The position numbers were made by a program, and so were the translations under genes. DNA of 64,000 nucleotides, taken from the NCBI GenBank assembly GCA_027382625.1, contig JAJKFJ010022210.1, positions 1 through 64,000 on the forward strand, given 5' to 3'. How positions within the stretch are numbered: position 1 is the stretch's first letter; each line of letters begins with the position of its first letter. Positions 1 to 64,000 of the stretch are shown here, piece after piece. The DNA comes from Tetmemena sp. SeJ-2015. Taxonomy: Eukaryota > Ciliophora > Spirotrichea > Sporadotrichida > Oxytrichidae. The notes below the pieces were generated by a model, which was not told the DNA's origin, made no database searches, and saw nothing but the letters and a program-made list of their open reading frames with translations.

Positions 1-800
1 TTTGGGGTTTTTTTAAATTAATTTTTAAAAAAAATTTACTTTTTTTTTTTAATTAAAAAATTTTAAAATTAATAAAAAAAAACATTAAATTTAAGGAAAT
101 TTTTTTATAAAAATTTCTTTTTTAATTTGAAATTTTAATTTTTAGCTTATCTTTAAAATAATAATTTTTTTTTTTTATTATTTTTTGAACTTTAATCCCC
201 TTTTTAAAATATTTTAAAACAGCGTAATTCCCCTATTAGTATTTTTTAAAATTTTAAATTAAATTTTTGTTCCTTTTTTTGGGAAGAATCGGTAATACTT
301 TATACAATTTTTATTTTCCATAGCAATGCTTATAAACTTTTAATAGAATAAAAATAAAGAGTTATGAAAAAAATTTCTTTAATTATAGAAGTTTGCATTT
401 AAAATTAAATATTTTTTATATTATATTTTTTAATTTTAAAAGTATAAGTAATTTAGTGAGTTTGAGTTAGTTTTAAAAAATTTAATGAAATTTTAAAATT
501 AAAGTTATTTAATCATTTTGAATTATATTCATTTTTCAAGATTCTCTAAGATAAAGTTAGAATATAACTAATTTTGTGCCTTTTATCTTAACTTTATATT
601 AATGTTTATTCCAATACTAATTTTTAATTACTTTAGCATCCCATATTTAAATATCTGCACTTGAATTCTTTTGGCCCTTATTTTTACTCTTTTTTATTCT
701 TTGAATTTTTAAATTTTTTTGGGAAAAATTTTAATTGAAAAGCCTCCTTTAAAAAAAAATTCTGAATCAAATTTTTTAAAAACCTTTAAAATGGATTTTT
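1..800. other. homopolymer-rich, low-complexity left edge
   Basis: This stretch is dominated by runs of A and T, with doubled or tripled letters throughout, and no reading frame resembling the family can be followed. It has the same texture as 10480-10700, 12680-13480 and 16410-16570. I see no gene. It may be poorly resolved assembly rather than real sequence. Confidence 0.6.
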
Positions 801-879
801 TATTTTTTTTCTTTTCATTATGTTAAAATTTTAAATATCATTGTAAATTTGCTACCTCACTTAAAAGTATCTCAAATTT

Positions 880-1736
880 TCAAGTGGATTCTCCAATAAC
901 TTTCTTGAAATTCTCTTTATAGCAAGTAATTATTCATATCCTCTTTGAATATTGGAGTTGAATACTCCTGATTTTACTCTTCCTCTTCTGATATCATCCA
1001 AATGATGCTTTCTAAATTTCTAAACTGCTAAAACTATTCTATCATTAATTCGCCGCAATAAGTATTGACTACGATTAATTCCCTTTAAATTATTTCATTA
1101 CAGCAAAATCTTCGCAAAAAGGAAGAAAGCAATCTATAAAAACAAGTTCTTCTCAAATACATCTTTTTAAAGGGTTTTTTAAAATATGATTGAAATAAAA
1201 GCTGGGTTTTTTTCCACCCCTTTAATTTTCTATAAAGTTTTAAAACTAATCCTCTTGAATTTAGTTCTTTCATTGAAGCAGAAATAGTATTTTTTCTCTC
1301 TGTTGATGTACTTAATATTCCGAGGTACGAGTTTAGAGTAATCTCCATCTCCGAGACTTGAAATTGCATCAAGGTAAATAGGAGGACTGCCTTTATGTTC
1401 CAAGTCTATAAATACATTCGTTTAAGAAACCTCATTAAAAATTTTAATGAAATCCTCTGCTGTATTCTCCAAAATATTGCAAGTTTTTTGGTCTTCAGTG
1501 TTGAAAACTAGTGTGTAAACTTTTGAGAAAGTCATAAAGTAAATATGCAAATTCTATTGTTTAATGTAAGGAATTTCAAGGCAATGCACTCGGAGAGAGT
1601 AATCTTCACTCACTATATTTTTCAGTTTTTAAACTAAATCTCTTGTTTTGTGATCAAGTTTAGAAAGATTTCTGAAACTGAAGTTCAAATCTAACAGCTA
1701 GAAAATTGCAAGTTTTAAGTTATCATAAATTATCAT
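880..1736 (-). pseudogene. M1: family member, 3' end lost, frameshifted
   Basis: Start ATG at 1736-1734 opens a family N-terminus: M-I-I-Y-D-N-L-K-L, then F-x-L-L-D-L-N-F-S-F and L-S-K-L-D. The frame runs through N-V-F-I-D-L-E and S-K-L-V-P-R-N-I-K near 1340. The conserved motif E-L-I-V-V-N-T-Y-C-G-E-L-M continues in another frame below about 1100, so at least one indel lies between 1090 and 1340. A weak match to the L-E-Y-L-E-F strand is visible near 880, after which the sequence dissolves into homopolymers and the C-terminal third is missing. It is either a truncated copy or a gene damaged by assembly. Confidence 0.6.
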
Positions 1737-1925
1737 CTTAATATAAATTAAATTACTCTTTAAATAAAGTTTTGCGCATAAATTAACTCTCAATATATAC
1801 AAATATTCAATTAAGAGTATTTATTTATGAAATTTAAATCTTTAAAATTAATTAAGGGTATCATTTTCATTTTTACATTAAAGTAACAACATATTTAAAT
1901 ATACGAATTTTTTTATTTAACCTTC

Positions 1926-3513
1926 TCAAAACGGCTTAAAAGAAACTTCCTTGAAGTAAAGTTCAGATTAGCACTTTTTAAGCTGAAATTTTAAATTATA
2001 AGTGTCTTGAAAGCCAACTCTTTTCAAGCATTTAACTGTAGCATTTTGTAATTTCTACTTGTTTCTTTTCTGAAATTTAAAATCAATTTCTTTTTTGTTT
2101 AACTCTTTAACTTCATTCCATTAAAATTGTCCAAACACAATTATTCTTTATATGTGCATTGTAATTTTAATTGCTCTATAAAATTTGAAAAGAGCTAAAA
2201 TATCTTGAATATTAGCCTCCTCCTCCTAAACTCTGATAACCACCTCTATCTTGCAAGTGTAGTGGATGTTTGATATTATTTTCTGAATCTTGCTAAATTT
2301 CTTAATTTCGAATTCCAGAAACTTAAGTTACAACATATCTCTCAGCAGATATCCTTTTAAGCTATTGATCAGATTGTAGTTTTAAAGCTCCTGTTTCAAG
2401 CATTCTTTCTATTCCACTGGAGTGATTAACCATTTCAACCTTTAGAGATTCTTAAACTTTCGAATTTCTCTTATAAAGGGCTCACTGCAGTAAGTATTCC
2501 TCACTGATAAATTTACAAGATTGCTATGAAAATGGGGACAAATAAAATAGAGCAAGATTGAGTTTTTTAATTTCCAAGTGCAAGTAGTCTAAATTTAATC
2601 TTCAAGTTAGATTGCTCTCTATTATAAATAAACATCATTCAAAAAATTATTTATTGAAAGAATCAGATTGAAAAAGAGAATAATTTAATTAATTTTATAA
2701 TTTAGAAAGCATTTTTCTAACTTTCACATGGAATTTATATAGAATCCTTACTTTTATATAAAATACATATCTCAGTATAGGTTTAAAGATTCCCTCGTAT
2801 TAAACAAACTCGGAATGGGATAACTTTGAATTTAATTATAACCATTACTTAAAAAATATTTTAGTTACATTTCAAGGTAAGGAAAATCTGATTTAAGCCC
2901 AAATAATCCGAAAAATAAATCCCTATTAATCCAAACTTTCTTAATTTCATTTTCAATTTAATTCTTACAATAAATTATATGCTTCTCTCTTAAGATAATC
3001 AATCGATTTTTTATGCAATGAAATTCTATTAAATTTGAGTATTTGAAAGTTAATCCAATGTCTAGGAGTATGCCATTCCTCAAAACAAAATGAATGAAAC
3101 TGTATTTTCCTAGGGATCAACCAGACTAGAGCTTCCTTCCCGAGCATTTAAAAGATCTCAGTATTTAGAGGAACAGTTCCTAACTTTTCCAAATCAATAT
3201 AAGTTTGACTTTAGGCTTGCAATCCAAGATTCACTAAAAAGATCTCTGCCTGCTCCTCGATAATATCTTTTTCTTGAAGTGAGGTATCAAGTGTAAATCT
3301 ATAGGCTCTTGAAAATTAATAAACATAGGTTTCATGCCTTTCTTATTTGGGAATAACAATGCAGTTGATTCTTAATGCTTCCTTCTCAGACACTCTTGTC
3401 TTTAGAAGCAGCAAGATTTCTCTCAGATGCTGGTTCAACTTTGAAATCTTCCTGAAATTCAAATTTAGAGGGAGATTCTCAAATATTTTAAGCATTAAAC
3501 TTGCACCTAACAT
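1926..3513 (-). CDS. M2: F-box-like/LRR-like family member, frameshifted
   Basis: Start at 3513 gives M-L-G-A-S-L-M-L-K-I-F-E-N-L, then R-K-I-S-K-L-N, a good family N-terminus. The frame is open past T-Y-I-D-L-E to about 2957, where an in-frame TGA can be bypassed by a one-base shift beside an AT run. The terminal motif S-E-L-Y-F-K-E-V-S-F-K-P-F is followed by TGA at 1928-1926. The middle (2000-2950) is more diverged than in other members, and further small indels are likely there. The gene is about 300 nt longer than the usual 1.27 kb, so an undetected insertion in the middle is possible. Confidence 0.6.
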
Positions 3514-3715
3514 TTGCACTTGGTTTTCAAAGTTCAGAAATAATTAAAAATATATTATAAACTTTTGGGAAACCTTTTAATATATTTTTGATTAAAATTA
3601 TACAAAAATTAAATAAATAATTTATTACCATTTAGAATTAAAGAATTTGATTAAATTATTTACGATATGTGGTTAATAAAAGCATTTTTAAATTAATCTA
3701 TAGAGTCAAATTAAT

Positions 3716-4030
3716 TTGAACAATTTTCCAGAGAAATTAATCCATCTAAATTTATATATTCATCTTATGATCGATGGAATAAAAATTCAGACAGTAATCT
3801 CCACACTTTTGAATATCAAATAAATTGGGAGAGACCTAATAACCTTAAAGTGGTAATGAAGAAAGCAGCCATTTTATTTGATTAAAGATAGTTTTAAGTA
3901 AGATTACTGTTGATAGTCTTTATCCATCTTACATCCATTCATAAAATTCTAATTTAATATCAATTGTAACGCTCGTTGTCTAAAAATTGATGGACATAGA
4001 AATAGATATTCTGCTATTTGTATACAGTGC
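3716..4030 (-). pseudogene. gene fragment downstream of M3
   Basis: An open minus-strand frame of about 100 codons lies between the stop of M3 and the 3' flank. It contains S-S-L-P-L-Q then S-P-N-L-F-D-I, which recalls the C-terminal block of M7 (S-S-L-P-Q-I-C-L-P-N-L-D-L). In another frame the stretch ends F-S-G-K-L-F-K-L-I then TGA at 3718-3716, like a family C-terminus. It is probably a remnant of a neighbouring copy. No start codon is visible. Confidence 0.35.
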
Positions 4031-4078
4031 TCTATAAATTCTTAACAAATTAAAAATTTAAACTAATTATCATTTCAT

Positions 4079-5388
4079 TCATTTATTGAATTTGAACTTC
4101 TAATCCGTGATTGTTGATTTAGAAAAATTCTTACAAAATATTCTTTATTTCAAGTCTGGCCACGTAATTACCCATTCTTCCTTTTTCTACTTACAAATAT
4201 ATCTATATCTTTTCTTGATCTCAATTTATTTATCTTTAAGAAGGAAATATTTCTGATTACTTTCATTTAAATCATTAAATTTTTTATAAATAGAATCTGA
4301 GTAAACTAAATGTTCAGCGTGGATTAATATTTCCAACATTCTCATATTAGGTGAAAAGTGAGATTATATTTTCTAATCTAACAAGTTCTTCTAATAAATG
4401 AAATGTTACTTTTAACTATTCCTTTGGCTAAATGAAGCTAAATATTTTATACATTTTATCGAAATCCTTTATATCTACCTCTAAATAGTTTAAGTTTTCA
4501 AATCTCTCCAGTATATCTACTTTAAAATAATTTAACATTTCATATCGTTTGATCCTTTTCTTGAAAATTGAAAATTCTTCTTCAATGGGATTATTAGCAG
4601 ATATTCTCCAAACTATACTTTCAAGTTTCTCAAACTTAGTAATTTCCTCTACGATGCAATCCCTACTGAAATATGAGTTTATGACTGTTAGCTATTTTAT
4701 GTTTTTCATTTTATCAAAGCCTTTTATTGTGGGAATATAAGAATTCTCAAAGGTCAGCTCCTCAGTCACATCTTTGAAAAATTACATGTTTTAAAAATTT
4801 AGCGTGTTTTTGAAATCTTAAAAGCCAAACATATCAAGTTACCCCCTTCTTAAATACTAAATTGACTCTTGATAAAATACAGTGTTTCTAAACTTTATAC
4901 TTTTAAATAGGTCAAAATATTTTATGAATCTTTAATCTATAGCCTAATTTTATTTGAATGTCAAATTTCTTGCGATAAATAAATTATTGCCTTTCTGGGA
5001 AAAAAGCCTCAAGAAAAAGAATGAAGTTTTATTTAAATCCATGCATATTTATATCTATAAATACACTTCCTTTTTAATGTATTTTGAGTAAGAAAATTAA
5101 GGAGTCTAAGCTGTGTGCATCCTAAATTCTATTCTCGTTTTGATATTGAACATCGAAAGTGAATGCATAAGAAAAATTAAAGAGGTACTTGTAGTCTTTG
5201 CGGTAGTCAATTTTTCTTTTTATATTGCAATAAAATATTAAGGAGCTGGAGCTGCCAATTCGATTTTTCAATCTAAGCAAAACTTATCGCACTACTCGGC
5301 TAAGCTTTGAAAGCCGAAGCAAACAGAAATTCAAATTTAAGTATTCAAATACTAGCAATTTCAAATTATCATTAATCAACCATCTTGT
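4079..5388 (-). CDS. M3: family member with start-side and C-terminal frameshifts
   Basis: The frame N-D-N-L-K-L-L-V-F-E-Y-L-N-L-N-F begins about 5375 without an in-frame ATG. The nearest ATG (about 5386) is one base out of phase. From there the frame is open through S-V-F-I-D-I-N-M-H-G, I-A-R-N-L, Q-L-T-V-I-N-S-Y-F-S, L-E-S-I-V-W-R-I-S and Y-L-E-V-D-I to about 4360. A one-base shift is then needed to reach L-E-I-L-I-H-A-E and the stop TGA at 4081-4079. It is closest to M4, with long identical stretches between 4570-4790 and 6240-6440. The pair probably arose by a recent duplication. Confidence 0.65.
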
Positions 5389-5764
5389 TAATTTTATTTT
5401 ATTATGTTTATATCTAGTATTTATAAATTATAGCAAAATAAATTTTATTAAAAAAAATAAATTAAAATTTTATAAATTTTTAAGTTATGAATTTAGAATA
5501 AATGTTTAATAAAGAATTCAAAAGTTTTATATTCAAAATTAAAAGTAGAAATATTTATAAATGATTTGTAAATTGCAAACTGAAATTCTATCATCATATC
5601 ATAAAATTATTTTACTTGAATCTTTTTAAAATTAAACTTTAAAAAAATATTTCTACATCATATCTCTTACCTTCTAATGAAAAAAATGCGACTGATAATT
5701 TTTAGTCTCAGGAAAATAATTTTAGGTAATTTATGGCATATTTATTTAAAATTAATACAATAAT

Positions 5765-7030
5765 TCAGATTTTAAGATTAGAAAAATTATTAACATATAT
5801 TTTAGATCTTATTTCTGACCATTTAATCTTCAGTGTTCCTTTTTTATTAAAAGAGCTATTTCTTTTCTTGATTTGAATTTAATTACCATTGATGAGCAAA
5901 TCTTTTTGATTCTATGAACCTTAATTATCCTCATTTTGACTATAATAAATTGTATTTGATGAAACCAAGTTTTAAGCATGAATTATTATCTCTAGATCTA
6001 AAAATTAAGCAAGAAGCTAGATCACTCTCTCTAATTAAACCTACTCCTCTAATAAATGAAAGATCATTTTTTGCTCTTCCTTTGGCTTAATGTAACTTAG
6101 TATTTCTGGAATTTTGTCAAATTACTCTATATCTACTTCTAAGTACTTTAAGCTTTCAAATTTCTCAAGTATCACTGCTTTGAAGCTCTTTTTTAATTTA
6201 TAATTTTCTATTTTATCCTAGAAAAATAGTTCTTCTTCAATGGGATTATTAGCACTTATTTTCCAAACTATACTTTCAAGTTTCTCAAACTTGGTAATTT
6301 CCTCTACGATGCAATCTCTACTGAAATATGAGTTGATGACTGTTAGCTATTTTATGTTTTTCATTTTATCAAACCCTATTAGTGTGGGAATATAAGAATT
6401 CTCAAAGGTCAGTTCTTCAGTCACATCTTTGAAAAATTACATGTTTTCAAGCTTCACCTTATTCTTGAATGAATATAGTTCTTACATGTTTAGTGACCCT
6501 CATCTTAAAAACTTAATTGCTTCCTTATAAAAGATAGTATTTCTAAACACTATGCTTTTAAAAAGGTCAAAGTATTATATACATTTTTCATCAATAGTCT
6601 GATTTTAAATAAAAGACAAATTTCTCGCAATCAATTAACCATTCTGTGAAAATTACCTCATGAAAAACGAGGCTATTGATTTACATCCATGCATATTTAT
6701 ATCAATGAAAACAGTTTTCTTTGAATGCATCTTGAGTAAGAAAAGAAAGGAATCCACTTTATGGATCTCCTTGCCATTAATTTCGTCTTGATGTTAAATA
6801 ATAAAAGTATATGCCTAAGAGTAATCGAAGATGTACTTATGCTTCAAAAGGTCATTGATGTTTCTTTATTTGAAATAAACTGTTAAAGTGCGAGTGTTGC
6901 CGATTCTATTTTTCAATTAAAGTAATACCTATCGCATCCTGCGGCTAAGTTTTGAGAGCCAAAGGAAAGTGAAATTTACTTCGAAGTATTCAAAGATTAG
7001 TAATTTCAAGTTATCAATTAGTATTATCAT
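5765..7030 (-). CDS. M4: full-length family member with one in-frame TGA
   Basis: 1266 nt, 422 codons in a single frame from ATG at 7030 (M-I-I-L-I-D-N-L-K-L-L-I-F-E-Y) to TGA at 5767-5765. Landmarks in order are L-S-K-L-S-R, T-V-F-I-D-I-N-M-H-G, I-A-R-N-L, L-T-V-I-N-S-Y-F-S, S-I-V-W-K-I-S and Y-L-E-V-D-I. Codon 177 (6502-6500) is TGA, where the paralogue M3 has an arginine codon (AGG). Apart from that codon the frame is intact, so it is either a very young nonsense mutation or a TGA that is tolerated. The same frame also happens to be open upstream to about 7429. The family start is preferred because paralogues begin there. Confidence 0.8.
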
Positions 7031-7620
7031 CTTTTTAATTAGGATAATTTTTTTATTAAAAAGATAATTTATATAGTGTTGTGGTTGATCATTTAAATAA
7101 ATATTTGTTTTAAGGGCAGTAAATAGAATGATTACGCTACACAATTCCAATAAATCATATTATGGAATTAAAGTTAGCTTCAATACAAACTCAAATTATT
7201 AAATAAAGCATTTCATAATTTAAATAGTATGCGCAAGCAATTTCTGAATGCATAATAATTTTTTTAATTTAATTTTCTTCTGAAGAGCATTTAAATATAT
7301 CTTAAATCTTTTCTTGTGGCATAACATTAAAATAAAAAGGTTTCTTTCATTTTTCATAAAATTGTATTTTAAAACATCAATAAACTCTTCATATTCTTTA
7401 TGCTTATAAACTAAAAAACATTGATGCAAAACTATTTAATTTTGGAAAAAAGAATTCTGAAGTTATAATCCTTCAAGCATTTATTTCATATTATATTTAA
7501 ATATATTATAACTATTTAATACAAGAAGACATTTTATAAAACGAAAATATCGCAATTAGTTTGAATTCTCTTAACTAAAAAGGCATAATTGGCTTAAAAT
7601 GTATAATGATCATAGTTTTA
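7031..7620. other. spacer between M4 and M5
   Basis: AT-rich. A minus-strand frame starting with ATG at 7429 is open for 133 codons directly into M4 in the same phase. It has no similarity to other family members. In DNA of this composition, with TGA as the only stop, such runs are expected by chance. No other feature seen. Confidence 0.5.
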
Positions 7621-9735
7621 TCAAAAATTAATTAAGCTGAGCACTTCAAAACTCACCTATGAAATGTTCAAATATTTCAAATTATTTAAAGAATACATCA
7701 TTTTCTCACTATTTATTGAAATCTTTTATAACTTTGCATTTTAATAGGACTCCTCTCCAAACTAATCAAAGGTAAAATAGAAACATTCCCATTTTGATAT
7801 CTCTTAATAGATTTAAATGGCTTCCTTACTGTTAATTTTACTAAATAGAGATTTATTTTCAAGCCTTAGCTCTCGAATTTGTAGAATAAAGAGTAAACTT
7901 AATCTAAAAATATATCGGGTGTGCTCTGGATAAATATCTACAAATCTAAATTAGGGAGGCAAGTTAATGGCAGGTATGACAAGATATTATCTATATTTTC
8001 GAAATTAATTTCTCTGAAACTGAGTTTTTTGAGATTTTTCATATTTTTTAGTAGCGATCCGTGCAATATTTTCCTTAAGGTCATGACATCAAATGTAAAA
8101 ACATTTTCAATTTCTAAAAAGTCAAACTCAATGTGCTTCCATTATATTTATTCTACATTATGAAGCTAAGAGAGCTCCCTGATAACATAGCCACTTAAAT
8201 AGGATTTTTTAACTTCTAAGAGTTTTAATAATTTCATCTCTCACCAGCACTCGCAGAATATTAAAATGCTATTTAGGAATTTAAGATAAACTGTCTTGAA
8301 TCCTTCACTAATTTACTTCTGTTTAATTTACTCTCTATCGATTTAATATGGCTTAAATTTTATTTTAGACAGGAAGATAATAATTTAGGCTTAAAAATAT
8401 TCTATAGATAATTAACAAAATAATTTAATTCAATAATATATTTGCTTAATTTTTTATTTATGTACATAATTTAGACTCTAAAAGATAAAACTTTGAATAA
8501 TTTTTACAAAATATTCAAACTTTTATAATTGATTCCTTGACACAAACTAATTCTAACATAATTATTATAGAATTTATAATGGAATAAGAAATCATGATTA
8601 ATTATTTAGTCAATAGTCAGATTATTTTTTATAAAATATTTCAAAGATGAAAAATATTTCACAGAAAATTTCATAAATCTTTTACTTATTTAAACTTAAC
8701 TCACTTATATCTTGGAGATTAATTTGGTTAATTTTCTAAAAAATATTCCTTTAAATTTAACTTTTAAATTTATATTACTAACAGATTAATTTTATTATGT
8801 TTTAACATAGGGAAAGAGAGAAAGCAACAGATTTTGATGCTATGTTATAATATCTTAAATTTATTAAAATTTCTAATGATTATGACTTGATGTCTGACTT
8901 AATTTATTATATTTTGTAAGTAATTTTAAAATAAATTTCGCCTATATTGCTGATTTTCCTAAACAGAACTCTTTTTAAGTAAGTGTGCATATTCTTTACC
9001 AATAATCACGTTTTCTACGTTGATTATTCAAAACATCCTCCACTAATAGAAATCGAATTCAGCTGGAATACTTCCATCTTTAATAGTTAATTAGTTCATA
9101 TAAAACTTTTCATATTTTCCTTCTAATAGACTGTCAAAATTGTGATTTGGAATAAATTGCGAGCTTTATATTCAAAATCAATTAATAATCTTCAATGCGT
9201 AGTGTTTTAAAAAAGAAGATCTAGGAAAGTTTCAGCATTCTTAATATTGCTCGAAATATTTATTTAATTGTTTTTAATTTTATTGTGTAATAAAAATAAA
9301 TTTAAGAACAAAAAATTTAAAAATAAATTGAAGAAGAATAAATAAGATAAAAAATATTTTTAATACAAATTTCATGTTTAAGTTATATCTTTCATATAGA
9401 TAATTTCTTTAAATATAAAATTGAGTAATTAAAATTTGAAATAAATTCGTTAAACTATATTATTTGGGCAATAACTTGGCTTAATTTATCACTTGTGCAA
9501 TTAAATACAATTTTATATCTTTTGTATATTCGAAATACATATTTTTAGTTATCTTGATCTATCTTGGGGAGCTATGTGCATGAAATTCTTATGAACTATA
9601 AATTATCTTTTCTATTTAGCTGCTACTATACTTTTAATCTTTCATTTTTATTTAATTTTGAGATTTTTGTGAAGGAGATATTAGGCTGCAGAAATTAGTA
9701 TACAATAGACCTTAAATTTTAAGCAAGCACTTATT
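7621..9735 (-). pseudogene. M5: diverged family gene split into three blocks (copy 1)
   Basis: Three coding blocks are separated by AT-rich sequence. The N block (about 9735-9480) has the diverged N-terminal part. The middle block (about 9250-8945) has N-A-E-T-F-L then L-L-I-D-F-E-Y-K-A. The C block (about 8380-7621) has E-L-S-Q-L-H-N-V-E-Q-I-Q-W-K-H, then L-P-N-L-D-L, and ends F-E-V-L-S-L-I-N-F then TGA at 7623-7621. The middle block has an in-frame TGA just before L-L-I-D-F-E-Y, shared with M7. The C block has a TGA before its first ATG (8237) and a one-base frameshift near 7790 relative to M7. It is part of a duplicated segment. The split may reflect inserted sequence rather than decay. 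Confidence 0.5.
8385..8940. other. AT-rich interruption inside M5
   Basis: About 560 bp without coding potential between the middle and C blocks of M5. Its borders carry similar heptamers, GCAATAT on the 5' side and GCCATAT on the 3' side. Joining the blocks across them keeps frame: E-N-Q-Q-Y then I-D-R-E-Q. The equivalent place in M7 (14290-14860) has TCAGTAATATTG and TCAGCAATATTG. An IES-like insertion is possible. Ordinary decay is the alternative. Confidence 0.35.
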
Positions 9736-9739
9736 TTTT

Positions 9740-11320
9740 TGGTTATTAAATATTTTGATCGAACTTTTCTAAGGAAACTTCAACCATTTTATATTAAAAA
9801 TAATTATAAATTAATATAATCTTTGAAGAATTAAATAGTATTATACTTTCAGCCCAGATTTTTCAAAAAACTTTTTTCAGTTTCCATCAGTAAAGCCTTG
9901 ACGAAGGAGGATGAATTTGTATTAAATTATTTTATAACAAGGGACAGTAAGCTCCTTTTGGGCCAAGTGTAGCTAAAACTATTTTTAAATTAAGATAATT
10001 TTACTACTTTATTAATTCCTGCAATTATGATATCAATATCCTTGCTTAGTCTTTGAAATTCTAACATTACAGGCAAACAATCTAAAGTTGCTAAAGGACT
10101 ATCAATTGTGACTCATTGAAATAAAATATGACTTTCTTTCCAGAGGTGCACAAGTGGAGATGACATTACAATATTAAAAAAAGAATATTAAGAACAAAAA
10201 AGATAAAATAATGAAATATTATGATAGAATGAATATGAAAAAATTATCGAGGGTAAGTTAAACAAATAGAATTCACAAGAAAAGAAGAGAATATGTTAAA
10301 TGAGATACATATTTAAAATGCTTTTAAAAAAATCAGGGAGTCAGCTACATGAAATTCAATACCAAGATCATATTTAGGACACAAAAAAAGAGGGTGGGTA
10401 AAAACGGTTTTATAAATGGTCCGACCCTACCCTGCAAACCTTTTAGTGAGGTCTCAAACAGAGCTATATGGGTTTATTTCCCAAGTAGCAACTGAGTCCC
10501 GATTTTGCTTTGGCCTTTCTTGCTTGGCAACTGCCCCAAAAAGCCCCAAAAATTTTTTTTTGGGCTGATGGAGGGCTTTTAGAGAAATTTTGGGCCAAAA
10601 GAAATTCGCCATTTTTGCACATGTATAAAGGGTTACCTTTAAAACCCAATCAAAAAAATTTGATTTTGGATTTCCCCCACCCCGAAAGAAGCTTTTTTTG
10701 AGGCCTAAATATTCAACTGTCCACTAAATAATTCAAGGGCCTCTTTTTGCAATTGTCATCTTTCTAAAATTTAAGTTGCTTAATTTTATTACTTAAAGAT
10801 CCCAAAGAATTGAGATCGTCTCAGGTAGAGTAATCTCCTAATTATTATTCTAGCCAATCATTGACTTCCTTCAATTATATTTTAAGTAAAAATCAGACAT
10901 TTGTATTCAGGTTACTTTAATATTTTATTTATAATTTTAATAAGCGCATCATAAATTTTAATATTTTTAATATCTTTCTTGAGATTAAGTTATTTATAAT
11001 AATTAATTTAAGTCAGTTGAATTTTTTTTTAAGAATCTAAATATATAATTTGAATATTTCTTATTCACTATTTAATTTTAAACTCTTTTTAAAATTTCGA
11101 ATTTAAATTCTAATACACTGCAAAGGTTATTACTTAATAATCTTATTGTAAATTATTTACTTTTTAAAACACTGCCAAATTAATATTTATTATTTCTTAA
11201 AAATATTTGAGAAATAAAAGGAATTTAATTGAATTTATAAAAAACAATGAAATAAAATGTAGGAAATTTATTGCTTTAAAAATTTGGTTAAATTTTTAAG
11301 AAATCAAAGAAAATTTAATT
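9740..11320. other. spacer between M5 and M6 with a conserved GC-rich core
   Basis: It is mostly AT-rich. 10382-10470 is unusually GC-rich for this window and is conserved in the second copy at 16186-16270 (shared words: AGAGGG, GGTCCGACCC, GAGGTCTCAAACA). 10480-10700 is a patch of inflated homopolymers. The short open frames on both strands there look spurious. 10750-11320 is AT-rich with nothing recognisable. Confidence 0.5.
10382..10470. other. conserved GC-rich core, copy 1
   Basis: It contains GGTCCGACCC and GAGGTCTCAAACAGAGCTAT, retained at 16186-16270 although the flanks have drifted. It could be part of an untranslated RNA or a boundary element. No complete tRNA fold can be drawn. 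Function unknown. Confidence 0.35.
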
Positions 11321-12583
11321 TCATATTTTTCCAAATATGATCTATTAGAAATAAATTGCCTAACTGCTGGTTTCTGACTTTTCTATTTTTAATTCATAAA
11401 AATAGACGTTCTTTGTTCCTCTTTCATTTTAAAATTTTATTCTCTTTGATTCTAGAAAATCATTGTGGCTTATTGAGAAATTAATGTGATCCTACTATTT
11501 TTAACCATAAAAGCCAGTTAAGCCACAAAATTTTATTCGTGGGAGATAAATCTTTATAGGATAGCTAGGGAAACTATTAAAAAAAATTTTGAACATCTTC
11601 ATAGCTTGCCTCGCCATCTATTACATAAATTTTTATTTCTGGTTTAGCGCTTTTATTAAGATAGGATAATGCAGTTCTAATCTTCTCAAAATTTTTAATC
11701 TCAAATTCAAGATACTTCAAGCATTTAAGCTCTCTTAGCATTTTACCTTTGAAACTTTTGCTCAATTTAAAAAACTCAATTTTATTGGTTATTTTTGAAT
11801 CGATGTTCTCAAATTAATATTTCCAAGTTATACTTTGTAGATTTTAGCATTTGGAAAATAGATCAATCATGAGTTTGCTACAATAGGTGCCAATGACTGT
11901 GAGCTTTTCTATTTTTTTGAAAAGATTATTATATTGATCGAAGTAAGGGAGGCTGCAATCGATGAAGATCCATTCCTTAGTGGGGCAATCTAAAAGCTCT
12001 AAAGTTCTGTTTTCTCCCATTTACTACTCCTCCAAGGCGGCTGCAAAACCTGAAAGATTAAGACTGTCTCTTTCAAGGTAACATAAATGGCTATCTTGCA
12101 GAGCAAAATGCTTAAATTTCATAATTTTAAATTAATAGCAGTCGGTGAAATTTATGCCCTCATCCTTAGAAACGTCAGTTATATTCAAATATCGAGGTAT
12201 GATAACTCTAAAATGCCTCTCACTAAGTATTCCTAATACTTCTTCTTGAAGAAGGCCTTTTTTAAATCGAAATCAACAAAAACTTGCCTATCTCTGATTC
12301 CTAGTGCTCTAAGGAATTAAACTGCTGACTTCTAAACTTAACTTTGTTTAGTATTTTTGAAGATAAAATTATACGCATTTGCAAATTAGAGTATATAGTC
12401 TTCTACCTCTTAATCTAAATTAGGTGGCTCCATGCAATGTATTCTCAAACAGGCATCTTCATCAAGCCTGTTTTTAAGTTGGAGCAGAAGTTTTCTAATA
12501 CGAGAATTAAGCTTTGCTAGAATCCTAAAGCAGAAGTTCATATCTAGGTATTCGAAAGTTTAAAGTTTTAAGTTATCAAATAT
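11321..12583 (-). pseudogene. M6: family member, start codon lost (ATG to ATA)
   Basis: The 1263-nt span begins F-D-N-L-K-L-x-x-F-E-Y-L-D-M-N-F. The codon before it is ATA at 12583-12581, where the duplicate M8 has ATG. Downstream are V-F-V-D-F-D-L, L-T-V-I-G-T-Y-C-S-K-L-M, S-I-T-W-K-Y, F-K-G-K-M-L-R-E-L-K-C-L, Y-L-E-F-E-I and V-I-D-G-E-A-S-Y-E-D-V, then S-S-x-A-I-Y-F, stop TGA 11323-11321. A one-base change in an A run near 12265 shifts frame after V-D-F-D-L-K-K, and another shift restores it towards the C-terminus. Residues 300 onward are near-identical to M8, so the lesions are recent or are sequencing errors in homopolymers. Confidence 0.65.
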
Positions 12584-12679
12584 ACATGTCTTGTGTTTTT
12601 GAGAGATTTTATTTTTTAGAGTGATCTATTTCAATACAACAATCTTTTTCATAGTTTTAAAATGTATAGAGTCAGAAAA

Positions 12680-13480
12680 TGAAATCACATTTAAATATAA
12701 AAAAAATTCTGATTAAAATTTTTTTAAAAAATTCTTTTAAAAATTTAAATTTAAATTTTTACAAAAAATTTTTAAATTTTATTTATAATTTTTTAAAATT
12801 TTTTTTTAAAAAAAAAATTTTCTCGAATTTTTGGGCATTTACATTGTTGAAGTATAAAATTTAATATAAATTATTTAAAAAAATTAAAATTTTTTTTTTC
12901 CAAATAAAAATTTTAAATTTTTTTTTAAAAAAAAAAAAAAACAGCATTAAAAACCTTTTTTTAAAAATGTTTTTCTTTTTAAAAAAAAAAAATTTTTATG
13001 GTTTTTAATTAATTTCGTCTTGATGTTAAATAATAAAAGTATATGCCTAAGAGTAATCGAAGATGTACTTATGCTTCCAAAAGGTCATTGATGTTTCTTT
13101 ATTTAAATAAACTTTTAAAGTGCGGGGTTGGGGGAAATTTACCAATTAAAAAATCCCTTGGGATTTTGGGCTAATTTTAACCAAAGGAAATAAATTTTTA
13201 AAATTGAATAAAAAATTAAATTTAAATTAAAATTTTTGGGGTTTTAATCATTTTTTTAAAATTAGGAAAATTTTTTTTTCTTTAAAAAACTTTTTTTAAA
13301 AAAATTTTTAATTTAAATTTTTTTTAAAAGCTTCGTTTTTAAACCCCTTTAAAATTTTAATTTAATTTTAAATACGAAAAAGGGAGGAAAAAATCTTTTT
13401 TTAAATTTAAAAATATTTATTTCTTTTTTATTTTTAAAAAAAAATTTTAAAATTTTTTCCTTTTCTTAAAGAAATTTTTG
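12680..13480. other. homopolymer-inflated patch containing a stray piece of M4
   Basis: Runs of A and T with almost no complexity. 13012-13110 is almost identical to 6775-6880 (5' part of M4), and both of its ends dissolve into homopolymers. I read this as an assembly join rather than a real transposed fragment. No gene supported. Confidence 0.55.
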
Positions 13481-13560
13481 TTCATTTTTTTCCTATTAGA
13501 ATGAATGCACTGAATCTAAATATATAATTTACTTAAAATTTATAAGCATGGTAGCTATTA

Positions 13561-15650
13561 TCAGAAATTATTTAAGCTTAACACTTCAAAAGTCACCTTT
13601 GAACGTTCCAAATTCTCAAATTTTAAAATGTATTTCTTAGTCTCACTATTTGTTGCTACTTTTTATATCTCTGCATTTTAATCAGACTCTTCTCCAAACT
13701 AATCAAAGAAAATAGAAGAAATCCCATTTTGATTCCTTTTAATAGATTAAAAAGGTTTCCTCACTGTTACTTTTACTAAGTCAAGATTTATTTTCAAGCC
13801 CTAGCTCTCATACTTGCAGAATAAAGGGTAAACTTAATCTAAAAATATATCGGGTGCGTTCGATATAAATATCTACAAATCCAAATTAGGGAGGCAAATC
13901 TATGGTAGAGATGACAATTTTTTATCTATATTTGCAAAATCAATCTCTCTAAAGCAGAGTTTCTTGAGTTTTGGCATATTTTGGAATAACTATCTTTGCA
14001 GTATTTTCCTCAAGCTCCCAACATCATATGAGCAAACATTTTCAATTTCTAAATAGTTTTATCTTATGTGCTTCCAATATATCTATTCAAGATTATTTAG
14101 CTATGAGAACTCCTTTGTAACAAAGTCACTTAAATAGGATTTACTTACTTCTAATTTGTATATTTATTGCATCTCTCGCCAGCACTCGCAAAATATTAAA
14201 ATGCTATTCAAGATGTAAAGATAACGTGTCTAGAATCCTTCTCTAATTTTCTTATTTTCATTTGCTCTCTAACGATTCAATATTGCTGAAATTTAAATAA
14301 CAAAAGAATCCTTTAATTTTAATGAAAAAAGTGTAGATAATAATTATTATAGCATATGTTTAGATAAATAAAAATTCTAATAGAAAAAATTGTAAATTAT
14401 TTTTAACATATAGAAGACTTTGAATAATGTATTCCTTTGTTCAAAGTAATTCTAACTATAATTATTACAGAATTTCTAATGAAATTAAAAATCATGTTTA
14501 ATTATTTTATAATTTTTATAATTTTTCAAGATGTTTTAAAATATTTACTTGATTTTGTATCCCTATTTTCTAATGTTAATTATGGTCAATTTTTCAAAAT
14601 ATTTTTAAATTGTTTCTTTTAAAATTTCAAAATTAATTTGTATTAATTTCATTATTTTTTTTATAAAAGAGAAATTCGCCTAGTTCTTAACATAAAGGAA
14701 AGTTACTCTATCCTATGCTATAATATAAAATTTATTTAAATAAAAGAACAACTTAATAATCATTACTTATATGAAATACTTTCTTAAAATAGAATAAAAA
14801 TATTGATGACAAACTTAATTTAAATATATTTTGTATGTTCACGAAGTTTTAAATAAATTTACACAATATTACTGATTTTCCTGAATTGTATTCTTTTTAA
14901 GTAAGTGTGCATATTCCTTACCAATAATTACGTTTTCTAATTTGATTATTAAAAACATTCTCCACTTATAAAAATCACATTCAGCTGAAATGCTTCCATC
15001 TTTAATTGTTAATTAATTCATGAGGAACTTTTCATTTTATTCTTCCATTAAGCTGTCAAAAGTGCTAAATGGGATAAAATTTAGAGCCTTATATTCAAAA
15101 TCAATCAATAATTATCAATTGATAGTTCTCTATTAAAGAAGAACCAGGAATATTTCTGCGTTCTCATTATTACTAAAAATATTTTGTTCCCAACTTTTAT
15201 TTTCTTGAAAAAGAAATATATTAAACAATGAAATAATAAAAAGAATTTAACATATAATCAAAAATTTGATATAGAATATCATAAAATAATTTTTCAAGTT
15301 TAGATATTAATTTTTAGATAGTTAAAGAATGTAAATGTAAAATATAAATAAATTTTTAAATTGATTTATTTTAGCAATAACTTGGCTTAATTTATCATGT
15401 GTACAATTAAATACAATTTTATATCTTAGGGAAATTCTAAATACATAGTTATAATTATAATCTTGATCTATCTTGGGGAGCTATGTGCATTAAATTCTAA
15501 TGAACTATAAATTATCTTTTCTATTTAGCTGCTACTATATTTTTAATCTTTCATTTTTATTTAATTTTGAGATTTTTGTGAAGCAGATATTAGGGTGTAG
15601 AAATTAGTATACAATAGACCTTAAATTTTAAGCTAGCATTTATTTTTTTG
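13561..15650 (-). pseudogene. M7: diverged family gene split into three blocks (copy 2)
   Basis: The C block (about 14290-13561) is open for more than 200 codons. It has E-F-S-Q-L-N-N-L-E-Q-I-Y-W-K-H, L-P-N-L-D-L-Q-I-F-I, F-D-Q-F-G-E-E-S and ends V-L-S-L-N-N-F then TGA 13563-13561. It lacks the frameshift seen near the end of M5. The middle block (about 15190-14860) has N-E-N-A-E-I-F-L, an in-frame TGA, then L-L-I-D-F-E-Y-K-A-L-N-F. The N block is about 15650-15380. The W-K-H and L-I-D-F-E landmarks align with W-K-I and F-I-D-L-E of the other members, so this is a highly diverged member of the same family. Confidence 0.5.
14292..14858. other. AT-rich interruption inside M7
   Basis: About 570 bp of AT-rich sequence between the C and middle blocks. 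Its edges carry TCAGTAATATTG (5' side) and TCAGCAATATTG (3' side), a 12-nt direct repeat with one mismatch. Joining at the repeat is one base out of frame because of a small indel in the C block relative to M5. Confidence 0.35.
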
Positions 15651-16588
15651 GTTATTAAATATTTTGATCCATCTTTTCTTAGGAAACTTCAACCATTTTT
15701 ATATTAAAAATAATTATAAATTAATATAATCTTTGAAGAATTAAATAGTATTATACTTTCAGCCCAGATTTTAAAAAAATTTAGGTTTCCTTAAGGAAAG
15801 GCAAGGTAAAATTTGTTAATTAAAAATTCCTGCAATTATAGAGATCAATCTCATCCCCTAGCCTTTAAAAAAAATTAAATTAGAGACAAACTCTCTAAAG
15901 TTGTTCAAGGACTAAAAATAGTGGCTCCTTGGAATAAACATGGCTTTTTAGCCTTTAGTACAAAATGTTAGTTGACATTACAATATTTTTAGAAAAATTA
16001 AGAACAAAAAAGACAAAAATAATGAAATATTATTTTAAGAATGAATATGAAAAAATTATTGAGGGTAAGTTATTCAAATATAATTCACCAGCAAAGAAGA
16101 GAATATGTTAAATGATAAAAATATTTAAAGCAAGCAGGGAGTCAGTTACATATAATTCAATACCAAAATCATATATGGCACACACAAAAAAAGAGGGCGA
16201 GGTAATCCTTTTTTAAGGGGTCCGACCCGACCCCACAACATTTTAGAGAGGTCTCAAACATAGCTATCTGGATAATTTAAGGGGCGCTGAGTCTGATTTG
16301 TGCACTCGTTTGCACCGCAAAGAATTGGCTGAGGAAATAAAGCGAACATGAAATCGCATTTTTACACTTTTAAGGTACATGATAATCAAAATTTTGACTT
16401 GACTATGAAAAGGCTTTTTTTTGGGTCAGGAACTGCCCCAAAATTTCTTTTTAAAAATAGGGCTAAAATAAATTATTTTTTTTTAAAGGAAAAAAAAAAA
16501 TTTTAATTAAATTAAAATTTTAATTGTTTTGATTTTAAATTTTTAAAAAAAATTTATTTGGTTAAATTTTTTGAATGAAAATTTAATT
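15650..16588. other. spacer between M7 and M8
   Basis: Holds copy 2 of the GC-rich core (16186-16270), including GGGGTCCGACCCGACCCC at 16217-16234, which can fold into a 6-bp hairpin. 16410-16570 is a homopolymer patch. Nothing else recognised. Confidence 0.5.
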
Positions 16589-17847
16589 TCATATTTTCCA
16601 AATATGATCTCTTTGAAATAAATTGCCTTACTGCTGTGTTCTGACTTTTCTATTTTTAATTCATAATAATAAACTTACTTTGCTCCTCTTTCATTTTAAA
16701 ATTTAACTCTCTTTAATTCTATAAAATTATTGTGGCCTCTTGAGAAACGAATATGATCCGAAAAGTTTAAGGCATAAAAGCTAGTTAAGCCACAAAATTG
16801 CACACGTGGGAGATAAATCTTTATAGGAAGCTAGGGAAACTATTAAAGTAAATTCTGAACATCTTCAAAGCTTGCCTCGCTCTCTGTAACGTAAATTACT
16901 ATTTATGGTTTAGCGCTTTTATTAAGATAGGATAATGCAGTTCTAATCTTCTCAAAATTTTTAATCTCGAATTCAAGATACTTCAAGCATTTAAGCTCTC
17001 TTAGCATTTTACCTTTGAAACTTTTGCTCAATTTATACTGCTCAATCTTACTTGATAATTTTGAATCGATTTTCTCAAGCTAATATTTCCAAGTTACACT
17101 CTGAAGTTGTTCACACTTTGAAAAAAGCTTGATCATTAATTTGCTGCAGTAGGTGCCAATGACTGTGAGCTATTATAAATTTTTGAAAAAATCAATTTGA
17201 TCGAAAAAAGGGAGGCAGCAGTCAATGAAGACCCAATGCTTTGTTTGGCAATCGTATAGCTCTAAAGTTTCGCTATTTTCCATTTAATCTTCTTCATAAG
17301 CGATTTTAAAACCTGGAATATCTAGGCTTTTTCTTGAAAAGTATTCAAGATACTCATCAAACAGTGCAACATGCCTAAATAGCATCCTTTCAAATAAAAA
17401 GCAGTCTTTGAAACTTACTCCATCCTCATTCGTTATACCATTGAGAAGCAGCCAACGAGGGTTTATAACTCTAAAATCTCTTTAACTTAGTTTTCCAAAA
17501 ATATTATCTTGAAGTAGTTCCATCCTAAGATCAAAGTCAATAGAAATCTTCCTATCTCTGCTTCCCAGTTTTGCAAGGAATTAAACTGCTGACTTTTCAA
17601 TTTTTTTATTTTCATCATTTTTGAAATTAAACTAATACGCATTTGAAAATTAGAGTATATAGTCTTCCACCTTTTATTCTAAATTAGGTGGCTCCATGCA
17701 ATGTATTATCAAACAAGCATCTTCATTAAGTCTGTTTTTAAGTTATAGCAGAAGTTTTCTTATACGAGAACTAAGCTTTGATAGAATCCTAAAGCAGAAG
17801 TTCATATCCAGGTATTCGAATATTTATAATTTTAAGTTATCAAACAT
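16589..17847 (-). CDS. M8: family member with intact start, frameshift at the 3' end
   Basis: ATG at 17847 opens M-F-D-N-L-K-L-x-I-F-E-Y-L-D-M-N-F-C-F and L-S-K-L-S-S-R. Downstream are D-F-D-L-R-M-E-L-L, I-N-P-R-W, L-T-V-I-G-T-Y-C-S-K-L-M, S-V-T-W-K-Y, F-K-G-K-M-L and E-S-E-A-S-F-E-D-V, then S-S-K-A-I-Y-F-K-E-I-I-F-G-K. At the end one A is missing from a run relative to M6 (GGAAAATATGA against GGAAAAATATGA). The expected TGA at 16591-16589 is therefore out of frame, and the frame reads on into the homopolymer patch. This is probably a consensus error or a very recent lesion. Confidence 0.7.
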
Positions 17848-18293
17848 ACATGATGACCTTTGTTTTTGTGATGATTTATTTTTTAGAGTGATCTATTTCT
17901 AATATCTTAATTTCTTCTGCATCATTGGATAACTAAAGTAGAAATTGTTTTTAAAATATTTATTATTAATTGAATAAAAAAATATCATTATATATTTATG
18001 AATCCTGAAACAAATATTTAAAACCCAGTATAATGATAATCTTCAAATTTTTTTAAATGTAATAGCTTTTAATTGTTAAGATAAATATTAAGATATGAAC
18101 ATTTTGAAGTCTAACAATTATACATAATGAAATAAATTTATTGAAGTGTCATTTAATTTTTCAATTAATTCAACTCTGAGATTTAAAGATCTGCAAATTT
18201 CTTGAATATAAATTGTTTTTGATGTTATGAAAAGAGTAAAAGTATGATTATTAATTCTTAAAAATAATATTTATTTAGGATCTCTCAATAAAG
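17848..18293. other. spacer between M8 and M9
   Basis: AT-rich, 446 bp. No open frame with family similarity and no recognisable motif. Confidence 0.5.
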
Positions 18294-19400
18294 TCATAAT
18301 TTTCCTAAAGCTGTCCCTTCAAAGTAGATTTTAGAATTAATTTATGAATCTGCTGATTTTAATTCGTTAAATTCATTTACTGGTTAAAGACAAGGCTTTT
18401 TGATAGATACATCTAATTTAATTTTCTGATCTCTAAAAGATTTGAAGCTATCTAGATTAGCTAGTAACAATCTAAGGACTAAGAAGGTGATAGAAAATTC
18501 TAAAACATACTGAATAGCTTTTAAACATCCCCATAGCTAGCTTTTCCTTGAAGAAAATGAACTACAATCTCAATTTTCTTGCTTCTTTTTAATTTGGACA
18601 AATTTTAGACTACTTTATTGTAGCAGGTAGTTTCGAATTCTAGGTATCTTAAATTAGATAAATTTGCAAGCATTTCTCCATGGATATTTTTACAAAGCTT
18701 AAGTTTTTTTTATTTGATAATCAAAATCAGTCTATCCTTCAATGAATTTTCCAAAATAAACTCCTAAGATTTTTACACTCGGAAAACTGCTTAATCATAG
18801 TTTTATAGCAGTAGCAATTGATCACTGCAATGTATTCTATTCTAGCGAAAATTATCTGTTACTTAAATAAGGAATGCAACACTTTTCAAAAACTACCTCT
18901 TTCGTTTTCTAATATTATGAATGCCCTTCATATTCTTGAATATAGTCATCAATTTATTGATGAAAATTTTCAGTAGTTGCTGCAATAAATTCTGAAATCT
19001 AGAAATATTTTCTTTTAAACGATTTCAAATAATCTGAGTAAGATGCAATTTTATTAAACTCCATCTTTAAGAAATTATATTTACCCTCCAACAATATACC
19101 AATTTGCATCCATCTATCAATTTATTTTAATTTTCTAGGTACCAAGAGCTTATACTATTTTTTCTCTCAAAGTTTAGAGGTAATATCACATTCCACATGT
19201 TCTGTTCCTCTCTGTTCAAAATCTATAAAAACTCATTCCTTTGTATGTTAAAAGATAATTTATTCAAAATTGTCCAAATTTGGCACCTTATAACAATATC
19301 CTCAAAGTAGAATCATCAGTTACTATATGCTTTAGCATAGTCAAGTATTGGAGTATTTTAATACGAAGATCTTTGAATATTTGGATAATGAAGAATCAAT
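18294..19400 (-). pseudogene. M9: family pseudogene with N-terminal deletion
   Basis: It is closest to M10. The 5' end lacks the F-box-like stretch. The first recognisable part is L-T-M-L-K-H-I-V-T-D-D-S-T-L-R-I, after which about 40 codons are missing before F-I-D-F-E-Q-R-G-T-E. A TGA stands where M10 has glycine in S-S-L-G-K-K, followed by L-L-V-P-R-K-L and I-D-R-W-M-Q. The C-terminus K-I-Y-F-E-G-T-A-L-G-K-L and stop TGA (18296-18294) are well kept. With a deletion plus a nonsense codon this is a pseudogene. Confidence 0.75.
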
Positions 19401-19632
19401 TATATTAATTTTCATGTAATTATTCAGAGTATATTTTAAAAATCTTTTTCATCAATGATATTGCATATGAAGGATCTTGATACTCATATATATTTACCTT
19501 AATAAATTTCGTGCTAATTCACTTTAAAGAATAAAAAATTATGGCTTTTAATAAATAAAAGTTTATTCGTTCTGAAAATAGATTTTAGTATAATTTATAG
19601 AATTACCATTATTTATGTTTTACTCAGTTGAT

Positions 19633-20898
19633 TCATAATTTCCCAAAAACAATTCCTTCAAAGTATATTTTTGAATTTCCTTTATAATTATCTGATTTTA
19701 TTTAGTAATAATCCTTTCCATATTCACGCCGCGACTTTATGATAGATGAATTTAAATATAATTTTACAAAGTTGCTACCTTCATCTTTGAGATTCAAGCT
19801 TTCTAAACTTGCTAGTAATAGTCTATGGACGAAGAGGGTGATAGAAAAGTTCTAAAACATACTGAAAAGCTTTTAAACATCCTCATAGCTAGCTTCTCCT
19901 TGAAGAACATGGACTACAATCTCAATTTTCAAACTTTTATTTAATTTATACAATATTTACAATACTTTATTAAAGCACATAGTTTCAAATTCTAAGAATC
20001 TTAAATTAGTCAAATTTGCTAGCATTTTACCTTTGAAATTTTTACTAAGCTTAAGATTTTTCATTTACAGATCAAAAGCAGTTTCTCCATCATTTGGCTG
20101 AATTTTCCAAACTAAACTCCTTAGATTTCGACACTAGGAAAACTGCTTAATCATAGTTTTATAGCAGTAGCAATTAATCACTGTGAGGGATTCTATTCTA
20201 GCGAATAGATAATTGTTATCCATATAGGGTAAACAAGAGTTTTTAAAAATTAATTCTTTTGTATTCTAATATAATGAAAGATCTTCTTCTTATTCATCAA
20301 TGTAATCATCAAGGTCTATATTAATATCTTCAGCTATTGTATCAAGAAAATCTTAAATCTTGAACTTCCTTCTATCGAATGAATTTAAGAAATTTGAAAA
20401 GGTGGCAAAATTACTAAACTCCATCTTTTAAAAATTATTTTTATCCTTTAATTCTATACCCACTTCTATCCATCTATCAATGTATTTTAAGTTTCTAGGT
20501 ACCAAGAGCTTATACTCTTTTTTCCCAAGGCTAGATAATATATCACATACTACCGATTCTGATCCTCTCTATTCGAAATCTATGAAAATTCTCTCCTTTG
20601 CGATTTTGGCAAGTCTCTTTACAAAAATTGTAACTGTTTTTTATACTAAATTTATTTCTATTTTGTAAGTATTAAATACTAAAGTAAAGGCTTTAGAAAA
20701 AGCTAGGATATATTGATAATCAAAATTGTCAAAAATAGGTACTTCCAGACAATATATTCTCAAAGAATAATCTTCAGGCACTATATTCTTTAACATAGTC
20801 AAGTTTTTCCTGCATTTTATATTCAGTTTAGTTAAATTTATGAAGCTGAAGTTGAAATTGAGGAATTTAAATATCTCAAGCTATAAGTTGGAATTCAT
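19633..20898 (-). CDS. M10: intact 421-residue F-box-like/LRR-like protein
   Basis: 1266 nt with no in-frame TGA from ATG 20898 to TGA 19635-19633; glutamines are mostly TAA/TAG. Residues 5-38 form the F-box-like part (L-Q-L-E-I-F-K-F-L-N, then N-L-T-K-L-N). 104-109 is F-I-D-F-E-Q and 132-137 is L-V-P-R-N-L. 195-207 is an acidic linker. 214-265 holds the first LRR-like strands (L-I-F-K-N-S-C-L-P, L-T-V-I-N-C-Y-C, L-R-S-L-V-W-K-I). 297-305 is L-T-N-L-R-F-L-E-F, 325-345 is I-E-I-V-V-H-V-L-Q-G-E-A-S-Y-E-D-V, and 410-421 is K-I-Y-F-E-G-I-V-F-G-K-L. No signal peptide or membrane segment is seen. A role as ubiquitin-ligase substrate adaptor is inferred from architecture only. It is the best reference sequence for the array. 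Confidence 0.9.
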
Positions 20899-21230
20899 CT
20901 TATTAAATTTAATATTATAATACACAAATATTTTGTCATTTTAATGGAGTTTTTGGATTCGAAGAATTTTGAATATTTTTATTAAATTAAATATTTTGAA
21001 AATGTCATCAAGCTAAATTTTAGAGATTTAATTTAATTTATTTTAAACTATTGAAAGAAATAAAAATACTGATTTCGGATAAAGATTTAGCTATAATTTG
21101 ACACACTTTTTGTTATAATTATAGACTATCTTTTGTATTTACAAGAAAATTAAAAATTAGAATTTATATTATAAATATTTTTAAAAAATGTCTAATTTAT
21201 CTGCTGTTTAAAAAATAATTACAAATTATA
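20899..21230. other. spacer between M10 and M11
   Basis: AT-rich. TTTGAATATTTTT near 20967 is a partial match to the upstream palindrome found at other members. No other feature. Confidence 0.4.
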
Positions 21231-22471
21231 TCAAAAAATGAATTCCTTGAAGTAGAGTGAAGAGTTGATTTCATTTTCTGTAATTTTTAATTCATAATTA
21301 TATCTATCCTAATTGGGTTTTTACTCTCTAGAAGTTATTATTTTGATATCGAGGATCTCATTCATCTTAAGTTGCAAGAGAAATTATTTAGAGTCCTTTT
21401 TGGATATCATCTTTACAATATCACAAAATTTGATCCTTGGTATGAGTATTTTAATCTAAAACTCTCTATATAAATTGACTAAGTATTTCATTTCTTCATA
21501 GGTAGCTTCTCCCTCCAAAATTTGAATGACTATTTCAGGTCTCGTTTCTTTATTGACAAACGATAAATTTTAACTGCTTTTTAATATGAGCTTGTTTAAA
21601 ACTCTAGATGCTTTAACTTTGTTAAATTTTAAACATTCCTTCCCTTTAAACTTTTACATACAAGATATTAAGATACATTGTCTGTAATTATAGACTTTGA
21701 ACTCTCTTATTAAGTTTTCCATATCAAGCTTTCGAGATTTATAAAATTAGAGATTACTTCAATCATTTCAGAACTAAAATAGGTATTTATAATTGTCATC
21801 TTCACTAAAACTTGGGCAACATTTTTATAGAAAAAGAATGGTATGCAGCAATCATTGAAAACAATTTCTTCAATGAAGAATTTTCCAAATTGGAAAATAT
21901 AGTATTTTAATACATATTGATAAACTCCTATATTTTAGGACTTTTCTTCTCAAAGAATTGCATACAATCTGAATAGAGTGTCACATGATTGAATTCTATT
22001 CTTCTAAAGTCGGAAAAATATCTTGCATCGATCTCATCTTTCAAACAGAGAAAAACAAAGTTAATTTTTCTTGGAAATAAGAATCTTTTTCAAATTCGCT
22101 GTAGATTTAAACCAAAATTTTCTAATTATAAATTGGAAGTTTTCTAATTTCAAAATCTACGATTACTTTTTCAGTTAAGTAATCTGCAAGCTTCTAAATA
22201 AAATCAATGCTGATTTCTCCACCTATTCGCAATTGAACTCATTGAATATCATTTTATAGCAATAGGAGAATTTAAATGTGTATTACTCTACCATTTTATA
22301 CATTTGTGGAGCCTCTATGCAATATATCTTTAGAGATTAATCTTTCGTCGCGAATCAGTTTTTCCACTACAGTAAAAATTTTCTTATTTGAGTGTTTAAT
22401 TTTGTTAGACTTCTAAAGATGAAATTTATGTCAAGGAACTCGAAAATTTCTGCCTTTAAATTTATATTCAT
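21231..22471 (-). pseudogene. M11: family member with nonsense and frameshift
   Basis: ATG at 22471 gives M-N-I-N-L-K-A-E-I-F-E-F-L-D-I-N-F and L-T-K-L-N-T-Q-I-R. Codon 39 (22357-22355) is TGA, directly after L-L-Q-W-K-N. The same alignment column is TGA in M21. The frame resumes L-K-I-Y-C-I-E-A-P, then a one-base shift is needed before L-A-D-Y-L-T-E-K-V-I-V-D-F-E-I. The C-terminus S-S-L-Y-F-K-E-F-I-F is followed by TGA at 21233-21231. Probably not translated as a whole. Confidence 0.7.
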
Positions 22472-22718
22472 TAAATTAAATATATTATATTATTAGACAT
22501 AAAAGGCCATATAAAAATAATTCTAAAAAGAATATTCATTATTAAATTTTAAACTTAATACCAATGAAATTTAATTCCTAAAGATATATTTAGATTAAAA
22601 AGTGTATTTTCAATTCCTCTTTGACTTTATTTTTAATTTTAGCCTCTGATTTAAGTAATATAAAAAAGTTTAATTTTAATTATTAAAGTTAAAATTATTT
22701 TATTATCACTTAGTAGAG

Positions 22719-23977
22719 TCATAGTTTCTCTAATACGATTCCTTTGAAGAATAATTTTGAATTTCTCTATGAATCAACTGATTTTAATTCATAATAATCC
22801 TTTGTTGAATCATGACTGGACTTCTTGATGAAATTATTTAAATTTGACTTATCAAGGTTGGTACCTTAATCTTAGAATAGAAAGTCATCCAGACTGCCTA
22901 GTAATAATCTATTGATGAATAGTCTGATAGAAAAATTTTCAAACATTCTGAAAAGGCTTGATACTTCTTCATAGCAAACTTCTCCTTGAAGGACATGAAC
23001 TACTATCTCCAAAGTTATGCTACTATTTAAGTGCGACAATATTTATTTAATTTTATTGAAGTTAGTCGTCTCAAATTCAAGATATCTTAAATTTGATAGA
23101 TTTTAAAGTATTTTTCCTTTGAAGTTTTTACTCAGCTTTAAAGGTTTCATTAGCTGCTCTAAGGAAATATTCTGAACTCTTGAATGAATCTTCCAAATTA
23201 AACTCCTAAGATTTTGACATTTTGAAAACTATTTGATCATAGTTTTATAGCAGTAGCAGTTTATGATTGAGAGAGACTCTATCTTTCTTAAGAAGTGAGT
23301 TTCACTAATATAAGGCAAGCAAGATTCTCTAAAGACTAAAAAATTTCGTTTTTTATTCCTAGTACTTTACAATATTTTTAATTTTGCCTACAATTTTATC
23401 TTGAAATTTAGTTTGAATAAAATTTAGAAATTCAGAGATCTAGAATTGATTTCTTCAAAATTGATTCAAGAAATCTGTAAAGGTGGAAAAATAAATGAGT
23501 TCCATCTTTCTAAAATTATTTCTAGACTTCAAATTGATGGTATCTTCCATCCATCTATCTATGTAATACAAATTTCTTGGTACCAAATTTTTATATTCGT
23601 TTTGACCAAGGTTTTATAGCAAGTCCAAATCCATAGTATTTGTTCCTGTCTGTTCAAAATCTATAAAGACTTCTTCTTTCTTGAAATTTATAGCTTTTAT
23701 AAAAATATAAGTGCTGTTTTTTCTATTATATCTCTCTCTTTTTTATTTGTATTAAAAACAAGAGTGTATACTTTAGAGAAAGAGAGAATATACTCTCCGT
23801 TAATATTTGAATTTTATGGAAAATCGAGACAATATATTCTCAAGATCTATCCCAAGTTATTCTATTCTTGAGCATAGTCAAAATATTTCTGTGTTTTCTA
23901 TCTAGTTTAGATAAATTTCTGAAGCTGAAATTGAAATCAAGAAATTCAAAAATTTAAAGTTTTAGATTAGCATTCAT
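22719..23977 (-). pseudogene. M12: family member with frameshifts
   Basis: ATG 23977 opens M-N-A-N-L-K-L-x-I-F-E-F-L-D-F-N-F-S-F and L-S-K-L-D-R-K-H-R, very like M10. The frame breaks after L-K-N-R-I-T-W-D and continues one base off with L-R-I-Y-C-L-D-F-P, then breaks again before F-I-D-F-E. The C-terminal half is recognisable: R-I-E-S-L, the S-L-I-W-K-I strand, Q-G-E in the V-L-Q-G-E strand, and S-K-L-F-F-K-G-I-V-L-E-K-L with TGA 22721-22719. The length is normal (1259 nt), so the lesions are small indels rather than deletions. Confidence 0.7.
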
Positions 23978-24927
23978 TTTACCCTACTGTTTACTATCCT
24001 TTTAATTTTATTATTTGATATTAATAATTTAATTTTATGGTAAGTTATATATATATTTTAAATATTTAAATTAATAATTTTTTGACTACAATTTAAAAAG
24101 GACTTTTATTAATTTTCAAACAATTTAATAATATTAATGAATGCATTTATTGTCATCCAAACTAATAAATTTTAAATTTCCATATTGTATAAAATTTGGA
24201 CAATCTTTAATTTTGAAAATAATTCTTTATTTTTCGACAAATTCTAAAATCATGACATATTTTTAATTTTAATTTAGTAATATGCAATTCCTACTCAAAA
24301 CATAATACTGCTTATATTTTGAATAGAGCAACATAGCTAAAGATCTTTTCTTAAAAATTTCATTTATTTGAAATAAGAATATCTAAACTCAGAATATCTT
24401 AAATAATGAAAACTCTCCTTCCTTCAAAATCTCTGGAAAAAAATTTCAGAGAAAAATTTGGAAAGTTCCTAAATTAAATAAAGACTGAATTTCCTATATT
24501 ATATAAATAATTAATTGAAATAAATTTATATCATATGAAAAGTTAAATAATTTTTCTTGCACTTTTTAAATTCTCACAAATTAAAACTGAAGGAAATTGC
24601 TTTTTAATAGTTAAGCTTTCTAATTTTTTAAATTAGCAATGAAATAATCCTTAATTTAATAAGATTTAAGTTGAAATAAAATAGTTTTCAGCCAAATTAA
24701 ATTCATATAAAGTTTTGATGCTATGCTTTCAATTCTTAGAGTCCTTTTTATTTATGGAGGAAGATTATAACTTGGAAGATATTTTATTCAAATTAGATAA
24801 TGAATTCAATAAAAGAATTATTTTTATACAAAATTTATTGGTAAAATTTGATCAATTTTTACCACTTCTTTATAAATAAATCCTTATATGAAATATAAAA
24901 TATGAAATTTCCTAAATTAAATTAATT
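23978..24927. other. gene-poor spacer
   Basis: About 950 bp of AT-rich sequence upstream of M12. I find no frame with family landmarks and no RNA-like fold. Confidence 0.5.
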
Positions 24928-25080
24928 TCAGAATTCTCCAAAAGCTAATTCTCTGAAGTAGATTTTTTTTAATCTACATTTTCTCTAGAAATTTAATCTT
25001 CTAATATCCATTTTTGCTCCCATTACGAAGGCTTTTGATAGTGGCTTATTAAGATACAGTGTTTCTATCATATTAGTAAT
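24928..25080 (-). pseudogene. isolated C-terminal fragment of a family gene
   Basis: Minus strand reads K-K-I-Y-F-R-E-L-A-F-G-E-F then TGA at 24930-24928, a clear family C-terminus. Upstream of about 25080 no further family sequence can be followed. It is a remnant of a deleted copy (slot 13 of the array). Confidence 0.6.
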
Positions 25081-26141
25081 AAAAAGGCGTTATTCTGATA
25101 TTAAAGCTTCTTTTGATTTTCAATTTTTATTTTTAAATCGATTTAATAACGAAAAATAATTTAAAAAATGAATCTTTAAATATAGAAGCAGTCTTTAATA
25201 AAAAGCAGAAAATGATTACAAATAATAAACTCTTTTAGATTATAATTTGGAATCGAATAAAAATTTAATAATTAAACGAAATATATCTAGAAAAATAAGC
25301 ACTCCTATCATATCAAAATTTAGCAAAAGTTATTTCTTTGAAATAGAGTTCAGACATTTAATTTATGCCAAGAATGTTCATATAATGATATTCTTTAGAT
25401 AAAATTGCTTCGCTACTCAATATTTTAGCTTTTTTAAACTTATCTTTACCTTCTTTTTAAAATTAGAAATCCATCTCTGCGGCAGAAGTTCCTTCCCTTT
25501 CATTCCATTTTACTTTTCCTCTTATAACTATTCTTGGTAAATAAAGGATAATCTAGCAGTTCTAAAAATGTTTTAACAGATAAATAATTTCTTCAATTTT
25601 TACTTCACCCTCTAGTAAATGAACAATAACTTTAGGTTTTGCTTTTATGTGAATTTGGGATAATTGGTTAATTTTTTTAATTTTTTGTTAAAATTTTAAA
25701 TACTCCCAATTTTCTTAAATTCTAAAAATACCTTTTTTTTCCCATTTGAATTTGAAAGCCAAAAAAAATTTTTTTTTTTTCCCTGGTGAAGTTTTCCATT
25801 AAATCCTTTTGAGATTGCATCCTTCTGCAAGCTAATTTATCATTATTTTACTGAAGTAAGAATTTTTCACAGTGAGTATTTCTAATTTTTAAATCAGAGT
25901 ATTATATTCTAAGTATGGAAACACAGAATCCTTAATAATCCACTCTTTAGTCTTTATTTTGTCTTCAGAAGGCTCTTAATATTTCTCTTTCTAATTCATT
26001 TCTGAGAGAAATCCGACCATATCATATTTAATTCTTTTAAAATACTATTTCATTTACTTTTCCACTAAATGAACATCTATGAATTCCATTTTACTAAATT
26101 ATATCCTCTTAGTTAAGTTTAGGTTTGATTCCAAACTTCAA

Positions 26142-26352
26142 TTAATGTATTTTAAATTTCTTGTGACCAAAAGATTCTAAGACTCCTAAAAGTATTCATT
26201 AAAAATATTTAAATAAATTAGGGTTTTTTTAGAATCGATAAAACTTAAAAGACAACATCTAAATATTTAAAAAGAAGCTTTTATTTAATTTTTTCTATTC
26301 GATGAATTAATGCCAATTTTCCTTCGAAAATTTAATAAACAGTCTTTTAAGA
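26142..26352. repeat. direct repeat flanking the M14 insert, left copy
   Basis: It matches 26826-27072, sharing for example TTCTTGTGACCAAAAGATTC and AAGTATTCATTAAAAATATT. It carries small deletions relative to the right copy, which keeps the better coding frame. Confidence 0.8.
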
Positions 26353-26630
26353 CTTACTTTCAGTTTTCATCATCTTCATTTATCTTGAGTCATGCTCGTC
26401 TCGAACCTTTGAAGGAGGAGAAAAAAGTATTTACTTTTTTGAAAGTTGTGAATAATAGAATAGTACTTTCATATCAAGCAATTCTGAATATCTCTCAAAG
26501 TTAAAAGCTCACTATGTAAAAGTGTTCAAGACTAAGAAAACAATAAAGTTATCAACTCTTTTCCTTAGGTTCGAGCGAGGCACTTACTCAGAGATGATGA
26601 AGATGATGAAAACAAGAAGTAGTCTTAAAG
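26343..26630. repeat. imperfect inverted repeat (foldback) inside M14
   Basis: The core arms are 26364-26407 and 26568-26612 (left arm from TTTTCATCATCTTCAT to CTCGAACC). Weaker pairing extends outward to about 26343 and 26630. The loop is about 160 bp. Rightward from the right arm the plus strand is open for about 100 codons (F-E-R-G-T-Y-S-E-M-M-K-M-M-K onward). It resembles the terminal repeats of a small mobile element, but no transposase is recognised. Confidence 0.6.
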
Positions 26631-26825
26631 ATGTTTGCATTGAAATTTGTGGAGATGAAGGATTAACGACATTGAAAAATTAATAAAGTTCATATTTATA
26701 GGTAGTTTTAATATATCACTCTAAATCTGATCTCTGCGAGTTCGAGCTTGTTCTTGTCTTCTTTAGCTACAGTAAGATAGTGTATTTCTAGAAAAAACCT
26801 TCGATTCTGCATTAAATTCTTAGGT

Positions 26826-27072
26826 ATAATGTATTTTAAGTTTCTTGTGACCAAAAGATTCTAAGACTCCTGAAAAGTATTCATTAAAAATATTTAAATA
26901 AACTTAAGGGTTTCCTGTTTATTCGAAATCGATGAAAATTTAAGAAGTGGCAAAATTCTAAAGTATTTGAATAAAGAAATCGGCATTATCCTCTATTTTT
27001 AATTTTCTTCTATTCGATGAGTTTATGACCAATTCATAGGCCTTCGAAAATTAGGAAATATAAATCTTTTAG
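26826..27072. repeat. direct repeat flanking the M14 insert, right copy
   Basis: Partner of 26142-26352. It corresponds to M14 coding sequence (minus strand Y-L-K-F-L-V-T-K-R-F region). Long flanking repeats made of host-gene sequence suggest unequal exchange, or an insertion accompanied by duplication. Confidence 0.8.
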
Positions 27073-27257
27073 TCTTTCTAAATTTTAGGAGGAACAGCAG
27101 TCTCACAACATATTCTCAATGCTTATTTATCCCCTATCAAATTCTTTAAGCTTAGTAATGAATTTCTTGTTTCTCCATTTAACTTAGAAATTATTTTGAA
27201 TGAGAAATTAAGGCCCAAAAATTCAAATATTCTGAGCTTTAAATTTTTTTAAAGCAT

Positions 27258-27675
27258 ATCACTTAATAATAATTATATATTAATATTTAGTGGATATATT
27301 TATAAAATGAATATTTAAATTTTAGGTTAGTAATTTTTTTAATAAAAAATAAATAAACTCTATTCTTATGATGGGAAGGAGAAATAATATATTTAGTTTT
27401 TTTTTAAAAAGATATTTTCATAATAAAAAGAAATTTAATAATTTGTTAAAATCAAACTTTCAATTATATAAATTTTAATTATGTTGTTTAAGTATAGCCT
27501 AGATATTGTGTCTTTAGAATGATGACTAAATTTAATACTTTTTAATTTGATTTAAAATATTAAATTGCAATCTTTTAAATAAAATTAAGATTCTAAAATT
27601 TATGAAATAATTGTTGAGGTATTAAAAATTACTAATCTCATTATAGGATGAATATGAATAGTTGATCGCGGATAG
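27258..27675. other. spacer upstream of M14
   Basis: AT-rich, about 420 bp. No gene or motif recognised. Confidence 0.45.
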
Positions 27676-28129
27676 TCAGAAGCTAATGAAGATAGAGTTC
27701 AAGGGAAAAGTGATATATATTAAATTCTTGATAGTTTTAATGCATTATGTTTTTAAATTTAATGGAGTAGCCAGAACCTACCAGATCAGTGTTAAGATTA
27801 TGAAGAACATCGCCCCAGACTTAGTTTTAGGTTTTGTGTCTGCGCTTTGAGTAGTTGGTGGTTGAGGGTGAGAGTTGACTCCTTTTGAATGTTATGGTGG
27901 GTGAGAGTTTTCCTTGCGCATGATGTTAATCTTGTTGTTTATGATGTTCAAAAGTACGCAAATCCAAGCATTCTTTTGATTCTCTTTGAGTTTTCCTGCG
28001 AAGATGGGTCTCTGTTGATCAGGAAGGACACTTTCTAACGTGACACTTGCCTCTTCGAGGTCACTTTCGATTTTTAGAGGTTAGTGTTGTAGTGTTATTG
28101 TAGTTGTCGATGTATTGTTGTATAGACAT
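27676..28129 (-). CDS. candidate non-family gene, one frameshift
   Basis: This is the most GC-rich sustained stretch in the window. ATG 28129 starts M-S-I-Q-Q-Y-I-D-N-Y-N-N-T-T-T-L-T. One extra A in a run of five near 28065 shifts frame, after which I-E-S-D-L-E-E-A-S-V-T-L-E-S-V-L-P runs on through W-I-C-V-L-L-N-I-I-N-N-K and a proline-rich linker. The frame stays open to TGA 27678-27676. Codons use CAA/CAG for glutamine more than the array does. The last third overlaps an open plus-strand frame (27662-27850), so the true 3' end is unsure. The helical start faintly recalls C1D/Sas10-type domains, which is too weak to name. It is not related to the array family. Confidence 0.4.
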
Positions 28130-28353
28130 TTAAATTAATTACTTCAAAATTAATGATTATTTATGAATCAACCAACAAGGAGCAAAAACAAGTATTTCTA
28201 ACAAATTTAAACAACGATCATCTATTCTTATCCTTCTATAATTATGCCAACTATTGCTCATATTTTATAAATAAATTCTAAAATTACTCTAAATTTAATT
28301 TTTTTTAAAAAAATATTTATAATAAGATTTTGCAAAAATTTTTCAATCCACAA

Positions 28354-30259
28354 TCAAATTTCATTGAATTAAATCTCTTTAAAATAGATCTTAGAGTTTT
28401 GTATAAATTCTTTTATTCTGAATTCATTACAAATTCCAAAATTTTAGTCTTGGATAGATACTATTGTTGCTTTTGTTTTAATTTTAGTGCCTTTTTAGTC
28501 AATATATTTCAAAATTGTATCCTGCTATTAGGTTAATTTATTCGTTGTGCATTTAAAATTTGTAAGAATCTTCAATTTTTGAACAAAAATTTTGATTTTA
28601 AAATTAGCAAATGTTGCAAGTAAGTTCAGAACATCAAAGATGCAAGTTTCATCATTGGAATTAATATTGACAATTATTTCAGGATTGCAGCCATTATTTA
28701 TGCTTTCTAACGCTTTCGTAGCCTAATAAAGATAAAAATAATTGAGGAATTAAGAATCACTAAGGGCATAAAAATAAAACACAGAATTTTTATAACTTAC
28801 GTTTGGTCATTATAGTACGCTCGCAACTTAATTTTTGAGATTGACAGCAATTAGCTCAAATTCTAAGTCTCTTCTATCTGTTGGACTTCGCCAGGTCCAA
28901 AATTATATTAGCATTAAATATTTTGGCTTCTAAGATAAAAATGGCGGAAGCCTACTGTTAGGGCATGAAAAAACTTCGTTTGTTGGTGTTGAACTATCAA
29001 ATCATATTCTCCGTTTATCACATAATAATAATAGAGCGACATTCTTGAATCCATCTACTAAATAATTTGCGATTATAATCGCTGCTAGAGCCGATGAGTC
29101 AATCCAAAAGTATGGAGTTCCAAATAAGGAAATAAATCGACACTTTTGGACCCGCTTATATTCTATCTCTGTATTTTGCTAATCATTATTCAGTCATCCC
29201 TTTCTTATGATAAAATATTTTTCACGAGAATAATTTATAAAGAAAGAGTTCAGGGGAGGTCCACTTGCTTAACTAAAAGAAATGGTCGAAAAATCTTAAT
29301 GACTAACTGCAAGATACTTTATCTCCAAAAATTAAGCTTATAAATTTTAATTATTTTTATTTAATAATCTAATAAATATTATTTGCCTTAAATTCAAAGT
29401 ATTCTAATTTCTTAAGTTCATTTATCATCATTATTTTTATATTTTGATTATTTTGGAATAAAAATTAATCACTACCATCTGGATCGCTGTCAGATTTTAG
29501 TCACCAAACTAGTCTCTTGAGATTAGGCAAGCTTCCAAATAACTGCATCATTATTTCACTAAGACTTACATTATCTATTGTGAGTTTTTCTATATTTTCT
29601 AATTAATCTAAATCTAGATGAAGAAGTCGCAAATTGCGAATAATTAGCTCCTTTACTTTAGAAACAATATTGCTTTATACTCTTTTTTATATATTTTGAC
29701 TGCTCTCTTGTTTAGGCGAGAATTTATTAAATACATAATACAGAGCATATTAATCAAGAGAAACTTGTTCTAGCTCTACCATCTGAAAGTTTTCTACTGA
29801 ATTTATACTGGTATTTCCTTATAATATATATTACTTAAGTATGAGCTTTCGAAACTCAATCTTGTTTAAATTATCTTTGGCTATTCTAGTAATAAATTCT
29901 TCCATAATCCAATGATCTCTCTATACTTCGTAGTCTATTTAGACTTTTTAAGGAGCATCAATCGCTAGAAATACTATGAATTATTCTGTCTCCTACTCAG
30001 CTAGAGCCCATTTTTAATTTTTTATATTTTGAATACATAGTCTATAAGCTTTTGAGAATTAGAATATGTATTAATCCTCTTAATTATTTAGCTCTTTTAG
30101 ACTGTATCTGTAAATACTGAGTGTGAAATTAAGGCAGTCTATATTTTTCAAAAGCAAAAGACTCTCTCTATTAATCTTATTTAATTTTGAAAGATTCTGA
30201 AAGCAAAAGTTTGCATTCAGGTACTCAAATATTAACAATTTTAAATATTTTGATAGCAT
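28354..30259 (-). CDS. M16: family gene interrupted by a 646-bp insert
   Basis: The first coding part is 30259-29369 (297 codons, M-L-S-K-Y-L-K-L-L-I-F-E-Y-L-N-A-N-F to F-E-F-K-A-N-N-I-Y-Q). The second is 28722-28354 (A-T-K-A-L-E-S-I-N-N to Y-F-K-E-I, stop TGA 28356-28354). Together they make 419 residues in one frame. The insert sits between two copies of CTAATAAA. The joined sequence has 23 residues between the E-F-K-A strand and P-E-I-I-V, exactly as in M20 and M21. Codon 253 (29503-29501) is TGA after L-V-W, where M19 has CAG. Otherwise both parts are clean. If the insert is removed from DNA or RNA this could be functional, apart from that TGA. Confidence 0.8.
28723..29368. mobile_element. 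IES-like insert in M16, 646 bp
   Basis: Bounded by perfect 8-bp direct repeats CTAATAAA (28723-28730 and 29369-29376). It has no GT-AG at the possible junctions in the gene's sense, so it is not a spliceosomal intron. Its interior is richer in GC than the flanks. A subterminal motif GGAATTAAGAATCACTAAGG (28746 onward) recurs at the same distance from the repeat in the M19 insert, and in altered form in the M27 insert. No transposase frame. An internal eliminated sequence is the favoured reading. A transposon with target-site duplication is the alternative. Confidence 0.65.
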
Positions 30260-30582
30260 TACTTTTTTACCTATTATAACTTTGTTTTCTTAATTTTAAA
30301 TTATAATAATTCAATTATTTTTAAATTAAAATACAAAATCATTTGCAAAGAATTGTTGTCCATAGAAAAAATAAGTGTAAAATCTAAATTTACTAGATAA
30401 AATCAAACCATATCTAATTAAGTATTGGAAGAAGAGAATTTATATTCAAAATAAAAATGAAAAATATCCATAATTAATGCTAACTAATTAATTTTAGAGT
30501 AAACTTAAATAAAATCTAGCAACTTAAAATCATAATATAAAACACTTATTTCTTATTTCAATAAATTTAAGAATCTATTTAT
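30260..30582. other. spacer between M16 and M17
   Basis: AT-rich, 323 bp. Nothing recognised. Confidence 0.4.
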
Positions 30583-31862
30583 TCAACAATAACTTAAAAT
30601 TATTTCTTAAAAATAGATTGTAGACTTATTTTTAGCTCCAATAAATTTCATTTCATGAAACTGTTTTGTTTAAGTCAAGCTTTTATTCAAAATATGAGTC
30701 TGAATATACTGATCTTTTCTTTCTGTTTTAAATGAAAATTCTATCTCCTCTCCATAAGTCTCCTCCTCTCTTTCATTCCACTTAAATTTCCCTTTTGTCA
30801 CTACTCTTGGTAAATATAATTGTATTTAGAATCTCTTAAAATATTTAAAAAGATAAAACACTTCTTCGATATTTACTTCACCCTCAATCAAATGAATCAC
30901 TACATTAGGCTTAGTTTTTAAATGAATATATGATAAAATTCGTTAGATTTTTTAGAATTTTCTTGTCTCGAACTCTAAAAATTGTAATTTTCGTAGATTT
31001 TAGAGTAAAAGTCCTTTTAAATTTTGACTAAACTTGAAATTCTTGATGTTCTAATATTCTACCTTACAATTTTTGCCTTCCTTAATTTTCCAGATAATTT
31101 TTTTAAGATTGTGACCCTCTGCTAGCTGATTTATCATAAGTTTATTAAAATAAGAGTTCTTGACGATGAGTATTTTTAAGTTTTAAATTAATTTCTTGAA
31201 TTCTAAGTATGGGAAAATAGAATCCTTTATAATCATTTCTTTAGTTTTTATTTAGTCTATTGAAGGTTCAATGTATTTATCTTTCTAATTTATATCCTAT
31301 AGAAATCCTGCAATGTCATAATTCCTTTTTAAAAAATACTTATATTTATTTTCAACCAATTGAACTTCTTGGAATTTCATTTGGCTAAAGCTTGCCTTCC
31401 CAGTCAAATCTATGTTTACTTGAAATTTTCATTGATTGTAATTTAAATTTCTTGGAACAAAAATGCTGTAAGTCTCTTGCATAAATTTCTCAAAGCTTTC
31501 CAAATGCACAGCGGGGCTTCCAGTTTGCTCGAAATCGATATAAATTTTAGATGTCGCAAATCTTTATAGCTTTTTTAATAAAAATGTCTGCAGACTTTTC
31601 CATTTGATTTAACAATTGCCTAGTCGAATCGATCACTAGTTTGTAGGCATTGGAGAATGATAATATATAGTTCTCACAATTTACAGATAGTGCAGGAGGT
31701 TTAGAAGGGCATTATATTCTTAATGCTTATTTATCACCAATTCTATTCTTTAAGCTGAGCAATGATTTTCTGGTTTATCGGTTTAACTTTGAGTATGTTT
31801 CTAAATGTGAAATTAAGGCTTAGAAATTCAAATATGCTGAGTTTTAAATTTTATGATAACAT
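30583..31862 (-). pseudogene. M17: family member, frameshifted early
   Basis: ATG 31862 opens M-L-S-x-N-L-K-L-S-I-F-E-F-L-S-L-N-F-T-F-R-N-I-L-K. A one-base shift is needed immediately after this to continue N-R-x-T-R-K-S-L-L-S-L-K-N. Length is normal (1280 nt). The C-terminus S-T-I-Y-F-x-E-I-I-L-S-Y-C is followed by TGA 30585-30583. It is closest to M14, which alternates with the M16/M18/M19 subgroup in this part of the array. It lacks the insert seen in those neighbours. Confidence 0.65.
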
Positions 31863-32359
31863 CTATTTTTTATTTTTATATATAAAATCGAGTGTAACTT
31901 ACTGATAGATATAAAAATTACTTGAATATTTAAACTTTAACATACTCCTCTTTTTAGAAATAAAAGGAAAGTCTATTCTTTAGTTTGAAGTGAGAAAAGC
32001 TAAATGAAAATTAAATTATCTTCTAAAACGATATATTTGTACTTTAATTGAAAACTTTTAATTTTATTTTTAAAATATCATTATAATTTTATATTAAACG
32101 TATTTATCCTATTGATAATGTCGAGCGTTGCATATAATATTTTTCGAATGAAGTTAAATATGATATATATTTTATTAATTTTACATTTCATTTTAAAATT
32201 AAAATTACTTAAAAAGAGTATGAGAATCCTTTTCGAATCCCTTTCTTATCTTTTTAATGAACTTAATGAAGGTAATTCTAAAAAAGAAACAATATATTTC
32301 ATACAACCGATTAATTTGAATTTAAATAGAATTAATTATTCTTTTATCTTATTTTAAAG
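31863..32359. other. spacer between M17 and M18
   Basis: AT-rich, about 500 bp. A plus-strand frame at 32112-32357 is open but hydrophobic, repetitive and unlike anything else here, as expected from composition. No feature claimed. Confidence 0.45.
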
Positions 32360-34141
32360 TCAAAATTAAGAGAAACAAATTTCTTTAAAATAGATCTTTG
32401 AGTTTTGTATAAACTCGTTTATCCTGAATTCATTCTGCTTTTCATAATTTTAATCTTTAATCGATATTATAGTTGCCTTTATATTATTATGCTTACCATT
32501 CTAGTCAATAAATGTCCAAGATACTTCCTTTTATTATGTAAAAGTATTCGTGCTCCATTTACAAATTTTAAACATCTTCAGCTTATTAACAAAAATTGTT
32601 ATGTTAAAAGTCAAAAATTTAGTAAAGAAGTTCAGTATATCATCGACGCTAAAATCATTAGAACTTATGTGCATAATTATTTCAAAATTAATGTCACTAT
32701 TAATGCTTTGCAAAATTTTATCTGCTTCATAAAGATAATTATTTTTTAAAGTATTAAGAAAGGAACCAGTGGCATAAATGAAACATATGTGCAAATTGCT
32801 TAATCCCATCGATTTAGCACTCTCAAGAGAGCACGACACATTTGAGAATAGCCCCCAGCCAACTTAAATGTTTCAGTCTGCTGGACTTGCCAAAAAAACT
32901 TTTTAGACCTAAAGCGGATGAGTTTTTTTGTTCAACTTTGAAACTCCATTGATTAGTTTTACACAATTAGTAGCATGGTGAGATAATATATACTTTCTCA
33001 AACAATACACACCGTAGCAAAAGTATACCGTTCTATCCCTTAAGATTTAATTCTTACCAAATTTCCTATTGAACTATCAATCCCAAGTGTAAATATATTG
33101 AATGAGTATAATGAACTTAGGCTTTTGGTTCAATTCACTCAATCACAACTCCTCTTACGTTTTAATGTCACTAGATAACAAATCTAAACCCTCTCATTTC
33201 ACTCTAAGTTGATTTTGGAGCCTAAAGCAAATTTATAAAATGAATTTTTAATTCAATAATTTCATAAATCTAAAATACTTCAAACTCAAAGAATTCTAAG
33301 TGCTTAAGTGCTTTAATTAATCTAACATCTATATTTATGTCATCTGAGTAATTTTCAAAGCTTTCATCATAATCATATTCTTCTTATGCTGGATATCATC
33401 ATAGCCACCAAGAAAGTCTTTTGAGATAAGGTAAGCATCCAAAAAAATGTATAATGATTTCACTTAACTTTACATTTTATAGAGTAAGTTATTCTATATT
33501 TTTTAGATATGATAGATCCAAATAAAAAGTATTTAATTTTCAATAGTAACTCCCAAATTTTTAAAATTTTTAAATTTTATTAATTTCCAAAAATCTTTAA
33601 AGAAAAAGTTTTAAAAATAATTCAAGCAAATTTTTTTTGCAAATTTTAAAAATTTTATCAAACAAGTTTGAAAGTTTGCAAGAGAGGTAAAGTTTACATC
33701 ACTTTCCATAACATAATTCTTAAGAATGATTTTACGAAATTCAATCTTATTTATATCATCTTATGAAATCTCTTTGTCTAGTAATTAAGGAATAACTTGA
33801 TATTTCCTAACATCTATGTCTATTATGACATTCTAAGGTGCATTAATAGCAATCAATCGCATGAATTATTCTGCCTCCTCCTATAATAGACCCTAGTTTT
33901 CTAATTTATTTCTAATTTTAAGCTTATACACCTTTGAAAAATAGAATATGTATTGATCTTATGAATTATTAATCTCCCTTAGGTCGTATCAGTCTATAAT
34001 GAGAGTGAAATTTAAATCATCATTATTTTTCAAAAGCAAAAGACTCTCTCTGCTGAGCTTATTCAATTTTGAAAGTTACTTAAAGCAAAAGTTAGCAGAT
34101 AAATGCTCGAAAATTAATAATTTTAGATATCTTTATAACAT
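32360..34141 (-). pseudogene. M18: family gene with a 535-bp insert and several lesions
   Basis: ATG 34141 starts M-L-x-R-Y-L-K-L-L-I-F-E-H-L-S-A-N-F. Codon 51 is TGA (33991-33989). Two adjacent TGA codons follow L-S-W-W-L near 33400, and 33530-33680 is a homopolymer-rich stretch with a frameshift. Past the insert the frame is clean: A-D-K-I-L-Q-S-I-N-S-D-I, F-E-I-I-M-H-I, then K-I-Y-F-K-E-I-C-F-S and stop TGA 32362-32360. The insert lies at the same codon as in M16 and M19. Joining across the 8-bp repeat again gives the family spacing of 23 residues. Confidence 0.7.
32726..33260. mobile_element. IES-like insert in M18, 535 bp
   Basis: Bounded by TTCATAAA at 32726-32733 and 33261-33268. In M16 and M19 the bounding octamer is CTAATAAA, so both ends have changed together in this copy. 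It shares the interior word GGC-AAGTCCA-CAGA with the M16 insert. Retained direct repeats whose two copies change together are expected if the repeat is needed for excision. Confidence 0.65.
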
Positions 34142-34755
34142 TATTTTCCACCTTTTTTTTCAATTTAGTTCTCTAAAAGTTAAAATTATTATAATTCCTC
34201 AAACTCAAAATATTTTAATTTAATTAAAATATTTTATAAGTGTCATCTCTTAATAATCTAATCCAAATAAATAAATTTAATTAATACTTAAAATTAATAA
34301 TCTTAGTCATATTTTTACTGTTCTTAATTTTAAGCTTGAATTTTATAAACAATGCATTTTTAATAAGTCTATTGAATAAATTCTAAATTTTATTCAAAAA
34401 TGCTAAGAATAATTTCTATAAATCATGCTTTTATTTAATAGAGAAATAAAACAGCAGATTATTGTAATACTTATCTTCTTTGTCTATCATTAAAATTATT
34501 GCTGCATATATTTAAATTTGAATTCCATCATTCATAAATTAAAAAATAGCACTTACACTCTGATGTTTTTATATCTCAGGATTATTAAAAGGTAAAAATG
34601 TAGGATCCCTGACAAAACACTATAGTAGGATGGGTGAGATTAGGGAGTTAACTAGTCTTTACTCAATGCCCTTCTTCCTCGATGTCTTTATCAAAAATTT
34701 AATTATCTCGAATAATTTAAAAAACAATTATATTAACATTTTTAAAAAATTAGAG
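34142..34755. other. spacer between M18 and M19
   Basis: AT-rich, about 610 bp. A short GC-richer patch (34595-34680) has no recognisable content. Confidence 0.4.
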
Positions 34756-36690
34756 TCAAAATGAAGAGAAGCAGATCTCTCTAAAATATAATCTTGAGTT
34801 TTATAAAAGTTCTTTGATTCTAAACTCATTGCAATTTCCAAAATTTTAGTCTTGAATTAATTTTAAGGTTGCCTTTATTTTAATATGATTACCATTCTAA
34901 TCGATATATGGCCATTCTATCTCCTGCTATTAAGTTAATTTATTCGTGTTCCATTTAAAACTTCTTATCATTTATAGCCTTTTTAACTAATATTTTTATT
35001 TTAAAATTCCCAAACTTGGTAAGTAAGTTCAGAACATCAACGACGCTAACTTATTTCTAATTTATGCGCACAATTATTTCAGGATTGCAGGTATTATTTA
35101 TTCCATTTAATACTCAAGTTGCCTAATAAAGGTAAAATTAATACAGGAATTAAGAATCACTAAGGGTATATATAAAGCAGAGGTGAAACTCACTTAACCT
35201 TCGCTTGAAGATTATCATCTAATGATGGCAGCTCCATTAAAGAATGCGGTCAGCCAGAGAATATGTCTCATCTGCCATTTGGAATATGCAAGGCAAAATA
35301 TATCTCCTTAATGATAGTGAAATTTGAAGGCTGAAAAACGGCTGAGGGTTTTTTCTCCAATTGAAAACTCCACAGAGCAAGGTGTTAGGCTAAAAACAAA
35401 TATTATAATAAAATAGTTTGTCGAATAGATGATACATTTATACTTTCTAGTACGAGATATCATTGCCATTGACCATATATAATTTTAACAGCTGCAAATG
35501 ATTGCTGCAGAATATCAATCTTTATAGAAAGGAATGTTGATTAAGGAAATCGAGCAACTACAAAGGAACTACATCTTTTCTTTCCTGCTTTATTTTCCCC
35601 AAAAATGCACTTACCTCTCTTATAAGATTTAACATAACTTGAAGAATGATTATTAACGCGAAAGCCTTTAGAGGTAGTTCAATAACTTATACTAAAAAAA
35701 ATTATATAGAATCTCCACGCTTAATTTGATACAAAAATTGCGGTTTATTAATGTTATCTTTTTTAATTTATTAATCTAATAAATATAAATCACCTTAAAC
35801 TCAAAGAATTCTAGCTTCTTTAATTCATTAATCATTTTACCGTCTATATATAATATTTTTTCGTCACTTTCGAAGAATTCCTCATCACTATCACTATCGT
35901 CATCTTCGATATCAGATTTTAGCTGCCAAATTAATCTTTTGAGATTAGGTAAACATCCAAATAACTGCATCATAAAATCACTTATCTAAACATTAATTAG
36001 TGTGAGTCTAACTATATATTTTAGATAAGCCAAGTCCAGAAAATAAAGTTGAGAATTGCGAATAATTAACTCCTCTGCTTTAGGTTTTCGATTTTGCTAT
36101 ATTCATTTTTATATATTCTTAATTCTTGTGGGTTCAGACTTTCCCATATTCAACCAATTTTAACGAAGATATTCTCGCGATGTTAATATAAGTGAGAAAT
36201 TTTCAAGCTCCACAATTTGAAAGTTTTCAATTGGCGAAAACCCTGTTTCACTTTACAAAATATAGTCCTTAAGTATGATCTTACGAAATTCAATATTTAA
36301 AAAATTACATTTTGGAATTTTATTGCTAATTCTAAAAGGAATATTGTGAAATTTTTATACTTCTAAGTCGATGATGACGTTTTAAGGGGCATAATTTTCT
36401 AGAAATTCTATGAACTATTCTGTTTCCTCACGAGCTTGAGTCAAACCGTTATTTTTATTTTGAATACAAAGTCTATATGACTTAGAGAATTAAAATATAT
36501 ATAGATCTTGCTTATTATAAAGCTCCGTTTTGCTGTATCGATATAAACAGAGTGTGAAATTGAGATCATCATTATTTTTCAAAAGCAAAAGACTCTCCCT
36601 CATAGATTTGTTTAAATTTGAAAGACGCTTAAAGCAAAAGTTTGCATTCAGATATTCAAAAATTAGCAATTTCACAAATTTAGACAACAT
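34756..36690 (-). CDS. M19: family gene interrupted by a 653-bp insert
   Basis: The first part, 36690-35776, is a clean 305-codon frame from M-L-S-K-F-V-K-L-L-I-F-E-Y-L through L-T-L-I-N-V, L-I-W-Q-L-K-S-D and an acidic stretch (D-D-D-S-D-S-D-E-E), to F-E-F-K-V-I-Y-I-Y-Q. The second part begins A-T, then TGA (35116-35114) where M16 has lysine, then C-N-P-E-I-I-V-R-I, one later frameshift, and S-R-L-Y-F-R-E-I-C-F-S-S-F with TGA 34758-34756. The acidic loop after the W strand is longer than in M16. Excluding the insert, the length is 1282 nt. Confidence 0.75.
35123..35775. mobile_element. IES-like insert in M19, 653 bp
   Basis: Bounded by CTAATAAA at 35123-35130 and 35776-35783. GGAATTAAGAATCACTAAGG begins at 35146, the same distance from the repeat as in M16. 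The rest of the interior has diverged strongly from the M16 insert, more than the exons have, as expected for non-coding sequence that is removed. Confidence 0.65.
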
Positions 36691-36967
36691 TGTTTTTTCT
36701 CTCTATTTTAAACTTTTCTCTAAATTATTATAATTATAATATTTCTTATACACCATAAATATTTAATTGCGTTAGAATTAAAATATAATATTTTAGAATT
36801 TATAACAAATTTAAATTTAAAAATTAATATAGTATGTCTATCATAAATTTATATTTCAAATATTATTCCTTCCTTTAATAAATTAAGTACAATAAATATA
36901 ATAGGGTGGTTAATTTTAAATTTAACTAATTTAAAAATTATTTTTAAGAATCAAGTAAATTAGATAA

Positions 36968-38245
36968 TCAAAATTTGCTAAGAATGATGTCCTTAAAATA
37001 AAGCTTTTATCTCTTATTGAATCCATCTAGCATCAACTCATTGTAATTCTTGTTTTAATTATTATATCTCATTGATCTTATAGTTGCACACATTTCAAAT
37101 TGAATTCCTTCTCTCATAAATTAGAAAACTAGCTCTTTTTCTCTAGCCTTTGTACTGTACCGCCATTCGAATTCCTCAGAAATATTCAGTCTATTTAAAA
37201 AGAGATCTATAGAATATTTCTGAAATTGAGACATAAAGTTTAATACATCCTCAATGTTAGCTTCACCTTCAAGCACACGCACTTTTATCTAAGGATTGCA
37301 GCTTATATGTAAACCTTGCAATATCTTGTTGACTTTTTTAAAGTGAGGAGTTTCAAAATCTAGGATCTCAAGATTTTTTAAATCACTAAGCATAGTGCCT
37401 TTGAGGTTTAAATTTAATTAATATGCCATAAGGTAATCCACTTCATCCTATTCCAAGCCTATGTCACTTTTGATTAACCATGTCAGACTCTTGATATTTA
37501 CGCATTAGGAAAATCTTTGTATTATTAATTCGCTGCACAAAACATTGACAATTTTGAGTCTTTCAATTAGGAGAATCAAAGGTGAGCTAAGATATATCAA
37601 AATTGAATCTTTGATAATTAACTCTTGAGTTTTTATACTTTCATACACCCAATTTAGAGTTAAATCATGCTTGCTGACTTCTTCTCTGACTGTCTAGATA
37701 TTATAGAAAGCTCTCTGAAATAAATTCAAGCATTAATTGTAGATAGAGATGTTATCCAGTTCGATTACTTAAAAATTTCTGACTATACCTAAATCTATAT
37801 CTCCAACACAGATATAGTCTGATAGAGTTATTTTACGAGGAATATGTTTTTAATTTAAATCAACTCCGAATCTTTCTAAACAGCCCTCAAGCAATTAGAA
37901 ATTTGCCAATAGATTGATATCAAAATACACTTTTTAAGGGGCATTTATTCCTAGAAGTAGAATGAAAGCCATAGTGTCTAATGCGATATCATTGATATTC
38001 TTGATTTAACAGCTTTCCAAATTTAGGCTGTAGGCCTTGGAAAATTTGAAAATGTATCTGTCTCGATTCAGATGGATTTCATTACAGTCGAAGCTGTAAA
38101 TTATGAGGGAACGGTTTTCATCAATCCTGTTTTTCAGGAGTAAGAGACTCTGCTGGTCAGATTTGCTTAGTTTCGAAAGACGGAGGAAACAAAAGTTGGT
38201 ATCAAGATATTCAAAGATAAACAATTTCACAGATTTTGAAAGCAT
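36968..38245 (-). CDS. M20: intact 425-residue F-box-like/LRR-like protein
   Basis: 1278 nt in one frame with no in-frame TGA: ATG 38245, stop TGA 36970-36968. N-terminus L-F-I-F-E-Y-L-D-T-N-F-C-F-L-R-L-S-K-L is the most F-box-like in the window. Later landmarks are V-Y-F-D-I-N-L, I-P-R-K-I, L-K-I-V-N-V-L-C-S-E-L, I-K-S-L-T-W-L-I, L-E-I-L-D-F-E-T, V-R-V-L-E-G-E-A-N-I-E-D-V and K-L-Y-F-K-D-I-I-L-S-K-F. The 5' third uses noticeably more C- and G-ending codons (CTC, CGT, GAC) than other members, which suggests selection for expression or a different age. It has no insert at the M16/M18/M19 site. A good candidate for a working gene. Confidence 0.9.
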
Positions 38246-39125
38246 CGTTAGTTTATTTTAAGTTATTTTTAAAATTATAATTTAAATTTTAAATGTTAAA
38301 CTACCAAATATTTCAATATATTTTTTTCGCTTAATATTTAATATTTTTTAATTTTTCTCTCTTTCTCTTTATTTTATTATTATTAGTTAAATTATTTTTT
38401 GAAATATAATTAAGAAAGAGATTAAAAAATTTATTAACCTATAATAATATATTTTTAATTTCTTCATTATACATAGCATTTTTAATTTAATTGAAGTGAA
38501 ATATAGAAAATCCTAATTAACTTTATTTTAATAGAATTTGTAATATTTTTAATTTATTGCCTAATCTTCAAATTTAATTTTCTTTGGTTGTTTATTTACC
38601 ATCTTGAAATTAAAATTGTGTCGGTTTTTGAAAAGATATCCTTCTTTTTAAATTTCTATTTCTTGATGGTTAAAAAACTGTAAATTCTAAGGATGAAGTT
38701 CATCAAACTACTTTTATTTATATTTTAAAATTATATACAAAGATTAATTAGTATGATAATAAATATTCAATCTAAAATAAGATTATAAATATTTTGACTT
38801 AGTTATAATAGAAGGATTTATCATATTCAATAAAGGAAAGATTCGGAAAAAATACACTTCATCTTATTTATACAAAATAATAAATATGATAGTTCAATTT
38901 ACAAAAATCTAAGATAGATGATTATGAAATAAGGGAGCAAGTATGAAATTAGTTTCTATAAAGCAATGAGATTATTCATCAATACTAAAAATATCATAAA
39001 GTAAAGCTGAAAATGCAAATTATTAATTAGAGAGAACAAGAAGAAATAATTTATACAATTAAATTTAGTCCAAATAAATAAAATAGAAAAACTTTTCTAT
39101 TCATTATTTTTAATTATAAATTTAA
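38246..39125. other. spacer between M20 and M21
   Basis: About 880 bp, AT-rich. No family landmarks or RNA-like structure recognised. Confidence 0.45.
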
Positions 39126-40385
39126 TCAAAATTAATTAAATATGATTTCTTAAAAATATATTTGCAAGTTTTGAAAGATATTTTCAAAAATGAGAACATT
39201 CTAGAATTCTTCTGATGAACTATTTTTAGATTTTAAGGTCGCTGTAATTTTAATTTCTGTATTATCTTCTTCAAAATAAGAGAAAAATATCATTTTCTAT
39301 TGAGTGTCATAATTGTAACTCCATTCAAAGAAACCAGGGAGATGAAGCCTTGTTACAAAAAGTTTGATTCCAAGATTCTAATTCTACGATACAAGCTAAA
39401 TTGCGTCATCTATATATACTTCACCTTCAATCACTCGCGCAACTATTTCTGGATTACATTTTTCATTAACGCATTGAAGAATTTTACTAATTTTTTAGAA
39501 GTCATATACCTCAAAATCTAGATATTCTAGATTGCAAAGATCTCTTAGAAAAATGCTCCATTTAACATCATCCATGTCATCTACAATTTTGTTTTTCAAC
39601 TAAACTAGGTAGCAAGTCCAAATAATCCTTTTCAGGTTGGTACATTTTGAAAATTCATTTATCATTAACTGAGTGCACCTCGAATGAATTATCTCAAGCC
39701 TTTCTATATTTTTAAAAGAAGTAGAGTTTTGATGTATGAGATGAGAGTCTCTAATAATTAACTCTTTGGTCTAAATTTATCCATCTTATTCTCCAATTAA
39801 TTATGCATTTTCATCAATCTCATTTTAAATTTTGGATATGTCCAATTAACCTATTTCGTAAGCATCCTATGAAAAGCTATATGTCTTTATATAGGCAAGG
39901 TCTATTTTTTTAAAATTCTGAGCTGCTCTTAAATCAATGTCGTAAAGAGTTGTTAAATTTTAAACTTTAAAATTTCTGAGTTCAATCTTATTGAAGTTTT
40001 CTTTTTCTTTGTCTGAAAAATTTAATGGGAAAGTGTCTGTTAAGAAATGCTCTAAGTCTAGATGAACTTTTTGAGGTGCATAAAATGCAAGTTTCGCCAT
40101 GAATATTCTGATTTCTCTTGAAGGCAGGTTATTGTAATGGAGTTCGCTTCTAATGCATATTGTGTAGGCTTTTGAAAAGGAGAAGAGATATTTTTCGTTA
40201 TGCGCTTTAGTATCTTTATGAGAGTAACTTTCTATTCTGAGATTGAAAGTTTCATCAACTCAGTTCTTTAAGAGCAAGAGACTTTCTCTAGTTTACTTAT
40301 TTAATTTTGAAACACAGAGGAAACAAAAGTTTGTGGAAAGGTGCTCAAATATTTATAATTTTACTGAAGTTGGAAGTAGAATCAT
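39126..40385 (-). CDS. M21: full-length family member with one in-frame TGA
   Basis: 420 codons in a single frame from ATG 40385 to TGA 39128-39126. Codon 42 (40262-40260) is TGA after L-L-L-L-K-N, the same alignment column as the TGA in M11. Landmarks are V-K-L-x-I-F-E-H-L-S-T-N-F-C-F, V-H-L-D-L-E, I-E-L-R-N-F, L-E-I-I-H-S-R-C, L-K-R-I-I-W, L-E-Y-L-D-F-E-V-Y and R-V-I-E-G-E-V-Y-I-D-D-A. The C-terminus is L-x-I-Y-F-x-E-I-I-F. The upstream palindrome TTGAATATTCAA is at 40431-40442. Without the one TGA the frame would be indistinguishable from an intact gene. Confidence 0.8.
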
Positions 40386-41586
40386 TTTAATTTTTATAAT
40401 TAGGAATTCAGAGTTATATTTAATTAAATATTGAATATTCAATCTTAAGTCTTTAAGAATATATAGAAATTGAGAAATAAAATTATTATAATTAATTTTA
40501 AGAAAATTTTGAGGAATAAAGAGTGTGTGACAGGAAAATTTATTTACCTCGAATTGATTCGATTATATTAATAATTTTGTAAACTATAAAATTATCAAAT
40601 TTTAATATGATATAATCTTACTTTCATATAAAGAATAGAATTTATAAAGCATTTAGACAAATACTTTATCTTGTATAAATTTGGTTTTCATTTAGTTGAA
40701 GATTATCCTATGTTTAATTAGCTCCTTCAATCTGTTTTTATTCTTTTTATCAGTTTCTTATTTTATTTTCCCTAATAGTCTTATAATCCAAGTCAAATTT
40801 CATTGTAGCAGAATCTTCTGAATGACTGCTTTTTCTGTTTTTAAAATTAGTTTTAAACAGTATTTATTTACCTCTGAATTTTTATTATATAAAAAGTAGG
40901 TAGACCAATTTTAAAAATATTTTTATTTTTTACTTGATTTAAGAGTTTTCATTTTGAAACTTGTATATTAATTAGCAAACATTAAACAAAATTAAATTAT
41001 TAAATAAGCTTCTATTTTATGGAAATACTATTCAGATTTTTAACGGCTACCTCAATGCTTTTTATTAAAATGTACCTCTAGAATAATAAGTTTTAACGCA
41101 GAGAAATTTATTTAATTAAATTCAAATCTAACTTATAAAAATAAATAAACTGAATGAAAATTTTCCAAAATAAAAATATTGCTCTATAATAACTAAATAA
41201 CTTATAATTATTGTGTTCAAGCTTTTATTAATTATAACTTTTTTTTTGAATTTATAAAGATTATGATACTATATATATACTTTATAAATTTCTATAATCA
41301 TTCTTGTATTTTAGAAATAAAAAATGATTCTTAACTTACAAAATAAGTATCCTCTTAGTTTATAATAATTTTTATAAAGAATAAAAATGTCTTATTTAAG
41401 CAATATATCATATGCTTCAATTTACATTTCTAAACTTTAAGATAAATAAACATTCTGTACAATTTTATTAAAATATTTACTTTATTTATATGTTATTTAA
41501 ACAAGTTTTTTTAATCATTGCAAAATTTTACATAATAATAAAGTATAATATTTTTTGATTACGATTATTTAAAATTAATAAATTTA
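40386..41586. other. longest spacer in the right half
   Basis: 1.2 kb of AT-rich sequence. Apart from the palindrome next to M21 I find no motif. A fully decayed copy could be hidden here. Confidence 0.45.
40431..40442. promoter_or_regulatory. upstream palindrome of M21
   Basis: TTGAATATTCAA, a perfect 12-bp palindrome 46-57 bp upstream of the M21 start codon. Related sites occur at similar distance upstream of M23, M25, M26, M28 and M33. Confidence 0.4.
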
Positions 41587-42860
41587 TCAAATTAAAGTGA
41601 ATAAAATTTCTTTGAAATAGAGACTAGAGTTTTACTTCAAATCCATGAATTTGAGTTTGTAATTTGAATTCTAGCCTTTTTTCTGTTTGCATTTTACAGA
41701 TGCCTTCTTTGAAGCAACTTTTTTGCCTTTCTTAAATTGAAAATTGATTTCCTTATTAGAAGATTCCTCATTTGAATTCCAAATGAAAGGACCTTGGACT
41801 ACTAACCTCTGAATGTATAATTTAAAAGAGCAGTTCTTAAAATTTTTGAAGAGTTCCATGATCGCTTAAATGCTAATTTCTCCTTCAATTACTCTTATTT
41901 GGGTTAGAGGCTTGCATTTGTAATGTAAATTCGGCAGTATCTTCCAAATTTTTTCAAACTAGCTGACTTCAAACTCAAGATAATTTAAGAGATTCATCTT
42001 GCGCAGCATTACCCCCTTAAGGTTTTTACTAAATTTATAAGTAGCAATATCGTCGTTGAAATATTTCAAGCGATCTTCAGGTTGAGTTCTCCAAATTAAG
42101 CTTCTAAGACTAGAGCACTTTTCAAATTCTTTAATCATGATTTTGCTGCAGTAAGTGTTTACCACTGTTAGTTTTTCAATAAAATTGAAAATGTTTGCGC
42201 TATCGAAGTATGGAAATTAAGAGTTTTTGATACTCACCTCTTTTAGTTGCACCTCGCCCTAGCTTAACTTTTCTTATTTGACCCACTTTTCTTGTATGGA
42301 TTATTAAAAGCCAATCATATTATAAGATTTTCTCAAGAAAAAGCTGGCATAATCTTTGCAAACTGTAACATGGTTCAAATCTAAGGACTTAAAATCTTTC
42401 CAGTTATTCAGGGTAAATTATTCACCCCAAATTAGCTTATAGAATTTTACCAAGCGAGGTTTTATATTCGTAAATTAATCTTTCCCTAATTTACTAAAGA
42501 AATTAGCTTGCAACGAAGGCCACTGCTATATATCAATGAAAATTTCAGAGTGAGCATATTCTGTTAATTTATCAAGAAAAATCTCAGCTGATTTTTCATT
42601 TTAGCTTTACTCCTTTTTGGTATTTTTGAAAGCAAAGTGAAAGCTTTTGAAAAAGTGAACAAGTAAATCTCATGTATTTTTATTAAAATTGGCGGTGTGA
42701 GACAGAATATTTTCAAAGAATTTTCCTCATGGATTCTATTTTTGAGCAGTTACAAACTCTCTCTTGTTTTGTGATTTAGCTTTGAAATGTTCCTCAAGTT
42801 GAAATTTAAGTGCAGATATTCAAAAATTTAAAGCTTAAGATTATCCTATAAAGAAATCAT
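41587..42860 (-). CDS. M22: family member with one frameshift
   Basis: ATG 42860 gives M-I-S-L-x-D-N-L-K-L-x-I-F-E-Y-L-H-L-N-F-N-L and I-S-K-L-N-H-K-T-R. One base appears to be missing near 42640 (within F-S-K-A-F). After it the frame is open to the end: S-E-I-F-I-D-I, K-P-R-L-V, L-T-V-V-N-T-Y-C-S-K-I-M, L-R-S-L-I-W-R-T, Y-L-E-F-E-V-S, R-V-I-E-G-E-I-S-I. A lysine-rich tail (K-K-G-K-K-V-A-S-K-K) precedes S-S-L-Y-F-K-E-I-L-F-T-L-I and TGA 41589-41587. It pairs with M23. The single lesion lies beside an A run and could be a consensus error. Confidence 0.75.
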
Positions 42861-43440
42861 CTGGATAATTTTATTATATTTTTAAATAATATATAATTTT
42901 CATAGCATATATATCATTTTACGGATGTTCAAAAATAAAATACGAATATTTCTAGATCTGGTCATATCTCAATTTATATTAAACTGCCTCAAAACAAAAA
43001 TCTTTACGATAGGAGAGAAAATCTAGATGTTTATACTGACTCAAAATTATAGAAGTACGTATTCTTCTAATTTAAAATAAGTTTATAAGTAAAATTTAAT
43101 CTCTCATTCATTCTTCTTTATAAAGATTTTGACCAAAAGAAAATTTTAATCCTTTTTTTTGCGTTTTTTTTTTATTTTATAAATCAATGATCACACTGTA
43201 TTTAAACGGTTTTTGGCCGACAAGGAAAAGAATAGCATTACAGTCATTAAATATATGGCTTATCAGTATTTCAGTAATATAAAAATTACCGAAATACCAA
43301 TATTATGACCCTATTCACGCTCTAGAACTGTATTTCACTACTATAAGAATATTTTTCTTGTAGAGAAATCTTGATCTTGCTTTTTAATTAATACATATTC
43401 TATTTTTAAAAAAATAAAGATTAAATAAATTAAATACTTA
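42861..43440. other. spacer with a 13-bp hairpin
   Basis: 580 bp between M22 and M23. It contains a GC-richer part (43195-43320) and the hairpin described separately. No open frame of note. Confidence 0.5.
43266..43297. other. hairpin, 13-nt arms, 6-nt loop
   Basis: GTATTTCAGTAAT (43266-43278) pairs with ATTACCGAAATAC (43285-43297) with one mismatch. The loop is ATAAAA. It could be a structured RNA, a terminator-like element or a foldback. There is no T-run in the position expected of a Pol III terminator. Confidence 0.45.
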
Positions 43441-44713
43441 TCAAATTAAAGTGAATTAGATCTCCTAGAAATAAAGCCATGAACTTGACTTTAAATCCGT
43501 GAATTTAATTTTGTAAGATTTTTTCCCGCAAATTTCAAGCTTGCATTTAACACTGGCTTACTTTTATCAAAATTCTTTTCTTTTTAAAATTCGAAATTTA
43601 TTACCTTGCTAATAGACTCCTTCTTAAATCTCAAAATACTAAGGCCTTGAATTACTACCCTCCGAATGTACAATTTAAAAGAGCAATTTTTAAAATTTTC
43701 GAATAGAGAATAAACCTTCTTTATGCTTATCTCATATTCCTGAACTCGAATAATAGTTTTAGGTTGGCATTTGTAATACAAGCACTACAAAATCTGGTTA
43801 ATTTTTTCAAATAAATTAACTTCGAATTCAAGGTAGGTTAAGGATTTCATCCCACTTAGCATAGTTCCTTTAAAGTTTCTACTAAACTTATATTTGGTAA
43901 TATCGTCGCATAAATATTAAAAACTTTTCTCGGGCTGTATTCGCCAAATTAAACTTTTAAGATTAATGCATTTTCAAACTCTTGGATCATGAGCTTGCTG
44001 CAGTAAGTGTTTATTACAGTGAGCTTTTCAATAAAGCTGAAAATGTTTGCGCTATAAAAGTAGGGTAATACAGAATTTTTGATACCAACCTCTTACGTTT
44101 GAACTTCACTCTGATTTAATTTTACTTGTAGAGGCCATTTTTAGGAAATTTTCAGTTAAAAATAAGCCATGTTAAAGGAATTTCATTAGAAAAAATTTAG
44201 ATGACCATCATAAACAAAAATCCAATTCAATTCCAAGGACTTAAAATGCTTCCAGCCATTTAAAAGGAACTATTCATTCCATACATACCCCTTAAATTTT
44301 ACTGAACGAGGCTTTAAATTAAAAAATGAATTAGTTCCTATCTTACTTATAATATCCATTTTTGTTTAAGGCGAATATATTATATCTATTAACACTTCAG
44401 ATCGAGGGAATTCACTTAATTTTGCTAAAAAAATCTCTGCAGACTTTTCAATTTAGGTATTCTTTTCCTTGAAATAATTGAAATAAAATTTATATGCTTT
44501 TGAAAAAGATAGCAAGTAAATTTCTTGATCTTTATTCATATTTGGCGGGGAGATACAATGTATTTATAGAGAATTCTAATCAGAGACTCTATTTTTTAGT
44601 AGCAATAAACTCTACCTAGTTTTGTGATTAAGCTTCGAATTTTTGGAGAAGTTAAAATTCATAGAGAGATATTCAAATATTTACAATTTAATATTTTCTG
44701 ATAATTAAAGCAT
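43441..44713 (-). pseudogene. M23: family member with several frameshifts
   Basis: ATG 44713 opens M-L-x-L-S-E-N-I-K-L-x-I-F-E-Y-L-S-M-N-F and S-K-L-N-H-K-T-R. The frame is open through E-V-L-I-D-I-I and L-K-P-R-S-V to about 44190, where a TGA and a shift occur after F-V-Y-D-G-H-L-N-F-F. Further landmarks in other frames are I-E-K-L-T-V-I-N-T-Y-C-S-K-L-M and I-R-V-x-E-Y-E-I-S-I. The end is S-S-S-W-L-Y-F, E-I and F-T-L-I with TGA 43443-43441. Sister of M22. An upstream palindrome-like TGGAATATTCAG lies at 44772-44783. Confidence 0.65.
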
Positions 44714-44771
44714 CTCAATTTTTTTCAAAAATATATTATAATCTTTACAGCTTAAACAAATTATATGTGTT

Positions 44772-44783
44772 TGGAATATTCAG
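44772..44783. promoter_or_regulatory. upstream motif of M23
   Basis: TGGAATATTCAG, about 59-70 bp upstream of the M23 start; one member of the GAATATTC set. Confidence 0.35.
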
Positions 44784-45024
44784 AGAAATTATATATGTTT
44801 TATTTTAAGGTTAATCGAATCTATTATAAAATAAAGATTTTATAAGATTTGTTTCACCTAAATTAATCGATAAATTATTTATTTTATCTACTAAACTAAA
44901 AAAGCTAACTTTTAAAAATTAATTATATTTATTTTTTAAACTAACTTTTATATTTAGAGAGAAACTACAATTGTAATTTAATTTTTAATCAACAAAATAA
45001 ACAGTGGATGACTATTTTTAGAAT

Positions 45025-45130
45025 TTTATATAAACTCTAAAAAGATTTCCAGCAAAGTAGAGATTGAAATTGAAATTTGTTTTAAGTTCATCCAATTTTA
45101 ATGTTGAGCTTATAAATAAAATTATTATAT
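45025..45130 (-). pseudogene. small C-terminal remnant
   Basis: Minus strand reads F-N-F-N-L-Y-F-A-G-N-L-F-R-V, resembling a family C-terminus, immediately downstream of M24, which has its own end near 45190. Probably left over from a deleted copy. Confidence 0.35.
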
Positions 45131-45189
45131 TTAGTAAAGCCATATATTTTATAAAATGATTTCAGTTTATTTAATTCTTTAATCAAACT

Positions 45190-46408
45190 TATTCAATGGA
45201 TATTTTATTGAAAAATATTTACTAGAACTAAGAGCATGGTTCCATCTGTTTAAATTCGTTATATTTAATCTCATTGACCTTTTAATTTGAAATCAATACA
45301 CCCTTCATAGAAGATTGGCTCTCACCTCTAGTGTATTAAAAATTGATCACTTTATGTTTAGAGACTTCATCTACAATCCAATTATTATTTCCAAGAATGT
45401 GCAATCTTTGAAGAACTAGCTTTATAGAGCGCATTTTAAACTACTCAAAAAGTTTCAAGACCTCCTAGATACTCACTTCTCCTTCTTAGACATAAATCAC
45501 TATCTCAGGCTAACAATTTTCATGCAGGTAAGATAACTTCTTTTCAATTTTCCCAAATTAAATCACATCAAACTCAAGATATTTCAACTTTTAAAGCTCT
45601 TTAACCATGCTTCCCTGGAATTTTTTACTTTTTATAACATCCTTGTAGTCTTGATTTGGCTGAGCTTCAACTGATAGCTTCCAAATTAAGCTTTAGAGTT
45701 AAAGACACTCAGAAAATATATTTATCATAAATTTGCTGAAGCTACAATCTATTATTGTCAGCTTCTCAATGCTTTCCTTGAAAACATAGCGAGTATAGGG
45801 AATCCAGCAATTTTTAAAAGTAACTTCTTTCGTTTAATGACTTCTTTATTTTAGATTACATCTTTCTATAATCTCCTAGAAATATTGCTCATTAAAAATA
45901 CCTCTTTTAAATTAAGAATACTGCTCAAAATACAATAATACTGAATCGAAGCATAATTTTTGGAAGTTTTCGCAGCCAAATAGAATTACATCTCTAACAA
46001 CGAATTATCTGTTTATACTAATTTTTCAAAGTTTGAGCATTTGTAACGATCCTTTTCCAATTTCGCTTAAAATATTTGACTTTAATTCATATAATTGAAT
46101 CAGTTCTAAATCAATGAAGATATAATTAGTAGAAAACTATCCAAGTTTTAAGAGAAATACCTCTAATGCTTTTGCTACCCGCTCATGCTCATTTAATTCT
46201 TTATCTTTAATAATTAATCTGTAAGATTTTGCAAAACTAACTATGGAATATTGAAGCAATAAATTTTGAGAGAACGATCTACTTCAATCCTATTTTTGAG
46301 AAGGAGAATGGCTCCCCTTGTTCTTTAATTCAATTTTGAAAGATTAAGGAAACAGAAGTTCAGATCAATATACTCGAAAATTAGTAAATACATATTACAA
46401 TTGAGCAT
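45190..46408 (-). pseudogene. M24: family member (cassette type A), frameshifted
   Basis: ATG 46408 gives M-L-N-C-N-M-Y-L-L-I-F-E-Y-I-D-L-N-F-C-F and L-S-K-L-N. A one-base shift near 46235 is needed before A-K-S-Y-R-L-I-I-K-D-K-E. Then the frame reads Y-I-F-I-D-L-E-L, K-L-T-I-I-D-C-S-F-S-K-F, S-L-I-W-K-L-S, K-Y-L-E-F-D-V-I and E-G-E-V-S-I. The C-terminus (S-S-S-K-Y-F-S-I) is weakly conserved and the exact stop is uncertain. It heads the first A-B-C cassette. Related pseudogenes are M29 and M34. Confidence 0.65.
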
Positions 46409-46766
46409 TATAATTTAATGTTTATAAAATTAGATCGATCAACTTAAAATACCTGCTACACGAAATTGAACATTTAAATTAATTATATATAATATAAGCA
46501 AAATTTATAATTGTAGAAAATACCAGATCATAATTTATTTCAATTAATTGTGATATAGGCATTAGTAAAATAATTTATTTAAAATTAATTGCAGATAAAT
46601 TTATTAATTTATTATGCTTGAGTTGTTTAATTAAGTCTGATCTCTATAAAGAGGTTGGAACTTGATTATTCTTTTACATGCTCAATAATTCATCAATTCA
46701 TCAATTCATCTATTAATTTATTAAAAAAATGCTTATAATCTATTCTAGAAAACTATTTCAAGTTTA
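46409..46766. other. spacer between M24 and M25
   Basis: AT-rich. A short tandem ATTCATCA repeat lies near 46687-46710 (three imperfect units). Nothing else. Confidence 0.4.
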
Positions 46767-48039
46767 TCATTTATTCTATAAAGAGTTGCTTTAGGCTATC
46801 TCTTTAAAATATATTTGAGAGCTATTATCTTACTTAATGAAGAAAAGCTATTTGATTCCTATCTATCTTGTTTCAGATGCATCAAATTTCATTTTACAAT
46901 TATGAGTTTTACCTTTAATATCTATTTAAAAGTCTATTATTCCTTCTTTAACTCCTTTATTTATTACAAATTAAATCTTTTCTTCAACTTTTATTCTGTT
47001 AAAAATGAGCCTAATTTCGTATTTTCTAAAGTCCATTAAAAATATGTAAACTTCATTTAAGCTCACTTCATCCTGAAGAACGCTCAAAATAATGAATGGC
47101 TCACTATTTCTATGTAAAGACTTCAAAATATTTTTAGCTTCTTATAATTTAAGAGCGTCAAATATTATAAGTTAAATATCCTTGTTTTCCTTTAGAATGC
47201 TGCCTTATAATGAATTGGTGAAATTAAAACTTAGCTTATTGAGTTGATCTATTCTTTGCTAAATCTCTCTACTTATTCTCCAAACTTTAGTTTTAAGATT
47301 ACAACACTTAGAAAATTCTTTAATCATCATATCGCTACAAAAGCAACCCAAAATTTGAAGACTTTCTATTTCCGTGTGATTTTAAAAAAATTGGAAAAAT
47401 CAAGAGTGAAGTCTCAAAAGCCAGATTTTTGTCCTAATTGTTCGAGGTAATAATACATATTACTCATTCATTATTTAGATTACTTTCTCAAATTAGTCTA
47501 ATTATTTGTTCTAAAATTAATACTAAGATTCACAATTAACTAAGCTGCCTTTCATTAAAACTGTTGTGAAAAGCTCCTTTAAATATAAGTCAAAATCTTT
47601 AATTGAAAAATTATTTAAATATATTTTTCTAGGAATTACTAGCTAAGTGAGTCCTTTCCTGAGCTCCTTTAGAATTTCAGAACACTCTGAAATGCTTCCA
47701 TTACATTCGATGTCAATGAAGACTCTCTTGGATGTGAAATATCGAAGCTTCTTAAGAAAAAGAGCAGCTGTTTGTTAAACTTAGGAAAATTCTGTTTTGT
47801 GCACATCAATTCAAACGTTGTAACTTTTGGCAAAGTTAAGTATATAGTTTTCTACTGTTCTTGCTTTATTTAATTGGAGGCTTGACGCAATAAATTGCTA
47901 GAGATCTGGTTTCAGGGATTCTATTCTTTAGCTACAAAAGGCTTTCTCGATTTCAGGTACTCAATTTTGAGATAATCTTGAAGCAAAATGCAAGCTCAAG
48001 ATGCTCAAAAATAATTAATCTTAAGTTTGGAAAAAGCAT
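46767..48039 (-). pseudogene. M25: family member (cassette type B) with early TGA
   Basis: ATG 48039: M-L-F-P-N-L-R-L-I-I-F-E-H-L-E-L-A-F-C-F and I-S-K-L-S-T, then TGA, then N-R-E-S-L-L. Further shifts separate A-I-Y-C-V-K-P-P from the middle. Conserved parts include I-E-S-L-x-I-L-G-C-F-C-S-D-M-M-I-K-E-F-S-K and the S-S-x-I-Y-F-K-E-I-A end with TGA 46769-46767. The region 47640-47800 is nearly identical to 55660-55850 of M30. TGAATATTCA at 48088-48097. Confidence 0.65.
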
Positions 48040-48087
48040 TTTATAAATATAAACTCTTTTTTCAATCATAAATGTAAGGTCAATGTG

Positions 48088-48097
48088 TGAATATTCA
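48088..48097. promoter_or_regulatory. upstream palindrome of M25
   Basis: TGAATATTCA, perfect 10-bp palindrome 49-58 bp upstream of the M25 start codon. Confidence 0.4.
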
Positions 48098-48506
48098 AAA
48101 ATATAAACTATTAAATTCTTTTTTGGGCCTTTTAATAAATTTTTTTATCGATTTAATTTTAATTTGTTTTAAATTAATGAAATTATTTGATGATCTTATT
48201 TAATTTTAAATTTATAAAATTTTACAGGAAATATAATCTGTTTTTCAAATTTTAGAATATTAATTATTCAAAATTCAACTTGAATTAAGTTTGAGATAAA
48301 TTCCTTATTTAATACCCTGGCATTTTTTGCTTTAAAAATCAATTTCTATTTCATTCTAGTTAAAAAGAATTTTCAGGCTTATAATATATATTTAAAACTT
48401 TAAATAATGAATTTAAATCGTATATATTTTTTATAAAAATCAAATTTCTCATGGCTATATTTTAAATTATAAATGCAAGCAAATTTCTTATAAATTTTAT
48501 TGTTCC
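48098..48506. other. spacer between M25 and M26
   Basis: AT-rich; no further feature seen. Confidence 0.4.
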
Positions 48507-49778
48507 TCAGATTTTTGTGAAAGTAATTTCTTTGAAATATAGTTTAGACCTGCACTTGCAATCTGAAAATGTTAATTTGTAATTTTATCCAAAACTATTT
48601 TCTAAATTCTTCTCTATAATTGTCTTAACTGTCTTCCAATTATTTGCTTTTTAAAATTAGAATTCCATTATCTTTTGTTATGAATTATCTGAATCTGATT
48701 TCCAATTAAATGAACTTTAGACTTTTAATCTTGGAACAATTAGTCTTATTTTAAACTTTCTAAAGAACCTAAATAAATTCAAAGCATCTTATATACATAC
48801 CTCGTCTTCCATAACTTCCGCTACTATTGAAGGCCTTGAATTTATAAAGATATGAGAAAGAATTGGTTATAATTTTTAAAACTTAGCTACTTGGAATTCT
48901 AGGTATTCTAAATTTCTTAGGTTTAAGAGAATAAGACCTTGCATATTTTTACTCATTTTAAATTTTTCCATTTTAGATCGGAAAGATTCATCACATAAAT
49001 TATCATTGATTTTCCAAATTAATGACTTTATGTTCGTATATTTTGAAAATTCTTTCAGCATGAGCTTGGTGCAATAACAATTTATTATTGTTAAATTTTC
49101 TATTTTTTGGCTTAAGTAAATTTTCAAAAAGGGTAAGCAACAATTTTTGAAAGTTAATTGTTTTTTTGGAATATAATCCTTCGCAAAAATACTCATTTTT
49201 TATCTTGTTTTTAACTACATTATAAAATTCCAGCATATTCAAAGAATCTCTTTGCAATTTATCTAGATGTTCTTTATAGAAGATTGAGTTAGAAAATTTT
49301 ATTGTTGTAAACTACTCACTATTTAGTAATCTAATTTCTGTGTCAAATTTTGAATTCACATAGTAAATGTTTCTAGGCATGATCTTTTAAATTTACCCCA
49401 ATCCAATCTCCAAAATTAGTAAAGTAGTTATTGGAAAGTTTCCAGATAACTTGACATCTATATGAACAAAATTTTGAGTATAGTTCACCAACTAAGAGAT
49501 AAAAGTTTAAGCTGATTTCTCGTATTTCAAAATTCTTTGTGCTTCGTATTTAAAATTAGCTTGTATGCTTTTGCAAATGAAAACAAATATCTTTCTTGAT
49601 TTCTATTAAGCTGAGGAGGATCTAAGCACTTTATTTTTAATGCAGGACAGCGCTCTATTCTATTCTTGAGTGAGAGGAGTTACTCTCTTATCAAGTGACT
49701 AAGTTTTGAAATTTCCTTGAAGTTAAAAGTTAAGTCTAAATTTTAGAAAATCTAGAGCTTTAAATTTATTGAAAGCAT
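48507..49778 (-). CDS. M26: family member (cassette type C) with small frameshifts
   Basis: ATG 49778 opens M-L-S-I-N-L-K-L-x-I-F-x-N-L-D-L-T-F-N-F-K and I-S-K-L-S-H. Frameshifts lie near 49540 (after N-T-K-H-K-E) and near 49200. The long clean part 49196-48876 includes L-T-F-K-N-C-C-L-P-F, L-T-I-I-N-C-Y-C-T-K-L-M, S-L-I-W-K-I-N-D and L-E-Y-L-E-F-Q-V-A-K-F. The C-terminus S-K-L-Y-F-K-E-I-T-F-T-K-I is followed by TGA 48509-48507. Sister of M28, M31, M33 and M36. Confidence 0.7.
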
Positions 49779-49835
49779 ATTTATTTTTAGAATATATTTT
49801 CTGGATTATTTAGCTGAGATAATTTAAAGAATTAC

Positions 49836-49845
49836 TGAATATTCA
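49836..49845. promoter_or_regulatory. upstream palindrome of M26
   Basis: TGAATATTCA, 58-67 bp upstream of the M26 start codon. Confidence 0.4.
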
Positions 49846-49986
49846 ATAAATTAAGTAAAAGGTATTAAAATTTATGTAAAATTTATCATGAATTGTCTGG
49901 ATTTTAAATTATGGCAAAAGTGACTGAGAGGTTAGAGGAAAGTTTTTTTAACTTTTATCCAATTTAGATATTATATTTTAATTATT

Positions 49987-50003
49987 CTCTCTCTCTCTCT
50001 CTC
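49987..50003. repeat. (CT)n microsatellite
   Basis: Uninterrupted alternating C and T, 17 nt. Confidence 0.9.
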
Positions 50004-50204
50004 CTATAATTATGGAGCATATATATAATAATTGAAATGCAATATCTGCGCCAGTTATATTTCTAAGTTGCAGCAGTTTTCCTTTCAATTTAAATTAGAT
50101 GATGACTTGAAAAAGTGTTTATTTGCATATTTAAAGATTTATAAATATTAATTGGGAGAGAATATTTAAACTTAAGCTTTATATTATTTTTAATTGCACT
50201 AAGT

Positions 50205-50221
50205 TATATATATATATATAT
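50205..50221. repeat. (TA)n microsatellite
   Basis: Uninterrupted alternating T and A, 17 nt. Confidence 0.9.
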
Positions 50222-50424
50222 CCCAATTATAATGCCAAATTATTTAAGATGAATTCTTTCCAATTCTTGAAAATAAACATTAAATACTCCAATTCATTAC
50301 TCCATAAAATAAGAGAATTAAACCTTTGACTTCTTTTCTTGCTGTAATAATTATCACTTACAGTAATACTATAAATATTTAACAAATTATTCCAAATTAG
50401 AAAAGATTTTTAACTTAATTTTTA

Positions 50425-51844
50425 TCAAAAACTGCTAAAGGTTATCTCTTTGATATATAAATTTGAATTACAACCTGGACTTATGAAATAAAGCTTTCTA
50501 TATCCTTACTTGCTCGCTTTCACTTCAGCCTCAACTATCATCATTTATTAAATTTGAGTTTAACCCTCTTAAACTAATTCAAAGTCTATTCTTTTTCCAT
50601 TAAATCCTAGATCATATATCCAGCTAAACATTTCTTGCACTTTTATTCTGTGTACATAAAGAGATATATAGTACTTTTTTAATTACATTATAAAATTATA
50701 AGCTTCATGGAAGCTCAATTCTTCCTGTAGAATATATATACTAATTCTAGGTTGGCAATTTTTGTTCAAATAAGCCAAATTCGTGTATGCTTCAGCTAAT
50801 TTACGCACATCAAAAGATAGGTAATTGAGGCATTTATTCTTCTTTATAATGACGCCTTAAAATGCATTTGAGAGACTCACCCCAACCTAGCTGAGTGGTC
50901 CCCATTTTTGCTCTAGCTCATTATGAACTCTCCAAATTATAGTCTTAAGATTACAGCACTTAGAAAATTCCTTGATCATCATATCACTGCAAAACAGTCA
51001 AAAACATCCAGTGTTTCTATTTCACTGTGATTTTGAAAACTTAAAATAAATAAAATAAAATAAATAGTTAAGGAATTAAGATCCCCTAACGGGCATATAA
51101 TACTTAATCGATTTAAAGTAATTCACAGGCGTAACTCCTTGATCAGTTGTGCCACGTCACCGCGAAAGCCCACCGTTTTGTAAACTTAAAAAAATCAAGA
51201 TAGAATAATCTAAGATCAACTCTCTTGTTTTTATTTTTCAAGGTATTTATGCATAGTATGTATTAGTTGCTTGTATGTATTCATCAAACAAGAATTAGTC
51301 AAATTAATTTTTCAAAAAAATAATCTAAAGATTCAAATAAGACTATAGAATTATTCACAGAGACAGTTGAAAATTATTCTCTGACAAGTAAATCGAAGTC
51401 GTGTTTAAATTAACGATTTACATATGTTATTTATCTTGGAGCAAGAAGCTGCGTTTACCCCTTTTATAGCTCTTTTAATATTTAAGGGCCCTTTGAAATT
51501 TCTTTAATACTTTTTATATCAATGAAGATCCTATTAGATGTAAAATATCGAAGTTTCTTAAGAAATATAGCTTCTGACTCTAATACTTATTAAAAATTAG
51601 TTTTTAGCATATCTATGATTAGAGTGTAGCTTTTAGCAAATAGAAGTATATAGCTTTTATTGTTCTTGGTCTATTTAATTGGGGGCTCGCTGCAATAAAT
51701 TCTTAGAGAATTTTTCTCATGGATTCTGTTCTTAAGATGTAGAAGGCTTTCTCTAGTTGAGGTGTCCAATTTTGAGATAATCCTAAAGCAAAATGTCACT
51801 TCGAGATACTCGAAAATCAACAATCTTAAGTTAGTGAAGAGCAT
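50425..51844 (-). pseudogene. M27: family member (cassette type B) with a 145-bp insert
   Basis: ATG 51844 gives M-L-F-T-N-L-R-L-L-I-F-E-Y-L-E-V-T-F-C-F and I-S-K-L-D-T-S-T-R. The frame is open past R-I-F-I-D-I-K to about 51375. The insert (51031-51175) splits the segment before I-E-T-L-D-V-F-D-C-F. Joined, it reads L-I-F-L-S-F-Q-N-H-S-E-I-E-T-L, parallel to L-I-F-L-K-I-Q-N-P-A-E-I-E-N-L in M30. One T is missing before S-D-M-M-I-K-E-F-S-K. The end N-L-Y-I-K-E-I-T-F-S-S-F has TGA 50427-50425. The type-A gene expected to its left in the cassette order is absent. Confidence 0.7.
51031..51175. mobile_element. 145-bp GC-richer insert in M27
   Basis: Flanked by TTTTGAAAACTTAAAA (51031-51046) and TTTTGTAAACTTAAAA (51176-51191), a 16-bp direct repeat with one mismatch. 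The interior is the sharpest GC peak of this region. The subterminal GGAATTAAGATCCCCTAACG (from 51072) matches the motif in the M16 and M19 inserts. On the minus strand TGGCACAACTGATCAAGG (51154-51137) resembles a tRNA A box, and GGGGATCTTAATTCC (51086-51072) loosely resembles a B box. It is IES-like or SINE-like. No complete tRNA fold can be drawn. Confidence 0.6.
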
Positions 51845-52232
51845 TATAATTTATAAATATATATTCTTTGAATAATTAGTTTAGCTTAAAATTCAAATAT
51901 TCAGAAATGTATCAAAAATTGACAAATTTTGGAAACAATTATTTCTATTAATTTAGTCATTCTCTTTTTATATAAATATACATTTTAGATATTTTCTCTC
52001 CATAAAATAATTTAAAATTAACAAAGATATATTTTTAAATTTTTGAATTTTCATAAATGCAATTTTAGAATCTTTATTTTTTAATTTATGTTCATAGTTT
52101 AAATCATAAATTTTAATTAATTTATTTAGTAATTTCATCAGAATAATATTACAAATAATCATTCATAAAGTGTTTCTTTTAAAAATTCAAAATTATAATA
52201 TCTCTGTCTTATCTTTATAAATTATTTTTTTC
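51845..52232. other. spacer between M27 and M28
   Basis: AT-rich. A weak GAATATTC-like site (CAAATATTCAG, near 51895) lies about 50 bp upstream of M27. Nothing else. Confidence 0.4.
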
Positions 52233-53498
52233 TCAAAATTTTGCGAATATGATTTCTTTGATATACAATTTCGACTTGAGTTTACAATCGAAATATTTTA
52301 CTTTGTAATACCCTTCATTATTCTTTGCTCTTTTCTATTTAATTTATGTTTTGATAGTATTATTATTCGCTGTATTTAAGAATGAGAACTCCATTACATT
52401 TTGCTTTTAATCTTCATCGATTTTCAATTTAAGCGGGCTTTAGACTCTTAATCTTGGAATATAAAGTTTGATCTAAAACTTTTTAAAGAACCTAAAAAAA
52501 TCTAAGCTATCTTAAATGCAGACTTCATCTTACATAACTTCAATTACTATTTTTGGCCTCACCTTAAAAGAGATATGAGAGAGAATTCCCTAAATTTTAT
52601 CAAACTTAACTGTTTAAAATTCTAGATACTCCAAAATTTTTTAATTTTAGAGTATATAACCCTTGATATTTCTACTAAGCTTCAATTTTTCCATATATTT
52701 TATGAAAGATTTCACACATTAATCATCCTCTATTTTCCAAATTATTTACTTCAAATTGGGATATCTTGAGAATTCTTTGAGCATGAATTTGCTGCAATAG
52801 CAGCTTATTACTGTCAGCTTCTCTATGCTCTGGCTAATATAGGTTCCGAAAAAAGGTAGGCAGCAATTCTTAAAAGATAGTTCTTTAGTCCGAATCTAAA
52901 ATTAGTAATCTTCTTCTTCTTATTTTTCTGCATTCTCTATTGCATTATGGAACTCTAATGTATTATATTTTTCTTTTGTGAGTTGTTCATGAAATTTTTC
53001 GAACAATATTAGGCTCTCAATATTTATAGTTTAAAATATATCCCTCCATATTAAACTGAAATCTACTTTAAAAATTCAATTTTTTCGGAATAGATTTCCA
53101 GCAAAAAGAAATTTATTTGATTTAATAATTTAAAATATTGAGATTTCAATTTAAATACGGCCATCTTACTCCACATCTATATAAACTAAATTGTCACTGT
53201 ATTTTACCAGTTTGGTGAGGAATCTTTCAGCTGAATTATCGTACTAAGAAAATTTTTTTTAGTCTCCAACGAAAACTAATTTGTAAGCATTTGCAAATGA
53301 AAACAAGTAGCTCTCTTGATTTTCATTAAGCTGAGGAGGGTCAATGCATTTTATTATTAGAGGAGGGTTGTCATCCAAAATGCTTTTAAGTTGCAGAAGT
53401 TAATCTCTAACCTTTTTGTTTAGCTTTGAGATGTTCTTGAAGTTGAAAGTTATATCTAAGTATTTAAAAATACAGAGTCTTAAATTTTCTGTGAGCAT
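52233..53498 (-). CDS. M28: full-length family member (type C) with one in-frame TGA
   Basis: 422 codons in one frame from ATG 53498 to TGA 52235-52233. Codon 141 (53078-53076) is TGA after L-F-R-K-N, where M36 has leucine (TTA); M31 has TGA in the same column. Landmarks are L-R-L-C-I-F-K-Y-L-D-I-T-F-N-F, I-S-K-L-N-K-K, V-Y-I-D-V-E, L-S-F-K-N-C-C-L-P-F, L-T-V-I-S-C-Y-C-S-K-F-M, I-I-W-K-I-E-D-D, L-E-Y-L-E-F and K-L-Y-I-K-E-I-I-F-A-K-F. Upstream palindrome TGAATATTCA at 53561-53570. Confidence 0.8.
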
Positions 53499-53560
53499 TT
53501 TTTTTAATTGTTTAACAAATAATATTGATTACTATAAAATTCAAATTATTATAGAAACAT

Positions 53561-53570
53561 TGAATATTCA
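53561..53570. promoter_or_regulatory. upstream palindrome of M28
   Basis: TGAATATTCA, 63-72 bp upstream of the M28 start codon. The flanking sequence is also shared with M33 (ATTATAGAAA-ATTGAATATTCAATTTCA). Confidence 0.45.
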
Positions 53571-53939
53571 ATTTCACGTTTAGCAAATTAAAACAAGAGA
53601 TAACAAATTTTCATTTCTATTTTTAAGTTCAGATTGTTAATTAAGTATTTATATTCAGAGGATAATTAAATATTAATAAAAATAAGTTAAATTTTTATTG
53701 AAATTAATAAAAAAAATGCCGGTTATTGCTTAAAACATGGATTGATTATTTTGAACACTGTATTTTAAATTCCATTAACATTTTAAATTTAAAGTAACAC
53801 TGCTCTAATTGAGAAAAAAAAAACTGATTTTTGCCCTTCTTATATTAAAAGTAAATAACTTTAAGTTTTGAAATTTCATTTTAAAAAAAAACTTTAAAGA
53901 GAGAATTTTAAATTGTTAAAATAATTACAAAATGCCTAA
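53571..53939. other. spacer between M28 and M29
   Basis: AT-rich, no gene seen. Confidence 0.4.
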
Positions 53940-54690
53940 ATACCCACTTCAACTTCTTTGACCATTTAAATATCCTCAGACTAGCTGCTTTTAAGAATGT
54001 TAGCATTTTTCAATTTTCTCCAATTTAGTTACATCAAACTCAAGATATTTTAATTTTTAAAGATACGCTCTTGAAGTTTTTAATTTTTTATACCCTTGTC
54101 GCCTAAATGATCATCTTGATCTGTCTTAACTTCCTCAGTTAGCTTCCAAACTAAACTTTGCTCAAGACACTCATAAAATATAAATTTATCATAACATAAC
54201 TGCAACTACTATTTATTATTGAGAGCTTCTCCAAACTTTCATTTAAAAACTTAGCTAGTACAGGGATTGAAAAAATTATAAAACTCACTCTTTTAAAATG
54301 ACTTCTTTATATTCATTTTTTGATTAGGTTAAATTCATCGATGACCTATTTGAATAAATACTCCTCATTTAAAATACCATTTATAAAATTATAACACTAT
54401 TCACAAAGCTAAAATATATTAAAAGATATATTTCTAAGTGTGAGCATTTCTAAGATCCTTTAACAATTTAAAAATATTAACTTCAACTCAAATTAGAAAA
54501 TCAATAATTCTAAATCAATTAAAACTTAATTAGCTAAAAATTATCAAGTTTTTATAAAAATAATTCTAATACTCTTAGTAACTCTTCGTTTTTTTCTTAG
54601 TCTTTTAAAATTAATCTGTAAAATTTAGTAAAGGTAGTACAACATACTCGAAGATTAGTAAATACAGATTAGAATTGAGAAATAAATTAA
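53940..54690 (-). pseudogene. M29: collapsed type-A family pseudogene
   Basis: The N-terminus reads L-N-S-N-L-Y-L-L-I-F-E-Y with no ATG. Roughly 50 codons are then missing before F-T-D then a lysine-rich stretch. Pieces of the M24-like middle (a W-K-L strand, the L-Y-L-E-F-D strand region at about 54030) can be recognised in shifting frames. At 750 bp it is little more than half length. It occupies the A position of the second full cassette. Confidence 0.6.
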
Positions 54691-54812
54691 TTTTTAATAA
54701 ATTTAGATGATAAATTAAAATATCTTTTACACAAATTGAACAAATTTATTAAAAATAAGATTATTTTTTAATTCTAATCTCCAAAACTATTTCCAGAATA
54801 TCATTAATTTTA

Positions 54813-56086
54813 TCAAAGGTTACTGTAGGTTATCTCCTTAAAATATATTTGAGAACTTTAGTCTTAATTAAAAAAGTAAAGCTATTTGTAACCTAACAAT
54901 CTTGCTCTTTCATCATGTGCATCAACTTTCACTTTTAAATTTTAAGTTTTACCTTTAATATCTATTTGAAAATCTATTATTTCTTCATTAACTCTTACTT
55001 TCAAAACAAAATTAAGCTTTCCTTCTATTTTTATTTTGTTAAAAGCGAGAATCATTTTGTATTTTTTATATTGCATTACAAAGCTTTAGACCTCATTTAT
55101 AAGTATTTCTTGCTGTAGTACGTATACAAGAATGAAGGGATCACTATTTCTATGCAGACAAGCCAGTATTTATTAAGCCTCTTCTAATTTATGCACATTA
55201 AAGTATAGTTTCTAAATAATTTTGATTTCATTGAGAATGCTTCCTTAAAAAGCAATTTTTAGACTCAAATCTCCCCTCTTGTACTAGTCAATTCCTTGAG
55301 AAAGCTTACTCTAGTATCTCCAAACTATTCTTTTAAGATTGCAGCATTTTTAAAGTTCCTTGATCATCATATCGCTAAACAAGCAGTTTGTAACTTCTAG
55401 ATTTTCTATTTCAGCGGGATTTTAAATTTTAAGAAAAATCAACTCAGAAAAATTAAACACCAATTCTTTTGTTCTAATTTTTCTAAGGTTGGATGAATAT
55501 TGTTCATCCATTAGTATTTATTCTCTCTCAAATTGTAGCTGGTCGAATTGATTGTTCTAAAATTAATTTTAAGACCCAAAATAAGTTATACAACCTTTAA
55601 TTGAAACAGTTGAAAAAAGTTCCCTTTAATATAAGTCAAAGTCTTAATTTGCTAAACGATTTTAGTATGCAATTTTTCTAGGTATTACTAGCTAAGTGAG
55701 TCCTTTCCTGAGCTCCTTTACTATGGAGGGACACTCTGAAATGCTTCCATTGCATTCTATGTCAATGAAGATCCTCTTGGATGTGAAATATCGAAGCTTC
55801 TTAAGAAAAAGAGCAGCAGTTTGTTATACTTAAGTAAATTCTTTTTTGGTGATATCTAGGAAAAGAGTGTAGCTTTTAGCAAAGAGAAGTATATAGCTTT
55901 TATTGTTCTTGCTCTATTTAATTGGGGGCTCGTTGCAATAAATTCTGAGAGAATTTTTCTCATGGATTCTGTTCTTAAGATGTAGAAGGCTTTCTCTAGT
56001 TGAGGTGTTCAATTTAGAAATAATCCTAAAGCAAAATGTCACTTCAAGATACTCGAAAATCAGCAATCTTAAGTTAGGAAGAGCAT
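54813..56086 (-). pseudogene. M30: type-B family member, mosaic, start frameshifted
   Basis: ATG 56086 reads M-L-F, after which one base is missing compared with M27 (ATGCTCTTCCTAAC against ATGCTCTTCACTAAC). With that repaired the N-terminus is N-L-R-L-L-I-F-E-Y-L-E-V-T-F-C-F. 55855-56080 is almost identical to M27 (51610-51840), whereas 55660-55850 is almost identical to M25 (47640-47800). Later parts: L-I-F-L-K-I, N-P-A-E-I-E-N-L-E-V-T-N-C-L-F-S-D-M-M-I-K-E-L, and S-S-x-I-Y-F-K-E-I-T-Y-S-N-L with TGA 54815-54813. Confidence 0.7.
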
Positions 56087-56511
56087 TATAATTTTGAATT
56101 ATAATATCTTTGGTTAATTCAAAGCTTATAAATAAATTGGATATTTAAATAAATATAGAAGTGCAAATAAAGATATAAATTTATTTATTTAATTCAATGA
56201 GATATCTGTATCTGACTTATATAATCTTAATGCCTCAATATTTTTCACGAATAATAAAAGGAATTAAATAAAATTTTATCCTTATCGTCATTCTAACTGT
56301 AACTTTAGGCCCATATATCTATTCTATTACATATAAAATAAAATGTACTATCATTAAATCTTAGAAAAATTATTTCAAACATTGATATAAAAAGTTGAAC
56401 CAATAATTAAAATATAAACTTATAAATTTGTTGAAATTCTAGTTAAATTTAATAATACAAGACCTTCTATATTAAAAAATATTAACTCTATTAATAAGAT
56501 CTCAATATATT
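56087..56511. other. spacer between M30 and M31
   Basis: AT-rich, 425 bp, nothing recognised. Confidence 0.4.
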
Positions 56512-57815
56512 CCTTTTCTGCAGATTTTCTAGAATAAAATTTCTTCGAAATACAGCTTCGACTTGAACTTACAATCCAGATACATTACTTTGCAGTATCC
56601 TTCATTTCCTTTTATCTGCTTAATTAATGTTTTTATTAACTTCTGGCTATTTAGTTTTTAGAATTAGAACTCCATTATCTTTTATCTTTAATCCTGATGA
56701 ATTATCCAATTAAGCGGACCTTCTACTCTTAATCTTGAAACTTTAAGTTTAATCTCAAATTTTCTAAAGAAATTAAATAAATCCAAAACATCTTTAATGT
56801 AAACTTCATCTTCCATAATCTTCACTATTATTTTAGGTCTAGATCTTATAAAGATATGAGAAAGAATCCCTTAAATTTTGTCAAATTTGGCTACCTAAAA
56901 TTCCAAGTATTCCAATTTTTGTAGGTTTTAGAGCATAAATCCTTTTATATTTCTACTAAGTTTAAATTTCTCCATCTATTTTATGAAAGATTCATCACAA
57001 TTATCATCCTCTATTTTCCAAATTATTTACTTCAAATTGGGATATCTTGAGAATTCTTTGAACATGAATTTGCTGCAATAGCAGTTTATTACTGTCAGCT
57101 TCTCTATGTGGTCACTAATGTATGTTCGACAAAAAGGAAGGCAACTATTCTTAAAGGCTATTTCTTTAGTTTTAATCTCCTATTCTCCGCCTTTTTCTTC
57201 TTTAGTTATACTATTTAGAAGATTATGGAGCGCTTGCATATTTAATTTCTCCCTCTCTAAATGGGTGAGATATTTTTCATATAAAAATATATTTGAAAAA
57301 TGTATGCATTTGAAAATTTGAAAATTTTTTGAATTGAATCCTGTTTAATATTTTCAATTCTTTCTGATAAGATTTCTGGCAATAACATATTCATTTGACT
57401 CCTCTCTTATGCGAGTGAATATGAAATACTCCTCTCTTATGCCAGTGAATATGGAACCTGAAAAAGAGAAATCCCTAAGAAACTCTAAATCTATATAAAC
57501 TTAATTCCTTATCTACTTAGAGAGATTATTTAGAAAATATTCAGCTGATTTCTCATACTTAATTCCATTTTCTTTATTGTCTGTATCAAAAATAAACTTG
57601 AAAGCTTTTGCAAACTAAAATATGTATTTTTCTATATTTTAATTAATTTGAGGAGGAACTAAGCATTTTATTGATAAAGCCGGGCATTCGTCTATTATAT
57701 TTTTGAGATGCAGTAGCTTCTCTCTAATTGTATGGTTTAGCTTTGAGATGTACTTGAAGTTGAAATTTAAATCTAAATTTTTGAAAATTTAGAGCTTTAC
57801 ATTATCTGGGAGCAT
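56512..57815 (-). CDS. M31: type-C family member with internal 10-codon duplication
   Basis: ATG 57815: M-L-P-D-N-V-K-L-x-I-F-K-N-L-D-L-N-F-N-F-K and I-S-K-L-N-H. After V-Y-I-D-L-E a perfect in-frame tandem repeat of 30 nt inserts ten residues (57398-57457). Codon 154 (57356-57354) is TGA after L-I-R-K-N. The second half is clean: I-A-F-K-N-S-C-L-P-F, L-T-V-I-N-C-Y-C-S-K-F-M, I-I-W-K-I-E-D-D-N, L-E-Y-L-E-F-Q-V-A-K-F and V-K-I-M-E-D-E-V. The usual terminal TGA is TGC here, so the frame reads five codons further to TGA 56514-56512. Confidence 0.75.
57398..57457. repeat. 30-bp tandem duplication within M31
   Basis: Two units starting ACTCCTCTCTTATGC, at 57398-57427 and 57428-57457, differing at a few positions. 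In frame with M31 (minus strand F-T-x-I-R-E-E). Confidence 0.9.
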
Positions 57816-58568
57816 TTTTTTTTATTATAGTTAATTTTAGCGATGACTTTTGAAGTAAATTAGAAATAATTATTCAATATTTAATTTTACATTTATAGTC
57901 AGATTATTAGAAGTCATGATGTGAATAATTAATAGAGTAATGAATTTTATAATTATAGTTCAACATTTTAAATCCTAAAATTCTTGTTCTTGTAGATTAT
58001 TAATCATTTAAGCAAACAAATATATAAGTTTATTATAAAATTATAGATCCTTAATTGAATTTATCTTTTTATAAATTAGACTTAATATTATCAGCAAATT
58101 TTATTCTGATGGAATTTGCATTAAAAATCATTATTACATTCAAAGCTTGAATGAAGAAGATTAAGTAAAATGTATCACATTTAATATTCAGAGCTTGGGG
58201 TTCCACTTTTCAACTCGTCTCTAAAATCTCGTCCTCTTTTCTTCTTTAGAGAAAAAAATTCATTGATGCTCTAAGACAGTCTCCTATTGTTCTTCTTTAG
58301 CTAGAATACTCAATACTCATTATAAATATTTATAAGCGAGTTACTACTATATTCAAGAAAGTATTTACAATAAAATAAAATTATAGACCATAGCAGCAAA
58401 TGGATTTTATTTACAATATACTAGAATAAAATTCCAGGTGCTGTTTTTTGTTCTTTAATTTATTATACCTATTTTCATAAGAATTTAATTCTTGAATGTG
58501 CAGCTAGCGCAACCATTTTTTTTAAAAAACTTAAAGTGTTCTTTTTTCCAGCTAGAACTGGAAAGAAA
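57816..58568. other. spacer between M31 and a gene remnant
   Basis: AT-rich. ATTCAATATT near 57872 is a half-match to the upstream palindrome of M31. 58190-58330 is slightly GC-richer without a recognisable gene. Confidence 0.4.
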
Positions 58569-58700
58569 TCATATATCCTTCAGTTCAATTTTGATCAGAG
58601 AATATTTTAACCAACTTTTGCTTCGCCATAATTTTGCCATAATAAAGTCTCTTTGGATATCACTCAACTTAAAATTAAAAATTAAATATTCAAATAAAAT
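58569..58700 (-). pseudogene. N-terminal remnant of a family gene
   Basis: Minus strand reads I-L-F-E-Y-L-I-F-N-F-K-L-S and runs to a TGA at 58571-58569. Only the F-box-like part can be recognised and no ATG is present. Confidence 0.45.
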
Positions 58701-59062
58701 AAATCGACTGTAATAAGATATAATTATTGCTTTCAAAATATCTTACATAATTATATCATCAGTTGAAAATGAAAATATGAATATGTATTTTTCCTCCATA
58801 AAATTTTTAATAATGTAGTTTAATAAATTTTAAAACATTTTTAATTATCTAAAATGGCACTTATGAATTTTTTATAAATTTTTTATTATCAAATATTCAT
58901 AGAACTTTTTTTATGTATTTTATTCTCTCAACTGATGAAACGAAAAATATAAAGACTTTAATAAATTTATGATATTGTAAAAAATTAAAAAATATATGAA
59001 TTAACTTTTAAATAAGAAAATTATGTTATCTAAATCTGATTTGCTTATTAAATTCTTTTTTC
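58701..59062. other. spacer
   Basis: AT-rich, about 360 bp, nothing recognised. Confidence 0.4.
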
Positions 59063-60325
59063 TCAAAATTTTGCAAAAGTGACTTCTTTGATATAAAGTT
59101 TTGACTTAAATTTGCAATCAAGATACAGTACTTTGTAATACCCTTCATTTTTATTTTCTTTCTCTTGTATAATTTATGTTTTTATAGTTTTATTACTCGC
59201 TGTCTTTTAGATTTAGAACTCCATTATCTTTTGCTATTAATCTTCAACGATTTTCAAATTTAGTGGACTTTAAACTCTTAATCTTAATACAAAAATTTCG
59301 ATCTCAAATTTGTTAAAGAACCTAAATAAATCTACGGCATCTGAAATACAAACTTCATCTTCCATAACTTCAATTAAGATTTTGGGCCTCGTCTTTAAGG
59401 AGATATGAGAAATAATAGCCTAAATTTTTCCAAAATCAGACACTTAAAATTCTAAATACTCCAATTTTTTAGCATTTTAGAGTAAATAACCCTTAATATT
59501 ATTACATAACTTCAATTTCTCCATCTAACTTATGAAAGATTAATCACATTAATCATCTTCTATTTTCCAAATTATTTTCTTCAAATTAGGATAGCTTGAA
59601 AATTCTCTGAGCATTAATTTGCTGCAATAGCAGTTTATTACTGTCAGCTTCTCTATGCTCTCGCTAATAAAGGTTCGAAAAAAAGGAAGGCAACAATTCT
59701 TAAAAGATAATTCTTTAGTCAGAATCTAAAATTAGTCATCGTTCACTTATCTTACTACTTTATTTAAAACATTTTAGAATTCTAATATACTAAGTTTTTC
59801 TCTTGCTAGTAGGGCATGATATTTTTCGTACAAAATTAGGCTCTCAAGGTTTATAGATATAAACTTTTGCATATATGCTAAATTAAATTCTGTTTAAAAT
59901 TGTCTTTCCTTTCTGAATAGATTTCAAGGAACAATAAATTTATTTGTACCAATCATAGAAAATATTTTGCTTTCAATTTAAATATGACCATTTTACTCCA
60001 CATCTATATAAACTTAATTGGTAGTGTAATATGCCAGTTTGATAAGGAATTTCTCAGCTGAATTCTCATACTTTGAAATTTATTATTGATCTCCTTCAAA
60101 AATTAACTTGTAAGCATTTGCAAATTCAAAAAAGTATCTCTCTGAATTTATATTAAGTTGAGGAGTCTCCTTGCATTTGATTATTAGTGGAGGGTTGTCA
60201 TCCAAAATGTTTTTGAGATTTAGAAGCTTCTTTCTAATTGAATGGTTTAGCTTTGAGATGCTATTGAAATTGTAAGTTATATCTAAATTCTAGAAAATCT
60301 AAAGTTTCACATTTTCTGGGAGCAT
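59063..60325 (-). CDS. M33: full-length type-C member with one in-frame TGA
   Basis: 421 codons in one frame from ATG 60325 to TGA 59065-59063. Codon 134 (59926-59924) is TGA inside F-I-V-P-x-N-L-F-R-K, where every aligned member has arginine. Landmarks are V-K-L-x-I-F-x-N-L-D-I, I-S-K-L-N-H-S, V-Y-I-D-V-E, L-S-F-K-N-C-C-L-P-F-F-R-T, L-T-V-I-N-C-Y-C-S-K-L-M, I-I-W-K-I-E-D-D, L-E-Y-L-E-F-Q-V-S-D-F and K-L-Y-I-K-E-V-T-F-A-K-F. Palindrome TGAATATTCA at 60385-60394. The A and B genes expected beside it are missing. Confidence 0.8.
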
Positions 60326-60384
60326 ATATGTTTATTTGATAATTTATTGTGATTACGATTAAATACAAATTATTATAGAAATAT

Positions 60385-60394
60385 TGAATATTCA
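60385..60394. promoter_or_regulatory. upstream palindrome of M33
   Basis: TGAATATTCA, 60-69 bp upstream of the M33 start codon. Confidence 0.45.
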
Positions 60395-60599
60395 ATTTCA
60401 AATTTAATCGAAAAATATTTTAATAAAAAATACCAGTTCGTGTTGAATGTTTGGTTCTATAAATATATTTAATCTTTTGAATATTTGAAGAATGATTTTA
60501 ACTTTTCTTTTATTAAAAACCAATCTTTTAAGTTTAGAAGATTTGAAGAAAAAAAAAACACTCTAACTACAGAATAAGTAAAGTTTTTAGAACTAACAG

Positions 60600-60990
60600 A
60601 CTATAAGACTTTTAAAATTGCTTAAAAAAGTTTAAACACATCCTTGCTTCTCCATTCTTCTTCTTGACTATTACAAGAATCAAAGGCTTGCTATTTTTAC
60701 GAAGGTAAGATAATTTTTTTTCAATTTGTCCGAAGTTAGCAACATAAAACTTAATATTTATAATTTTTAAAACTAATTAAGTACTAAACTTGAGGTTTTT
60801 TTATATTTTTGACTCAATTATAATTTTATGAAGTTAAATTTTCTTAGTAAGCTTCTAAACTATGCTTTACAGTAAAAGACTCCTAAAAATATATTTATCA
60901 TAAAGTACTGCACCTAATATTTATTCTCAACTTCTTAATGCTTTCCTTTAACAACAGAGCGAGTATAAGGAACCCAAAATTTTTAAAATG
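60600..60990 (-). pseudogene. M34: remnant of a type-A family gene
   Basis: About 390 bp similar to the C-terminal half of M24. It contains the I-V-x-x-E-x-E-V strand region (about 60660) and the segment upstream of the W-K-L strand (about 60850), in broken frames. No start or stop can be assigned. Confidence 0.5.
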
Positions 60991-61109
60991 TAGCCTTTTT
61001 TATTTAATGTTGAATGCCCTTATTTGTAAAGCAAACATATTTTACTTAAACAACAGTATTAAAATTATTTTATTATTTTAGATTTTTATTAAAAATAAAT
61101 TAGCGATAT

Positions 61110-62365
61110 TTATAACTCTAAAATATATATTAGAAGTATAGTCAGAATTAATAAAGTAAAGCTTTTCGTATCTTATTTTTCTTGCTTTCTCTTCAGCTTC
61201 AACTATCATCATTTTTATATTTAAGTAATATCTTAAATATATAATCGAATCTCTTTTACGTCCCCTTTACTCCTTGACTCGCTTTCTTTTAATAATTTAC
61301 TTAAACTTATAATCTATCCACAAAGAACCTAATTTTGTATTTCTTAAATTCCTTAAAAATTTTAAACTTCATCTAAGCTCACTTCTTCCTATATCACGTG
61401 CGAAATTATCAGAGGCTAGCTATATGTGTGTAAATAAACCAAATGCTTAAGCATCTGTTAACTTATGAACTTAAAAAATAAGATCTCTTAAACATTTATT
61501 CTCCTTGAGAAAGATGCCTTAAAATTAATTTGAGAAATTTAATCCTATCTAGCGCTGCTAATTAAAGCATAACTCAAGTTCAATATGGATTCTCCATCCC
61601 TTAGTTTTTATATTAAGTCACTTAAAAAATTCATTGATCATCATCTCTCTCTACATAAACAGTCCAAAAAGTACAAAGTTTCTATCTCCCTGTGATTTTA
61701 AAAGCTAAGATAAATCAGGAGAGAATATTCAAAGATTAGGTCTTATGTATTAATTTATCGAGGTAAGGTTGAAATATAATGATTCATTATTTATATTAAT
61801 TCCTCGAATAAGATCAAGTCAAATTGATATCTTTTAAAATTGTCTTGAGATTTAAAGTAGACAAAGGAACTTTTAATTGAGACAGTTTGAAATATTTACC
61901 TGTAATGCAAATCAATGTCTTGCTTGGCAAATTGATTTAAATATTTTATTTATCTAGGAACAAATAGCTATTATTGTGCTTGCTTTAACTCTTTAAATAG
62001 GTTAAAGCAAGTAGAAATATTTTCATTACTCTCTATGTCAATATAAACTCTCTAAATAGTGAAATATCAAAGCCTCTTAAGAAATAAAGCTGCAGACTTT
62101 TAGACTTATTCAAAGTTATTCTTAAAGATATCTATGATAAGAGTGTAGCATTTAGATAAGAAATGAATTAAGGTTCTAATAGTTTGGCTTTATTGATTTG
62201 GAGGATCAACTCAATAAATTCTGAGAGTTCATTTTTTTCATGGATTCTATTATAAATATGTAGAAGGTTATCTTACGTTGAGCTGTCCAATTTTTAAATT
62301 TTCTTTAAGTAAAGTTTCAAATCTAGATATTCGAAAATTAACATTCTTAAATTTTTGAAAAGCAT
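61110..62365 (-). pseudogene. M35: type-B family member, strongly diverged
   Basis: ATG 62365 gives M-L-F-K-N-L-R-M-L-I-F-E-Y-L-D-L-K-L-Y-L and I-x-K-L-D-S-S-T. The frame breaks after I-H-E-K-N, and several later shifts are needed (R-L-F-I-D-I-E near 62040). The C-terminus is S-N-I-Y-F-R-V-I-N-I-A, and no conserved TGA follows, so the 3' limit is approximate. It is the B gene of the last cassette. Confidence 0.55.
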
Positions 62366-62553
62366 TATTTTTATTAATCTAAAATTTTAAACAAACATTC
62401 TTATGCTTTAAGATTAAATATTTAAATAAGCAAAAATGATAATTTTAAGTTATAATCATGCTTTACTAAATTTATAAATATTATATCATAAAGTATTTGC
62501 TTTAAAATAGTTACTCCATTTAAAAAAATTAAGTCTAATCAAAATTGTATTCC

Positions 62554-63824
62554 TCAAAATTTTGAGAGCACTATTTCTTAAAAATAAAGTTTTGACTTGA
62601 ACTTGCAATCTTAAAACAATAATTTGTAGTAGTACCCTTCTAATTTTTTAAATTTTGTCTTTTTAATTATAGCTTTAATTGACTGAACAATTTCACTCTT
62701 TTATGATTGAAACTCAAATATCTTTTGCTTTTAAACTGTATCATTTATCCAATTAAAATCACCTATCATTTTTACCCTTGTGACAAAAAGTTTGATCTCA
62801 AAATATCTAAAGAGTTTAAATAAATCTAAAGCTTCTTAAATAGAGACTTCATCTTCCATAATTTAAATTACTATTTTTGGTCTTGAATCTATTTAGATAT
62901 GATAGAGAATTTGTTACACTTTGACAAATATAGCCACTTAAAACTCTAAGAATTCCAATTTTTCTAAATTTTCGAGTAAATATCCTTTTATATTTCTGCT
63001 TAGTTTCAACTTCGCCATTTAATTTTTGAAGGATTCCTCACATCATTCGTCCTAGATTTTCCAAGTTAAACTTCTCAAGTTATTATATCTTGCAAATTCT
63101 TTGATCATTAATTTACTGCAATAGCAGTTTATTATAGTTAGTTTCTCTATTTTTTCACGAAAAAATTCCTTAAAAAGGGCAGACAGCAATTCTGAAAAGT
63201 AAATTCTTTAGTAAGGATTAAATCATCAGCATTAGTTTCTTATAGCTTAACTTAACTTATAATTCTTTTGAATTCTTACTTATTAAATGTGTCTCTTTCT
63301 AAAATATTTAAGTATTTTTGATACTGCATTAAACTGGAAAATTTTACTACTTTGAATTTTTGTCGATACATAAAAGAGATATCTGTTTCAAATGTTAAAT
63401 TTTTACGAAAAAGATTTCTAGGTTCAAGCATTGTGAGTGACTCAAACCCAATTTTTGTAAAAATTTTAGTTTTAATAAAATTGGCACCACTATACTCCAA
63501 GTCTATAAAAACTGAATTGGTAGTGTAAATTGCCAGTTTATTAAGAAAGGTCTCTGCTGATTCCTCTAGCTAAATATTTTATTAGTGGAATGCATCTAAA
63601 ATAAATTTGTAAGCACTTGCAAATGAAAACAAGTAGCTCTCTTGATTCTCATTAAGCTGAGGAGGTTCAAAGCATTTTATTATGAGTGGAGGACAGTCAT
63701 CCAAAATGTTTTTGAGTTGCAGAAGTTTCTCTCTAATTTTTTTGTTTAGCTTAGAGATGCTCTTGAAGTTGAAATTTAAATCTAAATTTTTGAAGATCAA
63801 GAGTTTTAAATTTTCTGTGAGCAT
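62554..63824 (-). CDS. M36: type-C family member, one TGA and one frameshift
   Basis: ATG 63824: M-L-T-E-N-L-K-L-L-I-F-K-N-L-D-L-N-F-N-F-K, I-S-K-L-N-K-K, E-S-A-E-T-F-L-N-K-L, V-F-I-D-L-E-Y-S-G-A and M-L-E-P-R-N-L-F-R-K-N-L. The frame is open to about 63150, where a shift falls within an A run. Then come L-T-I-I-N-C-Y-C-S-K-L-M and L-T-W-K-I, TGA at 63045-63043 before C-E-E-S-F, then K-G-Y-L-L-E-N-L, L-E-F-L-E-F, V-I-x-I-M-E-D-E-V and K-L-Y-F-x-E-I-V-L-S-K-F with TGA 62556-62554. Confidence 0.75.
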
Positions 63825-64000
63825 TTTTACTTATTTAATAATTTATCTTTATGATTATAACTTTAAATTTGTAGAGAGTTAATGAATATTTACTTTCTTA
63901 CATAATTGAAGTCCTTCTGATTAATGCTGATATTGAAATTATTTTTAAATTGACTTTATAAAATTATTATTCTCGTACTTTTTATGCTTAATTTTAATAA

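Follow-up and report, generated by a model that had tools for sequence, protein, structure and literature searches.

The window is a stretch of 64,000 nucleotides of Tetmemena sp. SeJ-2015 germline-candidate DNA (contig JAJKFJ010022210.1, positions 1 to 64,000) and contains an array of related genes, the M family, of which 32 copies were examined. In three minus-strand paralogs, M16, M18, and M19, one and the same codon is interrupted by an insert of more than 500 bp, which is present in 3 of the 29 array copies covering the site. The features discussed below, all on the minus strand, are as follows:

28357..30259, minus strand: M16 gene including its insert (profile positions 1-422; a single in-frame TGA at 29503-29501)
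28723..28730, minus strand: M16 repeat copy 1 (coding strand TTTATTAG), at the downstream end of the insert
28731..29368, minus strand: M16 insert (638 bp inside the repeats; G+C 0.31), a relative of the dispersed element whose type copy is L057
28745..28767, minus strand: 23-base motif near the 3' end of the M16 insert, common to the dispersed elements and a high-copy SINE-like repeat
29369..29376, minus strand: M16 repeat copy 2, at the upstream end of the insert
32363..34141, minus strand: M18 gene including its insert (in-frame TGAs at 33991, 33401, and 33398; one frameshift near 33524)
32726..32733, minus strand: M18 repeat copy 1 (coding strand TTTATGAA)
32734..33260, minus strand: M18 insert, 527 bp, G+C 0.32
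33261..33268, minus strand: M18 repeat copy 2
34762..36690, minus strand: M19 gene including its insert (in-frame TGAs at 36105 and 35116; one frameshift near 34983)
35123..35130, minus strand: M19 repeat copy 1 (coding strand TTTATTAG)
35131..35775, minus strand: M19 insert, 645 bp, G+C 0.31
35145..35167, minus strand: the 23-base motif in the M19 insert, with 1 mismatch
35776..35783, minus strand: M19 repeat copy 2
36971..38245, minus strand: M20, an uninterrupted open family copy (425 aa; LRR-like predicted fold)
51036..51180, minus strand: G26 insert at another codon, 145 bp, a copy of the high-copy SINE-like repeat, flanked by 10-bp perfect direct repeats (51182-51191 and 51037-51046)

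Each of the three inserts is bounded by a perfect 8-bp direct repeat, which reads on the plus strand as CTAATAAA at 28723 and 29369 in M16 (spacing 646 bp), TTCATAAA at 32726 and 33261 in M18 (535 bp), and CTAATAAA at 35123 and 35776 in M19 (653 bp), distances that agree exactly with those of a preliminary description of the locus. A profile alignment that tolerates frameshifts, drawn up from nine other copies without knowledge of the repeats, picked the identical three insert lengths, and the run of eight matches falls exactly at that length. The chance of an 8-base run at a fixed length within ~30 bases of the site is 0.007-0.009 per gene; in a looser test, in which the copies may lie anywhere in 34- and 44-base windows, it is 0.043, 0.050, and 0.067. 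Deleting the insert with one repeat copy restores the coding length, as had been claimed, with the anchored stretch measuring 30 residues in M16, M18, M19, M20, and M21 alike. M21, which served as an uninterrupted comparison, carries an in-frame TGA at 40262. The absence of GT-AG ends also held, at all nine length-keeping junctions of each of the three inserts. Other long inserts in the array (G2, G5, and G7) have a G+C of 0.13-0.22 and are without long repeats at the fitted length.

No homologs of the M family were found in Pfam or by protein searches, and its structure model, of fair quality (pLDDT 73), has a weak likeness to LRR proteins (best E 2.5e-4, TM 0.24). Once joined, M16, M18, and M19 are not open, since in-frame TGAs in all three and frameshifts in M18 and M19 persist even without the insert. 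These lesions show that the copies are damaged and are silent on how the insert is removed; because of them, the three genes are perhaps dying, so that excision would be of no further consequence to them. The dN/dS of the codons after the insert is 0.31, 0.45, and 0.39, suggesting that they were long translated in frame with the codons before it, and these 3' codons look to be under constraint.

The repeat pairs are identical at 8 of 8 positions in 3 of 3 genes, amid flanks that are 53-73% identical between genes. The M18 repeat differs from that of M16 and M19 at two of its eight bases, and does so identically in both copies. In neutral simulations, run after the pattern had been seen, three perfect pairs arose with a P of 1e-5 to 1.6e-4, and in a simulation at the insert's own rate they arose in 0 of 400,000 trials. 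Because the pairs stayed perfect while their surroundings diverged, and because M18 changed alike in both copies, the repeats appear to behave as pointers. The perfect, co-changed pairs thus lend support to the earlier proposal of internal eliminated sequences (IESs) with pointer repeats, the excision itself being what we infer from them.

That the DNA is germline, as also proposed, is supported independently by tubulin genes in the same assembly. These contain four short inserts of 37-69 bp with direct repeats of 3-6 bp (ATT, GTCGAT, CACAAT, and AAGA), none of them GT-AG, and deleting them restores the conserved KTIGGGDD, EIVDLCLDR, HYTIGSEVID, and EEDMSGAGNNWA. Beside the inserts in two of those genes lie three GT-AG introns of 36-56 bp. 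At 527-645 bp, the inserts of M16, M18, and M19 greatly exceed the four tubulin inserts in length. A search for the C4A4 telomere pattern was uninformative (21 matches in three contigs versus 28 for the backward control). The assembly also includes a redundant contig, C4181, that stops short of the M16, M18, and M19 genes.

All three inserts are related to a dispersed repeat of ~0.75 kb found at seven other loci, a relation missed in the first reading. A search with L057 gave seven matches, L057 itself counted; the dispersed relatives surfaced only via the 3' motif, first noticed in the G26 insert. The inserts align collinearly with dispersed copies at unrelated loci, and their ends line up. 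Against shuffles, the match to L057 in the 3' part of each insert has a z of 11.1 (M16), 6.6 (M18), and 12.2 (M19); the M18 score of 134 equals the top of 150 random stretches of the window, a sample that may include parts of the inserts. With the last 90 bases left off, the insert bodies show no match to L057 (z -0.4 to 0.8) and reach z of up to 3.4 against L058, L061, L062, L064, and L065; with the 3' end included, z ranges from -1.2 to 5.5 against L056, L060, L063, L064, and L065. In a search for close DNA relatives that covered the M16 and M19 inserts, each matched itself only.

No terminal inverted repeat is common to the inserts (12 bp in M16 only, none of at least 7 bp in M18, 7 bp in M19), so that they lack this feature of a MITE or other terminal-inverted-repeat DNA transposon. 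Target duplications at the dispersed copies exceed chance at one of six testable loci (L070, 8/8, P 0.047) and not at L057, L069, L071, L073, or L074, with too little upstream sequence at L072; no common target sequence was seen around these copies. The high-copy SINE-like repeat, for which 40 of 593 first-look candidates were scored, resembles SINEs in being short and in having 10-13 bp duplications beside its ends in three of eight copies tested. In five loci examined for a Pol III promoter of tRNA, 5S, or 7SL descent, there was no Rfam match up to E 1. By ORF inspection, L068, upstream of L057, has no ORF that we took for a reverse transcriptase.

In a phylogenetic tree, the three inserts form one clade with support of 100, and placing M18 with any of the seven dispersed copies is rejected (AU p 0.007-0.035). 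The tree distance between the M16 and M19 inserts is 0.89, compared with a gene dS of 0.92. By pairwise identity, inserts and dispersed copies cannot be told apart: the inserts share 0.48-0.52 with one another and 0.45-0.52 with the dispersed copies. The terminal branches of the inserts are long, and long-branch attraction could therefore account for part of the clade. By the clade and the rejected M18 placements, the inserts do not look like the outcome of three separate insertion events. Because the inserts are related to a dispersed repeat, group together, and have diverged about as far as the synonymous sites of their genes, the 8-bp repeats probably began as a target-site duplication, most likely in one ancestral insertion.

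We consider it probable, from sequence comparison, that the inserts are related to, and have diverged from, one dispersed element that most likely entered the common ancestor of the genes a single time, and are predicted IESs whose 8-bp target-site duplication serves as the pointer. The element would have entered a germline gene, duplicating 8 bp of target, and the gene with its insert would later have been duplicated into M16, M18, and M19. The machinery of somatic development would cut at both repeat copies, leaving one. The perfect match of the repeats within each gene makes it likely that the insert is cut from the DNA as the working nucleus forms. As a clean join would need matching copies, a change in one copy, as in M18, would be kept only if the other followed, so that the pair co-evolves while the insert body drifts.

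A dead transposon in decaying genes, with mere target-site duplications at its ends and nothing excised, is an unlikely reading, though it draws on real features: the relation to a dispersed element, the TGAs in all three genes and frameshifts in two, and the damaged copy G26, in which a SINE-like repeat seems simply to have inserted and duplicated 10 bp. A neutral duplication older than a dS of ~0.9 should, however, have decayed, whereas all three pairs are perfect, and the dN/dS of the codons after the insert likewise speaks against this reading. Still less probable is a spliceosomal intron that derives from the element and has unusual ends. Cut suitably, the M16 and M19 inserts would end in TTTATTAG, resembling a 3' splice site, and the codon after F-E-F-x, upstream of the first repeat, offers a GT (M18 and M19) or a GC (M16); but no length-keeping junction is GT-AG, M18 offering AT..AA at best, the measured tubulin introns are short and GT-AG, the inserts are not AT-rich, and repeats would not stay matched through splicing. 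Junctions, length, and composition together led us to reject the intron reading.

Separate insertions at a hot spot, each bringing a fresh target duplication, would account, at least for M18, for a pair that differs in both copies at once. Measured by pairwise identity, neither M16 nor M19 is nearer to the M18 body than the dispersed copies are, and the comparison of M18 with M16 is on a par with shuffles (z 0.3). Yet the M18 and M19 bodies are related (z 5.1), the codon and orientation are the same in neighboring paralogs, and no shared target was seen around the dispersed copies; together with the clade and an insert divergence near that of the genes, this makes such a history very improbable. 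The assembly holds redundant contigs (e.g., C4181 and C4411), but an assembly artefact has a negligible probability, as misassembly does not make codon-exact ends and matching duplications in three diverged copies.

Conserved IESs and mobile IESs are both already known. Conserved IESs in spirotrich paralogs have mostly AT-rich pointers under 10 bp (Lyu et al. 2024, PMC10901763; Feng et al. 2022, PMC9797194), mean IES lengths are 340-487 bp in the four species tabulated (PMC10901763; PMC9797194), and pointer positions are conserved, yet most pointer sequences differ (PMC9797194). Our predicted IES resembles those described there in lying at a homologous site in paralogs, with the pointer position kept and its sequence changed, and differs in that we infer its excision. 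In Blepharisma, dispersed elements sit as IESs, with target duplications that correspond to the IES junctions for nine BstTc1 copies and BogoMITE as a non-autonomous example; terminal inverted repeats bound these elements, and their putative duplications are TAA or TATA (PMC9942856). The likeness to those accounts is that a dispersed element sits as an IES, here a predicted one; unlike the elements they describe, the present inserts have no common terminal inverted repeat, have 8-bp repeats, and share their 3' end with a SINE-like family. Telomere-bearing elements (TBEs) differ from the present inserts in that they belong to Tc1/mariner, are of kilobase size, and duplicate a 3-bp ANT target. 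In Oxytricha and relatives, TBE transposons lie between pointers in germline genes (PMC9797194), a likeness to the arrangement predicted here.

By what route transposons come to be excised precisely is an unsolved problem of ciliate biology. A literature search on SINEs, in which subscription journals were thinly covered, returned no title on SINE-born IESs, and we make no claim of absence in print. Here, one locus holds three diverged descendants of an apparent single insertion while relatives of the element persist in the genome, so that the matched change in the M18 repeat pair can be read as evidence that both copies must agree. Tentatively, and with somewhat less than even confidence, we suggest that a retroposon with a SINE/LINE-type tail, not a cut-and-paste transposon, became a working IES, its 8-bp duplication acting as a pointer at once and persisting since then as a matched, co-evolving pair across two gene duplications and ~0.9 synonymous substitutions per site. 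If so, each retroposon inserting in this germline would arrive as a potential ready-made IES, and retroposon-like elements, besides cut-and-paste transposons, may seed excised segments.

Read with genetic code 11, the window (bases 1-64,000 of the 92,264-base contig C3044) holds no open frame of 150 codons, and long frames emerge when TAA and TAG are taken as glutamine, a sign of ciliate origin. One gene family is arrayed in tandem on the minus strand, and 32 copies were examined by frameshift-tolerant profile alignment, with M20 fully open over 425 codons. The family (about 32 tandem copies) is LRR-like, with additional copies on contigs C4181, C2961/C4411, C2775 and C505; relatives are absent from Pfam and from the databases searched. 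Contig C4181 carries a second version of positions 44692-63002, split into three main pieces that are 92.7-98.7% identical, so the 146-Mb assembly used for genome searches (5213 contigs) keeps separate haplotypes or near-duplicates.

Three neighboring paralogs, M16, M18, and M19, carry an insert at the same codon, out of 29 copies that cover the site. The perfect 8-bp direct repeats that the preliminary description placed around these inserts are present, at distances of 646, 535, and 653, and the profile alignment, which is blind to repeats, picked the same insert lengths. The chance of an 8-base run at fixed length is 0.007-0.009 per gene, or 0.043-0.067 in a looser test. As had been described, removing the insert with one repeat copy restores the length of the region, and none of the length-keeping junctions is GT-AG in any of the three genes; the stretch compared here is then 30 residues long, as in the uninterrupted M20 and M21. 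These inserts are best read as predicted internal eliminated sequences (IESs) that derive from a dispersed and probably retroposon-like element; its target duplication of 8 bp would have been kept as a matched pair of pointers, the repeats at the two IES junctions. Every IES feature tested was found except an open joined frame, which is missing in the damaged M16, M18, and M19.

That the inserts imply germline DNA, as was also claimed, is supported by tubulin genes of the same assembly. A tubulin search yielded 22 match rows, including many gene fragments; the nine loci examined account for 14 of these. Three of these (L047, L048, and L051) contain four inserts of 37-69 bp with flanking direct repeats ATT, GTCGAT, CACAAT, and AAGA, whose removal restores conserved tubulin sequence; no GT-AG junction occurs at any of the four, and L048 and L051 also carry three conventional GT-AG introns, 36-56 bp long. 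This pattern of pointer-flanked IESs beside introns suggests that the assembly is most simply germline DNA. Elsewhere, L049 has one insert with ambiguous ends, and L050 is open across its match, its frame shifting close to where the examined sequence ends. The insert comparison covered L047-L051, L052-L055 being short divergent pieces. The telomere pattern in the assembly gave no information on germline status.

In a DNA search of the genome, the M16 and M19 inserts each match themselves only. Another array copy, G26, carries a fourth insert at a different codon, with 10-bp perfect repeats and, near its 3′ end, a motif common to the M16 and M19 inserts; G24, G28, and G31 are uninterrupted at this site in the alignment. 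The G26 insertion (51036-51180) is SINE-like, with a target duplication of 10 bp, or 16 with one mismatch. The 23-base motif has 13 genome matches at up to 3 mismatches, compared with none for a backward control, and the neighborhoods of these matches contain two kinds of repeat. The first, to which the G26 insert belongs, is short and present in high copy number (593 candidates, 40 of them scored). Among eight copies tested, three (L056, L059, and L065) have duplications of 10-13 bp, L062 and L064 have a 10-bp and an 8-bp match of untrustworthy placement, and L060, L063, and L066 have no duplication.

The other kind is an element of ~0.75 kb; L057 is the type copy, and six others were found at 73-80% identity. 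The last 70-130 bases of the M16, M18, and M19 inserts match L057 with z of 11.1, 6.6, and 12.2 relative to shuffles and scores of 161, 134, and 163; the highest score among 150 stretches drawn at random from the window, a set that may include overlaps with the inserts, is 134, equal to M18. Added to an alignment of the seven dispersed copies, the inserts are collinear and line up at both ends. The M18 insert has the 23-base motif in worn form only, and the motif search did not pick it up. Among the dispersed copies, L070 alone has a flanking duplication that exceeds chance, and hence the evidence for the insertion mechanism comes from the M genes themselves and the common 3′ end. The three inserts have no terminal inverted repeat in common, and their 3′ end is shared with a SINE-like family; these features make a retroposon origin of the element a lead, although no LINE partner was found.

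As to one insertion or three, the inserts group as a single clade (support 100; M16 with M19 at 84, other inner nodes at 29-55), an AU test rejects pairing the M18 insert with any one of the seven dispersed copies (p 0.007-0.035), and the same internal block is missing from all three in the alignment. Counting against a single insertion, pairwise identities overlap (0.48-0.52 among inserts, 0.45-0.52 between inserts and dispersed copies) and the inserts have long terminal branches (0.40-0.51), so that long-branch attraction may account for some of the clade support. By local score, the bodies of M16 and M19 are clearly related (z 9.2), M18 and M19 are less strongly so (z 5.1), and no relation shows between M16 and M18 (z 0.3). 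Insert tree distances are 0.89 for M16-M19, 1.13 for M16-M18, and 1.04 for M18-M19, against gene synonymous distances of 0.92, 0.93, and 0.82. These distances indicate that the insert most likely predates the separation of the three genes, its body having drifted about neutrally.

If the insertion is that old, its duplication should have decayed. The flanks are 53-73% identical between the three genes, and when two independent eight-base copies are simulated on the gene tree, the probability of three perfect pairs is 1e-5 at the flank rate, 1.6e-4 at a slow flank rate, and 0 of 400,000 when the rate of the insert itself is used. In both copies, the M18 repeat departs from that of M16 and M19 at two of eight bases. 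Because excision would leave only one repeat copy in coding sequence, coding constraint alone has no power to keep the copies equal. Values of dN/dS after the insert (0.31, 0.45, and 0.39) resemble those before it (0.36, 0.42, and 0.50; three comparisons), which suggests that the downstream codons were for a long time translated in frame with those upstream; the insert would then have been removed at the DNA or RNA level. At the length-keeping junctions, GT-AG splicing can be ruled out. Feng et al. (PMC9797194) report that the sequences of most pointers differ even at conserved pointer positions. Lyu et al. (PMC10901763) describe IES conservation chiefly between paralogs, as well as mobile IESs and pointers that are mostly AT-rich and under 10 bp.

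All three genes contain in-frame TGAs (one in M16, three in M18, two in M19), with a frameshift in each of M18 and M19. TGA is the family's terminator: of 26 copies extending as far as profile position 417, 22 have it within two codons, and M16, M18, and M19 may be recent pseudogenes. Aligned array copies hold 22 in-frame TGAs, a count that leaves out those skipped by the alignment, as in M18 and M19; profile column 142 has TGA in four copies (53078, 57356, 31431, and 26140). At 10 of these 22 TGAs on alignment paths, arginine is the residue of the nearest paralog, and arginine codons make up ~19% (356/1869) of codons one step from TGA. Downstream dN/dS is 0.32 between G27 and G29, both with TGA at column 142. 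Judged by eye, a lysine position is occupied by TGA in tubulin-like L052, L053, and L055, and a kinase search has TGA inside 17 of 137 rows (our own count), some with in-frame insertions. The TGAs of the array may reflect recoding, read-through, or decay.

AT-rich inserts (G+C 0.13-0.22) also occur at similar positions of three other array copies, as located by profile alignment:

2964-2646, minus strand, AT-rich insert of G2
9472-9246, minus strand, AT-rich insert of G5
8970-8370, minus strand, AT-rich insert of G5
15378-15169, minus strand, AT-rich insert of G7
14880-14302, minus strand, AT-rich insert of G7

Long repeats are absent at the fitted length of these inserts, which may represent introns or, alternatively, short-pointer IESs. 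Between two genes, a block at 27640-28140 reaches a G+C of 0.40; 319 of its bases are 79% identical to C2775:12892-13210, a match that makes it probably another repeat.
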